Below, in pieces: positions 1 through 61,564 of a DNA stretch of 61,564 bases. Every line of letters starts with the position of its first letter. Position 1 is the first letter of the stretch. Under the pieces are notes generated by a model. It was given only the letters and a program-made list of their open reading frames with translations. It was not told the origin of the DNA and did not search any database. This stretch comes from a virus, in the IMG/VR virus record IMGVR_UViG_3300042507_004218, positions 1-61,564 of that record. One strand, written 5' to 3'. Position numbers and translations under genes: made by a program.

Positions 1-166
1 CGGCGCTGAAGCCGGAGAGCTTGGTCTCCTCTTCAAACGAACGCTCGGAGGTCTCCGTCTCGTAGATCTCCTTGTGCTCTTCGCCGTAGCGCTTGTACTC
101 CAGGCCGAACAGGGCGTTCAGTCCAGGGAGCAGTTCCTTGAGTAGTTGGGCACGAGAAATTGCCAT
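1..166 (-). CDS. Major capsid protein, N-terminal part (cut by window edge)
   Basis: Reading leftwards from ATG at 166 gives MAISRAQLLKELLPGLNALF followed by an acidic segment, open to the window edge after 55 codons. This matches the N-terminus of a large family of podovirus-like major capsid proteins. A Shine-Dalgarno AAGGAG lies 8 bases upstream. The matching C-terminal half is at the other end of the window, 61034-61564, on the same strand. The protein forms the icosahedral shell. It follows the 308-residue virion protein gene by 12 bases, so both are read from one late transcript. Family assignment is from remembered sequence similarity; the split itself is seen directly. Confidence 0.85.
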   Translation of the reverse strand, partial: MAISRAQLLKELLPGLNALFGLEYKRYGEEHKEIYETETSERSFEEETKLSGFSA

Positions 167-178
167 GATGTGTGCTCC

Positions 179-1105
179 TTAGACGCCAGCAGCCAGCAGG
201 TAGCTGTGATAGCCGAAGTTCCAGCCCACAATCACTTCCGGGTAACCCACGAAAGAGACGGTGGTGCCGCTGCCTGCAGTGACGTTGGTGCTGACCGTGA
301 TGGTCTTGGTCGAAGTAACCACACCCGTGACCGTCAGGTTGCTGCCCGGAGAGCCTGCGGTCGTGCTGGAGATACCAGCGATGATGCACTGCATACCGGG
401 CTGGATGCCCGTGACGGAATCGACCGTGAAGGTCGAGCCACCCGAAGGCGAGTTGGTCAGGGTCGTGGCGACCGTGACAGCCGTGTCCGGGACCATCTGC
501 ACCACACGCAGCGCGGGCGCGGTGCCCGAGCCGGTGCCGACCGTCTGCCGGATGTTGCCCGCCACAGACGAGGACACCGTCGGGTTGGCACCCGAGATCG
601 CCATGGCCGAGTTGCCCGTCGTGGTGCTGCCCGTGTTCCCTGCGACGAGGAACGCGTTGGAACCAACGAACGACGGCGACATGTACCCGATGGTCGTGCC
701 CGTGTTGGCCTGCGTGTTGGCCGAGCCTTGCGCCTGGGTGACCACCGCCGCCTTGAAGAGGGCATTGGGATCGTCCAGCACATAGGCCACCGCGTCAGGA
801 GCGTTGGTCCCTGCGGGCCACTGCTCATTGCGGAGCTTGCCGTAGAGCGGCCCACCCGTGGGGGTGTACTCGCAGCCGAGGAAGACGCCCAGGATGGCAC
901 CCGCCGCAGCGCCAGAGGCGGTATTGGCGTTGTAGGGTGTGATGATGGTGTTGCCGTTGGAGAGACCCACAACGTCGCCCGTGAAGAGGCCCGTGTTGTA
1001 GCCCTGACCAATCGGAATCATCCGGGTAGACCCAGCGAAGGGGATACCCCCACGCAGGTTCACCGGCTGTAGGCCGTAAGGCCCGTCGATGATGGGATAA
1101 GCCAT
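179..1105 (-). CDS. Virion structural protein next to capsid
   Basis: 308 residues beginning MAYPIIDGPYGLQPVNLRGG. This opening is typical of a virion protein found beside the capsid gene in many uncultured tailed phages. The N-terminal half contains a conserved-looking VDDPNALFKAAVV-type core (here YVLDDPNALFKAAVV). The C-terminal half is rich in Ser, Thr, Gly and Val with beta-strand character. AAGGAG precedes the ATG. It lies between the 149-residue protein and the capsid gene, suggesting a head decoration or minor head role. The exact function is not known; the virion role is inferred from context and family. Confidence 0.75.
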   Translation of the reverse strand: MAYPIIDGPYGLQPVNLRGGIPFAGSTRMIPIGQGYNTGLFTGDVVGLSNGNTIITPYNANTASGAAAGAILGVFLGCEYTPTGGPLYGKLRNEQWPAGTNAPDAVAYVLDDPNALFKAAVVTQAQGSANTQANTGTTIGYMSPSFVGSNAFLVAGNTGSTTTGNSAMAISGANPTVSSSVAGNIRQTVGTGSGTAPALRVVQMVPDTAVTVATTLTNSPSGGSTFTVDSVTGIQPGMQCIIAGISSTTAGSPGSNLTVTGVVTSTKTITVSTNVTAGSGTTVSFVGYPEVIVGWNFGYHSYLLAAGV

Positions 1106-1119
1106 TTAAGACTCCTTGA

Positions 1120-1569
1120 TTACTGACCGCGTCCAAACGAAACCTCAGAACGCCGCTGTTTGAACAGTGGCATACGAGGATCGTTCTCGCGCATGAAGGT
1201 GTTGTCCACAGAATCCATCTGCCCGGACGCCTGAGCCTGATAGAACGCATTCCGTTGATCAACAAGTTCTTTGGGGGTTCGGCAAAGCACCAGACCGCCG
1301 ATCTCCAGGGCATCAGGAATCCGAGACTTCGGATCGCACAGATGTTGAAGTTCAGGATGATCTGCCACCTTGACAGGCTCCCAGCCTTCGCGGAACTTGG
1401 AGGTGATGTTCCTTGGGTCGGCGGTACCCAAGGTGCTGACACGAATCCACCGATAGACATACCCAGGAACCGGGATCGGATCCGGGAGAAGTTCGGCAGG
1501 CTTCCAAGTGATAGGACGCTCTGCCTTGGCGCGAGATTCAGCTTCGCGAGGGGTTCGTTGGTCAGCCAT
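1120..1569 (-). CDS. Head-module protein of unknown function
   Basis: 149 residues, mixed charge, with a central VPGYVYRWIRVSTLG segment and LEIGGLVLCRTPKELVDQRN. It has no membrane segment or catalytic motif that I recognise. Proteins of this type are found between the scaffold and capsid genes of related podovirus-like genomes. It overlaps the end of the upstream scaffold candidate by 8 bases, indicating translational coupling. A head assembly or minor virion role is inferred from position only. Confidence 0.7.
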   Translation of the reverse strand: MADQRTPREAESRAKAERPITWKPAELLPDPIPVPGYVYRWIRVSTLGTADPRNITSKFREGWEPVKVADHPELQHLCDPKSRIPDALEIGGLVLCRTPKELVDQRNAFYQAQASGQMDSVDNTFMRENDPRMPLFKQRRSEVSFGRGQ

Positions 1570-2518
1570 TGTCTTTCCTCATCTGTTCCGCAACGGCCCG
1601 AGCGTATTGCTCATTACTGAGCCCGAGACGCTTGGCAAGGTTCACTTGGGTTTGCGTAAGCACGATTTTCTTAGGCGCTGTGCTACGCGTTGCAGGAGCT
1701 ACGACGTTCGCCGCTTTGGCGGACTTGCCAGAGGAAAACGCTTCCGGAAAAGTCCTACGCATTTCTGCATTGATTCGACCGTAGTATTCGTCGCTTGCGG
1801 TGTCTACACCGCTCTCGATCAACTCCTGATGAACTGCCAGGGCGAAGTTCGTCATCCGCTTGTTCGACCCAAACCACGGATTGGCTTCTTGCCACGCACG
1901 GGCCTTCGGGTCGGGGGGAGGCGGCGATGGGAGCGTTTGTACAACATTCTGCGGCGTTTGTACAGGGGGTGCCGCCGGTGCGGGCGGACGATACGCGTTC
2001 AGCCGCTCGATCTTGTTGACCGCCTTGGCCAGTTCCTCTTGTGCAGCGACGATGCCATCAGTATCGAACGCCTCGTGCGCGTCCTTGAGCTTCTGCTTGG
2101 CCGCAGCCACCTCCGCAGCCGCCGTCTGTTTGGCCTGCGCAATCAGTGCCTGCTGGCCCTGGCCAAGCGTGCCCTGCAGCTTCTTGTTCTCTTCAATGAG
2201 GTTTTGGGCCAGCCGCAGAGCTTCTTCGCGCTCTCGCTGGGCCGCTTCCTTGGCTCTACGCTCCTCGTGGTAGCCCTTGGAGAAGTGCTGGATGCGCTGC
2301 TTGACGCCTTCGCTGTACTTCGCCAGTTCGTCATCCGTGACTTCTGCAGGCGGCTCCTTCATTGGCGGGCGCCCGCGATCCGACTCGGGAGTGTCGTCCA
2401 CCACCTCTACGATGTCTTCGCCCTCAACTTCGAAGTCAACCTTGTTGTCTTCGGCCTTGGTGTCCACCGGCGTCTCGTCCGGGAACTTGAACTCTTCTCT
2501 GTCATTTGCCATGTTCAT
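1562..2518 (-). CDS. Candidate capsid scaffolding protein
   Basis: 318 residues. The N-terminus is strongly acidic (about residues 1-65). A long charged helical coiled coil follows (about 70-175, rich in Glu, Lys, Ala, Gln), then a Pro-rich linker (PAPAAPPVQTPQ) and a basic C-terminal region ending RAVAEQMRKDNG. Acidic/coiled-coil architecture with a basic C-terminus, encoded between portal and capsid, is the normal picture of a scaffolding protein that guides shell assembly and then leaves. The start ATG at 2518 overlaps the TGA of the upstream gene (ATGA), so the two are coupled. No protease is recognised next to it. Confidence 0.65.
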   Translation of the reverse strand: MNMANDREEFKFPDETPVDTKAEDNKVDFEVEGEDIVEVVDDTPESDRGRPPMKEPPAEVTDDELAKYSEGVKQRIQHFSKGYHEERRAKEAAQREREEALRLAQNLIEENKKLQGTLGQGQQALIAQAKQTAAAEVAAAKQKLKDAHEAFDTDGIVAAQEELAKAVNKIERLNAYRPPAPAAPPVQTPQNVVQTLPSPPPPDPKARAWQEANPWFGSNKRMTNFALAVHQELIESGVDTASDEYYGRINAEMRRTFPEAFSSGKSAKAANVVAPATRSTAPKKIVLTQTQVNLAKRLGLSNEQYARAVAEQMRKDNG

Positions 2519-2913
2519 GCCCTCTGAACGCCACGGGGATCTTGAACGACAGCTTCGACGCTGTCATCGTTGATGATGCGGAACTCTTGTCCGTGAATCT
2601 TCAGTCTCGTGCCGCTGTTGGGACGGACAAGGACGAAGTCGCCTTCCTTGCAGGAGGGACCGGACGGGAAGCGGATGGGATCCTTGTAGCAGTCGGGGCC
2701 CATCTTGACCACCCACAGCACGGGGGACAGCACCTCCTCAAAGTGCATGGTTTGTCCAGACTTCAGAATCCCGCTCTCAAAGGACTCTTCCGCTTGTGGA
2801 AGCATGCAGAGGATGTGGTACGTCTTCGGATCAGGCAGTTGCCTTGCCTTTTCTTCTGGCGTTTCAGGTAGGACAGACGTTGATTTTCCGTCTGACAGAA
2901 CAAATTCACTCAT
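2515..2913 (-). CDS. Small GroES-like fold protein
   Basis: 132 residues from ATG at 2913. A longer in-frame extension to 3051 overlaps the next gene and is not favoured. The C-terminal half, with KEGDFVLVRPNSGTRLKIHG followed by a FRIINDDSVEAVVQDP strand, resembles the beta-barrel of co-chaperonin GroES as seen in small proteins of podovirus-like phages. GroES-like proteins work with GroEL in folding, and a phage copy could help capsid folding. The start overlaps the stop of the 65-residue gene (ATGAGTGA), and the stop overlaps the scaffold start. Fold call is from pattern recognition, not a search. Confidence 0.6.
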   Translation of the reverse strand: MSEFVLSDGKSTSVLPETPEEKARQLPDPKTYHILCMLPQAEESFESGILKSGQTMHFEEVLSPVLWVVKMGPDCYKDPIRFPSGPSCKEGDFVLVRPNSGTRLKIHGQEFRIINDDSVEAVVQDPRGVQRA

Positions 2914-3103
2914 CTTCGGAATGCTCCATTTGTCGCACGAGGTCAGTGATGTAGGACTGCGCGAGAGAAAGACCCCGGATTTCTCCGCACAGATTCTTGT
3001 ATTCGGCATAGTCTCTTGCCGTACCGTCAACAAGCACTTCAACAAGAGCATCGCGACGCTCTTTGATTTCCTTGAGCACTACGTCAAACGCAGTAGTTGT
3101 CAT
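2906..3103 (-). CDS. Small conserved phage protein, helical
   Basis: 65 residues, MTTTAFDVVLKEIKERRDAL to MEHSEDE, predicted all-helical and acidic at the end. Proteins of nearly this length and sequence pattern sit directly after the portal gene in related podovirus-like phages. Function is unknown. It starts 3 bases after the portal stop and overlaps the GroES-like gene by 8 bases, so it is part of the same late operon. Confidence 0.7.
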   Translation of the reverse strand: MTTTAFDVVLKEIKERRDALVEVLVDGTARDYAEYKNLCGEIRGLSLAQSYITDLVRQMEHSEDE

Positions 3104-3106
3104 GGA

Positions 3107-5569
3107 TCACCCCTTGGTTTGCGGGCGTTGCGCAGCCCGTTGTGCCTGTTGTGCAGCCTTGAGGGCGGCAGCTTGCGCCTGCTGGCGCAGCTTCTGCTGA
3201 TGGGCCTGCTCCTTGTGCGTCAGTTCTTGCTGCGCGCGCATGGCCTGCATCTGCGGCGGCTCGCCCTGGTTCTTCTGGGCATCAAGCGCGAGACGCGCCT
3301 GCTCAAGCTGGAGCTTCTGCTGAGCGATCTGGAAGTCGCGCTGGCTGTCTTGATCCTTGCGCTGCAGCTCTTGGGCCTTCAACTGCAGCTCCATCTGCTG
3401 CATCTGCAGCGTCGGGTCCATGGACTGCTGCTGAGCACGCTGCTGTGCCGCCATGGCTTGGTTCTGCACCATCGTGCGCTGTGCAGCCGCTGCAATCAGC
3501 GGTGCGATGGCCTTCTCGTCCTCAGGGGCAACCGGCGTGTCGCCCTCTTCGTCAAGCGGTGGCAGGGGCACGCCAAGCTGCATCTCGACCTGAGCCCGGT
3601 ACGCGAACGCGGTGTGCTCCGCGATGTGCGCCATGAGCGCGGCCATCATCTGCTGTGCCATGGGGTTCTGCCCCAGGGTGGCAGCGATTCTCGGGTCCTG
3701 CATGAACGCTTGGTGCGTGGCCATATGGGCCTCGTGGTCCTGGTACGCGAACGCCTTGAGGGGGCGCATGCGCAGCACGTCCATGTTCTCCGTGACGGGG
3801 TCGCGGGGCTTCTGGTCCTCGGGCGTGGCCACGAGACGCTCGGCGTTCTTGATCCCCAGCACCTCCAGCATCTGACGGTGCAGGTACGGCTGGTCGTAGA
3901 TCTGCGGCGCGCTTTGCGCAAGCTGCAGTGCCGCTTGGTACTGCATGATGCGTTGGGCCATCGTGGCCGCGTTCGGATCGCTGACCGGGATGACCTCGAC
4001 CACATCGTAGTCGGCCTGCTTGACACGGCGATCCCCGCCCTCGGGCGTGTACGAGTAGTCCTCGTCGGTGTAGTCGCGGATGATCTGCTTCAGGAGCTTG
4101 AACTCCATCTTCAAGCTGGCATGGACCCGGGCCTGAACCGCGCTCATGGTCTTGAGCTGCCGCTCCAGGATGGCCAGGGTGGTGCCCACCGGCGCCTGGG
4201 CTGACATGTCGCTGATCTTCAGATCTGCGATGGCTGCAAGCCTGCGCCCTTCCTCCGTAATGCGCTCCAGGAGCGCGGCAAGCACTTGGCTGGGCTCCTT
4301 GTACGGCAGCGGCATGATGTTGTCGCGCACGGCCCCGGAGGCGATGTCAACGTCGCGGAACTCGCCCGGAGCGATGGGCGTGTCGTCCCCCTTGATCCGC
4401 AGTCCACGGGCCTTCAGACCCCCGGGCAGGTTGCTCAGCGTGCCGGCATCGACAAGCTGCCGGATGATGCTGGTGCCAGCACGGGCGTAGCCCCCGATGA
4501 GGTGGATGAACCCCAGGCCGTAGGCCCCGAAGCCGGGGATGTACGTGTACTGCACGAAGTGCTGCCGCTTGCGCTTGAGGTCGTCGCCCTCTTCCCAGTT
4601 GCGCCGGATGGCCAGGACGTTGCTCGTGCCACGCTCGATGGTGATGACGTAGGGCAGCGCGATGCCGTCCTCGTCCTCGTACCCCGGCATGTCGTAGTCA
4701 ACGTGGATCTCCAGCACTTGATACCGGTCATCTTCGTTGAGCGAGTACCCCTGATCTTCGGCTTTTTTCTTCTCGATGTCAGAGAAGAAGCGCACCGGTT
4801 CGCCCAGGTCAATCTCGCGGTAGAACCCCGCGACCTGGAGCCGCTTGAGGTCGTTCTTCGTCTTGCGCATCACATGCGTCACCCGCTCGCAGGTGTACAC
4901 GTTGGCCGCGCCGTAAGGCATGATCAAGTCTTCTGCCGGGATGTAGGGCGCGTCGGGCATCCGCGTGGCCGGGTTCGGGTAGACCTTCTTGAAGGCCGCG
5001 CCAATGAGGCCCAGACCGAAGAGCAACCGCTCGTGCTCCGGGCGGTAGTCGATCATCTTCTCGGTGAGCATGTAGTTCATGTCCTCACGGACGCGTTCTG
5101 CAGCTTCTTCCTTAGGCTTGGTGATTTCGCCCACGATCTTGGTCTTGACGGGGCCTTGAGCGGGGAACGTCTCCGTGATCATTTCTGACTGGAAACGCAC
5201 TGCTGCCTCCGTCAGCAGCGGGGAAAACACGCCGCAAGCACCGCTCCAAGGTTCAGTGCGGTCTTCGTACTTCATCCCCAGGACTTCAAGCCCCTTCACG
5301 TAGGCTTCGATCCAGTCCTTGCGGCTCTGGATGTCCGCATCCACCAGGGAGAGCAGGTCCGAAGCCAGCGTCTGCAACGCTCCCTCGTCCATGAACTCGG
5401 CCAAGTTGGCATCGAAGTCCTCCGGGCCCTCGGCACCGGGCTCCAGGGTGATCTCCAGGCCATCCACGCCCACCGTGACGGAGTCGGGGTTCTCGATTGC
5501 GATCTCGATGGCTGGGGCCTCGGAGAGAAGCGCGGGGTCCATCGGGGTCATTTGGGGTTCCATTGCCAT
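3107..5569 (-). CDS. Portal protein
   Basis: 820 residues. It begins with an acidic leader. An SRKDWIEAYVKGLEVLGMKY segment, a WSGACGVFSPLLTEA stretch and a long alpha/beta core are typical of portal proteins of podovirus-like phages. The last 150 residues are Gln/Ala-rich coiled coil (MQQMELQLKAQELQRKDQDS and on), consistent with the barrel or crown helices that project into the head. The portal is the dodecameric ring for DNA entry and exit, docking the terminase and later the tail adaptors. AGGAG precedes the ATG. It lies 8 bases after the large terminase gene, the classic order. A second ATG two codons in is possible. Confidence 0.9.
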   Translation of the reverse strand: MAMEPQMTPMDPALLSEAPAIEIAIENPDSVTVGVDGLEITLEPGAEGPEDFDANLAEFMDEGALQTLASDLLSLVDADIQSRKDWIEAYVKGLEVLGMKYEDRTEPWSGACGVFSPLLTEAAVRFQSEMITETFPAQGPVKTKIVGEITKPKEEAAERVREDMNYMLTEKMIDYRPEHERLLFGLGLIGAAFKKVYPNPATRMPDAPYIPAEDLIMPYGAANVYTCERVTHVMRKTKNDLKRLQVAGFYREIDLGEPVRFFSDIEKKKAEDQGYSLNEDDRYQVLEIHVDYDMPGYEDEDGIALPYVITIERGTSNVLAIRRNWEEGDDLKRKRQHFVQYTYIPGFGAYGLGFIHLIGGYARAGTSIIRQLVDAGTLSNLPGGLKARGLRIKGDDTPIAPGEFRDVDIASGAVRDNIMPLPYKEPSQVLAALLERITEEGRRLAAIADLKISDMSAQAPVGTTLAILERQLKTMSAVQARVHASLKMEFKLLKQIIRDYTDEDYSYTPEGGDRRVKQADYDVVEVIPVSDPNAATMAQRIMQYQAALQLAQSAPQIYDQPYLHRQMLEVLGIKNAERLVATPEDQKPRDPVTENMDVLRMRPLKAFAYQDHEAHMATHQAFMQDPRIAATLGQNPMAQQMMAALMAHIAEHTAFAYRAQVEMQLGVPLPPLDEEGDTPVAPEDEKAIAPLIAAAAQRTMVQNQAMAAQQRAQQQSMDPTLQMQQMELQLKAQELQRKDQDSQRDFQIAQQKLQLEQARLALDAQKNQGEPPQMQAMRAQQELTHKEQAHQQKLRQQAQAAALKAAQQAQRAAQRPQTKG

Positions 5570-5577
5570 GGTGGCTC

Positions 5578-7131
5578 CTAGTAGTACGCAGCGCGTCTAA
5601 CGCTGCGGAATTCACGTGGTTCTTCAGGCTCATCCGACGGCAGTCTGATGAAGCCGCCCTGGCGCATGCGCATGAGCGCCTGCGTGCAAGTATCGACGTA
5701 GTCGTCGTGTTCGCCAGCGGGGAAGGCCGCGATCTCCTCGATGACTTCGCGTGCCCAGCGCGTGTCAGGCGCCCAGACACGACCCGAGGAGAACAGGTCC
5801 GAGACGGCGTTCAAGCGCACGCGCTTGTCGTTCGACTGGTTGGCCTTGCCACGCGAGGGGCTGAACTCGCCAATCGCGATGCCCATGGCGCGTAGCTCCT
5901 GGATCAGAGGCGCACCGGCAGCTTTCTTCTCGATCAAGCAGGCATCTGGCTCCCACTCGCGGTAGTACTCCAGCGCGCGTTTCTTCAGGTCAGGAAATGT
6001 CCACCGCCCCTTGATGGCGTCGAGCAGGATGATGTGGGCGTTGTCGTTGTCTTCCTCGTTGAACCACACGCCCCACGTGGTGCAGGCGGTGTAATCGCTG
6101 GAGGTCTTTGTCTCGTGCGCTGTGTCCCACGACTGGATGATGTACTCGCACTTGGGCGGCTTCTCGTGCTCCCAGATCTGCCAGAGGTCGCGCTTGATGA
6201 CTGCCGCCACCTCAGAGGTGGGGTTCTGCATGTACTGCGCCTGCCAGAAGCGCGGGTCCATGCCTGCACGTTTTGCCTGCAACTGCTCCAATGGCCACTG
6301 CTCCGGCCACAAACTCTTCTCTTCAGGCGTATGCTCGTTCAGAATGGCCGGAAGCTCGACAATCTCCCACTTGTCAGCGTCAGGGTTCTTGATCTGGTGC
6401 TTGATCAACATCCCCGTAAGGTCGATCTCGCTCCACCGCGTCATAATGACGATGATGGCGCCTCCTGGCATAAGGCGCTGGAGGGGGCCGGTCTGGAACC
6501 AGTTCCATGCCGCGTCGAAAGGCGTGCGTGTGCCCGCTTTGATGTCCTGTTCCGAGTGCGGATCGTCGATGACAAACAGATCTGCGCCCCGGCCTGCGAT
6601 ACTGCCGCCCACGCCAACCGCGTAGTATTGGCCACCTTCGGTGGTTGACCACTTTCCAGCCGCTTTTTGGTCCTCAGAAACGCTTGTTTTGGGAAAAATA
6701 GGCGTGTAGACCTCGGTTGCGATGAGGTTTTTGATGCGACGCCCAAAATCTTCCGACAGAGACGCGGTGTGCGTCCCCATGATGACCTTTTTGTGCGGAA
6801 ATTTGCCCAAAAAGTAGGAGGGAAATAGATAAGAGCTGAACTCCGATTTGCCCATACGGGGCGCGATGTTGATGATCACCCGGTGTTTGCGCCCATGGAT
6901 GATGTCATCGAAGATCTTACTGAGCGCGCGGTGGTGAGCGCCTTCCTTGAACCCCGGATAGACGGCGTGTGCGAAGCCTACCACTGAATTCTGAGCGGCT
7001 TTCAAGCGACTTCGGCGTTCTTTCTCTTCGAGCAGGTCGAAGAGTTCCATTTTTTCCTTGACAGAAAGCGTAGGAAGCGCGGCATGAATAGCCTGCGCTT
7101 CTGCGGGGGTCAAGAAATCAGGCAGCTTCAT
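5578..7131 (-). CDS. terL: Terminase large subunit
   Basis: 517 residues. The ATPase domain shows a Walker A-like APRMGKSE (residues 90-97), a Walker B LFVIDD (185-190) and an SWDTA/D motif (D336, D346) that begins the RNase H-like nuclease domain. The C-terminal part has the acidic HDDYVDT segment expected for the last nuclease carboxylate. The enzyme pumps DNA into the head at the portal and cuts the concatemer. Its ATG overlaps the stop of the upstream small-terminase candidate (ATGA). Length and motif order are complete, so it is likely functional. Confidence 0.95.
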   Translation of the reverse strand: MKLPDFLTPAEAQAIHAALPTLSVKEKMELFDLLEEKERRSRLKAAQNSVVGFAHAVYPGFKEGAHHRALSKIFDDIIHGRKHRVIINIAPRMGKSEFSSYLFPSYFLGKFPHKKVIMGTHTASLSEDFGRRIKNLIATEVYTPIFPKTSVSEDQKAAGKWSTTEGGQYYAVGVGGSIAGRGADLFVIDDPHSEQDIKAGTRTPFDAAWNWFQTGPLQRLMPGGAIIVIMTRWSEIDLTGMLIKHQIKNPDADKWEIVELPAILNEHTPEEKSLWPEQWPLEQLQAKRAGMDPRFWQAQYMQNPTSEVAAVIKRDLWQIWEHEKPPKCEYIIQSWDTAHETKTSSDYTACTTWGVWFNEEDNDNAHIILLDAIKGRWTFPDLKKRALEYYREWEPDACLIEKKAAGAPLIQELRAMGIAIGEFSPSRGKANQSNDKRVRLNAVSDLFSSGRVWAPDTRWAREVIEEIAAFPAGEHDDYVDTCTQALMRMRQGGFIRLPSDEPEEPREFRSVRRAAYY

Positions 7132-7778
7132 GTTTGCGGCAACACTACTGCGTCAGAAACGGGCTGCGCGTCAACAACGCCCATGAAGCGTGAGAGCTTC
7201 TCCTTGATTTTGGCGTCGAGTTCGGTGTCGCTGACGTTCGTCTTTTTGACCTCTACGCGGTCGGTGAAGAGCGCAATCTCCGTGACGCGGCCAAGTAGCT
7301 CCAGCGCCCTCAGGCGTATGCGTGCATCTGGGTGCTTGGTTTCTTCCACGATCTTGGCTACCGCGTAGCCTCGGATCTCCTTGGCCTGCTCGACGAACTC
7401 CCAGTCGTAGGCGGTCAGCATGCCCGTCAGGTGCTGCACGGCAGCAGGCGTCTTCAGCGCCAGGAGGCGCTGTTTCTGTGTCTCGGACGGGGTGTTGGGC
7501 GCGGTGACGGCCACAAAGGCGCTTTGCGCCATGGCCACGGAGTTCTGCGCTTCGGTGGAGGCAACGGTAGGCGCCCCCAGGCTGGCCAACCAGTTGGCCG
7601 TGCCGTGCTGTGCGGCAATGACCTGGGTAGGCGCGGCGTCTTCAAGCGGCGTGAAGGACGGGCTGTCCTCCGCGCAAATCTCCGGCTCGAAGTCGATCAG
7701 GTGCTGCAGCATGTTTTCGCAGGGCTTGGTGCCCGATGGGCGCGAGTGTATACTCAGGTCGCTTGCTTCGGCAAGCAT
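7128..7778 (-). CDS. Candidate terminase small subunit
   Basis: 216 residues if started at ATG 7778, chosen because CAGGAG lies 7 bases upstream; an in-frame ATG at 7802 would add 8 residues but lacks a good ribosome site. The first 90 residues are low in structure. The C-terminal 120 residues are helical (AVQHLTGMLTAYDWEFVEQA, then RIRLRALELLGRVTEIALFT and DAKIKEKLSRFM). This architecture, in the position just before terL, is common for small terminase subunits that recognise packaging DNA. The role is inferred from position and shape; no HTH was proved. Its start region is covered by a candidate antisense RNA on the plus strand. Confidence 0.65.
   Translation of the reverse strand: MLAEASDLSIHSRPSGTKPCENMLQHLIDFEPEICAEDSPSFTPLEDAAPTQVIAAQHGTANWLASLGAPTVASTEAQNSVAMAQSAFVAVTAPNTPSETQKQRLLALKTPAAVQHLTGMLTAYDWEFVEQAKEIRGYAVAKIVEETKHPDARIRLRALELLGRVTEIALFTDRVEVKKTNVSDTELDAKIKEKLSRFMGVVDAQPVSDAVVLPQT
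7726..7754 (+). promoter_or_regulatory. Possible plus-strand promoter inside terS start region
   Basis: TTGGTG at 7726-7731, a 17-base spacer, then TATACT at 7749-7754. The -10 matches the sigma-70 consensus at 5 of 6 bases and the -35 at 3 of 6, with ideal spacing. It points rightwards, away from any annotated plus-strand gene, and ends about 7 bases before a run of hairpins that finishes in a terminator. Confidence 0.35.
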
Positions 7779-7836
7779 GCTTGTCTCCTGCTGCCGGAGC
7801 ATCCGGCTTTGGCCCCCTCGGTGAGGGGGTTTTTTT
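7761..7836 (+). ncRNA. Candidate antisense small RNA over terS start
   Basis: On the plus strand three stem-loops follow one another: 7761-7776 (GCTTGC, loop TTCG, GCAAGC), 7794-7806 (CCGGA, loop GCA, TCCGG) and 7813-7829 (CCCCCTC, loop GGT, GAGGGGG) followed by seven Ts. With the upstream promoter-like site this would make an RNA of about 75 bases ending at a textbook intrinsic terminator. It is complementary to the Shine-Dalgarno site and start codon of the minus-strand terS candidate. No protein can be read from it. The terminator is clear; the RNA itself is inference. Confidence 0.4.
7813..7836 (+). terminator. Intrinsic terminator, plus strand
   Basis: Perfect 7-bp G+C stem (7813-7819 with 7823-7829), 3-base loop, and seven consecutive T at 7830-7836. 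It faces rightwards. No plus-strand protein gene lies to its left for more than 7 kb, so it either ends a short RNA or insulates the divergent region. Confidence 0.8.
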
Positions 7837-7845
7837 ATTTGTGTA

Positions 7846-7965
7846 TGTCAAGAATTTGACAATATGTGTTTGGTTTTTGTAGTAATGTCAAGGATTTGAC
7901 AAAAGTAATTTTGTTTTTGTAGTAATGTCAAAGATTTGACAAAAGCAGTGTGGTTTTTGTAATTT
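7846..7965 (+). repeat. Three 40-bp direct repeats with TGTCAA/TTGACA palindrome
   Basis: Exactly 40-bp periodicity: palindromes at 7846-7861, 7886-7901 and 7926-7941, each TGTCAA-N4-TTGACA, followed by an A+T-rich segment ending in GTTTTTGTAGTAA (GTTTTTGTAATTT in the third). TTGACA is also a perfect -35 hexamer, so the units could be promoter/operator elements or iterons of an origin. The region is markedly A+T-rich compared with its surroundings and sits between the divergent late and early modules. Confidence 0.75.
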
Positions 7966-8194
7966 AATTTTGTAAAAAATGCGTAGTGTGGTTGTGGTTT
8001 CGTGTTCATATAGCGTCGCTACCTCGCTGCACAGCTTGGGGGCTCCCGGGTAGGGTGGGGTCAGCAGTAGGGGCTAGGGGAGCACGCTGAAGGGGGGTTG
8101 AGGGCATATGTGAGAGGGCCGAATCCTCTCGGCGACGCCGCACGCACTGCGGCATTTTGGTAATGGGACACGATGTCCCCATTGGAGTAGCAAC
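7966..8194 (+). other. Non-coding leader between repeats and first early gene
   Basis: I see no gene here on either strand. It holds stem-loops at 8112-8130 (GAGAGG/CCTCTC) and 8137-8153 (GCCGCA/TGCGGC, followed by ATTTT), then the 8164-8180 hairpin of the recurring family just before the ribosome site. The purine-rich stretch 8040-8110 has no obvious feature. Confidence 0.5.
8164..8180 (+). promoter_or_regulatory. Leader hairpin, GGGGACA family, copy 1
   Basis: TGGGACACGATGTCCCC: stem GGGACA (8165-8170) and TGTCCC (8174-8179), loop CGA. It is followed by ATTGGAGTAGCAAC and the ATG of the 147-residue gene at 8195, so the stem ends about 4 bases before the GGAG ribosome site. Confidence 0.7.
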
Positions 8195-8638
8195 ATGAAC
8201 AAGCAATCCCTTTTCCGTGCTTTCGACGCCTACGCTGTGGGTTCGCAGAATCTGGTGGAAACCCTGCGCAAGGCAGCCGTCGAAGCGGGTTTCAAGACCC
8301 TCGAAGACTGCAAGCCCGTGGTGACCGAATGGGCTTCGAAGAAGTACGGTGTGCCCCTGGTCGAGTCGAAGAGCCCGCGCAACAAGGGCGAGATGGTGCT
8401 CGACCGCGCGGCAGCGAAGTACGAAGCCGCCAAGAAAGCCGCACAACGCCTGATGGACGCGCTCGGCGGTGACGCTGACGCGCAGGCAAAGCCGGCCAGC
8501 AACAAGACCGAGGGCGTCGAAGTGCCCGCGCATATCGCTGCTCTGGCAGCGAAGCTGGCAGCGGCTTGCCTGGAATACGAGCAGTCGAAGAAGATCGCCG
8601 CGCAAGCGGTGGCCGAGGCTTTCGCTGCCGCGAAGTGA
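8195..8638 (+). CDS. First early protein, Ala/Lys-rich, unknown
   Basis: 147 residues from ATG 8195 with GGAG at 8184-8187. Ala- and Lys-rich and predicted almost wholly helical, with a PVVTEWASKKYGVPLVESKS segment in the middle. No cysteine cluster beyond two isolated Cys, and no signal peptide or membrane segment. I do not recognise the family. As the first gene behind the 40-bp repeats it should be among the first proteins made. The flanking hairpins (one just before the start, one just after the stop) are members of a family shared with other early genes. Confidence 0.75.
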   Translation: MNKQSLFRAFDAYAVGSQNLVETLRKAAVEAGFKTLEDCKPVVTEWASKKYGVPLVESKSPRNKGEMVLDRAAAKYEAAKKAAQRLMDALGGDADAQAKPASNKTEGVEVPAHIAALAAKLAAACLEYEQSKKIAAQAVAEAFAAAK

Positions 8639-8643
8639 TCAAC

Positions 8644-8752
8644 GGGGACACGTTGTCCCCTTTCCGCTACGTCTGTAGCGGCCTGGGTTCGCCCAGGCCA
8701 GTGCGGATGTGATGCGCCCGTCGGGCGCTGCCGTGCTCGGGGCACAGCCCCG
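8644..8752 (+). ncRNA. Five consecutive stem-loops in an intergenic gap
   Basis: The 128-base gap contains, in order: 8644-8660 (GGGGACA/TGTCCCC, family hairpin), 8664-8681 (CCGCTAC/GTAGCGG), 8681-8698 (GCCTGGG/CCCAGGC with TTCG loop), 8714-8728 (GCGCCC/GGGCGC) and 8738-8752 (CGGGGC/GCCCCG, loop ACA). All stems are perfect. There is no T-run, so they are not intrinsic terminators. The next gene's AAGGAG follows at once. A structured leader, RNA stability or processing element, or a small stable RNA are all possible. Confidence 0.55.
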
Positions 8753-8766
8753 TCAAGGAGAGAGCC

Positions 8767-9120
8767 ATGAAAAAAGTAGCAGAAGCCCTGTATCGTGAAA
8801 TCGAGGCCACCGAAGCGCTTGCCGCGGAGTTTGACCACAAAAGGGGTCACTCCGACTGCTGGTCGCAGACGGTGCGCTACGGCGCATCGCTGGCGCCAAA
8901 AGCGTTGGATGAGATAGGCAAGCTCGTCCGGCGCCACAAGGCGCTGGCAGCGAAGCTTGAAGGTGCGCGTGGCGAGTACCGTCTGGTGCTCACCGAGCGC
9001 ATGACCAACCTCCGCGAGGAGGCCTACGGGTGGCTCAACCACCCGGACATCGTGACCGCTTGCGGTCACGATGTATTCCCAGCGTATCAGGCGTTGGAGC
9101 GCGAATTCCAGCACCGTTGA
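8767..9120 (+). CDS. Early protein of unknown function
   Basis: 117 residues, ATG 8767 with AAGGAG at 8755-8760. Charged and helical: MKKVAEALYREIEATEALAA, a DHKRGHSDCWSQTVRYG stretch, then another helix pair. No known motif recognised. Encoded between two hairpin-bearing gaps in the early rightward cluster. A soluble cytoplasmic protein acting on the host is possible but unproved. Confidence 0.75.
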   Translation: MKKVAEALYREIEATEALAAEFDHKRGHSDCWSQTVRYGASLAPKALDEIGKLVRRHKALAAKLEGARGEYRLVLTERMTNLREEAYGWLNHPDIVTACGHDVFPAYQALEREFQHR

Positions 9121-9134
9121 GCGTAGCGGCGAAT

Positions 9135-9184
9135 GGGGACTGCGTGTCCCCATTGCCAGTGCGCTTGGAGCCTGCGACGCAGGC
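9135..9184 (+). promoter_or_regulatory. Leader hairpins before 55-residue gene
   Basis: Family hairpin GGGGACTGCGTGTCCCC at 9135-9151, followed by CATTGCC, then a second stem GCCTGC (9170-9175), loop GAC, GCAGGC (9179-9184). The ribosome site GAGGAAG follows before ATG 9207. Confidence 0.65.
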
Positions 9185-9206
9185 AGCGTGCTATCGAGGA
9201 AGCAGC

Positions 9207-9374
9207 ATGAACTTCAAGACCGCGATCCGCGCCGCTTGGCGCGACCAGGAGATCGCCCGCCTGATGGGCGTGGCGATGAAGAAGCAAGCCCGCAAGGGCA
9301 AGGCACCTTCGCACAAGGTGCTGCCGAAGCCTGCTGCGCAGGCGCAGGCTGCGAAGAAGGGAGGCAAGCAATGA
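9207..9374 (+). CDS. Small basic early protein
   Basis: 55 residues from ATG 9207 (GAGGA upstream), MNFKTAIRAAWRDQEIARLM followed by a Lys/Ala/Pro tail. The first 25 residues form an amphipathic helix; the rest is strongly basic and probably disordered, as in small nucleic-acid-binding proteins. Its TGA overlaps the next ATG (ATGA at 9371). An in-frame extension upstream runs through the leader hairpin and is not favoured. Function unknown. Confidence 0.65.
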   Translation: MNFKTAIRAAWRDQEIARLMGVAMKKQARKGKAPSHKVLPKPAAQAQAAKKGGKQ

Positions 9375-9529
9375 TCGACCAACTCAAGGCGATCCGAAAG
9401 GCGCTGCGCGAGCAGCGCAAGGCCGAAGACGCAGCGGCACGCCGTGCCGCACAGGCCAAGGCCCGAGCCCAGGAGCGCGACTCCTGGGCAGACTTCAAGA
9501 CCCTCTGCGCCCCACTGAAAGGGCGTTGA
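9371..9529 (+). CDS. Small charged coiled-coil early protein
   Basis: 52 residues, MIDQLKAIRKALREQRKAED then Arg/Ala-rich, ending LCAPLKGR. One long basic helix is predicted. It is translationally coupled to the preceding gene by ATGA overlap. No family recognised. The pair may form a small basic operon with a nucleic-acid or host-protein target; this is a guess from charge only. Confidence 0.6.
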   Translation: MIDQLKAIRKALREQRKAEDAAARRAAQAKARAQERDSWADFKTLCAPLKGR

Positions 9530-9544
9530 ACCAAGGAGAGCACC

Positions 9545-9778
9545 ATGCACAACTACGTCACCTCCGTCGGCTACGACGGCAAGCTCTGGCTCCTGCTGCG
9601 CGAGGACGCCACACAAGGCGTCTACGAAGGGCAGACCGTGCGCAGCTTCAGGGGCGAGAGCTACGTCATCACGGGCGGCAGACCCCCGCACAAGCCCGAG
9701 AGCACGGGCAAGGTGTGGACTGAGGCAGGCGGGGAGTACTACCCCAGCGTCTTCGGCCTGCGCTGGGTCAGAGCGTAG
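9545..9778 (+). CDS. Small beta-rich early protein, unknown
   Basis: 77 residues, ATG 9545, AAGGAG upstream. Sequence MHNYVTSVGYDGKLWLLLRE continues with alternating strands and a PPHKPESTGKVWTEAGGEYY segment, so a small beta fold is likely. No signal or membrane segment. I do not recognise it. It is the last gene before a 517-base gap carrying several regulatory-looking signals. Confidence 0.7.
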   Translation: MHNYVTSVGYDGKLWLLLREDATQGVYEGQTVRSFRGESYVITGGRPPHKPESTGKVWTEAGGEYYPSVFGLRWVRA

Positions 9779-9790
9779 GGCGGAGCCGCG

Positions 9791-9812
9791 CCGGGGTAGA
9801 AATCTACCCCGG
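9791..9812 (+). promoter_or_regulatory. Leader hairpin, GGGGTAG family, copy 1
   Basis: Arms CCGGGGTAG (9791-9799) and CTACCCCGG (9804-9812), loop AAAT. Perfect 9-bp stem, 12 bases after the previous stop. Two shorter relatives occur at 10932 and 11974. Confidence 0.65.
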
Positions 9813-9818
9813 CTAAAT

Positions 9819-9835
9819 GGGGACAGGTTGTCCCC
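9819..9835 (+). promoter_or_regulatory. Leader hairpin, GGGGACA family
   Basis: GGGGACAGGTTGTCCCC, perfect 7-bp arms with loop GGT, 6 bases after the GGGGTAG hairpin. Confidence 0.65.
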
Positions 9836-9846
9836 CAATCGTATGA

Positions 9847-9862
9847 TGTCAAACGTTTGACA
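9847..9862 (+). promoter_or_regulatory. Perfect 16-bp palindrome, operator-like
   Basis: TGTCAAACGTTTGACA reads the same on both strands. Its arms are identical to those of the three 40-bp repeats at 7846-7941. TTGACA at 9857-9862 could serve as a -35 box, but no good -10 lies 17 bases on. Confidence 0.6.
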
Positions 9863-10013
9863 AAGAAAAGGGGTGGTGGACACTTGTCCCCGCCCCACTA
9901 GGCGTTGGACACCACCTTGGACGCCCTAAGTCCTTGATCCACTTGGTTCTTTTATTTATTTATATATATAAGTATAGTATAGTAAGAGAAGAGAAGAGCT
10001 GGAAGATTTCTTT
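9863..10013 (+). other. Gap with degenerate hairpin and A+T-rich tract
   Basis: No gene seen. A degenerate family hairpin lies at 9876-9891 (GGACA/TGTCC). An A+T-rich stretch at 9949-9983 is made of TTTATTTATT, TATATATATA and TATAGTATAGTA, followed by purine repeats GAGAAGAGAAGAG. It stands out sharply in this G+C-rich genome and could be a promoter or a DNA-unwinding element. Confidence 0.4.
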
Positions 10014-10130
10014 ATGAACAAGCAACAGCCGGAAATCTTTTTCAGAAAAGAAATTCTTTCCGTCTTTCCCAGAAGTGTGACCTCGCTCCTGAGAAGACAT
10101 CTGGACGCAAACGAGAAAGATGAATGCTGA
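10014..10130 (+). CDS. Possible 38-residue protein
   Basis: ATG 10014 with GGAAG 9 bases upstream opens a frame MNKQQPEIFFRKEILSVFPR, then SVTSLLRRHLDANEKDEC and TGA. Its base composition is lower in G+C than its neighbours. Basic and helical. There is no family evidence; the case rests on a plausible ribosome site and amino acid composition that looks protein-like. It could equally be chance. Confidence 0.35.
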   Translation: MNKQQPEIFFRKEILSVFPRSVTSLLRRHLDANEKDEC

Positions 10131-10211
10131 CAACGCCAAGTGCCGTCCAAACTACTGTCCAGTGAGCCTTTGGTCTGGGACAATCCCGGCTTTTGGTGGA
10201 CGCAAACCTTA

Positions 10212-10255
10212 CACGTGGCTTACGCCACGTGCCCCAACGGGGACTGCGTGTCCCC
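10212..10255 (+). promoter_or_regulatory. Two leader hairpins before Zn-ribbon gene
   Basis: First hairpin CACGTGGC (10212-10219), loop TTAC, GCCACGTG (10224-10231). Second, GGGGACTGCGTGTCCCC at 10239-10255, is identical in sequence to the hairpin at 9135-9151. The GGAG ribosome site of the next gene is at 10285. Confidence 0.65.
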
Positions 10256-10295
10256 TTTCAACCCGGCGCTCACGCGCCTCAACCTGGAGAAAAAA

Positions 10296-10916
10296 ATGGC
10301 TTCGACAGGCTACTACGACCGCTTCCTGCACCTCGGCGTCACCGCCGACTGCCCTGGCTGCGGGCGCACGCTGCGCCTGGGGGATTTCCGAGGGGCGCAT
10401 AGCCGAAGGCTGCGCCCCATATGCGTGCGCTGCGCCCCTGAGAAGGGGCTGGAGGACATGACTCCAGACGAACGTCTGGCGGCGCTCGACAATCAGCGTC
10501 CCTACGTGACGCCCACCAGGGTGGCGCGGCTGAATGCCGCTGACGCGGCGGCTGAGACGCATCGCAGGAAGGCGGGCGCTTTGCAGCGTCGCAGGGCGCA
10601 GCGCACGCGTAACTGGGCGCCCGTGCTGCGGGCGCTGCAGGCGGAGCACACATGGGCGCAGGGGCATGCTCAATTCCCGGGCTCCGCTGCCTGGGGAGAA
10701 TTCTTCGCAGCGTACGCTGCTGCCTTGAGTGACGCGATCCGGCGGGTACGTGCTGCTTCGTCAGGCACGAGTCGGCTCGTGCCGCTGCCTGAGCAGACCG
10801 ACCCCATGCACTGGCTGTATGACGAGACGGTGCGCTCTTTGAAGAAACTCTACGCTGCCTGTGCGCCCATCCCCGGACGCCGGCTGTACCGAGATCCGCT
10901 GTTTCTGCAGGCGTGA
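10296..10916 (+). CDS. Early protein with CxxC zinc ribbon, unknown
   Basis: 206 residues from ATG 10296, chosen because GGAG lies 7 bases upstream and because a longer in-frame opening from 10140 runs through the conserved leader hairpin. CPGC (near residue 19) and CVRC (near 44) would hold one zinc. The rest is Ala/Arg-rich and helical, with a PGWxx-free, Trp-containing C-terminal domain (MHWLYDETVRSLKKLYAAC). No enzyme motif recognised. Zinc binding is inferred from the cysteine pairs. Possibly a nucleic-acid-binding or host-takeover protein. Confidence 0.7.
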   Translation: MASTGYYDRFLHLGVTADCPGCGRTLRLGDFRGAHSRRLRPICVRCAPEKGLEDMTPDERLAALDNQRPYVTPTRVARLNAADAAAETHRRKAGALQRRRAQRTRNWAPVLRALQAEHTWAQGHAQFPGSAAWGEFFAAYAAALSDAIRRVRAASSGTSRLVPLPEQTDPMHWLYDETVRSLKKLYAACAPIPGRRLYRDPLFLQA

Positions 10917-10931
10917 GCCTGCGTTTGTAAC

Positions 10932-10949
10932 GGGATAGAAATCTACCCC
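10932..10949 (+). promoter_or_regulatory. Leader hairpin, GGGGTAG family, copy 2
   Basis: GGGATAG (10932-10938), loop AAAT, CTACCCC (10943-10949), one mismatch. It is followed by ACATTGAAGAAGGAGAAGTGAG and ATG 10972. Confidence 0.6.
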
Positions 10950-10971
10950 ACATTGAAGAAGGAGAAGTGAG

Positions 10972-11160
10972 ATGCAAGAAGTTTGGTTCATACGAGGCGA
11001 AGCCGTCGATGGGCTGCGCCATATGCTCTTCGCGACCAAGATGGCTGCGGAGATCTACGCTAGAAAACTCTTCCCCGATGAAGACCCGGACAGGCGCTAT
11101 GCGCGTATCTACTGCATGCCTGTCTGGGAAGAACGCGACCTCAAAGGAACCAAGAAATGA
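10972..11160 (+). CDS. Small early protein, unknown
   Basis: 62 residues, MQEVWFIRGEAVDGLRHMLF and on, ATG 10972 with a strong AAGGAG site. Compact alpha/beta composition with several aromatic residues. Not recognised. The stop overlaps the start of the next small membrane peptide (ATGA), so both are coupled. Confidence 0.7.
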   Translation: MQEVWFIRGEAVDGLRHMLFATKMAAEIYARKLFPDEDPDRRYARIYCMPVWEERDLKGTKK

Positions 11161-11237
11161 AGATGCACCCCGACGACGCTCTGCTGCTCGCTGTCTGCGT
11201 AGCAGTTGCAGCACTGCTGGTTTTTGGTATCATTTGA
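11157..11237 (+). CDS. 26-residue single-span membrane peptide
   Basis: ATG 11157 overlaps the previous stop. The reading is MKMHPDDALLLAVCVAVAAL then LVFGII and TGA. It is a short polar head followed by one uninterrupted hydrophobic segment of about 18 residues, as in tiny phage membrane proteins. The coupling and composition favour a real gene; function is unknown, and inner-membrane insertion is inferred. Confidence 0.5.
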   Translation: MKMHPDDALLLAVCVAVAALLVFGII

Positions 11238-11291
11238 GCAGGCACAAGCCTGCGCCCAACCGTCGCCCCTGCGGTCCAGGGGCAAACAAGC

Positions 11292-11308
11292 GGGGACATG
11301 ATGTCCCC
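11292..11308 (+). promoter_or_regulatory. Leader hairpin, GGGGACA family
   Basis: GGGGACATGATGTCCCC, perfect 7-bp arms, loop TGA. It is followed directly by ATTGAAGGAGAAGCAAGC and ATG 11327: the clearest example of the hairpin plus Shine-Dalgarno module. Confidence 0.7.
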
Positions 11309-11326
11309 ATTGAAGGAGAAGCAAGC

Positions 11327-11932
11327 ATGAAGACCATCAACAAGCCCACCCCCACTGCGCTCTTCAAGGCAGCGCTCGACAGCGTCAAGCGTCGGGCCAT
11401 CATCGCGCAGCACAAGCGGGTGCTGTATGCCGCCTTCGTGCGGCTCCCGCAGGTCAAGCCCATCTTCGTCACGCTGGCCAAGGCGGCGCTGGGTGGTGAG
11501 CATCCCTGGGTCAACACCTCGGAGTACAGCGCCGAGGTGTCCCTCGGCCTGACGCTGCGCGAGCTGGAGTCGTTCAAGGACGAGCGCTTGACGAAGCTGG
11601 TGTCTGCCTTCGCGGGGGACGAGGGGACCGCCACCACGACGGACTACACGTACGACCAGCCCAACCGTGACTACCGCTTCACGATGGAGATCGAAGCTCC
11701 GCTGGCCGACCTGCTCGACGAGCAGCGTCGGGGCCTGCGCCTGACCGCTGCCGAGCAGCGCTCGCTGGCGTGGCTGCGCGAGCAGGCCCCGTACGAGGTG
11801 CCGCGCACCGTGCTGCTCACCGTGGGGATCTACGCCTACGTCAAGGCAGACAGCGCCGCCTGCCGCATCGAGGTCGTGGGCATCGAGGAGGAGGTGATCA
11901 AGAAGGAGATCAAGAGGATCGTCTGCGCCTGA
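11327..11932 (+). CDS. Early protein, unknown, 201 residues
   Basis: ATG 11327 with AAGGAG. Helical N-terminal part (LFKAALDSVKRRAIIAQHKR), a central region with TATTTDYTYDQPNRDYRF, and a C-terminal half with LTAAEQRSLAWLREQAPYEV then a short hydrophobic strand. No signal peptide. I do not recognise the family. A longer in-frame opening from 10967 exists but overlaps two other genes and the leader hairpin. Function unknown. Confidence 0.75.
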   Translation: MKTINKPTPTALFKAALDSVKRRAIIAQHKRVLYAAFVRLPQVKPIFVTLAKAALGGEHPWVNTSEYSAEVSLGLTLRELESFKDERLTKLVSAFAGDEGTATTTDYTYDQPNRDYRFTMEIEAPLADLLDEQRRGLRLTAAEQRSLAWLREQAPYEVPRTVLLTVGIYAYVKADSAACRIEVVGIEEEVIKKEIKRIVCA

Positions 11933-11944
11933 CTGCGTCAGGTA

Positions 11945-11991
11945 GCGCCCGCTGAGCGGGCGCGTGAGCCCCCGGGGTAGAAAGCTACCCC
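11945..11991 (+). promoter_or_regulatory. Two leader hairpins before 69-residue gene
   Basis: GCGCCCGC (11945-11952), loop TGA, GCGGGCGC (11956-11963), then GGGGTAG (11974-11980), loop AAAG, CTACCCC (11985-11991), the third member of the GGGGTAG family. ATTCACCCCAAGGAGTAAGC and ATG 12015 follow. Confidence 0.65.
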
Positions 11992-12014
11992 ATTCACCCC
12001 AAGGAGTAAGCAAC

Positions 12015-12224
12015 ATGCCATCCTGGCACCAACAAAACGCATTCCGACGCGACGGTTTCCCTAAGCTGTCGCACCCCACCATGTGGAGCAGCTACAACCT
12101 GCAGGGGCATCTCAGCGTCATGCGCCACGAATCACGCGAAGCGTGCATGACCTACTGCGCCAAGACGGGGGATGTCCCTCTGTCGCCTGACAACCACACC
12201 CTCGCAACGAAGAAGGAGAAGTGA
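12015..12224 (+). CDS. Small early protein, unknown
   Basis: 69 residues from ATG 12015 with AAGGAG. MPSWHQQNAFRRDGFPKLSH, then SVMRHESREACMTYCAKTGD. Two Cys and several His suggest possible metal binding but no recognised motif. It ends one base before the GP88-family ATG (TGACATG), so it is co-translated with it. Confidence 0.65.
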   Translation: MPSWHQQNAFRRDGFPKLSHPTMWSSYNLQGHLSVMRHESREACMTYCAKTGDVPLSPDNHTLATKKEK

Positions 12225-12225
12225 C

Positions 12226-12930
12226 ATGCTATCCATCGACACCAACGCCAAGACCGTCAAGGGTCAGAAGTACGGCTACATGACAGGCGTCCTCTACCTG
12301 TCTCCGTACAACAAGTCCGGGCACAACGTCTGCCCCTTCGCCGCCATCGCCCAGTGCCACGCGCCCTGTCTCGATACTGCTGGCCGGGGCGCGTTCGACT
12401 CCGTGCAGCAGGCACGCCTGCGCAAGACGCAGATGTTCTTCGAGGACCGCGACGCGTTCATGGCCCTGCTGGTGGAGGACATCATGCGCCTGGAGCGCAC
12501 GGCCCAGGCCCGGGAGCTCGTCCCCGTGTGCCGCCTCAACGGCACATCCGACATCAAGTGGGAGCGCATCGCTGTGACCGTCAACGGCCACACTTACGCC
12601 AACATCTTCGAGGTCTTCCCGTTCATGCAGTTCTACGACTACACGAAGACGCCTGGGCGTGACGTAGCGCACATCCACAACTACGACCTGACGTTCAGCT
12701 ACTCCGGCGTGCCCGACTTCCAACGCTACGTGCGATACGCCAAGGAGAGCGGCATGCGCATCGCCGCCGTGTTCCGCAAGCGTGACGAGATCCCAGACAA
12801 GTTCCTCGGCATGGCGTGCGTTGACGGTGACGACAGCGACCTGCGCTTCCTCGACCCCCCGGGTGTCGTCGTGGCGCTGTATGCCAAGGGCCGCGCACGC
12901 CTGGATACGTCTGGCTTCGTCGTCGGCTGA
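12226..12930 (+). CDS. GP88-family phage protein
   Basis: 234 residues. The opening pattern KTVKGQKYGYMTGVLYLSP, SGHNVCPFAA, CLDTAGRGAF, TQMFFEDRDAFMALLVEDI and RLNGTSDIKWE matches the GP88 family first named from mycobacteriophages. The conserved cysteines and the RLNGTSD motif are intact. Biochemical role is not established in my knowledge. Here it is in the early cluster with DUF932, a pairing seen in other phages and plasmids. Start ATG 12226, AAGGAG upstream. Confidence 0.85.
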   Translation: MLSIDTNAKTVKGQKYGYMTGVLYLSPYNKSGHNVCPFAAIAQCHAPCLDTAGRGAFDSVQQARLRKTQMFFEDRDAFMALLVEDIMRLERTAQARELVPVCRLNGTSDIKWERIAVTVNGHTYANIFEVFPFMQFYDYTKTPGRDVAHIHNYDLTFSYSGVPDFQRYVRYAKESGMRIAAVFRKRDEIPDKFLGMACVDGDDSDLRFLDPPGVVVALYAKGRARLDTSGFVVG

Positions 12931-12941
12931 CAACATGCAAC

Positions 12942-13044
12942 GGGGACATGTTGTCCCCGTGTCTTTTACTATCAACAAATCCCCGCAGTGTGCTACACTG
13001 CAGCCGCGCCTCGGGTTTTCAGGGGCACATCGGGCCAAAGGCCC
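12942..13044 (+). promoter_or_regulatory. Hairpins and possible promoter before DUF932 gene
   Basis: Family hairpin GGGGACATGTTGTCCCC at 12942-12958. A sigma-70-like site follows: TCAACA at 12972-12977, 16-base spacer, TACACT at 12994-12999 (4 of 6 matches each). A last hairpin GGGCC (13032-13036), loop AAA, GGCCC (13040-13044) is followed by ATTGAAGGAGAAAGCAA and ATG 13062, the same leader tail as at 11309. The hairpins are clear; the promoter is weak. Confidence 0.5.
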
Positions 13045-13061
13045 ATTGAAGGAGAAAGCAA

Positions 13062-14051
13062 ATGGCTCATCAAATCGACACCACCTCCCGCGCCACCGCT
13101 TCGTACGCCTCCACCCGCAAGGAGTGGCACGGCCTGGGGCAACTCATGCCCGCTGGCGCCGACCTCGACGCCTGGGCCCAGGCGGCGAACATGGACTACA
13201 AAGTCCTCCGCGCCTACCCGCGCTACGCCGTGGAGCGCATCAACCCCGAGGCTTCCCACATCCCTGCGAGCGCCTTGCGTCAGGTCGAGGACAAGGTCGT
13301 GCTGTTCCGCAGCGACACCCGCGCGCCCCTGGGCGTGGTCAGCGACGGGTACAAGGTCGTGCAGCCCCGGGAGGTGCTGGAGTTCTTCCGCGAGTGGGCG
13401 GACGCAGGCGGGCTCACCATCGAGTCCGCAGGCGTGCTGTTCGGGGGCAAGCGCTACTTCGCCACGGCTCGCCTGGGCGAGGCAGTGGCCGTGGACGGGG
13501 GCCAGGACCGCATCCTGCCCTACGCCCTGCTCTCCACCTCCGCTGATGGCTCCCTGGCCACCGAGGGGCGCTGGACGACCGTGCGCGTGGTGTGCAACAA
13601 CACCCTGAGCATGGCCCGGGAAGGCGCCACAGCCTTCCGCCTGACGCACCGCAGCGCATGGAAGCCGGAGAAGTTCAAGACCATCATCGAGGACGCCCAG
13701 CACGAGTTCGCCTCCTTCATGGAGACGAGCCGCAAGCTGGCGGCAATCAAGGTCGAGACGAAGCTGGCGGAGGAGATGACGACGCTGCTGCTCACCACAG
13801 CCGCGCGTGATGCGGACGCCGCCAAGGAGAGTGCCGGGTTCCAGCGCATCATGGGCCTGTTCCAAGGCACCGCCAAGGGCGCACTGCTGGAGTCGTCGCG
13901 TGAGACTGCCTGGGGGTGGCTGAACAGCGTCACCGAGTACGTGGACCACCATGCGCGTGCTCGCAACGACGAGAACCGCACCGCCAGCGCCCTGTGGGGG
14001 CAGGGCGACGCGCTGAAGAATCGGGCAGTGGAGATCGCACTGGAGGCGTAA
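13062..14051 (+). CDS. DUF932-family (phage/plasmid-like) protein
   Basis: 329 residues. STRKEWHGLGQLMPAG at the start, APLGVVSDGYKVVQPREVLE, then VVCNNTLSMA and FRLTHRS are the usual landmarks of the DUF932 / phage-plasmid-like protein family. The family is widespread on phages and plasmids; its biochemical role is not established to my knowledge. Length is normal and all landmarks are present. ATG 13062 with GAAGGAG. An operator-like palindrome and a promoter follow the gene. Confidence 0.85.
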   Translation: MAHQIDTTSRATASYASTRKEWHGLGQLMPAGADLDAWAQAANMDYKVLRAYPRYAVERINPEASHIPASALRQVEDKVVLFRSDTRAPLGVVSDGYKVVQPREVLEFFREWADAGGLTIESAGVLFGGKRYFATARLGEAVAVDGGQDRILPYALLSTSADGSLATEGRWTTVRVVCNNTLSMAREGATAFRLTHRSAWKPEKFKTIIEDAQHEFASFMETSRKLAAIKVETKLAEEMTTLLLTTAARDADAAKESAGFQRIMGLFQGTAKGALLESSRETAWGWLNSVTEYVDHHARARNDENRTASALWGQGDALKNRAVEIALEA

Positions 14052-14085
14052 GCTGCGCGTGGCGCAGTCGCAACGCGACTGCGTT

Positions 14086-14134
14086 TGTCAACCCCTTGAC
14101 AACATGAATCGGGAGGCCCACAATCGGGCCTCCC
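14086..14134 (+). promoter_or_regulatory. Palindrome, promoter and hairpin before 14157 gene
   Basis: TGTCAA-CCCC-TTGACA at 14086-14101 shares its arms with the 40-bp repeats. Its TTGACA (14096-14101) is followed after exactly 17 bases by CACAAT (14119-14124), a 4-of-6 -10 box. Across that -10 lies a perfect inverted repeat, GGGAGGCCC (14111-14119) and GGGCCTCCC (14126-14134). A repressor bound at the palindrome would block the -35 box. The promoter call is inference. Confidence 0.55.
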
Positions 14135-14156
14135 TCAACCCTCAATGGAGTCTCAC

Positions 14157-14429
14157 ATGACTTTCAAGATCGAGTCCGGCATCCCCCTTCCCAAGCGCAC
14201 CTCCGTCGGTCGCAAGGGCACCGAGTTCCCCTTCGCTGACATGGACGTTGGCGAAAGCTTCCTGATGCCCTGCGACATCAGCGAAGAGAAGAACATCGTC
14301 AATTGGCGGCGCAAGCTGGCGTCTGCTCGCAAGCGCTTCGAAGAGAAGAGCGACTACGACATCGAGCTGCGCACCGCCGTCGTCTCCGACGACCGTGGCA
14401 CCGGGGTTCGTGTCTGGCGCACTGCCTGA
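14157..14429 (+). CDS. Small conserved phage protein (DUF7303-like)
   Basis: 90 residues from ATG 14157, chosen over ATG 14145 because GGAG (14147-14150) is correctly spaced for it. FKIESGIPLPKRTSVGRKGT, then FPFADMDVGESFLMP matches a common small phage protein type annotated as DUF7303. Two tandem terminators follow, so it is probably the last gene of its transcription unit. Role unknown. Confidence 0.7.
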   Translation: MTFKIESGIPLPKRTSVGRKGTEFPFADMDVGESFLMPCDISEEKNIVNWRRKLASARKRFEEKSDYDIELRTAVVSDDRGTGVRVWRTA

Positions 14430-14435
14430 CAAGCA

Positions 14436-14482
14436 CTACGCGCCCGCGCTACGCGCCCGCGCTACGCGCTCCGCGCTACGCA
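14436..14482 (+). repeat. Tandem 13-bp repeats
   Basis: CTACGCGCCCGCG at 14436-14448 and 14449-14461, then CTACGCGCTCCGCG at 14462-14475 and a partial CTACGCA. They lie between a stop codon and a terminator; slippage products are likely, and no function is evident. Confidence 0.75.
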
Positions 14483-14487
14483 CTCAA

Positions 14488-14512
14488 CGCTCTGCTCTCG
14501 CAGGGCGTTTTT
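14488..14512 (+). terminator. Intrinsic terminator 1
   Basis: Stem CGCTCTGC (14488-14495), loop TCTC, GCAGGGCG (14500-14507) with one T-G pair, then TTTTT at 14508-14512. It is 59 bases after the stop of the 90-residue gene. Confidence 0.75.
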
Positions 14513-14528
14513 GTTGGCTAAACGTTCA

Positions 14529-14554
14529 ACATCCCGCAGGGGCAGGGTGTTTTT
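14529..14554 (+). terminator. Intrinsic terminator 2 (weaker)
   Basis: ACATCCC (14529-14535) can pair with GGGTGT (14545-14550) with one bulged T, followed by TTTT. It is arranged in tandem with the stronger terminator 17 bases upstream. Confidence 0.5.
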
Positions 14555-14595
14555 CATGGCCGCTTAAAGCGCGGCACAACTAGGAGAGAGTAAGC

Positions 14596-14751
14596 ATGAA
14601 GACCAAGATGCTGACAATGTCCCGTCGCCTGTGGAACACGGGCGACACGCGCCTTGACCGGCGCAATCAACGGGCCTGGGTGCAGGCTGTTCGGCGGCTC
14701 GGGAGCCGCTGGCTGCTGGCAGTGCCGGTGGAACGGAAGGAGCAGCAATGA
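14596..14751 (+). CDS. Small basic protein, unknown
   Basis: 51 residues from ATG 14596, AGGAGAGAG upstream: MKTKMLTMSRRLWNTGDTRL then RRNQRAWVQAVRRLGSRWLL. Very Arg- and Trp-rich, amphipathic. The stop overlaps the next start (ATGA at 14748). It is the first gene after the tandem terminators, so it should begin a new unit, although no clear promoter was seen between 14555 and 14595. Function unknown. Confidence 0.65.
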   Translation: MKTKMLTMSRRLWNTGDTRLDRRNQRAWVQAVRRLGSRWLLAVPVERKEQQ

Positions 14752-15026
14752 CCACCGAAGACGAAATCCGCCGCACGCTGCACCCGGAGGCTTACAAGAC
14801 CATGGAGTTCAACCCCAAGCCGCGCCCGCGCATCCCTCTGGGCTGCGACCAGCAGGGCAGATACCCGCAGGCTGCGGAGCAGCCGCAAGCTGCTGAACCC
14901 TGCATCGACTTGGACGAGGTCGGAGGCCCTCCCGAGCCGCCACCGGAGCCGTGGTGGCCGTACATCCTCGGGGGCATCTGCGCCATCCTGGCGCTGGTGC
15001 TGATCTTCGTTCCGATGGGGGTGTGA
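14748..15026 (+). CDS. Small single-span membrane protein
   Basis: 92 residues. The first 65 residues are polar and Pro-rich (QQGRYPQAAEQPQAAEP, PPEPPPEP). They are followed by one hydrophobic span, PYILGGICAILALVLIFVP, at the C-terminus. This is a tail-anchored inner-membrane protein topology. Coupled to the preceding gene by ATGA overlap. No family recognised; it is not typical of holins or spanins because of its position in the early cluster. Confidence 0.65.
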   Translation: MTTEDEIRRTLHPEAYKTMEFNPKPRPRIPLGCDQQGRYPQAAEQPQAAEPCIDLDEVGGPPEPPPEPWWPYILGGICAILALVLIFVPMGV

Positions 15027-15027
15027 G

Positions 15028-15240
15028 ATGAAACTCACACCATGGTTCCCCGGCACCGTCAAGCCGGTGCGCGTTGGCGTGTATGAAAGGCAGTACTTTC
15101 GGGAGCAGCTCGAAACCCGTTATTCCTATTGGAGCGGCTACAAATGGTCTACATGGGCGCCAACCCCGAAGGGGGCCCTGGATCTTTGGTATACGGTAGG
15201 CGCGCTCCAAGACCTCCCTTGGCGCGGAGTGCTGAAATGA
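15028..15240 (+). CDS. Small early protein, unknown
   Basis: 70 residues, MKLTPWFPGTVKPVRVGVYE to WRGVLK, with many aromatic residues (YSYWSGYKWSTW). A small beta domain is likely. It starts one base after the previous stop (TGAGATG) and its own stop overlaps the next ATG (ATGA at 15237). This tight overlap chain continues to 19966. Unrecognised. Confidence 0.7.
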   Translation: MKLTPWFPGTVKPVRVGVYERQYFREQLETRYSYWSGYKWSTWAPTPKGALDLWYTVGALQDLPWRGVLK

Positions 15241-15368
15241 CCCTCAATCCCAAAGCCTTCCTCCGGAGGTGCTTTGCCTGCAACCGCGACATGCGCGACC
15301 ACCCGGGCAGCAGTATGCGGCGGGGGATTTGGAGATGTGCGAAATGCACGAAGAAAGGAACCCAATGA
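15237..15368 (+). CDS. Mini zinc-ribbon protein
   Basis: 43 residues from ATG 15237: MTLNPKAFLRRCFACNRDMR and GIWRCAKCTKKGTQ. Two CxxC pairs 24 residues apart would bind one zinc, and the rest is basic, so it is probably a nucleic-acid or protein-binding knuckle. Coupled by overlap to both neighbours. No named family. Confidence 0.65.
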   Translation: MTLNPKAFLRRCFACNRDMRDHPGSSMRRGIWRCAKCTKKGTQ

Positions 15369-15850
15369 CTACGATCACCATTGACCGCGCCGTCGTTGAG
15401 CAGGCGCTGGAGGCGTTGGAGTACGCGCAGCAAGATCGCGAATGCCCAAGCACAACCCGTCAGGCAATCGCCGCCCTCCGCGCCGCCCTGGCGCAGGAGC
15501 AGGACGAGCCAACTGGTAAGCAACCCTTACAGGTTGAGTCGGTGGCAACAACTCAACAACCCGCTGGCGAAACGCCCCCGTCCGACTATCGGCGCGGCTA
15601 TTGGGACGGATTCAACATCGGCAAACGCGAGGGGCGCATTGAGGCAGAAGACGCCTTGGCGCAGCAGGATGAGCCGGAAACCTGCACTTGGTATCAAGAC
15701 GGCGACAGCGACTCAGGCGTTTACGCCACCTCATGTCGGCACTACTTCAACCTTGAAGATGGTACGCCAGAGGACAACAAGATGCAGTGGTGCTGCTACT
15801 GCGGCAAGAAGCTGGTGCAGGAACTGATTACGGAGGGCGACGATGAGTGA
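15365..15850 (+). CDS. ALEALE/LRAALAQ modular protein 1
   Basis: 161 residues. The N-terminal module reads VVEQALEALEYAQQD, then AIAALRAALAQEQDEP. This helical hairpin is repeated in the next three genes. The second half is different: SDYRRGYWDGFNIGKREGRI and a C-terminal CRHYF...WCCYCGKK segment with possible zinc ligands. Proteins built from this module plus a variable partner domain are common in phages and prophages of Burkholderiales. Role unknown. ATG 15365 overlaps the previous stop. Confidence 0.7.
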   Translation: MTTITIDRAVVEQALEALEYAQQDRECPSTTRQAIAALRAALAQEQDEPTGKQPLQVESVATTQQPAGETPPSDYRRGYWDGFNIGKREGRIEAEDALAQQDEPETCTWYQDGDSDSGVYATSCRHYFNLEDGTPEDNKMQWCCYCGKKLVQELITEGDDE

Positions 15851-16127
15851 CCTACGAACCGCCGCCCAGCAGGCGCTGGAGGCGTTGGATGAGGCCGACA
15901 CGTTTCACCGCAACCTGTCAGATCAGCGCGCGCGCAGGCTTGCCGCAATGGCCGCCCTCCGCACCGCCCTGGCGCAGCAGGATGAGCCGACACTCACCAT
16001 CGAGCGCCTGCGCGATGCGCTCGTGGCGTCTCGCATCATCCCGCCCGCAGCGGTCGAAGACCCGGACGAATACGACGATGGAGTGACTCTGCATCGCATC
16101 GAAGCACTGCACAGGAGGATCGCATGA
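15843..16127 (+). CDS. ALEALE/LRAALAQ modular protein 2
   Basis: 94 residues, MSDLRTAAQQALEALDEADT, then AMAALRTALAQQDEP followed by a variable 40-residue C-terminal part. Its first 33 bases of coding DNA are almost identical to those of the next gene (15848-15880 against 16129-16161), a recent duplication or conversion. Overlaps both neighbours. Function unknown. Confidence 0.65.
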   Translation: MSDLRTAAQQALEALDEADTFHRNLSDQRARRLAAMAALRTALAQQDEPTLTIERLRDALVASRIIPPAAVEDPDEYDDGVTLHRIEALHRRIA

Positions 16128-17074
16128 ATGACCTACGAACCGCCGCCCAGCAGGCGCTGGACAGCATCAACGAACTGTTTGCCGCCGAACAGTCAGAAGG
16201 CGGAGAACGTGGCGGACATATCCGCACACCGGCCACGCGAGAGCATTTGGTGCGTGTAGCTCAGGCTCGCAAGGCTTTGCATGAAAGCTGCGGCGCCCTC
16301 CGCGCCGCCTTGGCGCAGCGGGCCGAGCTGGTGGAGCCGGTGGAGCCGGTGGATGTGGGGCTGCTTGAGTACCGAGGCAACAGCGTGGCTTTCATCCATC
16401 AAAAAATGACGGCATATCGAACCGGGATTGATGTCGCGTGGGATGCCTTCAGAGCAAAGGGACTGCATCCTGACGGCAAAACGTCATTGGCCGACATGAT
16501 CGCAAAGTACACCGCCCCACCGCAGCAGGCCGAGCCGGCGCAGGGGCCAGAAGGTATGGTTGAGTTCCTGGCCGATCTGCAACGCAGTCGGACGAAGTAC
16601 CCGAAGAACAGGCGCATGTTCGACGGCCTGATGGGCGAGATTGATGAGTTGCGCCGCGCCTACGCTGGCGATGGCGACATTCGTGCCGAAGCATTCGACG
16701 TTGCCGTGTGTGCTTTCCGCATTGCGACCGAAGGTGACGCAGGCGGTAACGCCCGGTTGGAGCAGGCCGAGACGGATCATGAAACCCGAGCCGAACTGGC
16801 GGAGCAGCAGGTTGTGCAACTTGCCGAGGAGCGCGATCACTACCGTAACCTGTGGCAGAAGGCGCAGCAGGATGAGCCGCAACCCATGCACCCTGAACTA
16901 CGAAAGATGTGGGAGGACCACTTCGACAAGTGTTTCAGGGCTATCCCTGTGCCGGAGCAGGCCGAGCCGGTGCAAATGCACCCGTCTCAATTTGCAGAAA
17001 TGATCAAAGGTAAGGAGGCCATGACCGGCATCCCGGTGTACTGGGCCGAGTGGCCGAACAAGGAGGAATCATGA
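16124..17074 (+). CDS. ALEALE/LRAALAQ modular protein 3, long
   Basis: 316 residues. The same N-terminal module (MNDLRTAAQQALDSINELFA, then ALRAALAQRAEL) is joined to a longer region with an AFRAKGLHPDGKTSLADMI segment. Next comes a helical part with DLQRSRTKYPKNRRMFDGLM and FDVAVCAFRIATEGD, and a coiled coil QQVVQLAEERDHYRNLWQKA. Repeated QAEP/QDEP linkers separate the parts. No catalytic motif is recognised. Stop overlaps the next start. Confidence 0.65.
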   Translation: MNDLRTAAQQALDSINELFAAEQSEGGERGGHIRTPATREHLVRVAQARKALHESCGALRAALAQRAELVEPVEPVDVGLLEYRGNSVAFIHQKMTAYRTGIDVAWDAFRAKGLHPDGKTSLADMIAKYTAPPQQAEPAQGPEGMVEFLADLQRSRTKYPKNRRMFDGLMGEIDELRRAYAGDGDIRAEAFDVAVCAFRIATEGDAGGNARLEQAETDHETRAELAEQQVVQLAEERDHYRNLWQKAQQDEPQPMHPELRKMWEDHFDKCFRAIPVPEQAEPVQMHPSQFAEMIKGKEAMTGIPVYWAEWPNKEES

Positions 17075-17562
17075 CTGATCTGAGAGCCGCTGCCCAGCAG
17101 GCGCTGGAGGCGTTGGAGAAGTACCGCAAGATGATGTTTGTGGAAGCAGGGTGTCGTTTTGGCGAAGGCGATGCAGCCATCACCAACCTCCGCGCCGCCT
17201 TGGCGCAGCAGGCCGAGCCGGTGGCGGGAAAGGTTGTAGCGTGGGGCGTGTTCGCCAACATCGACGGCGAATGGCAGTTGCAGCACCCCGTGTTCGCGGG
17301 TGACGAGCAGGGCAAGGTGAACGCTGAGTTTGAGCGCGCATCGTACAGCGGCCCGCAGCCGCTAGAAGTGCGGCCTCTCGGTGTCGTGACTGCTACGGCA
17401 CGGCAGGCCGAGCCGGCGCAGGAGCCGGTGGCGACGCTGATCGCTCAGCGCGATGCGCTGCTGGAAATGCTGAAACTGGCCCGATCCATCATCGGCCACC
17501 CGGATGACGCGCACTCACAGATGATCGACGCCGCCATCAAGGCGGTGGAGGAGGAAGCATGA
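17071..17562 (+). CDS. ALEALE/LRAALAQ modular protein 4
   Basis: 163 residues from ATG 17071 behind AGGAGG; the earlier in-frame ATG at 17050 lacks such a site. Module MTDLRAAAQQALEALEKYRK, then NLRAALAQQAEPV, a middle beta-like domain (VVAWGVFANIDGEWQLQHPV), and a helical end with DAAIKAVEEEA. The last eight residues resemble the end of the next gene (DAIKAVEGE), again showing shuffling of short ends. Function unknown. Confidence 0.65.
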   Translation: MTDLRAAAQQALEALEKYRKMMFVEAGCRFGEGDAAITNLRAALAQQAEPVAGKVVAWGVFANIDGEWQLQHPVFAGDEQGKVNAEFERASYSGPQPLEVRPLGVVTATARQAEPAQEPVATLIAQRDALLEMLKLARSIIGHPDDAHSQMIDAAIKAVEEEA

Positions 17563-17801
17563 AGAGACTGAGCTACTACCCGGCCCGTGCCGCAGTGAAG
17601 ATCACAAGCATCGTCCTCATCTCGCAGATCATGGTGGAGATGGGCGGGCCTGTATCGCGCAAGCCAGAGTTCTGGTGGGTCATTTATGCGTGCGCCGGAG
17701 CATTTGTCCTGTCCGCGCTCTACGCGATTGCGGTCGTCGTGCGGAATGCATGGGTGGAATACTGCGACGCCATCAAGGCGGTGGAAGGAGAAACCAAATG
17801 A
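17559..17801 (+). CDS. Small membrane protein, two spans
   Basis: 80 residues. Two hydrophobic segments, VKITSIVLISQIMVEMGG and WVIYACAGAFVLSALYAIAVV, are separated by a short polar loop with a basic N-terminus. Topology fits a small inner-membrane protein; a holin-like role cannot be excluded, but it is far from the lysozyme gene. ATG overlaps the previous stop. Confidence 0.6.
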   Translation: MKRLSYYPARAAVKITSIVLISQIMVEMGGPVSRKPEFWWVIYACAGAFVLSALYAIAVVVRNAWVEYCDAIKAVEGETK

Positions 17802-17917
17802 AACGCGAGTACGTTATTTCTATTGACTCAAGCAGGGGCTCATCAGTGTTGGGGCGCTTGGTGCGCGCGCTGCTGTTTTGGCCCCGTTGGATTCTGACCG
17901 GAAAGGCTGAGCTATGA
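17798..17917 (+). CDS. 39-residue membrane-associated peptide
   Basis: ATG 17798, GGAG upstream: MKREYVISIDSSRGSSVLGR then LVRALLFWPRWILTG and AEL. The second half is hydrophobic and amphipathic. Overlaps both neighbours by ATGA. The coupling supports translation; function unknown. Confidence 0.5.
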   Translation: MKREYVISIDSSRGSSVLGRLVRALLFWPRWILTGKAEL

Positions 17918-18183
17918 ACCGAGATGACATCATCCGCATGGCGCATGAAGCAGGCTGGTCTGGTGTCTTCGTCATTGAATGGGCCAAACAGCCTGACGAG
18001 CATCCAGTGGAGAAAAGCCTGCCCGTGCCGGTGACGATGGAGCAGATTGAACGCTTCTTCCGCGCAGCCTACGCTGCCGGCGCCGCTGCCGAGCGCGAGG
18101 CGTGTGCGAAGATAGTAGAAACGCATCAATGTACGGGCTGGGGCATTCTTAGTGCCGCCATCCGCGCAAGGAGCAAGGAATGA
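17914..18183 (+). CDS. EREACA/AAIRAR family protein 1
   Basis: 89 residues. MNRDDIIRMAHEAGWSGVF, MEQIERFFRAAYAAGAAAER, EACAKIVETHQCTGWG and SAAIRARSKE. The EREACA...AAIRAR arrangement is a familiar C-terminal signature of small phage proteins of unknown role. The 18 bases coding AAIRAR are repeated at the ends of the next two genes. Overlaps the next ATG. Confidence 0.65.
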   Translation: MNRDDIIRMAHEAGWSGVFVIEWAKQPDEHPVEKSLPVPVTMEQIERFFRAAYAAGAAAEREACAKIVETHQCTGWGILSAAIRARSKE

Positions 18184-18386
18184 ACCTACAAGTGGAGTTG
18201 ACCAAGTTGCTCATAGAGAGCTACGACCGTGGCGTCAAGGACGCAACGCAAGCCGCGATTGAAAGCTTCCAGGAGGCCATGCGTTTGGAGCGCGAGGCGT
18301 GTGCCCAAATTGCCGACGCCGAGGCCAGCATCGAGGGCATAGCGCAGCGCATAGCTGCCGCCATCCGCGCAAGGGGGAACACATGA
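18180..18386 (+). CDS. EREACA/AAIRAR family protein 2
   Basis: 68 residues, MNLQVELTKLLIESYDRGVK then LEREACAQIADAEASIEG and AAAIRARGNT. All-helical. The DNA coding its last residues (18357-18374, then GGGAACAC) also supplies the ribosome-binding site of the following gene, so the repeated end and the next start move as one cassette. Confidence 0.65.
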   Translation: MNLQVELTKLLIESYDRGVKDATQAAIESFQEAMRLEREACAQIADAEASIEGIAQRIAAAIRARGNT

Positions 18387-18715
18387 ACGAACCGACCAGA
18401 GAACAAGTAAGAAGTCTGACAACGCAAGCAGTCCGCATGACTGTGGACGATTTTGCAATCAATGGGTTTGCCATCCCGAAGGATATTGAGGCAAACATCA
18501 CCGAAAAATACGAGTTTATCTACTACCTTGTGAAGTTTGCACAGGAGCAGGAGCGTGAACGCATCATTTCCGTAGCACAGTCTCGCCTAGACCACGAAAG
18601 AAGCGCCCTGGCGCACAACCTCTATCGGTGGCACGCCGCAAGCGAATGGCACCAAGCGAGGTGCGGCGGCATGGAGGACATGCTTGCCGCCATCCGCGCA
18701 AGGGGAAACACATGA
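18383..18715 (+). CDS. AAIRAR family protein 3
   Basis: 110 residues. The N-terminal region MNEPTREQVRSLTTQAVRMT is unlike its neighbours, while FAQEQERERIISVAQSRLDH and MLAAIRARGNT at the end keep the family signature. Starts with an overlap on the previous gene and ends with the same RBS-carrying repeat. Function unknown. Confidence 0.65.
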   Translation: MNEPTREQVRSLTTQAVRMTVDDFAINGFAIPKDIEANITEKYEFIYYLVKFAQEQERERIISVAQSRLDHERSALAHNLYRWHAASEWHQARCGGMEDMLAAIRARGNT

Positions 18716-18930
18716 ACAACACCGAAATCTTCAGCGTAGCCGAGCGCATGGCGAGCCATTACGTATCTGGCTATTGCTTCGACCACGCAGACATTGCTGC
18801 GTTTGCACGATGGGCAGCGGGGCAGGAACGCGAACGCATCATTCAGTTCCTGCAAGAAATGCAGCGGCAGGCTGGAGACGCGCACAACCACTACGGGCAC
18901 GCTGCGGTACGGATCAAGGAGGGTGTATGA
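18712..18930 (+). CDS. AAIRAR-cluster protein 4
   Basis: 72 residues, MNNTEIFSVAERMASHYVSG, FARWAAGQERERIIQFLQEM. It shares the QERERII helix with the preceding protein but lacks the AAIRAR end, so it closes the array. Overlaps both neighbours. Function unknown. Confidence 0.65.
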   Translation: MNNTEIFSVAERMASHYVSGYCFDHADIAAFARWAAGQERERIIQFLQEMQRQAGDAHNHYGHAAVRIKEGV

Positions 18931-19106
18931 ACACCGTGCTTGTCTGGGTGCTGGTCACTTTTGGTGGATCCAGCAGTAGCGCCCTTGTGTATAGTCCTCC
19001 CATGCCAGATAAGGCGATGTGCGAGCAACTGCAGAAGAGCATTGTTGAAACTCGAAATCAGTTCTACATGCGCTGCGTTCAAATCAGAATGGTGGTGATC
19101 AAATGA
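18927..19106 (+). CDS. Small exported or membrane-anchored protein
   Basis: 59 residues from ATG 18927 with AAGGAGGG. MNTVLVWVLVTFGGSSSSAL looks like a signal sequence or N-terminal anchor, followed by a soluble part with two Cys (AMCEQLQ, MRCVQIR) that could pair in the periplasm. No lipobox is certain. Role unknown. Confidence 0.55.
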   Translation: MNTVLVWVLVTFGGSSSSALVYSPPMPDKAMCEQLQKSIVETRNQFYMRCVQIRMVVIK

Positions 19107-19426
19107 GCGACAGGGAAATGCTGGAGTTTGCTGCGAAGGCGGCGGGGATTGATCTTCAGGAAACTGAAGATGGCTTCGAAGCGGATTTTGATGATTCTAG
19201 AGTATGGAACCCCCTCGCCGACGACGGCGATGCGTTGCGACTGATGGTATCTATAGGCATCAGAGATTACTTTGGTCTTGAGGTACAAAAACACTGCGTT
19301 CAAGCAACTTGTTTTGAGCCGTGGGAGCACTGCGAGTATGAGGAGTACAAAAACCAAGACCCCCTCGCCGCCACCCGCCGCGCTATCGTCAGGGCTGCGG
19401 CAGAAATTGGGAGGCAGATGCCATGA
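19103..19426 (+). CDS. Conserved small phage protein
   Basis: 107 residues. REMLEFAAKAAGIDL, VWNPLADDGDALRLMVSIG and ATRRAIVRAAAEIG are hallmarks of a small protein frequent in phages of Gram-negative bacteria, where it is annotated only as hypothetical. All these blocks are intact. It overlaps both neighbouring genes. Function unknown. Confidence 0.75.
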   Translation: MSDREMLEFAAKAAGIDLQETEDGFEADFDDSRVWNPLADDGDALRLMVSIGIRDYFGLEVQKHCVQATCFEPWEHCEYEEYKNQDPLAATRRAIVRAAAEIGRQMP

Positions 19427-19572
19427 CCCGCGAACAATACCTCAACATCCTGATGCTGCTTAATGTTATGGAGGCACTAATGCAGGCGCACAAAACGCCC
19501 TTCCCTCCCTATCTCATCGGGAGCCTGGATGAGGCCGTGAAAATATTGCGCGAGGAAATCCTGAAAGAATGA
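19423..19572 (+). CDS. Small helical protein, unknown
   Basis: 49 residues: MTREQYLNILMLLNVMEALM then PPYLIGSLDEAVKILREEIL. Two amphipathic helices. ATG 19423 overlaps the previous stop and its TGA overlaps the next ATG (ATGA at 19569), which is the main support for it being translated. Confidence 0.55.
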   Translation: MTREQYLNILMLLNVMEALMQAHKTPFPPYLIGSLDEAVKILREEILKE

Positions 19573-19799
19573 AATGCCCCCACTGCACCCGTGACGGCAA
19601 GAGCCAAGTGCTGGAGAGCCGCCCCGCTGACGGGCAGATCTGGCGCAGGCGCCTGTGTAAACTGTGCCTGAAGACTTTCGTCTCCTGCGAAACCGCTGAA
19701 CCCGGCATGACCATGCCTACGCAGACGCAGTCGCGGCACAGGCTCAAGGATCGCACCCCCAAACCCGAAGACCGCAACCTCAACTGGAGCAAGAAATGA
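19569..19799 (+). CDS. NrdR-type zinc ribbon without ATP-cone
   Basis: 76 residues. MKCPHCTRDGKSQVLESRPA, WRRRLCKLCLKTFVSCE matches the N-terminal zinc ribbon of the ribonucleotide-reductase repressor NrdR (CPxC, V-x-SRP, RRR-x-C-x-x-C). The ATP-cone domain that senses nucleotides in NrdR is absent; a short polar tail replaces it. It may bind DNA at NrdR boxes or act as a small phage transcription factor. That is inference from the ribbon only. Confidence 0.75.
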   Translation: MKCPHCTRDGKSQVLESRPADGQIWRRRLCKLCLKTFVSCETAEPGMTMPTQTQSRHRLKDRTPKPEDRNLNWSKK

Positions 19800-19966
19800 A
19801 CCCCCTCGCTCAAGAACTCAACGCCACGACGCGCACGCTGTCCGCACCCTGGCCGTTTCCTGTTAGCATCACGGCCACCATGACCTACGCCAACAAGCAA
19901 CCGCCTACCCCGCGCCCGCCTACCAAGGCCGAGCGCCTCGACGCCCTACCTCCTGCACTGTTCTGA
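19796..19966 (+). CDS. Small Pro-rich protein, unknown
   Basis: 56 residues, MNPLAQELNATTRTLSAPWP, then KQPPTPRPPTKAERLDALPP. Disordered composition. It overlaps the zinc-ribbon stop. It is the last member of the overlapping chain that began at 14596; a 167-base gap follows. Confidence 0.5.
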   Translation: MNPLAQELNATTRTLSAPWPFPVSITATMTYANKQPPTPRPPTKAERLDALPPALF

Positions 19967-20083
19967 CGAGCGGCGCAGTTGCTACACAGCGGTTCTAGCC
20001 TCGCAGATGTGAAGCCCCTGTGTACCGTTCGCGTCGCCGCTCGTGGTGAACGAACGTGAACGGACCTCCTTAACCTAGAACTC

Positions 20084-20115
20084 GCGGGAGGCTAGGAATC
20101 TGCGTTCCCTCCCGC
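20084..20115 (+). promoter_or_regulatory. Stem-loop in leader of replication module
   Basis: GCGGGAG (20084-20090) pairs with CTCCCGC (20109-20115), and inside it GGAA (20095-20098) with TTCC (20105-20108), loop TCTGCG. No T-run. It lies 18 bases before ATG 20134 in the 167-base gap that separates the small-gene cluster from the replication genes; the rest of that gap shows nothing definite. Confidence 0.45.
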
Positions 20116-20133
20116 ACCTAACAAACACACACC

Positions 20134-20436
20134 ATGGCAAAGACACCAGAAAAACGAGTCAAGGATGCGTGCGTCGAAGTGCTAAAAGCTTTCAACGCGT
20201 ATTACTTCTTCCCCGTCATGGGCGGCTACGGACGCTCCGGTATCCCGGACATCATCGCTTGCTACAAGGGCTACTTCATCGCCATCGAGTGCAAGGCGGG
20301 GTTCAACACAACCACTCAACTACAGGAAAGGGAGCTAAAAGCTATCGCCGCTGCGGGCGGCATCACCCTGGTGATCCGCGAAGACACAATCGATCTGCTC
20401 CGACAGGAGCTTAGGAGAATCAAGTATGGAGAGTGA
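20134..20436 (+). CDS. VRR-NUC (PD-(D/E)XK) nuclease
   Basis: 100 residues. SGIPDIIACYKGYFIAIECK (D39, E52 and K54) is the catalytic core of the VRR-NUC family of PD-(D/E)XK nucleases; phage members of this size are stand-alone. It probably trims or resolves DNA during replication, with divalent metal. The ATG has no strong Shine-Dalgarno. It overlaps the next gene by 11 bases. Confidence 0.85.
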   Translation: MAKTPEKRVKDACVEVLKAFNAYYFFPVMGGYGRSGIPDIIACYKGYFIAIECKAGFNTTTQLQERELKAIAAAGGITLVIREDTIDLLRQELRRIKYGE

Positions 20437-20731
20437 CAAGAACGAACGCGCAGTCGAGTTTATGGCGGGCTCACTGCGACAACTGCTCATGATTATTGAT
20501 AAGCAAGGCGGGGACGCCGAAGAAGTAAAGCATATGCTCTGCCAGAGCCTGTCTTACGTCATGCTGGCCATGTTGGGTGAGAGTGCTTGCGGCGTCTTCG
20601 TCTATCTAGACGAGCACAGCACGCTGCGTATCAACGCGCTGGCCATGCCGCCAGAGGATGCGATGCAGATGTTGCGCCACGCCGCAGATCGCATACAGAA
20701 CCACCTCCCAGAAGCAGGAGAACTGCATTGA
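20426..20731 (+). CDS. Protein of unknown function before DNA polymerase
   Basis: 101 residues, MESDKNERAVEFMAGSLRQL, then a hydrophobic helical stretch (SYVMLAMLGESACGVFVYLD) that looks like a buried core rather than a span, ending HAADRIQNHLPEAGELH. Tightly packed between nuclease and polymerase genes; its stop overlaps the polymerase TTG start. Not recognised; a replication accessory role is suggested only by position. Confidence 0.65.
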   Translation: MESDKNERAVEFMAGSLRQLLMIIDKQGGDAEEVKHMLCQSLSYVMLAMLGESACGVFVYLDEHSTLRINALAMPPEDAMQMLRHAADRIQNHLPEAGELH

Positions 20732-22713
20732 GCCAACCCTTCGACACCATCATCGCGCTCGACTTCGAAACGGCCTGGGGCCGCAAGGTGGAGCTGGGCT
20801 TCTCCTGCCAGACCAACGAGGAGTACATCCGTGACCCACGCTTCAAGGCGTGGGGGCTGTCGTGGAAGACCGTGGGCACCGATGAGATCCCCGTGTGGAT
20901 CCGGCACGACCGCATCAAGCGCTGGGCCGCAGGGTTCGACTGGTCCCGCACTGCCGTCGTCTGCCAGAACACCCAGTTCGACGGCACCATCCTGGCGTGG
21001 ATCTACGGCATCCACCCGTGCTTCATGTTCGACACCCTGGCCATGGGCCGCGCCCTGTACGGCGTCGAGGTGGGCAACAGCCTGAAGGCTCTGGCCGAGC
21101 GCTTCGAGCTACCGCCCAAAGGCGACGGGCTGAGCCCGTCGGAGAACGTCCTCGACGATCTGCCCTTCCACGTGGAGCAGACCCTGGCCGACTACTGCAA
21201 GCATGACACGTGGCTGTGCGAGCAGATCTTCCTGCGCATGCTGCCGCAGTTCCCATCCAAGGAGCTACGCCTCATCGACATGACCCTGCGCATGTACACG
21301 CGCCCGCTGCTGCGCCTGGACAGCGAGATGCTGCAGGGCGCCATCGAGGAAGAGCGCACGGCCCGGGAGGGCCTGCTGCAACGCCTGGGTGTGGCCGAGG
21401 CGGCGCTCGCGTCGAACGATCAGTTCGCTGAAGTGCTCAAGACCTTGGGCGTCGATCCGCCCGTCAAGAAGAGCAAGACCACGGGCCAGGAGACCTGGGC
21501 GTTCGCCAAGAATGACGCGCTGTTCCAGGCGCTGGTGAACTCCGACAACGAGGAGGTCGCGCTCCTGTGCGAAGCACGCCTGAAGGTCAAGAGCACCACC
21601 GAGCGCACCCGGGCGCAGCGGTTTCTCGACATCTCCACGCGGGGCAACCTGCCGGTGCCCCTGAGCTACTACGGCGCAGCCACGGGGCGCTGGACGGCCA
21701 GCAAGGGCTCGGCCATCAACATGCAGAACCTCAAGCGCGGAAGCTTCCTGCGCAAGGCCATCATGGCGCCCGAGGGCCACGTGCTGGTGGTCGGAGACCT
21801 GTCGCAGATCGAGCCCCGCGTGCTCGCATGGCTGTCGGACTACGACGACCTGCTCAACATCTTCCGGGCCGGCGGCGACCCCTACGCCCAGTTCGGCGCC
21901 CCGATGTTCGGCATCCCGGGCATGACCAAGGACAGTCATCCGACGCAGCGCCAGAGCGCCAAGAGCGCGCTGTTGGGGGCCGGGTATCAACTGGGCTGGG
22001 CGAGCTTCGCCGCGCAACTTCTGACGGGCTTCCTGGGCGCCCCGCCCAAGCGCTACTCCAAGGACGAGGCCAAGCAGTTGGGCGTGACCGGGGCCGACGT
22101 TCAGAAGTTCCTGTCCTGGGATGAGAACCTCAAGGCCATGGCGGAGATCCCGCACACGTGCTCCGAGCTTGATCTTGCGATCCACTGCCTTGCGGCCAAG
22201 GCCATCATCGACAAGTACCGCGCCACGGCCACGCCGGTCGTGGGCTTCTGGAGCCTGCTCGGGGAGTTGATCGAGCACGCGCTCTACCGGGGCAACGAGT
22301 ACCAGCACAAGTGCCTGACCTTCCGCAAGGAGGAGATCGTCTTGCCAAGCGGCATGAGTCTGAGGTATCCTGACCTCAAGCCAGAGGACGGACCGAAGGG
22401 TCGCGTTCAGTGGACCTATGCCGATGGGCGCAACGGCAAGCGCGCCAAGCTCTACCCCGGCAAGATCTGCAACAACGTGACCCAAGGCACGGCCCGCTGC
22501 GTGATGACGGACGGCATGCTCCGCGTCGCGAAGCGCTACCCGGTGGTGGGTACGGTCCACGACGAGCAGATCGCCGTGGCGCCGGCGGCGGAGAAGGACG
22601 AGGCCAAAACGTGGGTTTTGGCCCAGATGGTTGCGACCCCGTCATACCTGCCGGGGATACCGCTCAACGCAGATGTAGGAGCACATGAGAGATATGGTCT
22701 CGCAAAAGGATGA
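20728..22713 (+). CDS. Family A DNA polymerase
   Basis: 661 residues from TTG 20728, chosen because CAGGAG is 7 bases upstream and the TTGA overlap couples it to the preceding gene; the open frame runs further up but without a start site. The 3'-5' exonuclease domain begins with ALDFET (residues 10-15) and NTQFDGTI. Polymerase motif A is DLSQIE (357-362), motif B starts at R408 and K412, and motif C is HDE (611-613). The residue equivalent to E. coli Pol I Phe762 is Leu416. It replicates the phage genome. Confidence 0.95.
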   Translation: MSQPFDTIIALDFETAWGRKVELGFSCQTNEEYIRDPRFKAWGLSWKTVGTDEIPVWIRHDRIKRWAAGFDWSRTAVVCQNTQFDGTILAWIYGIHPCFMFDTLAMGRALYGVEVGNSLKALAERFELPPKGDGLSPSENVLDDLPFHVEQTLADYCKHDTWLCEQIFLRMLPQFPSKELRLIDMTLRMYTRPLLRLDSEMLQGAIEEERTAREGLLQRLGVAEAALASNDQFAEVLKTLGVDPPVKKSKTTGQETWAFAKNDALFQALVNSDNEEVALLCEARLKVKSTTERTRAQRFLDISTRGNLPVPLSYYGAATGRWTASKGSAINMQNLKRGSFLRKAIMAPEGHVLVVGDLSQIEPRVLAWLSDYDDLLNIFRAGGDPYAQFGAPMFGIPGMTKDSHPTQRQSAKSALLGAGYQLGWASFAAQLLTGFLGAPPKRYSKDEAKQLGVTGADVQKFLSWDENLKAMAEIPHTCSELDLAIHCLAAKAIIDKYRATATPVVGFWSLLGELIEHALYRGNEYQHKCLTFRKEEIVLPSGMSLRYPDLKPEDGPKGRVQWTYADGRNGKRAKLYPGKICNNVTQGTARCVMTDGMLRVAKRYPVVGTVHDEQIAVAPAAEKDEAKTWVLAQMVATPSYLPGIPLNADVGAHERYGLAKG

Positions 22714-22942
22714 CATAATTGACTACGCCATGCCGTTGATGAATGTCGAGAGCAGGGCCAGAGAGATCCACGACTTGTGCCTTGAGCACAAGTATGGAGA
22801 AGCCCAGGAAGTAGCACGCTTCCTGAATGCAGAAACGCGTGTGCTCATCCACACGCTACACATCATGGAAGAGAAGGAGCAGCATGCTTATCCCAAAATC
22901 GTTCAAGCTGGGCAACCGCCCGTATCAGGTGCGGGTGACTAA
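22685..22942 (+). CDS. Small helical protein, unknown
   Basis: 85 residues starting inside the polymerase end (29-base overlap) and overlapping the next gene by 59 bases. MRDMVSQKDDIIDYAMPLMN, then REIHDLCLEHKYGEAQEVAR and a helix. Amphipathic helices throughout the first 70 residues; the last 20 residues overlap the next gene and look less protein-like. Function unknown. Confidence 0.6.
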   Translation: MRDMVSQKDDIIDYAMPLMNVESRAREIHDLCLEHKYGEAQEVARFLNAETRVLIHTLHIMEEKEQHAYPKIVQAGQPPVSGAGD

Positions 22943-23186
22943 AAGCGTCCGGGGCCCGCGCGGCTCCGTCGGGCGTGTGGACTACAAGTCCCGCACCATC
23001 GACATCGCCGTCCTCAACTACTGGACCGGCGAGAAGCTGCCTGACGCAGAGGTCAGCGATACGTTCTGGCATGAGGTCACGCATGCCATCCTCGAGAACA
23101 TGGACCACCCGCTGTACCGAGACGAACGCTTCGTAACCGCCTTCGCCAACCGGCTCAACGAAGTGGTGTCAACCGCCAAGCTCTAA
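22884..23186 (+). CDS. Mini metalloprotease (HExxH)
   Basis: 100 residues from ATG 22884 with AAGGAG. A small beta N-terminal half is followed by DTFWHEVTHAILENM: HEVTH (63-67) is the zinc-binding helix of zincin peptidases. The third ligand is probably the downstream acidic or His residue. At 100 residues it is a minimal enzyme, similar to short SprT- or ImmA-like phage proteins. Its substrate is unknown. It is placed between polymerase and Cas4-like nuclease. Confidence 0.75.
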   Translation: MLIPKSFKLGNRPYQVRVTKSVRGPRGSVGRVDYKSRTIDIAVLNYWTGEKLPDAEVSDTFWHEVTHAILENMDHPLYRDERFVTAFANRLNEVVSTAKL

Positions 23187-23854
23187 TGGAAATCAAGCCC
23201 ATCACGTGGTCACACTCAGCGCTCAAGAAGTACGAGCAGTGCCCGCGCCAATACCACGAAGCGATTGTTCTGAAGAAGTATCCGTTCAAGGATACTCCGC
23301 AGACGATCTACGGCAAAGACCTACACAAAGCTGTGGAGCTTTACGGCAGGGACAACACGCCCCTGCCGCCTCAGTTCGCGTTCGTCCAGCCGGTGGTGGA
23401 CGCGCTGCTCGCCAAGCCTGGGCGCAAGTTGTTCGAGCACGAGATGGGCATCACGCCTGACCTGCGCCCCTGCGCATTCGACTCCAAGGAGCGCTGGGTA
23501 CGGGGCATCGCAGACTTGCTGATCATCGACGACGACAACCTCACGGCGCGAGTCGCGGATTGGAAGACGGGCAGCCACAAGTACCCGGACTTCGACCAGC
23601 TTCGCCTGATGTCGCTGATGGTCTTCGCGCACTTCCCGCACATCCGGCGCGTGAACTCGGCGCTGCTCTTCGTCGTCAAAAACCACATGGCCAAGTACCG
23701 CATGGACAGAGACGATGCCGAAGCAGCTTGGCAAGACTACCGCGAGCGCGTGGCCAAGCTGGAAGGCAGCTTCGCGCATGGCGTGTGGAACCCGAAGCAA
23801 TCGCCGCTCTGCGGCTGGTGCCCGGTGAGAGAGTGTTCATTTCATCCGAATTGA
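23186..23854 (+). CDS. Cas4/RecB-like PD-(D/E)XK nuclease
   Basis: 222 residues. SALKKYEQCPRQY with Cys19, catalytic GIADLL (D110) and ADWKTG (D125, K127), and a C-terminal Cys209, Cys212, Cys217 cluster. With Cys19 these four cysteines are the iron-sulfur signature of Cas4/AddB-type exonucleases. It probably processes DNA ends in replication or recombination. ATG overlaps the previous stop by one base. There is no CRISPR array or Cas1 here, so a CRISPR role is not suggested. Confidence 0.88.
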   Translation: MEIKPITWSHSALKKYEQCPRQYHEAIVLKKYPFKDTPQTIYGKDLHKAVELYGRDNTPLPPQFAFVQPVVDALLAKPGRKLFEHEMGITPDLRPCAFDSKERWVRGIADLLIIDDDNLTARVADWKTGSHKYPDFDQLRLMSLMVFAHFPHIRRVNSALLFVVKNHMAKYRMDRDDAEAAWQDYRERVAKLEGSFAHGVWNPKQSPLCGWCPVRECSFHPN

Positions 23855-23862
23855 GGTGTCCC

Positions 23863-24093
23863 ATGGCACGAGATTACCAACGCGAGTACGCGCTCTTCCA
23901 CGGTAAGCCCGAGGAGATCAAGCGCAGGGCTGAGCGCGTCAAAGCGCGTCGGCTCATGGAGAAGACAGGCGCGGCAACCAAGGGCGACGGCAAGGATGTC
24001 GATCACATCCGACCGCTCAAGAACGGCGGCACTTCCGCCAGAAACAACCTACGCATGCGCAGCAAGTCCGCCAATCGAAGCGACAAGCGCTGA
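23863..24093 (+). CDS. HNH endonuclease, small
   Basis: 76 residues, MARDYQREYALFHGKPEEIK, then VDHIRPLKNGGTSARNNLRM and RSKSANRS. The D-H...N...N arrangement is that of HNH nucleases. Versions of this length are frequent in replication modules of tailed phages and may nick DNA for replication or packaging. AGGTG precedes ATG 23863. Function by family only. Confidence 0.8.
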   Translation: MARDYQREYALFHGKPEEIKRRAERVKARRLMEKTGAATKGDGKDVDHIRPLKNGGTSARNNLRMRSKSANRSDKR

Positions 24094-24110
24094 ACAACAA
24101 TGGAGCAAGC

Positions 24111-25697
24111 ATGGAAGTAGTAGACAACAAGTTACTGGTATTCAACACACGCAACCCAAGCCGCTACCAACTGATTCCCAAGCATCACGCCGAGCCCATC
24201 CAGGGCGGCTACCGCGTGGCAGTCTGGTGGGGGCTTGACGAAGTCCGGGTGCTCAAGAACCTGGGCGTGAAGAACGTGCCGTCGCCCATCTACGGGCGCT
24301 ACGACTGGCCGGGGCGCTACAAGCCCATGGCCCACCAGAAGGAGACCGCGAGCTTCCTCACGCTCAACCGGCGTGCGTTCGTGCTGAACGACCCGGGCAC
24401 CGGCAAGACCATGGCCGCGCTGTGGGCGGCGGACTACCTGATGAAGCGCGGAGAGGTTCGGCGTTGCCTGATCCTGTGCCCGCTGTCGATCATGCACTCG
24501 GCCTGGATGCAGGACATCGGCAACTCCATCATTCACCGCAGCGCGGTGGTCTGTCACCATTCGAACGCAGCGCGGCGCATCGAGCTGATCCAGCAAGACT
24601 TCGAGTTCGTCATCTCCAACTACGAAGGCGTGGAGATCATCGCGGACGAGATCAAGAATGACGGCAGGTTTGACCTGATCATCGTGGACGAGGCCAACGC
24701 ATACAAGAACCCGCAAACGGCGCGTTGGAAGAAGCTCGCGTCAATCATCAAGCCCGAGACCTACTTGTGGATGATGACCGGCACGCCCGCTGCGCAGTCA
24801 CCGCTCGATGCCTATGGGCTGGCCAAGCTCGTGAACCCCAACGGCGTGCCCAAGTTCTACACGGCATGGCGAGACATGGTCATGCAGAAGATCACCATGT
24901 TCAAGTGGGCGCCCAAGCGCGACGCTGCAGACAAAGTGTTCACTGCCCTGCAGCCCGCCATACGCTACACCAAAGACCAGTGCATGGACCTACCGCCCGT
25001 CGTCACAACGACGCGTGAGGTGCCGCTTACGCCGCAGCAGGCCAAGTACTACAACATGCTGAAGACGGCGATGGTGGCGCAGGCTGCAGGCGAGACGATC
25101 ACGGCAGTCAACGCAGCGGCTGCGTTGAACAAGCTGCTGCAGATCAGTTGCGGCGTGGCCTACACGGACAACCAGGAGACGGTCGAGTTCGACGCTACGC
25201 CTCGCTTGAACGTGCTGCTGGAGGCGCTTGAGCAGACAGAGCGCAAGGTCATCGTGTTCGCGCTGTTCCGCGCAGCCATCTCTACTATCAACAACTTCCT
25301 CAACAAGCGCGGCTACGCTTGCGAGGAGATCCACGGCGGCGTCACGGCCAGCCAGCGGACGGACATCATCAAACGTTTCCAGACCCATCCCACGCCGCGT
25401 GTGCTCGTCATGCAGCCCCAGGCTGCGGCGCACGGCATCACGCTCACGGCAGCGGACACGGTGATCTTCTACGGACCCCTGATGAGCGTGGAGCAGTACA
25501 CCCAGGCCATCGCCCGGGCGGATCGCAAGGGGCAGGACTCGGACAAGGTCACGGTCATCCACATCCAGGGATCGCCCGTGGAGAAGAAGATGTTCGCGGC
25601 GCTCGCGGGCAAGGTGGACGACGCCCGCCTGCTCGTGGACCTGTTCAATGAGGAACTCAAGGAAAGGGGGTTGCCCGACGCCAAGGGCCGTGTGTAA
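24111..25697 (+). CDS. SNF2-type DEAD/DEAH helicase
   Basis: 528 residues. Walker A DPGTGKT (94-100), Walker B DEAN (193-196), TGTPAAQS (223-230), and C-terminal helicase motifs including QAIARADRKGQ. The C-terminal domain follows the SNF2 layout with HGGVTASQRTDIIKRF. It is a superfamily 2 DNA translocase; in phages of this type it acts in replication or recombination. Full length. An operator-like half palindrome overlaps its stop. Confidence 0.93.
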   Translation: MEVVDNKLLVFNTRNPSRYQLIPKHHAEPIQGGYRVAVWWGLDEVRVLKNLGVKNVPSPIYGRYDWPGRYKPMAHQKETASFLTLNRRAFVLNDPGTGKTMAALWAADYLMKRGEVRRCLILCPLSIMHSAWMQDIGNSIIHRSAVVCHHSNAARRIELIQQDFEFVISNYEGVEIIADEIKNDGRFDLIIVDEANAYKNPQTARWKKLASIIKPETYLWMMTGTPAAQSPLDAYGLAKLVNPNGVPKFYTAWRDMVMQKITMFKWAPKRDAADKVFTALQPAIRYTKDQCMDLPPVVTTTREVPLTPQQAKYYNMLKTAMVAQAAGETITAVNAAAALNKLLQISCGVAYTDNQETVEFDATPRLNVLLEALEQTERKVIVFALFRAAISTINNFLNKRGYACEEIHGGVTASQRTDIIKRFQTHPTPRVLVMQPQAAAHGITLTAADTVIFYGPLMSVEQYTQAIARADRKGQDSDKVTVIHIQGSPVEKKMFAALAGKVDDARLLVDLFNEELKERGLPDAKGRV

Positions 25698-25708
25698 AAT
25701 GTTTGACA
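25693..25708 (+). promoter_or_regulatory. Degenerate TGTCAA/TTGACA site
   Basis: TGTAAAATGTTTGACA: one arm perfect (TTGACA), the other with one mismatch (TGTAAA). It overlaps the helicase stop and lies 37 bases before ATG 25746. No good -10 box is seen 17 bases on. It is followed by an imperfect stem (GCGGG/CCCGC). Confidence 0.4.
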
Positions 25709-25745
25709 AGCGGGCCGCAGGACCCGCCCAACCAAAGGAGCAAGC

Positions 25746-26138
25746 ATGGATCAGGAAGAAGTACCGCTGGACAAGCTGGTGCGCATCTACATGAAGATGC
25801 GGACGAAGCTGTCCGAACTTGATGCCGAGGTCGAAGGCATCAAGGAGCAACAGCAGTTGATCAAAACCGAGATCAAAGACCGTATGAGGTCTGTCGGCGC
25901 CAAGTCGATGAAGACCGAATACGGCACTGTGTCGCTGACCGAGAAGACGCGCTACTACACCCAGGACTGGGACTCGTTCAAGCGCTTCGTCATCGAGAAC
26001 GACGCAGTCGATCTGTTGGAGAAGCGCATTGCGCAGACCAACATGAAGCTGTTCTTGCAAGAGAACCCCACACTGGTGCCCCCGGGTCTGAACTCGGACA
26101 CCGAAATCGACGTTTCAATCCGCAAGGCTGCGGCGTAA
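25746..26138 (+). CDS. Coiled-coil protein paired with SSB
   Basis: 130 residues: an N-terminal coiled coil (LVRIYMKMRTKLSELDAEVE and KEQQQLIKTEIKDRM), then TRYYTQDWDSFKRFVIEND and LLEKRIAQTNMKLFLQENP, and a small beta end. Related proteins sit just before the ssDNA-binding protein gene in similar phages. AAGGAG lies upstream. No enzymatic motif; a replication accessory role is inferred from this conserved pairing. Confidence 0.7.
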   Translation: MDQEEVPLDKLVRIYMKMRTKLSELDAEVEGIKEQQQLIKTEIKDRMRSVGAKSMKTEYGTVSLTEKTRYYTQDWDSFKRFVIENDAVDLLEKRIAQTNMKLFLQENPTLVPPGLNSDTEIDVSIRKAAA

Positions 26139-26150
26139 GGAGCTATCCAC

Positions 26151-27149
26151 GTGAGCAATATCGCACTCTTTTCTTCGTCCAACGTTCCGGCATTCGCCAA
26201 GAAGCAGGAGCTGTCGGCACTGGCCAAGTCGCTCTCGGGCGGCGCTGGTGGCGGCGGCAAGCGCATCTCCATCAAGGGCGGCGTGTTCCGCCTGCTGGTG
26301 GACGGCAAGGAAATCGCCGCCATCGAGGAGCGCTACCTCGATGTGGTCCTGGTGAACGCCGCGCCCAAGATCGGGCGCACGTTCTACATGAAGACCTACG
26401 ATGGCGACACGCCCAGCGCCCCGGACTGCTGGAGCGCCGACGGCGAGAAGCCCGACGCCACCGCTGCCAACCCGCAAGCGTCGAACTGCGCAAGCTGCCC
26501 GCAGAACGCCAAGGGCTCGGGGCAAGGCGACAGCCGCGCCTGCCGCTTCAGCCAGCGTCTGGCCGTGGTGCTGGCCAACGACATCGAGGGCGATGTCCTG
26601 ATGCTGCAGGCGCCTGCGGCGTCGATCTTCGGCAAGGCCGAGGGCGAGAACATGCCGCTCCAGGCGTACGCTCGGTTCCTGGCGGCGCAAGGCGTGTCCC
26701 CCGAGACGGTGGTCACCCGGATGAAGTTCGACACCAAGGCGGAGGCGCCCAAGCTGTTCTTCAAGCCCATGCGCTGGCTGACCGAGGAGGAGTACGCCGC
26801 TGCGACGCAGCAGGGGCAGAGCCCGGAGGCCAAGCAGGCCATCACGATGACCGTGGCGCAGATGGACAAGGTGGCTGCTCCTGCTCCCATGGAGCTTCCC
26901 GGCAAGCCCCCGCAGCGCGCGGCTGCGCCCGCCCCTGCCCCGGCGCCTGCGGCTGAGGATGATGACGAGCCCGCGCCGCCCCCGCCGCGTCGTGGCCGTC
27001 CGCCCAAGGCTGTCGTCGAGGCCCGCAAGGCCGCAGAGGCGGCTGCAGAGGAGCCGCCCGAGCCGGTCGTCCAGCGTGCGCCTGCCCCGCCCGCTGCCGC
27101 GCCCAAGACCCCGCTTGCGAAGCTCGCGGAAGATTGGGATGATGAGTGA
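26151..27149 (+). CDS. Phage ssDNA-binding protein candidate
   Basis: 332 residues from GTG 26151 with AAGGAG. Residues 1-230 form a conserved core with KRISIKGGVFRLLVDGKE and a cysteine set CASCPQN...ACR that may bind zinc. After it comes a long Pro/Ala-rich flexible linker, ending in the acidic tip LAEDWDDE. A folded core, flexible linker and acidic tip is the architecture of phage ssDNA-binding proteins such as T7 gp2.5. Related proteins are annotated as such. It would coat ssDNA and recruit the polymerase. Confidence 0.75.
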   Translation: MSNIALFSSSNVPAFAKKQELSALAKSLSGGAGGGGKRISIKGGVFRLLVDGKEIAAIEERYLDVVLVNAAPKIGRTFYMKTYDGDTPSAPDCWSADGEKPDATAANPQASNCASCPQNAKGSGQGDSRACRFSQRLAVVLANDIEGDVLMLQAPAASIFGKAEGENMPLQAYARFLAAQGVSPETVVTRMKFDTKAEAPKLFFKPMRWLTEEEYAAATQQGQSPEAKQAITMTVAQMDKVAAPAPMELPGKPPQRAAAPAPAPAPAAEDDDEPAPPPPRRGRPPKAVVEARKAAEAAAEEPPEPVVQRAPAPPAAAPKTPLAKLAEDWDDE

Positions 27150-27155
27150 GTAACT

Positions 27156-27179
27156 GGGGGCGGCACTGCCGCCCCCTTT
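27156..27179 (+). terminator. Weak terminator-like stem-loop
   Basis: Perfect 9-bp stem GGGGGCGGC (27156-27164) and GCCGCCCCC (27168-27176), loop ACT, followed by only TTT. It lies directly after the ssDNA-binding protein stop. Strong stem but a short T-run, so termination may be partial. Confidence 0.5.
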
Positions 27180-27184
27180 GTCAT

Positions 27185-27463
27185 ATGCCCTACTCAACCG
27201 ACACCATCTACAGAGTCAAGAAAGGATCGCACAGCCTGGGCAACACGCTTGGGCGCCTTGCGGTTGATCTTGACTTCTCCGTACAGCGCATCGCCAAGGC
27301 CACAAACGCCACTAGGCAGACCGTTTACAACTGGTTGTCTGGAGGTGAAGTGATGGGCGCCTACCGCCCGAATGTCGAGCGCTTGATCAACATACTGAAG
27401 ACAGCAAGAACTGCTGACGAAGCCTGGGGAGTAGCATGCCGGGAATTCAACCTTCAAGCCTGA
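27185..27463 (+). CDS. Small HTH DNA-binding protein
   Basis: 92 residues from ATG 27185. LGRLAVDLDFSVQRIAKATN followed by ATRQTVYNWLSGG is a clear helix-turn-helix with the recognition helix at about residues 43-51. The C-terminal part is helical. It could be a repressor or regulator of this phage, and the dispersed TGTCAA/TTGACA palindromes are candidate targets, but nothing in the sequence proves the link. No strong Shine-Dalgarno precedes it. Confidence 0.7.
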   Translation: MPYSTDTIYRVKKGSHSLGNTLGRLAVDLDFSVQRIAKATNATRQTVYNWLSGGEVMGAYRPNVERLINILKTARTADEAWGVACREFNLQA

Positions 27464-27618
27464 CGCCGAGTGAACTCGTGCGCTACGCGGATCAGTTTAA
27501 TCACAACGGTCTGCCGAAGCACTGGTGTCAGGAGCTTATCGCCATGCTCGACGCGTATGTGACGAAGTACGGCGACGAGGCAGTAGCGAAGCGCCCAGAG
27601 CAAGCGTCCCTTTTCTGA
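27436..27618 (+). CDS. Small conserved phage protein
   Basis: 60 residues, LTPSELVRYADQFNHNGLP, HWCQELIAMLDAYV. Short proteins with this pattern are common next to primase genes in phages. It overlaps the HTH gene by 28 bases and has GGGGAG upstream. Function unknown. Confidence 0.7.
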   Translation: MPGIQPSSLTPSELVRYADQFNHNGLPKHWCQELIAMLDAYVTKYGDEAVAKRPEQASLF

Positions 27619-27633
27619 GGGGGATTGCTCTTC

Positions 27634-30519
27634 ATGGAACCGCAAGAGTTTCTTGCGGCGGTATTGCCGCCGCCAGGGCACGGCTACTATTGCGTAGCCG
27701 CAATAACCCCCAAGAAAAAAGAGCACCACTTTGTTCAAGAAATCGAAGGGCTGCTGCCTAAGACGCAGCAGTGGCTAGACGAGCGCAAGGATGTGTACTT
27801 TGCGCTGTCCACGTTCAAGGAGCGGGGTTCTCGCGAAGCAGTCAACGCGGCATACATCAAGTCCGTGTTCATCGACATGGACGGCTACGCCTCCAAGAAG
27901 GCTGCAGCGGAGGCACTGAGCGCGTTCCTTGAGCGCACCGGCCTCGACACGTTCGGCACCCCATGGGTGGTGGCCTCGGGCGGCGGGCTGCACTGCTACT
28001 GGGCGCTGGAGGAGCCGGTCGAGATCGCGCAGTGGAAGCCCGTGGGCGAAGCGCTCAAGCGCCTGTGCAAACAAGAGGCGCTGGCCATCGACATGACGGT
28101 GCCGGCTGACGCCGCCCGGGTGCTGCGCATCCCTGGCACGTTCAACTTCAAGCCGAAGTACCCCGAGCCCAGGCCCGTCAAGCTGCTGGTCGAGGGCTGC
28201 ACGGTGCCGTTCGAGGCGTTCTCCCAGCACATCTTCTCGCTGGTGGGGGAGCCCGAGGCGCCCATGCCCACGCTGTCCCTGCCAGGGACACGCCCGACGC
28301 CCACGGCGACCGGCGTGAAGCTCATGGAGAACAGCACCACCCGGTTCAAGAACATCCTACAGCGCACCGTTGCAGGCGACGGCTGCGCCCAGCTTGCGCA
28401 CTTCGTCGAGCACGCGGCTGACGAGGGCATGGAGCCGCTGTGGCGCGGCTGGCTGTCCCAGGCGAAGTACTGTGCGGACAGTGAGCGCGCCGCGAAGTGG
28501 CTGAGCGATCTGCACCCCTACGACGCGCAGCGCATGCAGATCAAGCTGCGGGAGATCAAGGGGCCGTACCCCTGTCTGAAATTCGACAGTGAGAACCCGG
28601 GCGTCTGCGAGGGCTGCAAGCACTTCGGGAAGATCACCAACCCCCTGGCGCTCGGCAGAGAACTGATCACCGACAACGCACCGAAAGAGATCGAGATCAC
28701 GCCGGCTGATCCAGAAGATCCCGAGGCGCCACCGGTCAAGGTCATCCGCCCCACGCCCCCCAAGGGCTACTCATACGGCGCCAACGGCGGCGTCTACGTG
28801 GACAAGATGGTGGAGGAAGCCGACGGCACGAAGCGCAAGCGTCAGGTGCTCATCCTCCCCTACGATCTGTTCGTCGTGGACCTCCTGAGCAAGGAGGGCG
28901 AGCACACCGTCCACATGGTGGCCAACCGGCCCAACAAGGCCATCGACATCCTCATGGCGCAGCGCTACGCGGTGTCCAAAGATGAATGCATCAAGACCCT
29001 TGCGCAGCAGAACATCATCGCGTCTTACGGCCCCAACAACGATGTCAACCTCTACGAGTACGTCAGGGCGTGCGTGGTGGAGGCCAGCACATCCAAGCAA
29101 CCGGTCATCATTCCGCAGCAGTACGGTTGGCAAGAAGACGGCTCGTTCGTCTACTCGGGGCGGGTGTTCCGCCCCGACGGCACCTCCCGCACGGTGCCCA
29201 TGCCTGACCTAGCGAACCTCACGCGCAACACGCGGCAGCAGGGCACGCTGGAGGAGTGGCGCAAGCTGCCCCAGATGCTGATCAGGCGCAAGCTCTTCGA
29301 CCATCTGGCCATCGCCAGCATCGCCTTCGGCTCCCCGCTGATGCGCTTCACCCAGATGAGCGCGTTGACCTTCCATGCAGGCTCGACCGACTCGGGCACC
29401 GGCAAGTCGCTGGCCCTGTCGCTGCTGAACTCCGTGTGGGGCCATCCGATCCGATACCGCACGGGCAAGAGCACGAGCCCGGTGACCATGCAGCAGCGCA
29501 TGGGCAACCTCAACAGCCTGCCGTTCACCAGCGACGAGATCACGCACAAGTCGCGGCAGGACATGGAGTGGTTCCCGGGCTTCATCTTCGATGCGTCCGA
29601 GGGCCAGGGCAAGGAGAAGAGCGAGGCGCACCACAACCGCGAGCGCATCAACAACGTCTCGTGGTCCATGATCCCGCTGCTGACCTCCAACACGCACATG
29701 CACGACTACATGTCGGGCGCGCGCAACCACACCTCGCAGGGCGAACTGCTGCGCATGCTGGAGTGGACGCCGGAGGTCAAGCTGGAGTGGACGCCGGAAG
29801 AGGAAGAGCTTCTGAAGCTGCTGAACAACCACTACGGGGTGGCAGGAGAGCGCTACGTCAAGTGGCTTGTGCAGAACCAGGAGCAGGCGCGTAGCATCAC
29901 GATGCAGGTCATTGCGCAGATCAAGCGCGACTGGCAAATGAGCGGAGACGAGCGCTTCTGGGCTGCTGGCTGTGGCTGCGTGATCGCCGGGGCGATACTG
30001 GCGTCGAACAAGTACGCGAACATCATCGACCTGCCGGTGGACGGCATTATCGAGAGCCTGCACAAGCTGGTGATCAAGGCCCGCAAGATCGTCAAGTCGG
30101 GTACCCGCACCGCCGAGGATGTCCTGAACGCGTTCACCCGGGAGCACTTTGGTTCGTTCGTGGTGCTGCGCATCAGCAACGGGTCGCTCATGGCGGCACT
30201 GGGTAACGGCCAGGAGATCGACCAGACCATCACGCGCAGCAAGGTCATGGGGCGCGTAGAGCACGAGATCGCCAAGCGTGGCTACGTCGAGTACTTCATC
30301 GAGGAGCAGGTGCTCAAGGCGCACTGCGTGTCGATGTCGTTCGGCTACGAGGCGTTCAAGCGCAACATCCAGGCCATCCGAGGCTACGTCGTGCAGTTCA
30401 CGCGCAAGGACATGATGGCCAAGACCAAGGGTCCGCAGATGCGCGTGCGGACGATCAGCATCAGCCGCCCCATCGAGGACGACACGAATGCCGAGCTACT
30501 TCCCGTGGGACAAGCTTGA
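27634..30519 (+). CDS. Primase-helicase (AEP primase plus SF3/DUF927-like ATPase)
   Basis: 961 residues from ATG 27634 with GAGGGGG upstream. The N-terminal primase core shows IDMDGY (D81, D83) and SGGGLHCYWAL (H120), the DxD and s-x-H motifs of archaeo-eukaryotic-type primases. A cysteine-containing middle follows (CLKFDSENPGVCEGCKHFG). The C-terminal ATPase has Walker A GSTDSGTGKS (around 583-592) and FTSDEITHK as Walker B region, resembling DUF927 helicases. It unwinds and primes the replication fork. Complete in length. Confidence 0.88.
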   Translation: MEPQEFLAAVLPPPGHGYYCVAAITPKKKEHHFVQEIEGLLPKTQQWLDERKDVYFALSTFKERGSREAVNAAYIKSVFIDMDGYASKKAAAEALSAFLERTGLDTFGTPWVVASGGGLHCYWALEEPVEIAQWKPVGEALKRLCKQEALAIDMTVPADAARVLRIPGTFNFKPKYPEPRPVKLLVEGCTVPFEAFSQHIFSLVGEPEAPMPTLSLPGTRPTPTATGVKLMENSTTRFKNILQRTVAGDGCAQLAHFVEHAADEGMEPLWRGWLSQAKYCADSERAAKWLSDLHPYDAQRMQIKLREIKGPYPCLKFDSENPGVCEGCKHFGKITNPLALGRELITDNAPKEIEITPADPEDPEAPPVKVIRPTPPKGYSYGANGGVYVDKMVEEADGTKRKRQVLILPYDLFVVDLLSKEGEHTVHMVANRPNKAIDILMAQRYAVSKDECIKTLAQQNIIASYGPNNDVNLYEYVRACVVEASTSKQPVIIPQQYGWQEDGSFVYSGRVFRPDGTSRTVPMPDLANLTRNTRQQGTLEEWRKLPQMLIRRKLFDHLAIASIAFGSPLMRFTQMSALTFHAGSTDSGTGKSLALSLLNSVWGHPIRYRTGKSTSPVTMQQRMGNLNSLPFTSDEITHKSRQDMEWFPGFIFDASEGQGKEKSEAHHNRERINNVSWSMIPLLTSNTHMHDYMSGARNHTSQGELLRMLEWTPEVKLEWTPEEEELLKLLNNHYGVAGERYVKWLVQNQEQARSITMQVIAQIKRDWQMSGDERFWAAGCGCVIAGAILASNKYANIIDLPVDGIIESLHKLVIKARKIVKSGTRTAEDVLNAFTREHFGSFVVLRISNGSLMAALGNGQEIDQTITRSKVMGRVEHEIAKRGYVEYFIEEQVLKAHCVSMSFGYEAFKRNIQAIRGYVVQFTRKDMMAKTKGPQMRVRTISISRPIEDDTNAELLPVGQA

Positions 30520-30745
30520 GCGGGGGCAGGGCTTCTTCGTTCCCGCGCTTGACCTGGACGCCATGCGAGAAGCGGGACTGCTGGCTGCAGTCCCGCTGCG
30601 CTTGAAGGACGCCCGCGCTACCTACGGCATCAGGGACGGGCAGCTTGGGGTGCTGTTCTACCGGAAAGCCCCTGCACGGCCTGAGCGAGACGAATCTTCG
30701 CCTGACGCGCCCGGTCAAGCTCCGCCCGCTTCCGATCAGGCGTGA
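30488..30745 (+). CDS. Small phage protein with antisense-overlapping tail
   Basis: 85 residues from ATG 30488, overlapping the primase end by 32 bases. The core PSYFPWDKLERGQGFFVPAL and ATYGIRDGQLGVLFYRK forms a compact small domain seen behind phage primase genes. The last 28 or so residues are Pro/Ala/Ser-rich and lie antisense to the end of the giant leftward gene (30630-30745). The tail probably arose by read-through of an older stop. Function unknown. Confidence 0.7.
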   Translation: MPSYFPWDKLERGQGFFVPALDLDAMREAGLLAAVPLRLKDARATYGIRDGQLGVLFYRKAPARPERDESSPDAPGQAPPASDQA

Positions 30746-33700
30746 GGGTGGACGCCCGCACCTGACGTTCGAACTCGGTGATCTGCCCCATCTGCTCCCT
30801 GAACGCGCCTGCCACGGACGCCAGGGATAGCTCGTCGGCCTTCTCCTCGGCGTAGCGCTTGGCCTGCTCGGGCTTGTTTTCCGCGAGCATGCGCTTGTAG
30901 GTCTCCTGCACCTGACGGACCTTGTTCATGCGCTCGTAGACGAGGTCGATGATGCCGCTGGCGTCCTTGGGCTGGAACAGCGTGCCGACCAGCGGGAGGT
31001 CTGACGGGCGCTTGGTGGCAGGCGCAGGGCCCTCGCCAGTACCGGCAAAGGGCGCACTGAGCGCGGAGATGAGCGCCATGCCCATCTGGCCGGTGTAGCC
31101 GCTGATCAGGAACTCCAGCTTGATGGGGGAGAAACCCGTCATCTCGCCCACGGTTTTGGCAAGCTCCGTGGTGCTCTCCCGCGCACGGTACCCAGGTTCG
31201 ATGGCTTGCTCCCGAGCGGACTCGATGTCGCGCCCGGTGTAGGCCGACACCCCGAAGCCAACCTCCAACAGCGGCTTGACGGCTGCAGGGATCATGTAGG
31301 ACGAACCGCCAGGGATCATCTGCTGCACGATGTGCTTCAGCGCCTTGAGGGCTTCTTCGCCGCCTTCCTCGTTGGACAGGGTGTTCACGATGGCCTCGGG
31401 CAGCGCCTTGAAGATGTAGCCCAGTTCGAACGGGATGGGCAGGCGGATGGGCTGCTCGACGCCCGGGAGCGACACGAACCAGTTCCCGTACTTCTCCTCG
31501 GGCTTGGCGTTCTTGTACGCCTCGTCGTCCTGCATCGCCATGGCGTAGGCAATGCTCAAACCGAACAGCATCATGCCACGGGCAATCAGCTTCTTGCGCA
31601 CGCCCAGGCGCTCGTTCATCGGCATCTGGCCCGTGAACGACCGGTACAGAACGTCCAGGCCCTGAATCTGCGCGTTGAAGAAGGGGATCAGCGTGCTGGC
31701 CATGTGCAGGCTGGGCGACAGCCCGCGCCGGCTGAAGTTCATGGACTCCAGCGCCCTGTACGTGGCCTCCATCTCCGACAGGCCCTGCTTGAGGTAGTCC
31801 TCATACTGAGCGCGGCGAGTGAGCGCATCGACCTGAGCTGCCTTGCCCTCCAGATACGCGAGGCCGTTGGTAACGCTCAGCTTGCCCGCCTGCATCGCCT
31901 TGATCATGCGCGACATGTCCTCGGGCATGCCGGTGAAGACCTGACCGCCCGTGATGCCGCGCCGCTCCAGCACCCCTGCCTTGCCGATCTGCTTGAGCGC
32001 ACTCAGTATCGGCACCGTGTTGGAGCCGCTGGCAATTGCGGCTTGCGTAGAGTCCCGGAACAACATCCGTGCCATGTAAACCGGAGACGCCACGATCATG
32101 CGGCGCAGGAAGCGTGCAGGCATGCCCATGACGCGCACGAAGGCCGGGAACATCGTCGGGATGCCCGCCAGACCCTTGACCAGCAGGTCGCTGCTGATCC
32201 CCAACGCCTCAGTGTCCACCACGCCGAAGTGCTCGACGCCGTCGAGCTTGAACGTCACCGCGCCCGCCGGGGCGTTGCCGCCCTTGACCTTGCCAACAGT
32301 GGCGAGCCCGAGATCCTTGAACTCGAACATCAGGTTCTTCATGGCAAGGTTGTGCGTCGCCATGTCGATCAGCATCGAGGTGTTCTGGATGCTGCTGGTG
32401 ATGAAGTCCATGATGGGCTCGTCACCGCCCACAAGCTCCTGCAGATGCGGACTGTCCTTCAGGTTGCCGATGCGGATAGGCGTCTCCTTGCCGATCATGA
32501 GTTCGGCCACGCCGTCGCGTATGCGGTAGTAGGGGATGTAGTCGTTCTCCTGCAGCAGCTCGTTGGCTTGCTCCTTGCTCAGGGCGCCGGTCTGCACGTT
32601 GAAGTTGATCAGGTCGCGGTTGTACTGGTTGTAGATGTCGCGCACTTCGCTGAACGCGTCGCGCAGCACTGGGTTGGCGTCGATCTCGGCCTTGGCGGCT
32701 TTGAAGTCCTCCGGCGTCGGCATGGAGTCCAGGCGGCTCTCCAGGCTGTTCATGCGCTTCGTCAGCACCGTGCGCTGTTCAGCGGACAGCTTCGTGGACT
32801 TGAGTTCGTTCTCGATGCGCTTGATCTCGCCCTGCGCCCACACGCGGCCAAAGTTGAGCGTGTTGTAGCCCACGCGCTCGCCACGGATCGCAGCCATGTA
32901 GAGCGTCGCAAGCTTGTTGGACGCGTCGGCGCTGCCCGCTTCCTTGACCACATCCTTGCGCTTCAGGATGTCGAACGCCTGCTTCAGGTTGGCCCCGGGC
33001 TTGGCCTCGATGAGGTACTCCTTGGTGCCGTCAGGACGAATGATCTCCCTGCGTTCCGGCACGCCGTTCGTGATGGCCTGGGATGTGAAGTGCATCTGCT
33101 GGTCAACCATGCGCAGGTAGTACATCGCCTGCATGGCTTTCGTAGGGTCCGCGCCCGCACGCTTGAGCGCCTCCTCGGTGGGGAAGTACTTGTCGATGAA
33201 CTGCGCACGCCCGCCGATGCCAAGGAAGTTGTCGCGGATCTTGTCGATTACGCCCTTCTCTTTGCCCACCAGTTGATTGGCAACACGTGCTGCGGTGGGC
33301 AGGTTGCGGGAGAAGAGGATTTCTCCCGGCTCCGTACGGGCCTCGGCAGCGGGCGCTGCCTGCCCGCGCATCTCCATCTTCGCTGCACCGAACGCCATGT
33401 CCACGATGCCTTGCGCATCCAGCGTCTTGGGCGGCAGGCCAAACTTCTCCAGTGCGCGCCGGAAGAGCTGTGCGACGCGGCCCAGCCACTGCCCCAGCAC
33501 ACCCTTGGTCTCGGTGGGCTTGACGCCTGCGTTGACGGCCTCCTCGATGGCATAGGCCAGCAACTCGTCGTTGACCTGACCGGCCGGCGTCTCCGCTGCC
33601 TCCACACGTGCGCGTGCGGCCTGGGCCACCCGGGCCTCGGTACTGCCGTCGGTCTTTTTCTCCCAGGACTTGACGGCGTTGACCAAGGCGCTGTACTGGG

Positions 33701-36700
33701 CGTCGCCCAGCATGCTCTTCAGGCCCACGTGGGCGCCAACCTCGTGCAGCAGCACGGACAGCGCCTGCCCCTGGGGGATGTTCTCCGCGATCAGGAACGC
33801 CTTGTTGCCCGCGCTGTCCACGAAGCCGCGAGCGTCTGCCGGAATCTTGCCCTTGTACTGCGGGTTGGCCGCAACGAGCGCGTCCACCGAGTCGTAGATC
33901 TGCACCCGGCCCAGGTCCGGGAAGGTCTTCTTCAGCTCCGTGCGCACCGTTCCGGTGGTGGACGGCGTAGCGGTGGGGCCACGGGAGCGAAAGATCTCGT
34001 CAAGGGGCCGCGCATCTTCGTCTGCTGCCTCCGGCGTTTCTTCGCCTTCGACTTTTTGCGCAGTTTCCGCTTCTCGAAGCGCTTCGAGAGAAACAGTGTC
34101 TTCTTCCGCAGGCGCTTCTGCTTCCCTATCCGCTTCGTCCAGCAGCTTTCTTTCCGCAGGCGTCAAGCTTTCTCCGGCTTCGTCCTTAGCGCGTATCTCA
34201 GCAAGCCGCTCTTCTTTCTTGCGACGAGCAACCGTTTCTTTTGTACGGCTGCGATTGTCCTGCTCGATGAGGAACTGCTCCAGAGGCGTAAGCTCTTCGC
34301 CTCGCGCTTGCCGTTGACGCGCTTCGCGCAGCAAGCGTGCTTCTTCCACAGATGCTCGTTCTTCGACGCCAACTCCCTTACCTTGATAGACCGTCTTCTC
34401 TGCTTTGCGGGCTTCCGCCGCTTCGGTGCGCGTAAGGGCTTCGCCGGTAGTCTCCGGCGCTCCTGCCCGTGTGGCCGCTTCCCGAGCAGACGCTGCGCGT
34501 TCTGCCGCATCTGCCGCTGCTTTTTCAGCAGCACCGATCCTGCGCTTGGGCTGCGGTTGCGCACCTTTGAATGCACCGGAAGAAATCAAATCGGCTACTG
34601 CGTCGCGTTTGCGGACAGCAGTGGCAAGTTCCGTAATGTCTTTGTCGTAGCCTTTCCAGACGACTACTGACTGCATGACCTCGTTTCTGGCCAAGTTGTA
34701 TGCGCGTTCCGCTGCTTGCAGATCCGGTTCGATGGCGGCACGCGCCTCCGCTGACTTTGCGGCTTTGTACTTTGCCTGAAGTTCGTCGTACGGCTTGCGC
34801 TCTTTGATTTCCTTCAGCTTCATCTGCCGAACAGCATCAGTCTTATTGCGCAGCTTTTCAGCAAGCGTAGAGACACGCGACTGGAGTCCGCTGAGCACCT
34901 TTTGAGGGTCGCCCAGAAGTTGCTTCTGCTCAACAAGCGTGATACGCGGCTGTGGCTGTTCCCGAGACAAACGCTGCGCCTCAGTAAGCGCAGGGTAGAC
35001 AACTGCGCCAAGTTCTTGCGTTGGCGCAAAGCGCGTACTACCGGGAATTCCAGCACCTTCAACCGCACGACCTCCCGGTGCCGCCTGCATCCGTTCAAGC
35101 GCCTGCTGCTGCGCCACATAGCGCTTGGTTCTTTCGGTTTCCGCGAGGCCTCGCTTGACTGCTTCGCGCTCGCGTTGTGCCTTGGCCGACTGAGCAGCAG
35201 CGGCTGCGTCCGCCCGCGATACGGTAATCCCCGCCGTGCCCAAAGACTCGCGTGCCTTGCCAAGCTGTTCTTGAAGCGCTTCTATTCGCGCGTCCATGCC
35301 CGGTCTACCCGAAAGCTGCGCAATATCATTCAGCGCTTTTTCTACCGCTACGGCGCGGATCAGGTAGTCGGTTTTTGCAAGCAACGCTCCGCGTTCGGCT
35401 TCCGCAGCCTGAAGCTCCGTAGCATACACCTGCGCTACTTCAAGCAACTGGACCTTGTCTTCCGCCGACACATTGGCGGAATTTATTACGCGTGCTCTTG
35501 CACCGCGAACTTCTTCGATGCGACGAATGCGCTCATCTACATCCATCTTGTCGATGGCCGCTTGTGTAAGCGCAGGCTTAGCGTTCGGGATGTAGCTGAT
35601 CGAAAGTGGTGTCGTTATCTGAAGCGTTTCGCCTTTTTTGACAAGCGCGGTAAGCTCCTTGTCAGCTTTAACGATGGCGCGTGCGGCAACAAGGGTATCC
35701 TTGGCGGCTTGGATAGCTTTTAGTTCTTTTTCTTTGCGGGCAATTTCTTCTTTAAGCTCTTTCAGGCTTTTACGAGCTTTGTCAAACCGTGCCTGTTCAC
35801 GTTGAAGCATTGTCCTTGGACGGTCTTTTCCTTCCAAGAACTTTTTGAACGCTTCAGGGGTCTCAAGAATGAAGCCTTTTTCCGCACCTTCAGGGAACAG
35901 CGGCAGTTGGGCTTCAGTGTCAGCGCGACCTTGTTCAAACGCGGTCAAGGCAAGGCGGAGTTCTTGCGGAACGTCCAGATCAAACTCAGGCGTAGCTGCG
36001 CTAGGACCGCGCAGGGTGTCGGGGCCAATGGCGCTTTTCCCACGCCCCGGGACAGGAGCGCCAAATTCAAGCGCAGTGCCTTTTGGCACTGCTTGCCCTG
36101 CGCGTACTTCTGCTTCATATTCAGCGCCGAGGCGCTCGGCAGTTTCGGGCTTGGCGCCTTTCTTTGCTGCTCGTTCTGCGCGTTCACGCGCATACGCATA
36201 AGCGTCGCGTGCGGCATCCCCGCGAGACATTCCTTTACGCAAGTTGTCCGCAAAGCGCTGTTGTCGCGCTTCTGCCAATGTCAAATCTTCTTCTGCCGCC
36301 GTTGTGGGCTCCGCAGTAAATGCGCGTGCGTACGACGTACTCGTGATACGGCGCGGAGCACCTTCCCCGGGCTGTGTGGCTTCTACCTGCTTGAGAAGCG
36401 CGTCTACAAGCCCGTAATAGCTCTTGGGCGCAACTTGCGTTTCCGGGTAGATCGTTTTGCCGCTGGGCGTTTCAAAGCGCAACGGCTTCAGCTTCTGTTC
36501 TTCACGGCCAACTTGCGTATCTTGTGCAGGCAGTGTGCGCTCAACACGACGTAGCAGTTCGTAGATGTCTTGCGGGAGATCTTCTCGGGCAAGCGAAGAT
36601 GCCAGCCGCGTTTCAAGGTCTTTTGCAGTAAGCGGTTTCTCAACGGGAGGACGCCCTTCAACTTCTTCGCTCGGCGGCGAATACAGGCGGAACTCTCCCG

Positions 36701-38735
36701 TACCTTTAACACGGCGAGGCTCTGCGGGAGCTTTGGGTTCTTCTGCGGTATAGGTGACGTCTTCGCCCAGCAAAAGCTGTTGCGTCTGGCCAATTGCAGC
36801 AGACGGCTGCGCTTCAGGCGGCGTCGCACGCGCAATGCGCTCCAACACAGTGTCCAGATAGGGAGCTTCTTTGACGCTTTCGGGCAACCGCCGCGCAGCC
36901 ATACGCTGCAACGAAGTGATCTCCGGCCCGAGCTTGCGGCGTTCCTCAGTCTCTGCAAGACGTTCTGCTTCAGCGCGTTCCGTCTCTTCGAGCGCGGCGC
37001 GTTCTTCTGCTTCAAGCTGTGCAATAGGCGAGCCTTGCTGCTTCGCCGCTTGCTGCATGTCGTACTTCTTGAGGCCCTCTTTTACAAGGCTGAGAATGGT
37101 GGCGCTTTCACGCTTGCCAAGATCAGGAAGCTGCTCGTTGGCTTGCACCAAACGACGCGCCGTGGGAATGGAGCCCAGCAGGTACTCAGCATAAACGGGT
37201 GCTCGATCTTTTGGATCAAGCCTATCAGCATCCTGTTGGCTGTTCGCAAGCGCAATACGGCTTTGAGCATACGCAGCGGTAGGTTCAACACGCGGTCTTG
37301 TAACAACCGGCGCGGTAATATCGCCAAAGTCCGCGCTCAACTCCTCCGGTTTTTCTGCAACCAGCGCGGTGCGAGGCTGGCGCTTGACGGCTTCCTGATA
37401 CGAGTACTCCGCGTACTCCTCTGGCGTCATGCCCTCGACGCGCTGACGTTCCTTGAGCTGGGCGATCTCCGCTTTCCGAGGCGTGTACTCCGCCGTGAGC
37501 GGGCGCATCGTTTCGTTGGTGAACGCCTTCAGTTCTTCGACACGTTGCTGGTACTCGACGCGTTCATCAGGAAGCGCATCTTTACCGGGCTTGTCTTTGA
37601 CCGCTGCCTGCAATTCCTGCATGCGCTTGACGGCGGCTTGGTAGTCCGTGTCAAGCTTCAGCAGGTACTCCGGCGACTTCTTCTCCGCCTCCGCTGCCTC
37701 GCGTGCAGCCTTGCGTTGCTCGGCCTCCTGGGCTGCTGCAGCCTCCGCCTGTGCGGTGCGGGCTTCGCTGCGAGACATTGCGCGGCCTGCTGTACCAAGC
37801 GGGGCGCCCACCAGCGTGGTCTGGTAAGCCGCCTGAGCGTACTCCGTCAGCGCGTCGTCAGAGAGCACCGGCAAGCCCGCCTGGGCCCGCTCAAGGGCCT
37901 GCTGGACCACCTCCGTAGGCACCTCCGCTGCAACACCCACTGCCGCGCCTTTGGCAACCATCTTGCCCAGCGACTCACGTGCCAGCGCCTCTGCGGCCTT
38001 CTCCTTGCCCTGCTTCAGCAGCGCCTCTACCTGCGGACCGAAGAGCTTGCCGGCCACCGTGCGCCCAAGAGGGATGAACGTGCCTGCAGCCTCCAGGCCG
38101 GTCTGGAGCGCTGCCGCGCCCGCTGCCGCGCCCACATCGATGTCGATGGGCTTGCCTGCCTGTTGCTGCTCTGCCGCTTGCCGCTCGATGTTGCTGCCGA
38201 AGATGGACGGCATTGTGCTGGCCAGGAAACCCAGGCCACCGCCCACGATAGGCCCAACAGGGCCCGTCACCGGAGAAGTCAATGCACCAAGCTTGGCCCC
38301 CGCTGCTGTGGCACCCAACGACGCCCCCAGTTGAGGAAGCTGTTCAGCGATGGCCAGCGGCGCCTGCCGTGCCACCTCGAATGCCGCCGCGAGAGCACCT
38401 TGCGTGCCGTAGACCTCCTTGACCTTGTCCCAACTGACTTGGGCGGCGTAAGGTGAGGCTGCGGCCCGCTTGAGCGCAAGCTCCGCCGCTTGGTTGGCGT
38501 CACCCGTCGCTGCCTGGACGCCTGTGGTCGTGGTGCCGATCAGGCTTTCGAACCCGCGTCCAAGCGCTGCACCAAATCCCGTGCGTTGTTCAGGCGCGGT
38601 AGGCGCAGGGGCGGCTGCCCCCGCCTCTCTGCGAAGAGCAACTTCGAACGCTTGCAGTACCGTGGCGTAGTCAGGAGTACCGCGTTTGTCCTGATTTGCG
38701 CGAAGCCATTGTTCGTACGCAGCAGAGGTCGTCAT
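30630..38735 (-). CDS. Giant polyvalent virion protein, zincin and LPD38-like domains
   Basis: 2701 residues. The N-terminus is soluble, then Gly/Ala-rich hydrophobic stretches (about 110-330) suggest membrane-active or channel segments. Long charged coiled coils follow. HEVGAH at 1664-1669 with a downstream NDELLAYAIEEAV is a zincin metallopeptidase signature typical of polyvalent phage proteins. The region near 2200-2480 (RMIVASPVYMARMLFRDST, FNAQIQGLDVLYRSF) resembles the LPD38 domain. Such proteins are carried in the virion and injected with the DNA to act early in the host. ATG overlaps the previous stop by one base. Confidence 0.85.
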   Translation of the reverse strand: MTTSAAYEQWLRANQDKRGTPDYATVLQAFEVALRREAGAAAPAPTAPEQRTGFGAALGRGFESLIGTTTTGVQAATGDANQAAELALKRAAASPYAAQVSWDKVKEVYGTQGALAAAFEVARQAPLAIAEQLPQLGASLGATAAGAKLGALTSPVTGPVGPIVGGGLGFLASTMPSIFGSNIERQAAEQQQAGKPIDIDVGAAAGAAALQTGLEAAGTFIPLGRTVAGKLFGPQVEALLKQGKEKAAEALARESLGKMVAKGAAVGVAAEVPTEVVQQALERAQAGLPVLSDDALTEYAQAAYQTTLVGAPLGTAGRAMSRSEARTAQAEAAAAQEAEQRKAAREAAEAEKKSPEYLLKLDTDYQAAVKRMQELQAAVKDKPGKDALPDERVEYQQRVEELKAFTNETMRPLTAEYTPRKAEIAQLKERQRVEGMTPEEYAEYSYQEAVKRQPRTALVAEKPEELSADFGDITAPVVTRPRVEPTAAYAQSRIALANSQQDADRLDPKDRAPVYAEYLLGSIPTARRLVQANEQLPDLGKRESATILSLVKEGLKKYDMQQAAKQQGSPIAQLEAEERAALEETERAEAERLAETEERRKLGPEITSLQRMAARRLPESVKEAPYLDTVLERIARATPPEAQPSAAIGQTQQLLLGEDVTYTAEEPKAPAEPRRVKGTGEFRLYSPPSEEVEGRPPVEKPLTAKDLETRLASSLAREDLPQDIYELLRRVERTLPAQDTQVGREEQKLKPLRFETPSGKTIYPETQVAPKSYYGLVDALLKQVEATQPGEGAPRRITSTSYARAFTAEPTTAAEEDLTLAEARQQRFADNLRKGMSRGDAARDAYAYARERAERAAKKGAKPETAERLGAEYEAEVRAGQAVPKGTALEFGAPVPGRGKSAIGPDTLRGPSAATPEFDLDVPQELRLALTAFEQGRADTEAQLPLFPEGAEKGFILETPEAFKKFLEGKDRPRTMLQREQARFDKARKSLKELKEEIARKEKELKAIQAAKDTLVAARAIVKADKELTALVKKGETLQITTPLSISYIPNAKPALTQAAIDKMDVDERIRRIEEVRGARARVINSANVSAEDKVQLLEVAQVYATELQAAEAERGALLAKTDYLIRAVAVEKALNDIAQLSGRPGMDARIEALQEQLGKARESLGTAGITVSRADAAAAAQSAKAQREREAVKRGLAETERTKRYVAQQQALERMQAAPGGRAVEGAGIPGSTRFAPTQELGAVVYPALTEAQRLSREQPQPRITLVEQKQLLGDPQKVLSGLQSRVSTLAEKLRNKTDAVRQMKLKEIKERKPYDELQAKYKAAKSAEARAAIEPDLQAAERAYNLARNEVMQSVVVWKGYDKDITELATAVRKRDAVADLISSGAFKGAQPQPKRRIGAAEKAAADAAERAASAREAATRAGAPETTGEALTRTEAAEARKAEKTVYQGKGVGVEERASVEEARLLREARQRQARGEELTPLEQFLIEQDNRSRTKETVARRKKEERLAEIRAKDEAGESLTPAERKLLDEADREAEAPAEEDTVSLEALREAETAQKVEGEETPEAADEDARPLDEIFRSRGPTATPSTTGTVRTELKKTFPDLGRVQIYDSVDALVAANPQYKGKIPADARGFVDSAGNKAFLIAENIPQGQALSVLLHEVGAHVGLKSMLGDAQYSALVNAVKSWEKKTDGSTEARVAQAARARVEAAETPAGQVNDELLAYAIEEAVNAGVKPTETKGVLGQWLGRVAQLFRRALEKFGLPPKTLDAQGIVDMAFGAAKMEMRGQAAPAAEARTEPGEILFSRNLPTAARVANQLVGKEKGVIDKIRDNFLGIGGRAQFIDKYFPTEEALKRAGADPTKAMQAMYYLRMVDQQMHFTSQAITNGVPERREIIRPDGTKEYLIEAKPGANLKQAFDILKRKDVVKEAGSADASNKLATLYMAAIRGERVGYNTLNFGRVWAQGEIKRIENELKSTKLSAEQRTVLTKRMNSLESRLDSMPTPEDFKAAKAEIDANPVLRDAFSEVRDIYNQYNRDLINFNVQTGALSKEQANELLQENDYIPYYRIRDGVAELMIGKETPIRIGNLKDSPHLQELVGGDEPIMDFITSSIQNTSMLIDMATHNLAMKNLMFEFKDLGLATVGKVKGGNAPAGAVTFKLDGVEHFGVVDTEALGISSDLLVKGLAGIPTMFPAFVRVMGMPARFLRRMIVASPVYMARMLFRDSTQAAIASGSNTVPILSALKQIGKAGVLERRGITGGQVFTGMPEDMSRMIKAMQAGKLSVTNGLAYLEGKAAQVDALTRRAQYEDYLKQGLSEMEATYRALESMNFSRRGLSPSLHMASTLIPFFNAQIQGLDVLYRSFTGQMPMNERLGVRKKLIARGMMLFGLSIAYAMAMQDDEAYKNAKPEEKYGNWFVSLPGVEQPIRLPIPFELGYIFKALPEAIVNTLSNEEGGEEALKALKHIVQQMIPGGSSYMIPAAVKPLLEVGFGVSAYTGRDIESAREQAIEPGYRARESTTELAKTVGEMTGFSPIKLEFLISGYTGQMGMALISALSAPFAGTGEGPAPATKRPSDLPLVGTLFQPKDASGIIDLVYERMNKVRQVQETYKRMLAENKPEQAKRYAEEKADELSLASVAGAFREQMGQITEFERQVRASTLTPDRKRAELDRARQAKIRLAQAVQGLSGRTAPQAARP

Positions 38736-40441
38736 TACTGCCCTTTCATGATTTCAGCAGCCCTGGCTTCTACGTCAGTTGTACCCGTGGCAGGGGTAGC
38801 GGCGGTTGACGCAACCGTCCCGATACTGCCATATTTGACATCCATTAGGCGCTGCAATCGCGCCATTTCTGCGTCCAGCGCCGCAACTGCTTTGGCATCT
38901 GCCAACGGATTTGCAAGCAGCTTAGCCTTGGCATCCGCAAGCTGCGAGTACTGCACGCCTTCAGGCGACTGCATACGTTTTTGAAGCAGCGAAGCCTCTG
39001 CAAGCGCTTGTCTTCCAGGAACCGCCGCCGCTTGCGCTCCCGCCGCAATCGTCTTGGCTCTGGCTTCGCTCCGCTTGATTTCAAGCTCCGCACTCTCGGT
39101 TTCAAACTTGTACCGAAGCGCAGCGATCTTCTCCGCAGACTCACGCGCCGTCTTGGCATCATTAGCCAGACGCGCTTCCTGATACTTGGCAGTCTCAAGC
39201 TGCAGTTGCCGGTACGTGTTGTTGAGCTGCCGCACCTTTTCGCTGCCGGCGGAAACATACTCCTCGGCCTTCTCTTTGCGCGCTTCACGTGCGCCAAGCA
39301 CTGATGCTAGCCCGGTGCCAAGAGAACCGAACAGTTTGCCTTTCGTGGGATCAATCGAGCCCATCAGTGCAGCAAGCGCTTGCGTGTCTTCAAGCAGTGG
39401 CAGATTAGCGCGGTCCATACGCCGCTGACCTGTACGGACAACTTCTTCACGGATGCGCCGCGCATCCTCCATGGCCAGTTGCTCTTGAAGAGCCTGAATC
39501 CCCGATACTCTCTCGCGTTGCGCTTGAAGCTCAGGAGAGACACCTTGCGGCTGTGAAGCAGCCATCAGTGCCTGGAACGCCTGCATGCGGGGGTCTACTG
39601 CTGGCGTGGCAGCAGGAGCCGCAGCGGGCGGCTTCTCAGTACTCTCGTCGATGCGGCGGCGCTGCGTGGAGCCTGCTGCGGAGCCCGTACCAACGCCTGC
39701 TACGCGCCGCGCTTCTCGCACAGCAAGCGGTTCTGGATAGGGAGCGGCGGGCGCAGTAGCTGCCGGAACTGCCGGCGCTGCCGCAGCGCTAGGCGTTGGC
39801 TGCGTAAAGAAATTCGTCAGCGCGTCTGCAATCGGTACACGCCTTTCTGAAGGCGTGGAAAAGTAGTCGTAAATGCGACGAAGCGGTTCGTCAGGCCCAA
39901 GGCGCTCAAAGAAGTTTTTGTCTTTTCCTTCTTGCGCGGCTCTTGCGGCACGAATACGTTCGGCATTTTGCCGAATGATGGTGTCGCGCTCCGTAGACGA
40001 TCTTGGATTACCGTTCTTGTCGTAGTCAGGATTGACCAGCAATTCTCCGGGCACGAAGCTGCTCCCGCCTCCCGCCAGCGCAACGATGCCGCCCGTAGCC
40101 ATCCTTCGCACTGGCATGCCTTGCATACCGGGCATCTGCTGCGGCTGCGCCGCTTGCGCCGCCTGCATCAACGTTTCATTCGCAACCGTTCCTTGTTGCT
40201 GCTGCGCCTGTTGCTGCGCCAGTTGTCCTTGCACAGCGGCGCGTGCTTGGTCTTGCTTACGTACCTCATCGATGCGAGCAAGAAGCTGGATCGAAGGATT
40301 GCGCATGTACTCTTGGACAAGCTCGTCAAGCGGCATGCCTGAATACTGCTGCACCACGGCGCTTGGCGTACCCTTGGCTTGCGGGGGCGCAAACTGGAAG
40401 CCCTGAGCTTGTCCGGGCATCAAAGACTGCATTGCCGCCAT
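38735..40441 (-). CDS. Virion protein, Gln-rich, unknown
   Basis: 568 residues. N-terminal Gln-rich linker with QGQLAQQQAQQQQGT, then MPVRRMATGGIVALAGGGSS, a Gly-rich motif that recurs in virion proteins of this phage type (compare MQAYATGGVTG in the 277-residue protein). The C-terminal 250 residues are a long coiled coil. Located directly upstream of the giant gene in the operon, so an internal or tail-associated virion protein is likely. Function not known. Confidence 0.7.
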   Translation of the reverse strand: MAAMQSLMPGQAQGFQFAPPQAKGTPSAVVQQYSGMPLDELVQEYMRNPSIQLLARIDEVRKQDQARAAVQGQLAQQQAQQQQGTVANETLMQAAQAAQPQQMPGMQGMPVRRMATGGIVALAGGGSSFVPGELLVNPDYDKNGNPRSSTERDTIIRQNAERIRAARAAQEGKDKNFFERLGPDEPLRRIYDYFSTPSERRVPIADALTNFFTQPTPSAAAAPAVPAATAPAAPYPEPLAVREARRVAGVGTGSAAGSTQRRRIDESTEKPPAAAPAATPAVDPRMQAFQALMAASQPQGVSPELQAQRERVSGIQALQEQLAMEDARRIREEVVRTGQRRMDRANLPLLEDTQALAALMGSIDPTKGKLFGSLGTGLASVLGAREARKEKAEEYVSAGSEKVRQLNNTYRQLQLETAKYQEARLANDAKTARESAEKIAALRYKFETESAELEIKRSEARAKTIAAGAQAAAVPGRQALAEASLLQKRMQSPEGVQYSQLADAKAKLLANPLADAKAVAALDAEMARLQRLMDVKYGSIGTVASTAATPATGTTDVEARAAEIMKGQ

Positions 40442-40443
40442 AA

Positions 40444-42897
40444 TCAGGTACCTTTGCCAAACAGGAGGTTATAGAGTAGCGCGCCGCCAAGACCACCTTG
40501 CGTCAGTGCGCCCAGCGTCGAAGCGCCGGTCTCGTAACGCGGCGCTTGCAAAGGCAACCCTTGGAGGAGACTCTGCATAAACGTAGCCTGCTGGTACGGG
40601 TACTTCAGCGATTCCTGGAACTGCTGGTAGCCGAAGTCTAGCGGCTGTTGGGCAATCGCCCGCTGCGTTTCGCCTGCCCTGAGGATGTCGGCCAGCCCGC
40701 GCTGCTGCGCTTCGAACTGCTGCGTGCCCAGCGACCCCAGACCCTGCGCGGCGGCAAGCTGCTGCCTGAGCGCGTCCAAGCCGTACTGAGCGCCGAACTG
40801 CCGAGAGGCTTCCGTCTGCTGCGCACCGGCAAGGCCGTAGCGTGCGAACTCCTGCGCCTGCTGCAGCGCCTGCTGGGCAGCGAACTGCCGAGACATCTCC
40901 TGGGCCTTCTGGGCGTCCATGCCGAATTGCGCTTGAAGCTGCGCCGCAGAGAGCGTCTGCCCTGCGTTGAACTGGCGTGCAGCCTCCTGAGCCTGCTGCG
41001 CGGACAGCCCGTACTGGGCCTGAAGCTGCGCTGCCGTCATGCCTTGTTGGGCACCGAACTGACGCGACGCCTCGGCGGCACGCTGTGCCTCCAGAGCCTG
41101 CTGAGCACCAAACTCCGCACTGCGGGCCGCTTGGCCCGAAGCAAACTGCCGGGACAACTCTTGAGCCTTCTGCGCCTCCATGCCGAACTGGGCCTGAAGC
41201 TGCGCAGCGGTCATCTGCTGGCCGGAATCGAACTGGCGTGCGGCTTCTTGTGCCTGCTGGGAAGACAGCCCGTATTGAGCCTGCAGTTGGGCAGCGGTCA
41301 TGCCCTGCTGCGCAGCGAACTGTTGAGACTGCTCCTGCGCTCTACGCGCCTCCAGCAGTTGTCCAAGCCCTTGCTGGCCAAACTGCGCCCCAAACTGCCG
41401 CGATGCCTCGGCAGCCCTCTGCGCTTCAAGACCAAACTGCGCCCCGCGTTCCGCACCGAACTGGCGTGCAGCCTCTGTCTGCTGCTGAGCCGTCATGCCG
41501 AGCTGCGCTTCCTGGGCGCGTTGCGCCAAGGCACGGTCAAAGGCCCCTTGCAGGCCCCGGGTTCTGATGTCTCCAATCTGCGTGGCGAGGTTGCGCTGGG
41601 CTTCCGCCTCCTCGATGGCCTGTCGCGCACCGCCGAAGGCACCTGCCTGGGCGAAGCGAGCGCCGCGTCCCTGACGGGCAATGTCAGCCTGCCGCTGGGC
41701 CTCCCGCGCTTCGATGTCGGTGACACCGGAGATGTACGGGCTCATGTAGTCCTGCACCGAGCCCACGGGGCCGAGGCCGGTGGTGATCTGCCCAGGCTGG
41801 TAGTTGAACCCCGGTGTGAACTGCGCACCTTGGTACTGCCCTTGCCCGATACCTGCCGTGAAGTCCGTAGATGGACGGTACTGCCCAGGTGCTTGAAACT
41901 GGTTACCGAACTGCGTGGCAGGGCCAAAGCTAGGCGCTTGGAAACCAGTAGAGAACTGCCCAGGTTGGTACGCTTGAGGTGCCTGATAGCCGCCACTAAA
42001 CGTGCCGGTTTGGTATTGTCCAGGTGCCTGAAACTGGTTACCAAACTGCGTGGCGGGGCCGGCTTGGTAGCCGAACCCGGGAGCGAACGCGCTCGGTTGG
42101 TACGCGCCGATGCCTTGGAAAAAGTTGCCGAAGGTCGAGGGCATGTAGCCCATACCAGCGGCCCGCATGCCTGCATCTGCCATCATGTTGCTGGCAATAC
42201 CGAACTGCTGCGGCATCTGCAGGTTCTGGTAGCCCATGAAGGCTTGCTGCTGGAGCGGCGACGCGGGTGCAAAACGCTCCCCGGTGTACGGCTGGAAACC
42301 GAGGTTCGCCAAACCCCACCCCTTGGACAGCATGTCCTGCACATAGGGGCCGAAGCTCGCAGAGAGCGTGGACTGAGAAGGGTCGATGCCGGTGGCGGCA
42401 GCGCCGGTGTTGGTGGTTGTGGTGTCGGTGTTGGTGCCGGTGTTGGTGCCGGTGTTGGTGTTGGCGGCTGGATTGGTGTTAGTATTGTTCGCAATCGTAC
42501 TAATAGGCTGTTCACCCACAAAAGGGTTGTCTTTCTCCCATTGCTGTTGTTTTTGGAAATACGGATTTACTGTAGAGTTCCAATCGTTATAAATTCTATC
42601 GTATTCGGCTTTAAGTTGCGGGTTTGCCCAGTACCCTTGGTAGACCCCCGGATTAGGATTTGCCTTCTTAAAAGTTTCTAGCGCTTGTAAATTTTTGTCG
42701 TACGCGATTGCTTCAGGAGTTGTTTTGATGTACGCGTCACGTTGACGGTTCCCTTCGTTCCAAGGACCATATATTGTATCAGGAATAATCCCCCCAAAAT
42801 CAGGACCGATTGAATTACGTTCAACACCCCTAGGTCCTTGATTGCTATCAAAGTAGTTAGAGAGCTCTTGAAGTGTAGAGTCTTGTCCGCTTACCAT
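40444..42897 (-). CDS. Repeat-rich virion protein
   Basis: 817 residues. Residues 1-135 are compositionally distinct (A+T-rich DNA). A Thr/Asn linker (NTNTGTNTGTNTDTTTTNTG) follows, then a region with QFGNQFQAPGQY and YQPGQ repeats. After a conserved LGPVGSVQDYMSPYISGVTD segment comes an array of 29-residue helical repeats rich in RQFGAQ and QAQEAA. The C-terminus is short and hydrophobic. Long regular helices suggest a fibre, ruler or internal virion role. Located between two other virion genes. Confidence 0.7.
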   Translation of the reverse strand: MVSGQDSTLQELSNYFDSNQGPRGVERNSIGPDFGGIIPDTIYGPWNEGNRQRDAYIKTTPEAIAYDKNLQALETFKKANPNPGVYQGYWANPQLKAEYDRIYNDWNSTVNPYFQKQQQWEKDNPFVGEQPISTIANNTNTNPAANTNTGTNTGTNTDTTTTNTGAAATGIDPSQSTLSASFGPYVQDMLSKGWGLANLGFQPYTGERFAPASPLQQQAFMGYQNLQMPQQFGIASNMMADAGMRAAGMGYMPSTFGNFFQGIGAYQPSAFAPGFGYQAGPATQFGNQFQAPGQYQTGTFSGGYQAPQAYQPGQFSTGFQAPSFGPATQFGNQFQAPGQYRPSTDFTAGIGQGQYQGAQFTPGFNYQPGQITTGLGPVGSVQDYMSPYISGVTDIEAREAQRQADIARQGRGARFAQAGAFGGARQAIEEAEAQRNLATQIGDIRTRGLQGAFDRALAQRAQEAQLGMTAQQQTEAARQFGAERGAQFGLEAQRAAEASRQFGAQFGQQGLGQLLEARRAQEQSQQFAAQQGMTAAQLQAQYGLSSQQAQEAARQFDSGQQMTAAQLQAQFGMEAQKAQELSRQFASGQAARSAEFGAQQALEAQRAAEASRQFGAQQGMTAAQLQAQYGLSAQQAQEAARQFNAGQTLSAAQLQAQFGMDAQKAQEMSRQFAAQQALQQAQEFARYGLAGAQQTEASRQFGAQYGLDALRQQLAAAQGLGSLGTQQFEAQQRGLADILRAGETQRAIAQQPLDFGYQQFQESLKYPYQQATFMQSLLQGLPLQAPRYETGASTLGALTQGGLGGALLYNLLFGKGT
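40775..41480 (-). repeat. Array of 87-bp (29-residue) coding repeats
   Basis: About eight units of 29 residues, each starting RQF and containing (G/A)AQQxMxAAQLQAQ(Y/F)G(L/M) and QAQE(A/M)(A/S). Units alternate between two types, and some are nearly identical at DNA level, consistent with duplication and conversion inside the gene. Confidence 0.75.
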
Positions 42898-43730
42898 TAC
42901 GCTCTCCTTTGGAGCTTGTTCATCAGCGCGTACAGCGCCGGGGCTCCGCCTGCTCGATTCACAACCGCCTTGGGCACGTAGGCTTCACCGTTGGACACCC
43001 GCGCAGGGGTACGCCCTGCGATTGTCGCAGGGATGCTGTCGCTTGTACCAGTCCCCGGGCCCACAATCGGGCGTGCTCCGGGCAACATCTGGGCAATCCC
43101 ACGCGGGCCTCCCGCGCCGTCCACTGCCCGCTTGGTCATCACGAAGCCGCCATCCTCCATCTGCATGGGGCGCCGGTGCGTCCCGGTGACGCCACCGGTA
43201 GCGTAAGCCTGCATGAGCCCGCCGTTGGCCGCGTACTGTGCGATGGGGCCGTACTTGCCCTGCGCCATGGTGCGGGTAGTGGGCCTTGGCGCTGCCACGC
43301 CGGTGTAGCCCCCGCCGCGAGGCGGCTGCTTGTCGAGGTAGGACAGAAGAGCGCCCAGCCCTGCAAGACCGGCACGGGAGGAGAGGACACTTTGCGCGGT
43401 GTCGAACGCTTTGCCACCGTACTTCTTGGCGACATCAAGCCAGGAGGGCGAGCCTACTGAGGCAAGAACTTTACCTGCCGCATCAACGATGTCGCCTGTG
43501 GAACTGACTACGCCCGTCAGACCGCCACCTACGTCTATGGCTCCTGGGACGCCTTTTAGTGCATCGATGACGCCAGTCCAATTAGTAGCCAGATCGCCAC
43601 TGCCGCCATACAGATCTTGGAGGAAACTACTTGCGTTGTTGGTTACATCGCCCACACTGCTGACAATATCACTTATGTCGCCCCCAATAGAAGAAAGATC
43701 AAAATTATCAAGAAAGTCTAACCAACTCAT
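42897..43730 (-). CDS. Virion protein with tape-like C-terminal motif
   Basis: 277 residues from ATG 43730 with GGAGG 5 bases upstream; an opening further up overlaps the neighbour. The N-terminal part is Asp/Ser-rich (MSWLDFLDNFDLSSIGGDIS). A MQAYATGGVTG motif and a C-terminal GTGTSDSIPATIAGRTPARV followed by SNGEAYVPK are similar to ends of tail or tape proteins. Related motifs occur in the 568-residue protein. Virion role inferred from operon and motif. Confidence 0.65.
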   Translation of the reverse strand: MSWLDFLDNFDLSSIGGDISDIVSSVGDVTNNASSFLQDLYGGSGDLATNWTGVIDALKGVPGAIDVGGGLTGVVSSTGDIVDAAGKVLASVGSPSWLDVAKKYGGKAFDTAQSVLSSRAGLAGLGALLSYLDKQPPRGGGYTGVAAPRPTTRTMAQGKYGPIAQYAANGGLMQAYATGGVTGTHRRPMQMEDGGFVMTKRAVDGAGGPRGIAQMLPGARPIVGPGTGTSDSIPATIAGRTPARVSNGEAYVPKAVVNRAGGAPALYALMNKLQRRA

Positions 43731-43731
43731 A

Positions 43732-45084
43732 TCATCCTCCGTAGGGCAAACCAAACGGTGACATTGCAATTCCACGACGAACGTCCGCGTAGTTCGGTCG
43801 CTCCTCACGTTCTTCCTGCTGCCTCAACAGGCTTGCTAGGCCCAACATCCCGGCAAGATTGGCGCCGCTCGGCGCAGGGGCCGGAGCGGGGGCGGGGGCC
43901 GCCGCTGGCGCTGGTGCAGGCGCGGCTGTTACCTCATTCCCACTTCCACCCCCACTATCCGCTGCAGGGGCTGTTGTCGTGGGCGTCTCGCCGGTACCGC
44001 CTGTCGTGTCTTGCGCCGCAATAGCGTCGATCTGAGCTTGGCTCAGCGGGGTCAAACCAGTAGCGTCCTGGAAGGCTTGGCTGTTCACGATGTTCGACAC
44101 CAGCCCCGGCATGGTGAGCCCTGCGATGGGTCCCGCCACATGCCCCAGCGCCTGTTGGGGAGTAATGACACCGCTGAGAAGACCACCCAGCGCCTGCGTG
44201 CCAGCGATCATAGCCCCTGCACCTGGGACCAGCATGCCCATGAGGGTGTCGATATTTTCGTTGAGGAATGCGTGCGCTTCCATCGAGGCTAGCGCTTGAT
44301 CAACTGTTTGGGTCGGAGATATTTCCATACTGCCCAAGCCCGCATCGGACAGCATTGACAGCGTACCTTGATCAAGCCCTGCTGTGCTTATTGACGGCGG
44401 AGCTTCACCAAGGAAGCCAGTATCCAAAGCGCTTGAACCGACAAGATCTTCAGGAGTAAGCCCCAACATCTGCGCGGCCACATTGACAGCGTTTTGCTGC
44501 GCGGACAGATCTGGCAGTGGTGCGTTAACACCGAACCCAGGGGTGTTGGGGTTCAGGCCAAGAGAAATGTTCAGACCTGCGGAGGCAAGGGGGACGCCCG
44601 CACCTGTACCCCAACCTCCTCCTGAAGCATTAGTGACAACATTCCCCGCCGTCAAACTTGAAAGCGAATCCAGCACCGCCTGTTCAACGGGGTCGGTCGC
44701 AGGCCCGGGAGCAGGACCGGGAGCAGGACCGGGGCCACTTAGTCCGATTTCTCCAAGAACAGCGTCAAAATCAACAGGGGCAGGCCCGGGAGCGGGGCCG
44801 GGGCCGGGAGCAGGACCGGGGCCACTGCCTTCTTCAGTTTCCCCACCTTCGCCGCCTTCTTCGCCGCTCTCCGCAACGACGCCGCCTAGACCGTCTGCAC
44901 CTGTCAGCCCGACACTGACCCCGGGGTCCCCCCCAAGGGCATCAAGGCCCACCGTGGAGGTTTCGCCTCCACCGCCACCGTCGCCACCGCCATCGCCGCC
45001 ATACAGCCGCATCCGCCCAGCCACCGGACGGAAAGCGCGAGGGTCAAGATCGGGGACTTCGCACGCCCAATTCTTGTATCTCAT
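43732..45084 (-). CDS. Gly/Pro-rich virion protein
   Basis: 450 residues. The N-terminal third is strikingly Gly-, Glu- and Pro-rich (GGDGGGDGGGGGE, then GPGPAPGPAPGP repeats), followed by a folded middle (LSDAGLGSMEISPTQTVDQA, MLVPGAGAMIAGTQALGG). It ends in an Ala/Pro-rich stretch and RRGIAMSPFGLPYGG. Flexible collagen-like and PGP segments suggest an extended spacer in the tail or capsid. Start overlaps the upstream GNAT-like gene. Function unknown. Confidence 0.6.
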   Translation of the reverse strand: MRYKNWACEVPDLDPRAFRPVAGRMRLYGGDGGGDGGGGGETSTVGLDALGGDPGVSVGLTGADGLGGVVAESGEEGGEGGETEEGSGPGPAPGPGPAPGPAPVDFDAVLGEIGLSGPGPAPGPAPGPATDPVEQAVLDSLSSLTAGNVVTNASGGGWGTGAGVPLASAGLNISLGLNPNTPGFGVNAPLPDLSAQQNAVNVAAQMLGLTPEDLVGSSALDTGFLGEAPPSISTAGLDQGTLSMLSDAGLGSMEISPTQTVDQALASMEAHAFLNENIDTLMGMLVPGAGAMIAGTQALGGLLSGVITPQQALGHVAGPIAGLTMPGLVSNIVNSQAFQDATGLTPLSQAQIDAIAAQDTTGGTGETPTTTAPAADSGGGSGNEVTAAPAPAPAAAPAPAPAPAPSGANLAGMLGLASLLRQQEEREERPNYADVRRGIAMSPFGLPYGG

Positions 45085-45485
45085 ATCGACCTCTCAAACA
45101 GGACGCTTTTTTCCTTGAACCCGAAACGCGACCAAAGGCGCACTGTGGACGGCCTACCCGCCCCGCCGATGTGCGTAGCTCCTGCCTGTTTCAGCAGCGC
45201 AGCAAACTGCGCAAAGTTCTCCTGATCTGCGATCAACCTACCGCCCATCGCCAGCACGAACGCAACGCGCTTGTTTCGATTGTTCTGAAACGCCACGGCG
45301 GCAGCGCCAACCACGGCGTCGTCTTTTGCCCAATACAGAGCGCACCTACCTTGCCCAAGGTCAGCGCGAAGCTGATCCAGCGTTATGTCCCCATTCGACC
45401 ACTCCAGCGCATCCTTGAGAAAAGGCTCAACCAGCGGCCAGCTTTGGTGGACATGTGAAGTGGGGACAGCCTGGATCACGCTCAT
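45081..45485 (-). CDS. GNAT-fold protein (T7 gp13-like)
   Basis: 134 residues. HVHQSWPLVEPFLKDALEWS, VVGAAAVAFQNNRNKRVAFV and RPSTVRLWSRFGFKEKS follow the order of a GNAT acetyltransferase fold. Short GNAT-like proteins among the virion genes of T7-like and related podoviruses (T7 gp13 type) are assembly factors or minor virion proteins and may not be enzymes. The ATG overlaps the upstream stop. Fold call is from pattern; activity is not implied. Confidence 0.65.
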   Translation of the reverse strand: MSVIQAVPTSHVHQSWPLVEPFLKDALEWSNGDITLDQLRADLGQGRCALYWAKDDAVVGAAAVAFQNNRNKRVAFVLAMGGRLIADQENFAQFAALLKQAGATHIGGAGRPSTVRLWSRFGFKEKSVLFERSI

Positions 45486-46834
45486 GTCAAATCCCAGAAT
45501 GACATGGTCCCGATGGCGTTGTGCGTGCCGGTCAGCGCACGGGCTGCGACGGTGTAAATGTCACTGACCCCTCCCAAGGTAGCACCAAGCTGCAGATCCC
45601 AGTTGTAGTCGCTGCCGTTGGATATTGGCGCAGAGGTCTGCGTAGATGCCAAAACATAACTTGAGAAGACAACCGTGCCTCCGGTCAAGGCAGTTGCAGA
45701 CAGATCTTGCTCCACGTTAGAAGACGAAGAAGCCACCCAAGAGGCTCCGGTCAGCGTCGGGTTCTTGATCAGCGCAACTTCAAACGTCACAGCCGATGTT
45801 GCGGTCGGTAACACAGAGTATCCATCCGGGATCACCACCGCCCCCGTGCGCCCAGTAGCCAGACGAATGGACATCAGTGGAACGAAAGAAGAACCAATGT
45901 TCGTGTTTGCCGCCGTCATGCGGACAACATCAGTAGCAACACGCTTTTCGTAGCCACCCTCAGAAATCACCGTTGAGCAGATTTGACGCAGGCTCCCGGC
46001 ACTGGCCGTCACCCCGGTATTGGTGATCTCGTACCGCACCGGCAAGATGGCGGTGGTCATGTAAACGCGGTCAAGGTTGTTCGCGTTCTGGAAGGTGTGG
46101 CAGATGATCGTCTGGCCGTTGATGATGAACCCGGTACGGACAGAACCCACCCCGAGCCATTCAAAGTCCTGCCAGAAGATCTGCGCCTTGGTGATGTCGA
46201 TGGTAAGCGCGGAGTCCCCCGTGCCGTTGAGTTTGTCGCCGTTCCACTCGGCCTGAGGCACCCTGGTGTCCACTGCGGTGCCCGTCACGTAGGTGCGCCG
46301 CACCATGTACAAGGTCGTGCCGTCAAGCTCGAAAAAGACGCCGTTCTCGGTGTTGAAGTAACCCACCCTGACGCGCTGGTTCTCTTGCGCCGCGCCGATG
46401 ACGAAGGTGTTCATCACCAGAAGCCCCTTACCCGGCTGGTAGGGGAATGACCGATAAGTCTGCCGCACCACCTCCGACCCGCTGCTCGTGGTCGTGGTCA
46501 TGTTGACGGTGGACTCGTTGGCGATGTAGGTCACCGCCCCGCCTGTGGCAGTCGTCTCGCTGAACAGGTCGTTCTTGGCGTAGCGGTTCTGGCTGTCGAA
46601 GAGGGTGTAGGGTTGGCTGAAGCGAGCGCGGCCAAAGGCATCCAGGGCGGTGCCGTAGAAGTTGACGTTTACAGGTTGCGCACTCACGATCAGCCCCAGC
46701 AGGTTGTCGAGTTGGTTGAAGTACAGCCGAAGGACGTTGACAAGCGCATCGAAGTACTTCTGATCGTATTGGGGTGTCGGTTTAGGCAGCGAAGGCGCTG
46801 TAAACCGCTTGATGACGTTGGCCCAGATACTCAC
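45482..46834 (-). CDS. Virion (tail) protein, beta-rich
   Basis: 450 residues. The N-terminal helix pair (ALVNVLRLYFNQLDNLLGLI) is followed by an all-beta region with GYFNTENGVFFELDGTTLYM and EWNGDKLNGTGDSALTIDIT that resembles a jelly-roll or lectin-like virion domain seen in related uncultured phages. Encoded between the nozzle candidate and GNAT protein, so a tail or fibre-attached role is likely. Overlaps both neighbours. Confidence 0.7.
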   Translation of the reverse strand: MSIWANVIKRFTAPSLPKPTPQYDQKYFDALVNVLRLYFNQLDNLLGLIVSAQPVNVNFYGTALDAFGRARFSQPYTLFDSQNRYAKNDLFSETTATGGAVTYIANESTVNMTTTTSSGSEVVRQTYRSFPYQPGKGLLVMNTFVIGAAQENQRVRVGYFNTENGVFFELDGTTLYMVRRTYVTGTAVDTRVPQAEWNGDKLNGTGDSALTIDITKAQIFWQDFEWLGVGSVRTGFIINGQTIICHTFQNANNLDRVYMTTAILPVRYEITNTGVTASAGSLRQICSTVISEGGYEKRVATDVVRMTAANTNIGSSFVPLMSIRLATGRTGAVVIPDGYSVLPTATSAVTFEVALIKNPTLTGASWVASSSSNVEQDLSATALTGGTVVFSSYVLASTQTSAPISNGSDYNWDLQLGATLGGVSDIYTVAARALTGTHNAIGTMSFWDLT

Positions 46835-48708
46835 GATTTACGCCCGTCTGGTCGAATGTCGATTCGCGGCGCACCAAGCTGCCACTGAACCCCAAGCTCA
46901 TCCGAAGCGATCTTCATGGACATCTGCCTGCCACGGACCCGGATATTGACCTGCCCGGTGAACTGCTCCACAGGAACCGTTGCGCTGCGAATGACAGGAA
47001 AAGCGTTGCTCCCCGCCACAGACATATTCGAGCTTGTGCTTGGCACTGGCGTGATGCCCCGGGTGTACCCTGAACCCGAATTCTGTAGCGGGAACAGGCT
47101 GAGCGTAGCACGCGGCGCTGAAGCTGTCGAGCCTCGGAAGGTGATGTCCGGGAGCACCCGCCAGACGAAACCGAAGTTGTGCCCGTCGTCGATGTCAAAC
47201 TCAGACGAGGTGATGTATGCGTTGATCGGCACAGGCGTGCCCGACTCATTGTCGTCTACCTCGTACTCCTGGTATAGCAGTCGTTGGCCATTTGCGGAGA
47301 TTGGGTAGCTGCTGATAATGCCGGCATCGATCCAAGCGGTTCTGGACAGGTTGCCGTAATACCAGACCTTCTCAAGGTAGTTGTAGACAACGTATTTGTC
47401 GATGGTGGTAGAACCCGACGAGCAATAGAACCACCAGATCTCATTGAACTGCTCTACCGTGGCAGCGAAAGTCTGTTGAGTCTGGTTGAAGTTGTAGTTG
47501 CGGAAGACGTATTCCCGCACATCGCAGGGCAGCGTTTGCACGCGCCCGTCGTACATGTAGAACTTCTCCTCGCCCATCCAGTAGGTGACGCCCGCAGCAA
47601 CGATACAGGCCCGGTCGCTCACGATGGAGACGTTGTCGGCCAAGATCTGCGTGCCCCAGACGATGGGCGGGCCGAGGTACTGGAGAGAGTACAGCGAGGT
47701 GTCCGTCCAGACCAGAATCTCCTGACGTACCTGGAGCACAGCTTGAATTTCGCTGCCGTGGGACAGCCGCACACTACCCGCTTGGTTCGTCGCCGCAGGG
47801 GTCCAGTTGACTGCACTCTCCTGATCAGACCACCGGATCAGCATGGGGTCGAGCGTGATGCTGCCGTAGTCCGTACAGCCAAACGCCAGGACGAAGCGCG
47901 AGGTGTCGGAGACGATCAGCAGGTTGTGCAGTGCCGGAACGTCGGACGCGCCGGGAAGGGACGAGAGTTCCACGCCCCGGGCCGTGAGGCCAGAGGAAGC
48001 GTCCCAGTAGTACATGGCCCCACCCTTGGGGCCGAAGATCAGGTCTTCGCCGAAGTTCTGGTTGTTCCAGATTCGCAGTGGTTGCGCGGTCAGCGAACCT
48101 GACCCCCAAGACCCAGAGCCCCACGAGCCACCACCCCAGCCAGTGGCGGGGTACTGAATGGCGCCGCCTGTGTTGACCTGATACGCGCCCGTGACCGCAA
48201 CACCGCCCGTCGTACCCGCAGCCACCACGCTGCTGGTGGTGATGGAGTAGTTGTTGACATCGATGTAGGTGATCTGGAATTGAGCGTTCAGAAGGGAAGC
48301 GTAGGTGCCGGTGACCCCACTGAAGGTCACGAAGTCCCCGTTCAGGGCTCCGTGGAGAGGATCATTGACGATGACCGTCGTTGTACCGTCACCAGTAAAG
48401 GGATTGTTGGGCAGGCTGCGCGTAGCACGGAGGGGCGTGATATCGTTGTATGCCCCGCCGTACATGATGTAGTACTTGAGATTGGTGCCCATCCCAAGAT
48501 AGATAGCCGCAGAGAACGTAGTCCACGGCCACATGGAACGGCAAACACCAAGGAAGGTGTTGTTGGACAACTGCGTCCAGCCCCCGATCTTTTCCGGGGT
48601 GCCGTAACGGAACCTGACCTTGTCGCAGTCATACCAGCCACCTTCAGTGGTATACCGGGTATTCTCCCTGTTTACCCCAGGTTTGAAGATGATTTTCTTC
48701 AGCGGCAT
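46831..48708 (-). CDS. Tail nozzle / DNA stabilisation protein candidate (P22 gp10-like)
   Basis: 625 residues. The opening IIFKPGVNRENTRYTTEGGW, then YDCDKVRFRYGTPEKIGGW is the characteristic start of P22 gp10-type packaged-DNA stabilisation proteins. The rest is a beta-propeller-like repeat region (VLFAF..., EEKFYMYDGRVQTLPCDVRE). In podoviruses this protein forms the hub or nozzle below the portal adaptor. Its presence, with the lack of tape measure, tail tube and sheath genes, supports a short-tailed virion. Confidence 0.8.
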   Translation of the reverse strand: MPLKKIIFKPGVNRENTRYTTEGGWYDCDKVRFRYGTPEKIGGWTQLSNNTFLGVCRSMWPWTTFSAAIYLGMGTNLKYYIMYGGAYNDITPLRATRSLPNNPFTGDGTTTVIVNDPLHGALNGDFVTFSGVTGTYASLLNAQFQITYIDVNNYSITTSSVVAAGTTGGVAVTGAYQVNTGGAIQYPATGWGGGSWGSGSWGSGSLTAQPLRIWNNQNFGEDLIFGPKGGAMYYWDASSGLTARGVELSSLPGASDVPALHNLLIVSDTSRFVLAFGCTDYGSITLDPMLIRWSDQESAVNWTPAATNQAGSVRLSHGSEIQAVLQVRQEILVWTDTSLYSLQYLGPPIVWGTQILADNVSIVSDRACIVAAGVTYWMGEEKFYMYDGRVQTLPCDVREYVFRNYNFNQTQQTFAATVEQFNEIWWFYCSSGSTTIDKYVVYNYLEKVWYYGNLSRTAWIDAGIISSYPISANGQRLLYQEYEVDDNESGTPVPINAYITSSEFDIDDGHNFGFVWRVLPDITFRGSTASAPRATLSLFPLQNSGSGYTRGITPVPSTSSNMSVAGSNAFPVIRSATVPVEQFTGQVNIRVRGRQMSMKIASDELGVQWQLGAPRIDIRPDGRKS

Positions 48709-48722
48709 GGCTGCACCCTAAA

Positions 48723-48893
48723 TCAGGCATTGCGCTTCTTGTCCCAGACGGACCAAGCCACGCCGGCCAGCGTAGCCACGGCACCGGCTACTGCGTTGAT
48801 GGTGTCACCGTCCAAGCCCCAAGAGACCAGAAGACCGCCGCCGACAGTGGTCAGAGCGTGGCGGACGAGAGCGGTAATCATTGTTGCGTTCAT
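48723..48893 (-). CDS. Pam3-gp28-type holin
   Basis: 56 residues from ATG 48893: MNATMITALVRHALTTVGGG, LLVSWGLDGDTINAVAGAV and ATLAGVAWSVWDKKRNA. Two hydrophobic spans with a short turn and a basic tail match the small Pam3-gp28-family putative holins. It would make the membrane lesion that frees the lysozyme. Its start overlaps the stop of the secreted protein gene (48890), and lysozyme follows upstream in the same cassette. Confidence 0.8.
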   Translation of the reverse strand: MNATMITALVRHALTTVGGGLLVSWGLDGDTINAVAGAVATLAGVAWSVWDKKRNA

Positions 48894-49183
48894 AGGATCT
48901 CCGGTTTACGAAATGCCCGAGAGGGGATCACGGATGCGCTCCCATCGAGCCATGCGATTTGAACAGACTCCTCCACCAGAATCCAGCACCCTGGGACTCG
49001 GATCTTGTCCTCGATGAAGACTGCCCAGCGGGCGGTCCCTACGCAGGGGCCGGGTTCACGGTGAAGCTCTACGCGGGTGTCCCCCGCTCGGACCTCGGCA
49101 ATGGGCCCCAGGCCATCGCCCATGACGCTGCCTGAAACACTACCCGCCAGGAGCAGAGCGAACAAGGCAGCGGAGGGGCGCAT
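48890..49183 (-). CDS. Secreted lysis-cassette protein
   Basis: 97 residues from ATG 49183 with GGAG. MRPSAALFALLLAGSVSGSV is a signal peptide or anchor. The remainder is a small beta domain with two cysteines (EPGPCVG, VPGCWIL) able to form a disulfide. Small secreted proteins in this slot between lysozyme and holin are frequent; spanin function is possible but the coiled coil and lipobox of spanins are missing. Coupled to both neighbours. Confidence 0.65.
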   Translation of the reverse strand: MRPSAALFALLLAGSVSGSVMGDGLGPIAEVRAGDTRVELHREPGPCVGTARWAVFIEDKIRVPGCWILVEESVQIAWLDGSASVIPSRAFRKPEIL

Positions 49184-49184
49184 A

Positions 49185-49661
49185 TCACATCTCCATGATG
49201 TCGCAGCAGCGGCGGGTCCATCCGCGCCCGAAAGCACCGAAGGTGTTGAGGTTGGTCAGGAAGCGCAGGCGTTGGGAAATGAGCCGTGCCCGCAGTGCGT
49301 CCGGGTTGGCCGCGTTGGCAGCCGCCAGTGTGCGGGGGCCGAGCACGCCGTCATCAGCCACACCAAGGGCCCGCTGGAGCCACAGGATGGACTGCCGCAC
49401 CCCGGAGTTCACCGCAGCATCGAAGACCGCGTAGCGCACCGCAGCGGGCAGTTCATCGGCCCGGACAGGCTTCCAGTACTCCTCCAGGTAGATACGCTTG
49501 GCGAGGTCCACAGGAAGGTCCTGCATGGCCCCTTTGTAGCCGACGCGACGGGCGACGGCTTCCGTGATGCCCATGTTGGTAGCCGCACCCGGGTCGAGGG
49601 GATGATGAACATACCCCCCTTCCGCTTTCAGGACATGCTGAAAGGCTGCGTCGAACTGCAT
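49185..49661 (-). CDS. GH108 lysozyme (endolysin)
   Basis: 158 residues. KAEGGYVHHPLDPGAATNMG, with Glu14 in the EGGY motif, and RIYLEEYWKPVRADELP are the landmarks of glycoside hydrolase family 108 muramidases. The C-terminal half has ALGVADDGVLGPRTLAAANA, the peptidoglycan-binding part. It degrades the cell wall at lysis. No signal peptide, so it depends on the holin next door. Confidence 0.92.
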   Translation of the reverse strand: MQFDAAFQHVLKAEGGYVHHPLDPGAATNMGITEAVARRVGYKGAMQDLPVDLAKRIYLEEYWKPVRADELPAAVRYAVFDAAVNSGVRQSILWLQRALGVADDGVLGPRTLAAANAANPDALRARLISQRLRFLTNLNTFGAFGRGWTRRCCDIMEM

Positions 49662-49663
49662 GA

Positions 49664-49825
49664 TCAGTCCGTCAGCCCGGCGGGCTCGGGGGTCTTGACT
49701 TGGGGAGCGGCCTGGGCCTGGATCTCCTGCACGATCTGGAACACCTCACCGTACGGGCGGGTGCCAAGGTACTGGAGGAGGCCGTTGATCAGGGACAGCT
49801 TCAGGGTGACGTCTTGGTCTTGCAT
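49664..49825 (-). CDS. Small lysis-cassette protein, unknown
   Basis: 53 residues from ATG 49825: MQDQDVTLKLSLINGLLQYL, GTRPYGEVFQIVQEIQAQA. A helical protein of this form is commonly encoded beside phage lysozymes. It ends 2 bases before the lysozyme ATG. Role unknown. Confidence 0.65.
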   Translation of the reverse strand: MQDQDVTLKLSLINGLLQYLGTRPYGEVFQIVQEIQAQAAPQVKTPEPAGLTD

Positions 49826-49834
49826 GATGGTTCC

Positions 49835-50176
49835 TCAAAAGGACGGGTTGACAGCCGTAAGCCACGGCAGGGGCGGTTGAATGACCGGGGGGTTCTTCTG
49901 ATTCTCGATCTGCTGCGCCACGTTGGCTTCGGTAGCCTCCTTCGGCACACCAGAGCCCCAGCACCACGACAGAACCATGTCCTGCGTCAGTTCGTTGTAC
50001 GGCGTGAAGTCGCCGTTCTCGTCGGGTTCTTGGGTGAATGAGCAGGTGCCGTAGACGGTGCCGGAAAAAGCGCCGTCAGTGCCGTTGCAGCGCCAGCCGC
50101 ACTCGATCACGTATTCGGGCGGGGTTGCCGTGGTCGGCGTGGTCTTGAGCCAGTCGATAGTCCAGGTCGGGGTCAT
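49835..50176 (-). CDS. DUF7936-like phage protein
   Basis: 113 residues. TPTWTIDWLKTTPTT, DGAFSGTVYGTCSFT, PYNELTQDMVLSWCWG and QQIENQKNPP follow the pattern of the DUF7936 family of small phage proteins near tail fibre genes. A small beta domain with a helical end; virion association is likely but unproved. Confidence 0.7.
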   Translation of the reverse strand: MTPTWTIDWLKTTPTTATPPEYVIECGWRCNGTDGAFSGTVYGTCSFTQEPDENGDFTPYNELTQDMVLSWCWGSGVPKEATEANVAQQIENQKNPPVIQPPLPWLTAVNPSF

Positions 50177-50187
50177 GGTGGTTCCTT

Positions 50188-50676
50188 TCAGGGTTGACGG
50201 GCATATTGCCCATGAAATTTGAGACGCGCTTCTGTAGCTACTAGACCAGCAAGTTCAAGGTCTTTGAAGTACCCGACCATGTGCGTCTTGCCGTTCTTCA
50301 TCACGCGCACTACCCATGCTTTACTTGCTTTGTGCCATGACACGCCGGGGTGCCCCGAGGTGTTACTGGCAAGCGCGGGGCGGTTGCACTGGTTCTCGCT
50401 GCGGTTTGCAGCCCGCAGGTTCTCAATCCTGTTGTCTGCACGGTCGCCATTGATGTGGTCAATCTCTGGCGGCAGATACCCATGGTGCATCAGGAAGATC
50501 AGCCGATGCGCCTTGTGAACCTTGCCCATCCATGTGATGTGGCGGTATCCAGTCTTGTGCAGTGACCCAGCGGGCTTATCAATCCAACGTGATTTGTTTG
50601 GATGCGTCACCCCGCGCCAGTACAAGGTTCCGTCCCTGTACTCAAAGCAGTCGGCAACTTGTGTTTGAGTGATCAT
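50188..50676 (-). CDS. HNH homing endonuclease with AP2 domain
   Basis: 162 residues. KVHKAHRLIFLMHHGYLPPE, IDHINGDRADNRIENLRAAN and RSENQCN form an HNH_3 nuclease core. SGHPGVSWHKASKAWVVRV is the AP2-type DNA-binding strand set. Free-standing HNH/AP2 proteins in phages are mobile homing endonucleases. It sits between the tail fibre gene and DUF7936, overlapping the tail fibre stop (ATGA), and has lower G+C than its neighbours. Confidence 0.88.
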   Translation of the reverse strand: MITQTQVADCFEYRDGTLYWRGVTHPNKSRWIDKPAGSLHKTGYRHITWMGKVHKAHRLIFLMHHGYLPPEIDHINGDRADNRIENLRAANRSENQCNRPALASNTSGHPGVSWHKASKAWVVRVMKNGKTHMVGYFKDLELAGLVATEARLKFHGQYARQP

Positions 50677-52832
50677 GTTGCATTCGTCGTTGCCAGCAGG
50701 TAGTACACCGTACCGTTGACCTTGATAGCGATCTTGTGCGTCACAGTAACATTGGTGATGCCCGCACCAGTTACGCCAGAGCCTTCGCAGTAAACGGCGG
50801 GGATAGTGTTTCCGGCGCTGAGATCAACCGAGTAAACCTGCACCGTGTCCGCCGGGCCGGTAGAAGGTTCGGTTCCCGATCCAACACTCAGAACACCGAC
50901 GGCGCTTGTGCCAACCGATGTGGTGTTAAGTGCAAGGTTACGGTTAGCGTCTAACGTAAGCGCCTGCGTGAACGAGATGGCATTGCCTGCGGTGCCGCCT
51001 GCTGACACATACCATGCGTGAGTGCTACCGCCATTTGCGCCGGTCATTTCGTACCGGGCTGCACCTACGCTGCTGGACTGATATAGCCAGTTAGTGCCGT
51101 TCCAGTAGGCGGCATGAGTCATATCACTGGCGGTGCTGCCAGCAGCACGACAAGACAACGCAGCACCAAACCCTACTTGCGCCGCTGTTGCAAGACTCCA
51201 AGCACTCGGCGTCACCCCCAAGCCGAGGTTGCCGGAGGAGTCGAGGCGCATACGTTCGGTAGCATTAATATCAAAACGCATTGCCGTTGCGCCCTCAGTG
51301 CCAATGGCAACAAGGCCAGTATCCCAAGTTAAATAGCCACTATTAGAACGACCGGAAGCTGTTATTACTTGACCCCATCGAGTTACACCGCCGCTAGAAA
51401 CACCAAACCTTGTCCCAACTTGAAATTGATTTTCAGGCGAACTCGTCCCAATCCCCAGACCTGTGGAGGTCAGCACCATCTGATCTGACCCGCCGCCAGC
51501 GACAAACCCTAACTTGTCTGCTGCGGGGAAAAAGATGCCGGTGTTAGTGTCAGAGGTGTAAGAGAAAACAGGATCAGCGTTAGTGCCAGCAATAGAAGAC
51601 TTCAGACCTGTGGAGGTCAGGCGCATTTGTTCGGAGCCAGATGCGTTAAAATACAGCCCACCAGCCCCCATGTAAACGGATTCAGCAGCGACCAGTGACG
51701 CGCCGTTAAAGATGCCGCTGTATGTGCTGTCAGAGTAAGTCCGCAGCTTTGTTGCTGCGGCCCCGAAAATACCCGTGCCGCTAACAGCAAAATTCGTCCC
51801 ATCAAACGTCAGCGCACTCCCGCTTGTCGCCACCTTGGACCCGTTGAGATACAGCACGCCGTTGGCGGTGCCTGCTGAGAGCGTGGGATTGGCGACCAGG
51901 GTCAGCGTGCTGCTGTTGAGCCGCATCTGCTCAACATCATTGATGGCAAACACCAGCGGCACGTTACCGCCCGTGCTGACATAAGCCGCCGCAGAACCGA
52001 CGGCATACATATCCAGCCTGCGAGTACCACTTTGGTCAAAAAACCTCAGAAGACCGTTGTTGCCGTCACTGGAAGACGTTATGCGTACATTCGTCCCGCC
52101 CGTGGTAGTGCCGACCAGGAGGCTGGAGCCATCAAAAGCAAGGCTTGCACTGTCCGTCTGCGCCCCGCCCGTGGTGCTGTAGACCAGCCTCGTCGGCGTC
52201 AGGCTGGTGTTGGTGATGGACGAAGACGACACCCCCGTCAGACCCGTCAGACTCGTCACCCACTGCGGAGCACTCCCGGAAGAGGTGAGGACGCGGTTGG
52301 CTGCACCGATGCCGAGCTTGCTCAGGGCCGTGGTACCTGTGGCGTACAGGAGATCACCAGCGGTGTAGCTCGACTGCCCCGTGCCGCCCGAAGCGGCTGC
52401 CAAGGCCGTGCCAAGCGTCAAGGACGCCATCGCGTTGAACGTTTCAACAACGTCCGTACCATTGCAATACAGGAACCTGTACTGGCCCGCAGGCACTGCA
52501 ATCCCGGTGCCGCTTAGCGTCTTCAGCGTCAGCGTTTGGTTCGTGTCATTGCGGAAGACATAGAACTTGCTGGCAGCGGGGCAGATGACGTTCCTGCTTG
52601 CTCCTGGCGTTCCGGTTGCCACAATGAACATCTTGCGGGCCTCATTGGCCGCAGAGCCATCCCCGTTGCTCAGGGTGTAATCGCTGCCCCCTACCGTGAT
52701 GGTCGTGGTCCCGGCAACAGCCTCAGACAAAGGTGTCGTGATGGCGTTATTGACCGTCGTGCCCCAGGTACCTGAAAGCTCACCAGTGGCCGGGAGTTCC
52801 AGTTTCAGAAGAGGGGTAAATGAAGAAGGCAT
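50673..52832 (-). CDS. Tail fibre / receptor-binding protein
   Basis: 719 residues. The N-terminal LKLELPATGELSGTWGTTVN and ITTPLSEAVAG block is typical of virion-attached fibre proteins. The middle is long, Ser/Thr/Gly-rich and beta-helical, with repeats such as SASGGTGQSSY, LRFFDQSGTRRLDMY, EQMRLTSTGL and YTSDTNTGIFFPA. No C-terminal chaperone domain was recognised. It should determine host binding. It shares its stop with the start of the homing endonuclease. Confidence 0.8.
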   Translation of the reverse strand: MPSSFTPLLKLELPATGELSGTWGTTVNNAITTPLSEAVAGTTTITVGGSDYTLSNGDGSAANEARKMFIVATGTPGASRNVICPAASKFYVFRNDTNQTLTLKTLSGTGIAVPAGQYRFLYCNGTDVVETFNAMASLTLGTALAAASGGTGQSSYTAGDLLYATGTTALSKLGIGAANRVLTSSGSAPQWVTSLTGLTGVSSSSITNTSLTPTRLVYSTTGGAQTDSASLAFDGSSLLVGTTTGGTNVRITSSSDGNNGLLRFFDQSGTRRLDMYAVGSAAAYVSTGGNVPLVFAINDVEQMRLNSSTLTLVANPTLSAGTANGVLYLNGSKVATSGSALTFDGTNFAVSGTGIFGAAATKLRTYSDSTYSGIFNGASLVAAESVYMGAGGLYFNASGSEQMRLTSTGLKSSIAGTNADPVFSYTSDTNTGIFFPAADKLGFVAGGGSDQMVLTSTGLGIGTSSPENQFQVGTRFGVSSGGVTRWGQVITASGRSNSGYLTWDTGLVAIGTEGATAMRFDINATERMRLDSSGNLGLGVTPSAWSLATAAQVGFGAALSCRAAGSTASDMTHAAYWNGTNWLYQSSSVGAARYEMTGANGGSTHAWYVSAGGTAGNAISFTQALTLDANRNLALNTTSVGTSAVGVLSVGSGTEPSTGPADTVQVYSVDLSAGNTIPAVYCEGSGVTGAGITNVTVTHKIAIKVNGTVYYLLATTNAT

Positions 52833-52841
52833 TTCAGAACC

Positions 52842-53447
52842 TCACGTTTGTATGTCGTTCCACCCGGGAGTTTGCGGGTTATTCACATCGGTCCAGCCGG
52901 GAGTCTGAGGGTTGCTCACCGCGCTCCACCCAGGGGTTTGAGCATTGGGCACATTGGTCCAGCCGGGGCTCTGCCCGTTTGAGATATTCTGCCAGTTGGG
53001 GCTCTGGCTGTCATCTATTGGATTCCACAGATACCCGGCGCTGAACAGGTCCGCCCCGGTAGCACCCTCGCTGATCGAGGCCTTGAACGTGACCAGCGCC
53101 CCGACCGCATCAGAGCCTGCGGCCCCCTCAGCAACGCTCGCCGCAAAGCGAACCTGCGCCTGGAAGGCGTCTGAGCCCGTGGCCCCGTCACTGACCGCCA
53201 CCTGGAAGACAACAAGCCCCACCGGGCTGTCCGAGCCCGTAGCGCCCTCGGAGATGGCAGACTGAAGGGTCGCCTGGGTTGTAGTGCTGTCAGCCCCTGT
53301 AGCGAGTTCGCTGACGGCGGCTTGGAAAGTCGCCTGGGTTGCGGCGGCGTCCGCCCCCGTTGCGGCTTCAGAGACACTCCGGTCATAGACCGACATCCCC
53401 CAGCCAGCTTGCCCCCAGGTGCCGGAGCCCCAGCCGCCTTCGGACAT
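52842..53447 (-). CDS. Tandem-repeat virion protein
   Basis: 201 residues with two repeat types. Residues 23-140 hold six copies of a block of about 19 residues of the type SEGATGSDSPVGLVVFQ (consensus S(V/I)SE-ATGAD). The last 60 residues carry copies of a block of 10 or 11 residues containing QTPGW or QSPGW. Both suggest an elongated beta repeat. Located between fibre and baseplate-like genes, so a fibre-associated virion protein is likely. Function unknown. Confidence 0.7.
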   Translation of the reverse strand: MSEGGWGSGTWGQAGWGMSVYDRSVSEAATGADAAATQATFQAAVSELATGADSTTTQATLQSAISEGATGSDSPVGLVVFQVAVSDGATGSDAFQAQVRFAASVAEGAAGSDAVGALVTFKASISEGATGADLFSAGYLWNPIDDSQSPNWQNISNGQSPGWTNVPNAQTPGWSAVSNPQTPGWTDVNNPQTPGWNDIQT

Positions 53448-53449
53448 GA

Positions 53450-53968
53450 TCAGGCCGCATCGAGGCTGAACGTGTAGGTCAGCACCAGCACATCACCAGA
53501 GACCACCGAGCGGTCTCCAGGAGCGGCAAAGTCCGCAGCGGAGAACAACGTCCCCGTGCCACCGCCCTTGGTGTTGCTGCTGGTCAGGAACGCCCCACCG
53601 ATGGTCGCCGTTGCGTTGATGTTGAACTGGGCCGGGGACAGCGTGTTGCTGATGACCGAAGGGTCGGCAGTGGTCGCCGTGCCGAAGTTGCACTGAGGCC
53701 GCGTGGCGTTGCTGTAGCCCGTCTCTTCAGTCCACCCCGTATGGAGCGCCATGGTGTCACCAGCAGCGGGACTGTTGGTCGCGCCAGACCCGTACAGCCC
53801 GAGATACCACGCAGTGATCTGGGTGCCCCCGGCGAAGTACACCGCGTTCATGGTCTGCAGGCCCTGATTCACCACGAGGTTGTGGGACTCCGCGTCCCAC
53901 TTCAGCGCACCTTCAGAATCGAAGCACTGCAGCTTGAACACGCCTCCGGCTTTGGCTTTTTCAATCAT
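53450..53968 (-). CDS. Virion protein, unknown
   Basis: 172 residues, MIEKAKAGGVFKLQCFDSEG, LVVNQGLQTMNAVYFAGGTQ and AWYLGLYGSGATNSPAAGDT. A beta-rich protein similar to ones encoded beside tail fibre genes in uncultured phages. No cysteine cluster or signal. Tail role inferred from the module. Confidence 0.7.
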   Translation of the reverse strand: MIEKAKAGGVFKLQCFDSEGALKWDAESHNLVVNQGLQTMNAVYFAGGTQITAWYLGLYGSGATNSPAAGDTMALHTGWTEETGYSNATRPQCNFGTATTADPSVISNTLSPAQFNINATATIGGAFLTSSNTKGGGTGTLFSAADFAAPGDRSVVSGDVLVLTYTFSLDAA

Positions 53969-53977
53969 CTTGGACTC

Positions 53978-54394
53978 CTAAGCAAAGCGCAGCAGCGCCG
54001 TGGTGGCTGTGGGCTGCGGTAGCGTGATGGTGAACGTGCCTGATGCGGTCTTGTCAGCACCGAAGTCAATCACCGCAATGGCCCGGTTGGCCTTGCTGGT
54101 GTTGTAGATCAGCCCGCCCCGGCATGTAAACGATGCACCAGTCCACACCGGGTTGTTGAAGGTGACATATGCAGTGGTGCCAGAAAGCAGGACTTGGACC
54201 CCGGTAAGGATCTCACCGCCTACGGTGTACCCCGCGCCAACAACCTCCTGGGAAGCTGTGTAAACCGTCGTTGCCTGACTCAAGTCAGCCTGCCCCGTGT
54301 AAAGAGCAAACTTCAAGACATCAGTATCCAGGTCGTGGATACCTAGCCAGGATTCCTGCTTGAAGGAAGAGCAAAGGCCCTGAAGGATTGCCAT
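53978..54394 (-). CDS. Virion protein, unknown
   Basis: 138 residues, MAILQGLCSSFKQESWLGIH, DVLKFALYTGQADLS, YTVGGEILTGVQVLLSGTTA and RGGLIYNTSKANRAIAVIDF. The pattern of a short phage structural protein with beta strands, found with the preceding protein in related genomes. It ends right behind the adaptor gene start region (54395). Function unknown. Confidence 0.7.
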   Translation of the reverse strand: MAILQGLCSSFKQESWLGIHDLDTDVLKFALYTGQADLSQATTVYTASQEVVGAGYTVGGEILTGVQVLLSGTTAYVTFNNPVWTGASFTCRGGLIYNTSKANRAIAVIDFGADKTASGTFTITLPQPTATTALLRFA

Positions 54395-55051
54395 TTACTT
54401 CACCGGATACCTTACCTGCCCAGACCTGTACGCATCCTGCCGGTTCTTTGCATCGCCAAGCTGTTTGAGCAACTCAAACGACTCATTGAACTGCGCGGCA
54501 TACAACTGCACCGTATCTTGCTCTGCCTTCATAAACCGCGCTGCTTCTACCAAGACAGCGTTCAACAAGACGCTCTCGAAGTTATCGCCAAGCCAGGACG
54601 TACCCGCCGTGACGATGCTCTCCGGATAGTAGAAGTAGTGCAGTTCTGCCGACAGCCCAGAGGTGGGCGTGGGGCCGAGGATGAAGGTCAACTCGGTGGG
54701 CAGATTGAAGACGGGTCCGAAGATAGCGTAGTACCTTGGCGTGCCCTCAGTGGCGGGATCGGGGTAGCTCTCCCGGATGAAGTTCACATCCTTGTTCAGG
54801 AGATAGCTGTACTTCCCTGTCCCGTCGATGACCGCCAAACTGAAGACCGACAGAAAGTCATTTGGCGTGGTCAGGTACTTGTTTCCCTGGCTCAGAACAC
54901 CAGTGACGTTCTTGCGCAGCGCCGGAAGCTGAACCGCGTTGTAGATCTTCTGCTCAGCCACCTTCGTCATGGTGGCAAAGTCAGTTGCCGAGAACGTGTT
55001 CTCGGTGTAGTCCTCAACCGCCGTCTGAAGCTGCGAGTAGGTCAGAGCCAT
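54395..55051 (-). CDS. Head-tail adaptor candidate
   Basis: 218 residues. MALTYSQLQTAVEDYTENTF, VAEQKIYNAVQLPALRKNVT, YLTTPNDFLSVFSLAV and LSAELHYFYYPESIVTAG match a very common virion protein of podovirus-like phages, usually placed as an adaptor between portal and tail. Length is normal for the type. Two small basic protein genes lie just upstream in the operon. Function by family resemblance. Confidence 0.75.
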   Translation of the reverse strand: MALTYSQLQTAVEDYTENTFSATDFATMTKVAEQKIYNAVQLPALRKNVTGVLSQGNKYLTTPNDFLSVFSLAVIDGTGKYSYLLNKDVNFIRESYPDPATEGTPRYYAIFGPVFNLPTELTFILGPTPTSGLSAELHYFYYPESIVTAGTSWLGDNFESVLLNAVLVEAARFMKAEQDTVQLYAAQFNESFELLKQLGDAKNRQDAYRSGQVRYPVK

Positions 55052-55099
55052 GTTGTAAACCCATCAACCCCAGGTTGTAAACCTACCGGGGCCATGTTG

Positions 55100-55273
55100 T
55101 TAAGCCATCGGCCCCCGGGCCATAAAGCCCTTGGTCTGCGCCTTGCCGCCGCGCACCTTGATGCCGGAGGTCTTCGGCTCAGGGGCAGGGGCACTGGCGA
55201 TGTTGCCCACCACCACACGCGGCATGGGCGCGGGAGCGTTCACCACCGGGGTAGGTACGGACTTGGCCTTCAT
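55100..55273 (-). CDS. Small Pro/Val-rich basic protein
   Basis: 57 residues from ATG 55273: MKAKSVPTPVVNAPAPMPRV, VVGNIASAPAPEPKTSGIK and RGGKAQTKGFMARGPMA. Disordered and basic. Its start overlaps the stop of the upstream small protein (55270). Member of the run of small Lys/Gly-rich proteins in the late module. Function unknown. Confidence 0.5.
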   Translation of the reverse strand: MKAKSVPTPVVNAPAPMPRVVVGNIASAPAPEPKTSGIKVRGGKAQTKGFMARGPMA

Positions 55274-55443
55274 TTCTTCCCCTTGCGCCCGACCGGGCCT
55301 TGGTTGGCGGTGCGAGCCATGCCCGCGCCCATCTTGAGCATCATCTCATTGGTCACGCCGCCCTTGGCGAGCTTGGTCTTGGGTTTGTCCGGGTGCATCG
55401 CCGCCTCATGCTTGTGGACGGCTTGTTTGGGTGTCATCTTCAT
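55270..55443 (-). CDS. Small Lys-rich KGG protein
   Basis: 57 residues from ATG 55443 with AAGGAG: MKMTPKQAVHKHEAAMHPDK, PKTKLAKGGVTNEMMLKMG, ending NQGPVGRKGKK. Basic, with the KGGV motif shared by several small proteins at 58-60 kb. Possibly packaged with DNA or a minor head protein; unproved. Confidence 0.55.
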   Translation of the reverse strand: MKMTPKQAVHKHEAAMHPDKPKTKLAKGGVTNEMMLKMGAGMARTANQGPVGRKGKK

Positions 55444-55494
55444 GGGTTTCTCCTTCGGGCTGCGCCCGGGTGAATCATACCGCCGACAGGCGGT

Positions 55495-55920
55495 TCAGGA
55501 AACAGTCACTTGTCCCACCTCGCCCTTACCGACCAAGGTGTTAGGCGTGAGTACTGCGTCAAAATCTCTTGCGCCTCCAATCGGGTTCCAACCCCACTGG
55601 ATGACCAGCATGCCCTCGCCCGGGAAGCCCCCCTGATCCAGCCCCGTGCCAGAGGTGGGGGCTGTTTGCAAACCAGTGGTACCTGATTGATACCACGTAT
55701 TGGTGTCAGGACGGGGGTCTCTGATTGCTTGTGGATCTGAGATCGGATACATGCCAAGCTGCAACTGCGGGTGATCGGGCGTCCAACACTGCGGACACGC
55801 TTTGATCTGCGTTTGCTTTGTCTTGACGACGAGGTTCTTGAGCTTCTTCAGGTCAAAGCGAAACCCACAAACGTCGCAGAAGCCGAACGCTTTGGCGCCA
55901 TTAGCAAAGCGGTTTGCCAT
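55495..55920 (-). CDS. Zinc-ribbon virion protein
   Basis: 141 residues. GFCDVCGFRFDLKKLKNLVV and CPQCWTP form a CxxC...CxxC ribbon at residues about 15-45, followed by a Pro/Gly-rich domain. Zinc-ribbon proteins of this form occur regularly among head-tail genes of podovirus-like phages. Zinc binding is inferred from the cysteines. Role unknown. Confidence 0.7.
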   Translation of the reverse strand: MANRFANGAKAFGFCDVCGFRFDLKKLKNLVVKTKQTQIKACPQCWTPDHPQLQLGMYPISDPQAIRDPRPDTNTWYQSGTTGLQTAPTSGTGLDQGGFPGEGMLVIQWGWNPIGGARDFDAVLTPNTLVGKGEVGQVTVS

Positions 55921-55922
55921 GT

Positions 55923-56579
55923 TTACAGCCTGTTACCTTTCCGGACGTTTTCTACGCCACGCAAAAGCTGCAGATTGTTCGGTACGTGAAGGCCAGATAC
56001 AGTTTTGCCGCGAAGCGGAAGCACATGATCAACATGCCATGCTTCTTTGTTAACACGCGTTAGCATCGCAGCAATAGCGTAGTAGGCTTCAATTTTTAAC
56101 TTGTCAAATTCTGTGAGCCACTTTGGCGTACGCTGCAATCGGGCAGCTTTGCGTTTACCGGTGTGCGCGTTTACGATGCCCTTGTTCGCCATCCGCCACT
56201 CTTTTTGACGCGCAAGCTCAGTTTCTTTGTGTGCGTAATAGTGCTTACGCGATTTTGCTCTGTCCTTTTCGGGGTTTGCTAGTCTACGTTCTTTTGCTTG
56301 TGATTTAACTTTATCAATGTTTTTTTCGCGCCATGCGTTGTTACGAGCTAAACGTGCGGTTTTATTTTGCTGGCGGTAAATCTTACCTTGAACTTTCATG
56401 TACTCCAAAACAGAATCCCTGTTTTCTTGGTACAGTTCTTTTTTCCTATCGGATACACATTGAACACACGCGCCCGCCACCCACCGTTCGGCCACATGGC
56501 CTTTGCGGCAGGGCTTGCCAGTAAAGTATTTGCCTAGCCCATTAGCTAAAGCGTATTGACGGGTAACTATTTCTTGCAT
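55923..56579 (-). CDS. HNH homing endonuclease
   Basis: 218 residues. An N-terminal zinc-finger-like set (CRKGH, ACVQCVSDRKK) is followed by a long basic helical region, and then WHVDHVLPLRGKTVSGLHVP, NNLQLL, the HNH core. Free-standing, with G+C visibly lower than neighbouring virion genes, so it is probably a recent mobile insertion between the zinc-ribbon protein and the adaptor gene. It fits the gap without damaging either neighbour. Confidence 0.85.
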   Translation of the reverse strand: MQEIVTRQYALANGLGKYFTGKPCRKGHVAERWVAGACVQCVSDRKKELYQENRDSVLEYMKVQGKIYRQQNKTARLARNNAWREKNIDKVKSQAKERRLANPEKDRAKSRKHYYAHKETELARQKEWRMANKGIVNAHTGKRKAARLQRTPKWLTEFDKLKIEAYYAIAAMLTRVNKEAWHVDHVLPLRGKTVSGLHVPNNLQLLRGVENVRKGNRL

Positions 56580-56581
56580 GT

Positions 56582-57325
56582 TTAACCACCAAGAAACATT
56601 TGTCGCGGGACCAGACGAATAGCAGCTTTCTCACGATCTTCTTCCGAAGCGCGTTGCCAGTCTTCGTCGTACTGCGCCTTCAGCACCTGCATGCGCTCCA
56701 TAGCACCGGGGATCTTCATCGACAGGTAGTACGCAAGGCCAGAAACCAAGCACGGAAGGAAGCGGAAGGGGATGTCCTGCGTGGCAGTACCGCCGTCACC
56801 GGCATCTTGGATACGGCGCAGATACCAATACACGAACTGATACACGCCCGTCTGATCAGGCGTGGGCCATACCGTGATGCTTGGCGCTGCCGTGGCGCTG
56901 GGGGAGTAGCTGCTCCCTGCCGGGTACGTAGCATTCGAGTTCCGGTTCACCAACACCTGGATAGGTCTCGCCTGCTGGAGCTTGTTGGGGATGGACGAGT
57001 ACGTGCTGATGCTGATCCGCGTGATGGTGAGGTCCACTTGCGTGGAGACATTTCCTGCTCCCGTGCGGATGACATGCTCCAGGAGATCTACGGTGTCTGA
57101 CGGAAGCGGATAGGTGTTTGTGCCCTGAACTAGATTGATCGTGCCCTGGTTGAAGGTCCACATGTTGACCCCCCGGTTGGCCCAGTCGGCAAACAACAGG
57201 TTCAGGGACCGCCGCGCAGTGCGCAAATCATAGCCCGTGCGAAGCTCCGCTCCGCAGCGCTCAAACGCCTCCTCGACCGCATCGTTGAGGTCGAGGTTGA
57301 AGGTGGTGGTCCCTGAAGTGGTCAT
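56582..57325 (-). CDS. Tail adaptor protein candidate (T7 gp11 / P22 gp4 position)
   Basis: 247 residues. LDLNDAVEEAFERCGAELRT, GYDLRTARRSLNLLFADWAN, RGVNMWTFNQGTINLV and YPLPSDTVDLLEHVIRTGAG form the well-known start of a conserved podovirus-like virion protein placed at the portal-tail interface. The C-terminal half is helical. Complete in length. Function inferred from family and position. Confidence 0.78.
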   Translation of the reverse strand: MTTSGTTTFNLDLNDAVEEAFERCGAELRTGYDLRTARRSLNLLFADWANRGVNMWTFNQGTINLVQGTNTYPLPSDTVDLLEHVIRTGAGNVSTQVDLTITRISISTYSSIPNKLQQARPIQVLVNRNSNATYPAGSSYSPSATAAPSITVWPTPDQTGVYQFVYWYLRRIQDAGDGGTATQDIPFRFLPCLVSGLAYYLSMKIPGAMERMQVLKAQYDEDWQRASEEDREKAAIRLVPRQMFLGG

Positions 57326-57328
57326 GCG

Positions 57329-58081
57329 TTATCCTAAAAACGCCTGCATTTGTGGGCTATTAACACCTAGCGTTTGTAATTGTTGGCTTTGGTTTAACAA
57401 CCGTTGCTGCTGCTCTGGACTTTTTCTAAACCAATTTTCACGAGCACTTCTGGCGTTTTCTACGCCCATTCTAGAGTCATCTAAAGGATTTGTGGCAGCG
57501 TCCATAGCATTACGCATTCCAGCTTCCCGTTGACCGCGGTTAACGCCTAGGCCAAAGCGCTCCATAAGTTCGCTACGATACGCCTCATCAGGTTTAATGT
57601 CCATGGTTAGCGACCCGGGTTCCCTTAAAGGAGTCGCCCTCAAAGGACTGCTGCCGAACATATACGCTTCAGTAGGCATGTTCCTAAAGTCTTGTTTCAA
57701 CGCGTTAAAGTTGGTATTACCTGGATTGATCGGTTGCATGTTCTGTTGCTGACCAAACTGCCCTAAACCGCCAATACCGCTGAAGAAGGGATTAAAGTTG
57801 CCGAAGCCCCCGCCGAAGCCAAAGGGGCTGTAGCCAAACTGCCCCAGGCCCCCCATCATGGGGTTGAAGCCGCCATAACCACCACCGAAGCCGAAGGGGC
57901 TGTAGCCGCCACCGAAGCCAAAGGGGCCGTAACCGCCGCCGAAGCCGCCACCGAAACCGCCGAAGCCGCCCCCGCCAAAACCAAACGGGCTCCCAAAAGT
58001 GCTATAGCCAAATTGCCCCAGTCCACCAGAAAATGGGCTGTAGCCTTGATCAAATTGTTGGCGTGCGGGTTGGTAGAACAT
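57329..58081 (-). CDS. FG/GF-rich low-complexity virion protein
   Basis: 250 residues. Residues 10-120 are dominated by FGFGGG, GGYGPFGFGG and GQFGYSPF repeats, that is Gly, Phe, Tyr and Pro only. Residues 130-250 form a normal helical domain (LMERFGLGVNRGQREAGMRN, and an Arg-rich end) in distinctly A+T-richer DNA. The repeat part resembles sticky FG-type domains that self-associate. Position suggests a virion protein; function unknown. Confidence 0.65.
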   Translation of the reverse strand: MFYQPARQQFDQGYSPFSGGLGQFGYSTFGSPFGFGGGGFGGFGGGFGGGYGPFGFGGGYSPFGFGGGYGGFNPMMGGLGQFGYSPFGFGGGFGNFNPFFSGIGGLGQFGQQQNMQPINPGNTNFNALKQDFRNMPTEAYMFGSSPLRATPLREPGSLTMDIKPDEAYRSELMERFGLGVNRGQREAGMRNAMDAATNPLDDSRMGVENARSARENWFRKSPEQQQRLLNQSQQLQTLGVNSPQMQAFLG

Positions 58082-58314
58082 TACCTGTACCTCGCGGTCT
58101 TCTGGGCAATGCCCTTGGGTTGCTTGACGAACTGCTTGCCTGCAGCCTTACCTTGACGTTTGGCTTTGGTCGTTGCCGCGTACTCAGCAGGGGACAAAGC
58201 TGCAATTGCGGCTTTGGGCAGATACCGCTCCCCCGTCTTGGAAGACGGTTTCCCAGACTTGGTCTGCCATTCCTGGTTTGTCCAATCGCGGAGCGATTTT
58301 TGCGGGGACTTCAT
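58081..58314 (-). CDS. Small basic late protein
   Basis: 77 residues from ATG 58314, chosen because the longer frame reads through the neighbour. MKSPQKSLRDWTNQEWQTKS, then PAEYAATTKAKRQGKAAGKQ. Very basic, one strand-helix core (KAAIAALSPAEYA). Adjacent to other small basic genes. Possibly a nucleoid-like or head-associated protein; unknown. Confidence 0.6.
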   Translation of the reverse strand: MKSPQKSLRDWTNQEWQTKSGKPSSKTGERYLPKAAIAALSPAEYAATTKAKRQGKAAGKQFVKQPKGIAQKTARYR

Positions 58315-58315
58315 G

Positions 58316-58561
58316 TCAGTCCTTGTACGAACCGCCCTTGGCCTTGTACTGCTTCGCCAGAAGCTGGGCCTTGCGGGCGCTCCATTGCCCTGCAGCGGTG
58401 CCTTGTGTCGCCTGCCCCTTGATCTTCTCAAAGAGGCTCTTGCGCATCCCAGGCTTGGTGTAGTTGCCTGCTTCGTTCACGCGAGACTCGCCACCCTTGG
58501 CGTAGCCCTTGGGACGTTTTAGTTCCGGGCGGATAGCGCCCATCCCGCGTGAAACCTTCAT
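58316..58561 (-). CDS. Small conserved KGG-type late protein
   Basis: 81 residues from ATG 58561, one base overlap with the upstream stop (TGATG). MKVSRGMGAIRPELKRPKGY, AKGGESRVNE, QGTAAGQWSARKAQLLAKQY, KAKGGSYKD. The block TAAGxWSARKAQLLAKxYK is recurrent in phages of this type. Basic, mainly helical. Function unknown. Confidence 0.65.
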   Translation of the reverse strand: MKVSRGMGAIRPELKRPKGYAKGGESRVNEAGNYTKPGMRKSLFEKIKGQATQGTAAGQWSARKAQLLAKQYKAKGGSYKD

Positions 58562-59172
58562 CAGTACACCTTGCACTTCCTCAGGCCGCGTTGCTCGCAG
58601 CCAGAACCCTTGACGCTGCCGCCGCTCTTGACGCTGCCGCCCTTCTTGAAGGCCGGGATGATGTCGTCGTCACGCACCAGAGGGCTTCGCGGAGCAGGGG
58701 CCGGTTGCCCCGCCCGCATGCGGCCTGCAAGGGCACGCAGACCGACGTTGGTCCCCAAGCCTCCCATCAGGCTCAGCGCCGCGATTGCGCGGTCTCTGGC
58801 TTCGTCCCGCTCCTGCTCAGGCCGCTTGGTCGGCTGACGCTTCGCAATGCGTGTCAGCGCGTCTTCCTTGGCCTCTGGAGCCGTGGTACCCAGCAACGAG
58901 CGCAGCGTGGGCGCCGCCGAAGGCGCGGGCGCGGGCGTGGGCGTGGGCGTGGGCGCTACGTCCCGTCTACGAGACGTATCACTGTACGCTTTTTGCGTAC
59001 GTTCTTCTTGCGTCTCAGTGCTGTAGGTCTCGCCACGCCATGGAAAGTCCCGGCGACCTTCCCTCTTGGCCTTGTTGAACGCTGCACCGAACGATAGGTC
59101 GTCGAACTCCCTCTCCATGCCAATTCTGTTGGCATACTTGGCGCGTTCCCGGAGCAGTGCCGCGTCAGCCAT
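58561..59172 (-). CDS. Late protein with KGG-type C-terminus
   Basis: 203 residues. Helical N-terminal domain (ERAKYANRIGMEREFDDLSF), a PTPTPTPAPAPSAAP linker, a hydrophobic helical segment (AIAALSLMGGLGTNVGLRAL) and a C-terminal AFKKGGSVKSGGSVKGSGCE followed by a Cys. The final 40 residues repeat the Lys/Gly theme of its neighbours. Virion or DNA-associated role possible; not known. Confidence 0.6.
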   Translation of the reverse strand: MADAALLRERAKYANRIGMEREFDDLSFGAAFNKAKREGRRDFPWRGETYSTETQEERTQKAYSDTSRRRDVAPTPTPTPAPAPSAAPTLRSLLGTTAPEAKEDALTRIAKRQPTKRPEQERDEARDRAIAALSLMGGLGTNVGLRALAGRMRAGQPAPAPRSPLVRDDDIIPAFKKGGSVKSGGSVKGSGCEQRGLRKCKVY

Positions 59173-59173
59173 T

Positions 59174-59410
59174 TCACACCCTCCTTCCCTTGGTGTGCCC
59201 CTGGGTCACGCAGCCATCGGCGCGGGTGACGCCGCCACTGCGGTACGCCTTGGCCATGCCGCCCTTGGCCTTCTTCATCGGAGGCTTCGGCGGGTAGTCC
59301 TTCTTGGTCTGCTCAGCAGCTTTCCGCTCAGCAGCCTTGCGTTGCGCAGGAGGCAGGGCAGAGCCCATGTCGATGTCCACCGGAGGCGGACCCATTTCCT
59401 TGGTGTACAT
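59174..59410 (-). CDS. Small KGG-type late protein
   Basis: 78 residues from ATG 59410 with AAGGAG (a longer frame exists). MYTKEMGPPPVDIDMGSALP, PPAQRKAAERKAAEQTKKDY, MKKAKGGMAKAYRSGGV, ending QGHTKGRRV. The AKGGMAKAYRSGG block matches the KGG motif of the neighbours. Function unknown. Confidence 0.6.
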   Translation of the reverse strand: MYTKEMGPPPVDIDMGSALPPAQRKAAERKAAEQTKKDYPPKPPMKKAKGGMAKAYRSGGVTRADGCVTQGHTKGRRV

Positions 59411-59420
59411 ACTGTTCTCC

Positions 59421-59774
59421 TTACTTGCAGCTTCCGCCACCCATCATCTTGACCATCTTGCCCTTGCTCGCGACCTTGCCCTTGCGCTCAACACCGCCAC
59501 CCTTGGCAAACGGCTTGCCCTTGGCTTCTTCCTTCTCGTGCTTGATCATGGCCTTGGGAGCGCCCTTCTTCTTCATGAAGGCCAGTTCCTTCTTCATCAT
59601 GGCAGGGGACTCGGACTTTTGCTTCATTTCAGACTCCTTGAGGGCACCGCCCTCGGCCTTGTGTTGCTCAAACTTTTGGCCAACGGCCTGGGAAATACCC
59701 ACCTTCTTGGCGAAGCTGGGGCTGTGGGCGACAGCACGCATGAGGCGTGCCTGGGATTCACTCTTGTACGGCAT
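59421..59774 (-). CDS. Small Lys-rich late protein
   Basis: 117 residues. MPYKSESQARLMRAVAHSPS, FAKKVGISQAVGQKFEQH is a short conserved domain seen in many phages, followed by a very Lys-rich, Gly-containing tail (PFAKGGGVERKGKVASKGKM) and a Cys-Lys end. It probably binds nucleic acid or packs with DNA; inference from charge. Overlaps the holin-like gene by 17 bases. Confidence 0.65.
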   Translation of the reverse strand: MPYKSESQARLMRAVAHSPSFAKKVGISQAVGQKFEQHKAEGGALKESEMKQKSESPAMMKKELAFMKKKGAPKAMIKHEKEEAKGKPFAKGGGVERKGKVASKGKMVKMMGGGSCK

Positions 59775-59964
59775 CGGTTTTCGCAGGTTTGCTGCGTCCG
59801 GTCAAACCGCGCACGGTGTCTGTCTCCCAGATACGAATTCCGGTCCAGATGATGGTGAACAATGCCGCAAGAGCTGGGAGAGCTTGGACAAGAGCGCCGA
59901 TAACGGTAACTATTGATAGCGCGTCAACCAAGGTTTTGGTTTGCTCAGTCAATTCCGGCTTCAT
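59758..59964 (-). CDS. Two-span membrane protein, holin-like
   Basis: 68 residues. LVDALSIVTVIGALVQALPA, LAALFTIIWTGIRIWETDT: two hydrophobic spans with a tight turn and a charged C-terminus. Proteins of this form are common in podovirus-like phages and often annotated as holin-like. It is 11 kb from the lysozyme cassette, which already contains a holin candidate, so its role is open. Confidence 0.65.
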   Translation of the reverse strand: MKPELTEQTKTLVDALSIVTVIGALVQALPALAALFTIIWTGIRIWETDTVRGLTGRSKPAKTDAVQE

Positions 59965-59965
59965 G

Positions 59966-60220
59966 TCAGCAATTCCACGCCCTTAGGGATTTGTTGATAC
60001 GGGAGTTGGGATCCTTGGCCGTCTTTTCAGACGTCAATTTCTTCTTCATCCCCTGCATCCGGGCACAAAAGGAATCTCTGCGCGGACCGCCTTCTGGTTG
60101 CGGTGCTTTTAGTCCTGGTTTCCCGGGATTAGCTGCGTTATAAGACGCACGCCCCTTGGCATTGAGGCCCCCTTTGGGGTTCTTGCCTTCGGCTCGCTGC
60201 CAAGCGGGGGTCTTAGCCAT
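59966..60220 (-). CDS. DUF6321-like late protein
   Basis: 84 residues. AWQRAEGKNPKGGLNAKGRA, SYNAANPG, PRRDSFCARMQGMKKKL match the DUF6321 pattern of small phage proteins. Basic, Gly/Asn-rich, single domain. It overlaps the neighbouring 92-residue protein by 8 bases. Function unknown, usually encoded beside capsid genes. Confidence 0.7.
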   Translation of the reverse strand: MAKTPAWQRAEGKNPKGGLNAKGRASYNAANPGKPGLKAPQPEGGPRRDSFCARMQGMKKKLTSEKTAKDPNSRINKSLRAWNC

Positions 60221-60491
60221 AGAACACCGTTGCGGTGGTGTCCGTCCCGGAGACGGTCACATGGAGGTCGGTGTAGCACAAGACCCCTTCACCAGGGATC
60301 AGGATCGAGAAGGGCGTGCCGTTCGCCACCGTGGCCGTTGAGTACAGCGTAGTACCCGTGGCCCCGCCGTCTCGCACAACCACCGTGCCCGCTGTAGACC
60401 CCGGCGTGACAACCAGACCCTTGAAGCGAGTCCGGGCCGCAAAGACCGTTGCTGTGCTACTGACGTAGCCAGCTTTTACGTCAGTTTGCAT
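60213..60491 (-). CDS. Small virion protein, beta-rich
   Basis: 92 residues, MQTDVKAGYVSSTATVFAAR, GLVVTPGSTAGTVVVRDGGA, FSILIPGEGVLCYTDLHVTV. A single beta sandwich is likely. Small head or decoration proteins of this type are encoded near capsid genes of related phages. Function by position. Confidence 0.65.
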   Translation of the reverse strand: MQTDVKAGYVSSTATVFAARTRFKGLVVTPGSTAGTVVVRDGGATGTTLYSTATVANGTPFSILIPGEGVLCYTDLHVTVSGTDTTATVFYG

Positions 60492-60503
60492 GACAGCCTC
60501 CTA

Positions 60504-60863
60504 TCAGGCCGCGAGCAGACCGAGATCTTTCAGCGCCTTGACGATGTCGCCAACGGTGTAAGCAGCCGTGCCGGTGTTGCCAGTGTAGGTGCTGTCTGCG
60601 CGTGCAGCCGTGCCCGCGCCTGCGGTAAAACCCGTCGTCGTGCCGGTCGTCGCCGGCTGAACCACCGCCGTAGCGCCGTAGAAACCGACCGTGTCAGTGG
60701 CGGCATTGCCGATGGACGCACTGGCGGTTACATCCAGCGAATCCACAGTGGTGGCGGGGCCAAGCGTGGAGGTGACCGTAACAGCGCCAGTGGTGCTGTT
60801 CTTCGTGATGGTTTGGAAACCGTTCTCCGAACGAACCGGCCCGTTGAAAGTCGTGGAAGCCAT
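60504..60863 (-). CDS. Small virion protein, head-fibre-like
   Basis: 119 residues. MASTTFNGPVRSENGFQTIT, alternating Thr/Gly/Ala beta repeats, and a C-terminal AAYTVGDIVKALKDLGLLAA. The NGFxTI opening and the helical VGDIVKALKDLGLL end are typical of small virion proteins resembling head fibres. First gene behind the capsid terminator. Role unproved. Confidence 0.65.
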   Translation of the reverse strand: MASTTFNGPVRSENGFQTITKNSTTGAVTVTSTLGPATTVDSLDVTASASIGNAATDTVGFYGATAVVQPATTGTTTGFTAGAGTAARADSTYTGNTGTAAYTVGDIVKALKDLGLLAA

Positions 60864-61033
60864 GAAGGTTTTCCTCAGTTTGCGCCCGCCGTCGTTGAGG
60901 TGACGTCTGCCGAGTCAGTCGGCGGGCTGGGGTAGGTCTCGGTGCCCTGTGCGGGCGTAGCCCGAGCCTAGCACACTCTTTGGAAAAAGAAAAGGCCCGC
61001 CGAAGCGGGCCTTGCGCACGAAGCGGCTTGGGG
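60864..61033. other. Gap between capsid gene and 119-residue gene
   Basis: No gene seen. It contains the intrinsic terminator of the capsid transcript, and presumably a promoter for the following late genes, although none with good match to sigma-70 was found. Confidence 0.5.
60985..61011 (-). terminator. Intrinsic terminator behind capsid gene
   Basis: On the minus strand, GGCCCGC, loop TTCG, GCGGGCC (61011-60994), then TTTTCTTTTT down to about 60984. A perfect 7-bp G+C stem with a stable TTCG loop and T-rich tail, 22 bases after the capsid stop. It should end or reduce transcription from the packaging/head module into the tail module. Confidence 0.88.
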
Positions 61034-61564
61034 TCAGGCTCCAGGCGACGCGAACATGCCGAGCGGATCAGACACGCCGAAGCTGTAACGCTCGCGGGCC
61101 TTGTACCGGCTGTTGCCCGTGTCGAAGTCAGCATCCATGGACGTTGCCAGGGGCACGCGCACGAAGTGCTTCAGACCGTTGGGCACATCGGTGGTCAGGA
61201 ACCACGCGTTGGTGTCGGTCAACCAGTGGTTGATCGTGTAGCCCTCGGGGACCGAGCCGTTGTTCTTCAGGGCGTTGATGTCGTTGTCGGCGGTGCCAAC
61301 ACGGAGGTTGGTCTCCAACAGACGCGTTGCAACGAACTGAAGCGCCGGAGGCACGATCAGCTTGCGGGGCTTGGCGGCGATCAGGAGGCCGCGCTCATCG
61401 GTCCAGCCAGCGATCTGGATGACCGCAGCTTCAAGCGAGGTCTCGTTCAGGTCAGCACCGACCGAGGGACGGTTGCTGTTGGTGCCGCCGCTGGTCAGCG
61501 GGTGATCCGTCGCAAACAGACTCTTGCCGTCGCCGTAGGTCACGGAGGCGTTGAAGCCGTTGTT
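61034..61564 (-). CDS. Major capsid protein, C-terminal part (cut by window edge)
   Basis: The open frame runs from the window edge to a stop at 61034 and gives 176 residues: NNGFNASVTYGDGKSLFATD, ATDHPLTSGGTNSNR, DLNETSLEAAVIQIAGWTDE, KLIVPPALQFVATRLLETNL and RYKARERYSFGVSDPLGMFA. These are the C-terminal landmarks of the same capsid family whose N-terminus is at 1-166. The GTG at 61543 is an internal valine, not a start. Joining the two pieces directly would shift the frame by one base, so a short stretch is missing. Confidence 0.9.
   Translation of the reverse strand, partial: NNGFNASVTYGDGKSLFATDHPLTSGGTNSNRPSVGADLNETSLEAAVIQIAGWTDERGLLIAAKPRKLIVPPALQFVATRLLETNLRVGTADNDINALKNNGSVPEGYTINHWLTDTNAWFLTTDVPNGLKHFVRVPLATSMDADFDTGNSRYKARERYSFGVSDPLGMFASPGA

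Follow-up and report, generated by a model that had tools for sequence, protein, structure and literature searches.

Palindromes in the early-gene gaps of a phage, proposed as operators of a regulator encoded by the first early gene

The window analyzed here, i.e., the complete stretch of 61,564 bases from an uncultured phage (IMG/VR virus record IMGVR_UViG_3300042507_004218), carries short palindromes that recur between its early genes, which raises the question of whether these repeats act as hairpins in mRNA leaders or as double-stranded DNA sites, and which protein would recognize them.

Palindromes in the gaps of the early region

Ten intergenic near-palindromes of 17-18 bp are located within positions 8164-12958; coding DNA holds none, and no other copies with one mismatch or fewer occur in the window. 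When up to 3 mismatches were allowed, the GGGGACA pattern showed 10 matches as compared to 3.75 expected (0 of 100 shuffles reached 10), and the GGGGTAG pattern showed 6 matches in the whole window as compared to 0.08 expected. As described in the initial annotation, the palindromes are confined to early-gene gaps: all ten are located in gaps, while the non-coding share of 8100-13061 is only 24% (P ~7e-7). Each gap > 30 bp in this interval contains at least one palindrome. The features of the region are as follows.

7986..8030, + strand: conserved block GTGTGGTTGTGGTTTCGTGTTCATATAG upstream of the array, common to phages with differing palindromes; a candidate early promoter or other fixed signal
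8164..8180, no strand: palindrome 1, TGGGACACGATGTCCCC, 14 bp ahead of the start codon of the proposed regulator gene
8195..8638, + strand: first early gene (147 aa), proposed to encode the cognate DNA-binding regulator from its placement in relatives and the covariation of its N-terminal domain with the palindrome arms
8644..8660, no strand: palindrome 2, GGGGACACGTTGTCCCC, 5 bp past the stop codon of the same gene
9135..9151, no strand: palindrome 3, GGGGACTGCGTGTCCCC
9793..9810, no strand: second-type (GGGGTAG) palindrome, GGGGTAGAAATCTACCCC
9819..9835, no strand: palindrome 4, GGGGACAGGTTGTCCCC
9876..9892, no strand: weak, degenerate copy read from the sequence, GTGGACA-CT-TGTCCCC, with a shorter N2 spacing
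10239..10255, no strand: palindrome 5, GGGGACTGCGTGTCCCC, same sequence as palindrome 3
10932..10949, no strand: second-type palindrome, GGGATAGAAATCTACCCC, with one mismatch (A/C)
11292..11308, no strand: palindrome 6, GGGGACATGATGTCCCC
11974..11991, no strand: second-type palindrome, GGGGTAGAAAGCTACCCC
12942..12958, no strand: palindrome 7, GGGGACATGTTGTCCCC

All seven positions initially listed for GGGGACA-N3-TGTCCCC hairpins are real, but three copies carry an arm mismatch, i.e., T/C at 8164 (first bases TGGGACA; the equivalent site in relative L040 is perfect, GGGGACACGATGTCCCC) and T/T at 9135 and 10239 (GGGGACT..TGTCCCC). The invariant part is therefore GGGGAC-N5-GTCCCC. The three GGGGTAG copies were likewise recovered, but the first starts at 9793 (nested in a longer palindrome, 9790-9813) and not at 9791, and the copy at 10932 is imperfect; the degenerate copy at 9876 is also present, with its spacing shortened. 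In other phages, those with a type B regulator (see below), GGGGTAG-type sites represent the main array; a type B gene was looked for in the window itself and was not found. A hairpin neighboring the palindromes keeps its loop, CGGTY, while its stem changes, as expected of an RNA element.

The repeat unit had also been thought to include a shared Shine-Dalgarno tail, with the hairpin directly in front of the ribosome site. However, ATTGAAGGAGAA adjoins a palindrome only at 11309 and is 86 nt off at 13045. The ribosome site of gene 12226, AAGGAGAA, has no palindrome ahead of it, and AAGGAG is present at 18 of the 82 genes called genome-wide. The tail lies outside the repeat unit and represents an ordinary ribosome site, the distance of which varies. 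As the distances from palindrome to next start codon are 14, 18, 22, 23, 40, 55, 103, 106, 460 and 485 nt, placement directly before a ribosome site holds for 4 of the 10 palindromes and not for the remaining ones. The broader idea of a shared control element ahead of many early genes was supported, and orthologues of the gene after palindrome 6 are mostly preceded by the palindrome of their own phage.

Palindrome arms and first-gene proteins in related phages

In related metagenomic phages, the equivalent gaps hold palindromes with other arms (i.e., GGGGAG, GGGAAG, GGGTCAC, TTGCGACA, GGGGTG, GGGGGAAC and GGGGTAG across relatives), and the sites of different variants take forms such as GGGGAC-N5-GTCCCC, CGGGTCACNGTGACCCG and GGGGTAG-N4-CTACCCC. 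Inside each phage, the arms are uniform and spacer length is nearly constant; sites measure 15-22 bp, with half-sites of approx. 6-9 bp, and occur in 4-14 copies per phage, in early gaps only.

The first early gene sits between palindromes 1 and 2 and has the same placement in relatives; its product combines a type A N-terminal domain with an exchangeable C-terminal helical module. N-terminal distance predicted half-site distance (Mantel r = 0.52, P = 5e-5), also when the C-terminus was allowed for (partial Mantel r = 0.50, P = 5e-5), while the C-terminal module added nothing to the prediction of the arms (r = 0.00 to 0.03); these statistics correct only partly for shared descent. The stricter Mantel run excluded L095, the palindrome of which rests on two uncertain copies. 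Among type A proteins, one residue rule was observed in 13 of 13 lineages, with K..QR or K..ER accompanying GAC half-sites and T..RD accompanying GGGT half-sites; in the protein of the window, the residues concerned are K81, Q84 and R85. Moreover, L054 and L057 are 91.7% identical as far as the array; beyond this point, they differ in first gene and palindrome alike.

Blind tests were performed in both directions. From gene to palindromes, 63 loci showed the gene together with an array of at least 3 copies and 8 loci showed the gene with fewer than 3 copies (most of them cut by a contig end); none of 123 shuffled loci showed an array of at least 3 copies. A copy was present on both sides of the gene in 32 of 40 tabulated loci. 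The upstream copy usually precedes the start codon by 15-36 bp, or by 91-102 bp in most GGGTCAC-group loci, and the downstream copy mostly follows the stop codon by 2-7 bp. From palindrome to gene, a DNA scan with the second palindrome of the window identified 9 contigs with at least 2 copies, and in all 9 the interval at the array start encodes a protein of the same family (147-155 aa, type B). Profile comparison showed that types A and B are alignable only over the C-terminal 40 aa.

Searches of Pfam, PHROGs and PDB with the first-early-gene proteins found no significant match, tblastn queries from three members, covering types A and B, matched none of 50,697 named phage records, and neither two scans of bacterial genome contigs, covering a cellular or prophage source, nor a scan with the 10296 protein found a confirmed relative. 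The AlphaFold model of the first early protein was middling (pLDDT 75, pTM 0.48), and fold comparison revealed no significant match to a known DNA-binding fold (weak KH-, MarR- and RTP-like rows; best E 1.0, Z ≤3.6), which is not evidence of a new fold. At the DNA level, the region resembles named phages only in pieces (2% covered), and phage DSL-LC04, related through its large terminase and DUF932, showed no such array in the stretch examined. The paired palindrome-protein system occurred in no named phage record searched, and no description of it turned up in searches of open-access literature on intergenic palindromes in early phage regions.

DNA operators as compared to other explanations

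Overall, these data suggest that the product of the first early gene (8195-8638) is probably a phage-specific regulator and that the palindromes are its operators in double-stranded DNA. The sites have the symmetry of a DNA duplex, as pairs of spacers were identical in 77 cases and reverse complements in 74 (null 35.4, sd 4.7); this equal frequency is consistent with duplex DNA as the recognized form and speaks against an RNA loop. Several observations count against the operator reading, among them the middling structure model and the fold comparison described above. The spacer of sites with the GGGGAC half-site is N4 or N5 depending on the phage, and L048, L105 and L106 have both lengths, a difference that a rigid dimer would have difficulty accommodating. 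In addition, the sites of some phages include a minority from another family, namely three GGGGTAG sites in the window and GGGTCAC sites in the L054 group; binding of these by the phage's own protein would be unexpected.

The initial annotation preferred an RNA hairpin-plus-leader module and mentioned a DNA operator only as an aside, which was the better guess. An mRNA leader hairpin, serving as site of a translational regulator, 5' end protection or 3' end stabilizer and possibly bound by the first gene's product, would be consistent with the GC-rich 7-8 bp arms and small loops, with the location of every copy in a transcribed gap and with the terminator-like copy at 12942. The proposed check for compensatory stem changes did find them, between phages at equivalent positions, but was not decisive, because a palindromic DNA operator recognized by a dimer passes equally. 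Spacer orientation and N-terminal coupling favor DNA instead, as do the arm mismatches, which are G-U in 4 of 13 cases and thus show no bias to this pair. Moreover, loop and strand features are not conserved, the distance between palindrome and ribosome site varies, and the uniformity of arms within a phage would require a partner that reads stem sequence; the neighboring hairpin, with its fixed loop and varying stem, does behave like RNA. We thus consider an RNA element unlikely. It also appears rather improbable that the operators belong to another protein, with the first gene linked and varying for another reason. A more constant motif, TGTCAA-N4-TTGACA (also in L059 and, less perfectly, in L046), does suggest a second regulator, and binding by the first gene's product is what we infer, but the residue-level coupling, the joint change in L054/L057 and both blind tests single out the first gene.

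REP palindromes with a RAYT transposase form units in which a gene is bracketed by recurring intergenic palindromes that match its type, and the palindrome-flanked gene described here resembles such a unit. The palindromes could accordingly be recombination linkers or mobile elements, with the first gene as mobilizing enzyme and early cassettes being exchanged; 26% of homology ends are no more than 30 bp from a palindrome, versus 8.7% at random, and foreign palindromes seem to move with cassettes. However, homology ends would cluster in gaps anyway, none of 34 family members showed a transposase domain in Pfam searches, including the Y1 (HUH) domain of RAYT, and the sites are symmetric, lack an asymmetric head and are tied to gaps of the early operon. 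This explanation is therefore very unlikely, and the mobile leader cassette suggested initially was not supported as such, even though homology breaks between phages cluster near palindromes. Least plausible is a role of the palindromes in partition, replication or packaging, with the first gene's product binding them. N15 and similar plasmid-like phages have a comparable arrangement of dispersed palindromic sites with a cognate protein, but the sites studied here follow early-gene starts and stops over 5 kb, and no ParB-like domain was found in the first early protein.

Under the operator reading, the regulator would probably be a dimer with one N-terminal domain per arm; a helix at approx. 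residues 76-91 may read the arm, and the C-terminal helical module would join the subunits. Operators would flank the regulator's own gene and occupy all of the larger gaps among the first early genes. As the sites fill these gaps without a recognizable promoter (none could be placed consistently at the sites in the window), the bound regulator would most likely block elongating RNA polymerase, i.e., form a roadblock as at mycobacteriophage stoperators. Accumulated regulator would then shut down the early operon and itself. An integrase gene was looked for and not found, and nothing thus points to a role in immunity of the cluster A repressor kind.

Comparison with known systems and implications

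The promoters of the N4 virion RNA polymerase are short hairpins (5-7 bp stem, 3-nt loop) before early genes. The repeats studied here are also short, hairpin-like and located before early genes; unlike N4 promoters, they have variable spacers in either orientation and no fixed sequence after the hairpin. N4-type promoters appear unlikely, as sequence searches, which could miss remote homology, did not recognize a virion RNA polymerase in the 2701 aa protein; its matches were limited to LPD38 and phrog_18222, with no hit in PDB. Intrinsic terminators (GC-rich hairpin plus T run) were rejected, as only the 12942 copy passed the scan of the transcribed strand.

Stoperators of cluster A mycobacteriophages (L5, Bxb1) are numerous dispersed sites of a phage-encoded protein, mostly away from promoters; their consensus changes from one relative to another in step with the protein sequence (PMC6550527). 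Similarly, each phage here has many copies of one site with no consistent promoter-like site at them in the window, and the motif varies with the protein. Conversely, stoperators are asymmetric 13 bp sites that face one way relative to transcription, are present in 20-30 copies per genome and serve temperate phages as binding sites of a helix-turn-helix immunity repressor (PMC6550527), while the sites here are palindromic, longer, limited to the early region and have spacers in both orientations; the proposed partner is the first early gene product, which has no significant family match in Pfam, PHROG or PDB searches, in phages with no integrase found. In the parts of the cluster K accounts drawn on here (PMC3203893, PMC12699233), extended start-associated sequences (ESAS) are inverted repeats that precede many non-structural genes. 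Their consensus varies among subclusters, and they have 17 bp half-sites, variable spacers of 4-13 bp and usually a 13-bp start-associated sequence alongside; their authors considered DNA-binding sites likely and hairpins in mRNA improbable. As far as these parts go, both systems have inverted repeats, differing between relatives, ahead of many non-structural genes, but the half-sites here are shorter, spacer length is nearly constant within a phage, and a partner protein is proposed where the ESAS accounts name none. Incidental inspection of the displayed palindrome flanks showed no start-associated sequence GGGATAGGAGCCC.

More tentatively, the system may represent an undescribed class of regulators with interchangeable N-terminal recognition and C-terminal modules, each paired with its own operator array at the borders of early gene cassettes; specificity would diversify rapidly in apparently lytic phages, and cassettes with foreign operators (GGGGTAG here) would escape. 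The recognition modules would comprise at least types A and B, which show no detectable sequence relation, and probably two more. Rapid diversification could perhaps arise because each protein would also shut down early genes in any co-infecting relative that has identical operators.

These results provide a likely function and partner for repeated palindromes of a kind commonly recorded without an explanation (e.g., cluster K ESAS), and, judging from sequence, mark a family of small proteins without recognized relatives as probable sequence-specific DNA-binding proteins. At least 8 arm sequences are paired with their proteins among natural variants, and one helix shows a two-way residue rule, which makes the recognition code directly testable. 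Specificity changes fast here, and no integrase was detected in these phages, which prompts the question of what makes lytic phages diversify their operators.

Palindromes between the early genes

Ten palindromes were found between 8164 and 12958 of the window (61,564-base IMG/VR virus record; GC content approx. 60.7%), seven of the form GGGGAC-N5-GTCCCC and three of the form GGGGTAG-N4-CTACCCC, some of them with a single arm mismatch. As the initial annotation had stated, the palindromes are confined to gaps between early genes (10 of 10), and no gap of more than 30 bp within this stretch is without one. Palindrome 1 follows the upstream control region and precedes the start codon of the putative regulator gene (8195-8638, plus strand; hereafter the first gene), palindrome 2 sits just past the stop codon of this gene, and the remaining copies are between later early genes. 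No promoter consistently placed at the palindromes was found in the window. The tail that had been described as part of the unit is plain Shine-Dalgarno sequence at a variable distance from the palindrome, and is thus not part of it.

Features of the window and of related viral contigs (L handles, with positions in the contig)
Left part of window, minus strand: portal and large terminase genes
7803-8194: divergent control region, with plus-strand early genes after it
7846-7861, 7886-7901, 7926-7941, 9847-9862, 14086-14101: palindrome TGTCAA-N4-TTGACA
7986-8030; L040 4129, L046 5266, L059 6805, L113 6650, L129 3107, L151 3020: conserved block GGTTGNGGATTAGTGTTCA
11265-11283; L046 9950; L049 3971, 4446; L053 4243; L062 6407; L099 11975: second intergenic hairpin family
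Relatives, arm and spacer forms: GGGGGACA-N2, GGGGGAGA-N3, GGGGAGA-N2, GGGAAG-N4
Relatives, further forms: CGGGTCAC-N1, GATTGCGACA-N2, GGGGGAAC-N1, AACTAGGAC-N5
Relatives, form from a later scan: CGGGACA-N2

Three of the TGTCAA-N4-TTGACA copies belong to 40-bp tandem repeats within the divergent control region, where the second arm, TTGACA, resembles a -35 element. L059 has a similar motif there and L046 a less perfect one, which indicates that this operator-like element has been conserved as the arrays diversified. Block GGTTGNGGATTAGTGTTCA precedes the array in phages with dissimilar palindromes, some of them distant, and may be an early promoter or a fixed signal of another kind. Elsewhere in the window, 30630-38735 (minus strand) encodes a protein of 2701 aa (phrog_18222) that has LPD38, a large polyvalent protein associated domain, close to the C-terminal end, and three successive early genes at 15843-17562 start with near-identical residues, (S/N/T)DLR(T/A)AAQQALE/D, a sequence likeness that suggests a duplicated N-terminal segment.

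Relatives were retrieved from viral contigs by scans with the GP88 protein (12226-12930) and the DUF932 protein (13062-14051). Many of the closer ones have 4 to 14 palindrome copies in the equivalent region, with arms that differ from group to group. Within each phage, arms and spacer length are near-invariant (deviant spacer length at only a handful of sites in 30 phages). Orthologues of the gene at 11327 have the local palindrome upstream in about ten phages. Overall, arm changes are thus concerted and symmetric. In L040 (5245-5595), a 333-bp cassette is duplicated in tandem with its palindrome; GGGGACGCATTGTCCCC and the following flank are identical at 5245 and 5578.

Coupling of the first gene to arm sequence

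Flanked by palindromes 1 and 2, the first gene encodes a product of 124-170 aa, depending on the phage. In nearly all uncut loci among L079-L126, which were retrieved from viral contigs with alignments of two N-terminal types (A and B), the recurring palindrome brackets this gene. Type A pairs with GGGGAC, CGGGAC, TTGCGAC, GGGTCAC and GGGGTG, and type B with GGGGAG, GGGAAG and GGGGTAG; L048 and L053 have two more N-terminal types in the equivalent position. The C-terminal 40 aa occur in several versions, common to different palindrome types. Sequence identity between L054 and L057 is 91.7% as far as the array; there it breaks off at once, in the first gene as well as in the palindrome.

Among 26 and 23 non-redundant phages, the N-terminal part was associated with the palindrome (Mantel r = 0.52; P = 5e-5, the lowest value attainable with 20,000 permutations), and the C-terminal part made no contribution once the N-terminal part was allowed for. 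The association also held inside type A alone (r = 0.58, P = 3e-4). In 13 of 13 type A lineages, half-sites are GAC where the protein has K..QR/K..ER and GGGT where it has T..RD (P = 0.0008, Fisher's exact test, which ignores shared descent; about two independent changes were counted). These residues belong to the helix that follows the predicted beta hairpin. L108 belongs to the T..RD/GGGT group despite 44% identity to the window protein as compared to 32% to the T..RD protein of L117.

No partner gene for the three GGGGTAG copies (9793, 10932, 11974) was found in the window. If a palindrome family always comes with a partner gene, one would be expected in any phage whose main array is GGGGTAG. 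A scan with the GGGGTAG DNA pattern alone (one mismatch allowed in further copies) yielded nine contigs that have two or more copies each, and all nine have a type B gene (147-155 aa) in the interval at the array start; the three type B proteins compared have a YKRGYAK motif in the corresponding helix. Foreign sites also occur in L054, L055 and L113, where CCGGGTCACGGTGACCCGG, a foreign site as are the GGGGTAG copies in the window, lies upstream of the 11327 orthologue and the phages' own array is GATTGCGACA. Cassettes thus appear to travel together with their operators. Breaks in homology between phages are overrepresented near palindromes (26% vs 8.7%), although homology would end in gaps anyway.

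DNA site or RNA hairpin

The initial annotation favored an RNA hairpin, with compensatory stem changes as the proof to be sought. Symmetric arm changes were indeed observed in relatives; however, they do not decide the matter, as they are expected of an RNA stem and a palindromic operator alike. Unlike arm symmetry, the spacer does decide between DNA and RNA. Since transcription runs one way through all palindromes, an RNA loop would have a single reading sense, whereas a duplex site has none. Among 436 within-phage copy pairs, spacers were identical in 77 and reverse-complementary in 74; with spacer columns shuffled 2000 times, the reverse-complementary class had 35.4 pairs (sd 4.7, maximum 51). 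Corresponding sites of very close phages even have the spacer flipped in place (AAAT at L062 3420 vs ATTT at L064 6782). Flanks are A/T-rich on both sides, and G-U accounts for 4 of 13 arm mismatches, i.e., no bias. The equal spacer orientations and the lack of a G-U bias favor a DNA site. In contrast, a neighboring hairpin, with its CGGTY loop kept and its stem variable between phages, has the pattern expected of an RNA element in these phages; this second family (loop CGGTC or CGGTT; stems GCCCCTG, GCCGCTG, GCCACTG and GCCGGTG, differing by phage) looks like a true RNA element.

Proposed operator function of the array

A protein bound at the palindromes would hinder the elongating polymerase rather than initiation, and this roadblock would also act on the regulator's own gene; the site layout and the lack of a consistent promoter at the palindromes argue for a block of elongation. 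Stoperators of cluster A mycobacteriophages work by hindering elongation (PMC6550527), and the roadblock proposed here from anatomy would work in the same way. As eight records, some of them possibly incomplete, yielded neither a tyrosine nor a serine integrase, we speculate that a role in early-gene timing or in competition between co-infecting phages is likelier than lysogenic immunity.

The first-gene family had no significant match in Pfam, PHROGs or PDB sequences and no match in 50,697 phage records, and scanning bacterial and archaeal genomes twice gave no confirmed relative. AlphaFold modeled the window protein (mean pLDDT 75) as two helices, a beta hairpin and a further helix, followed by a loose linker and a helical hairpin at the C-terminus, with no significant match among solved structures. 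Overall, systems in which a phage regulator co-varies with dispersed operators are known; what is new in these phages is that the sites are palindromic, the protein modules are unmatched and the specificities number eight or more.
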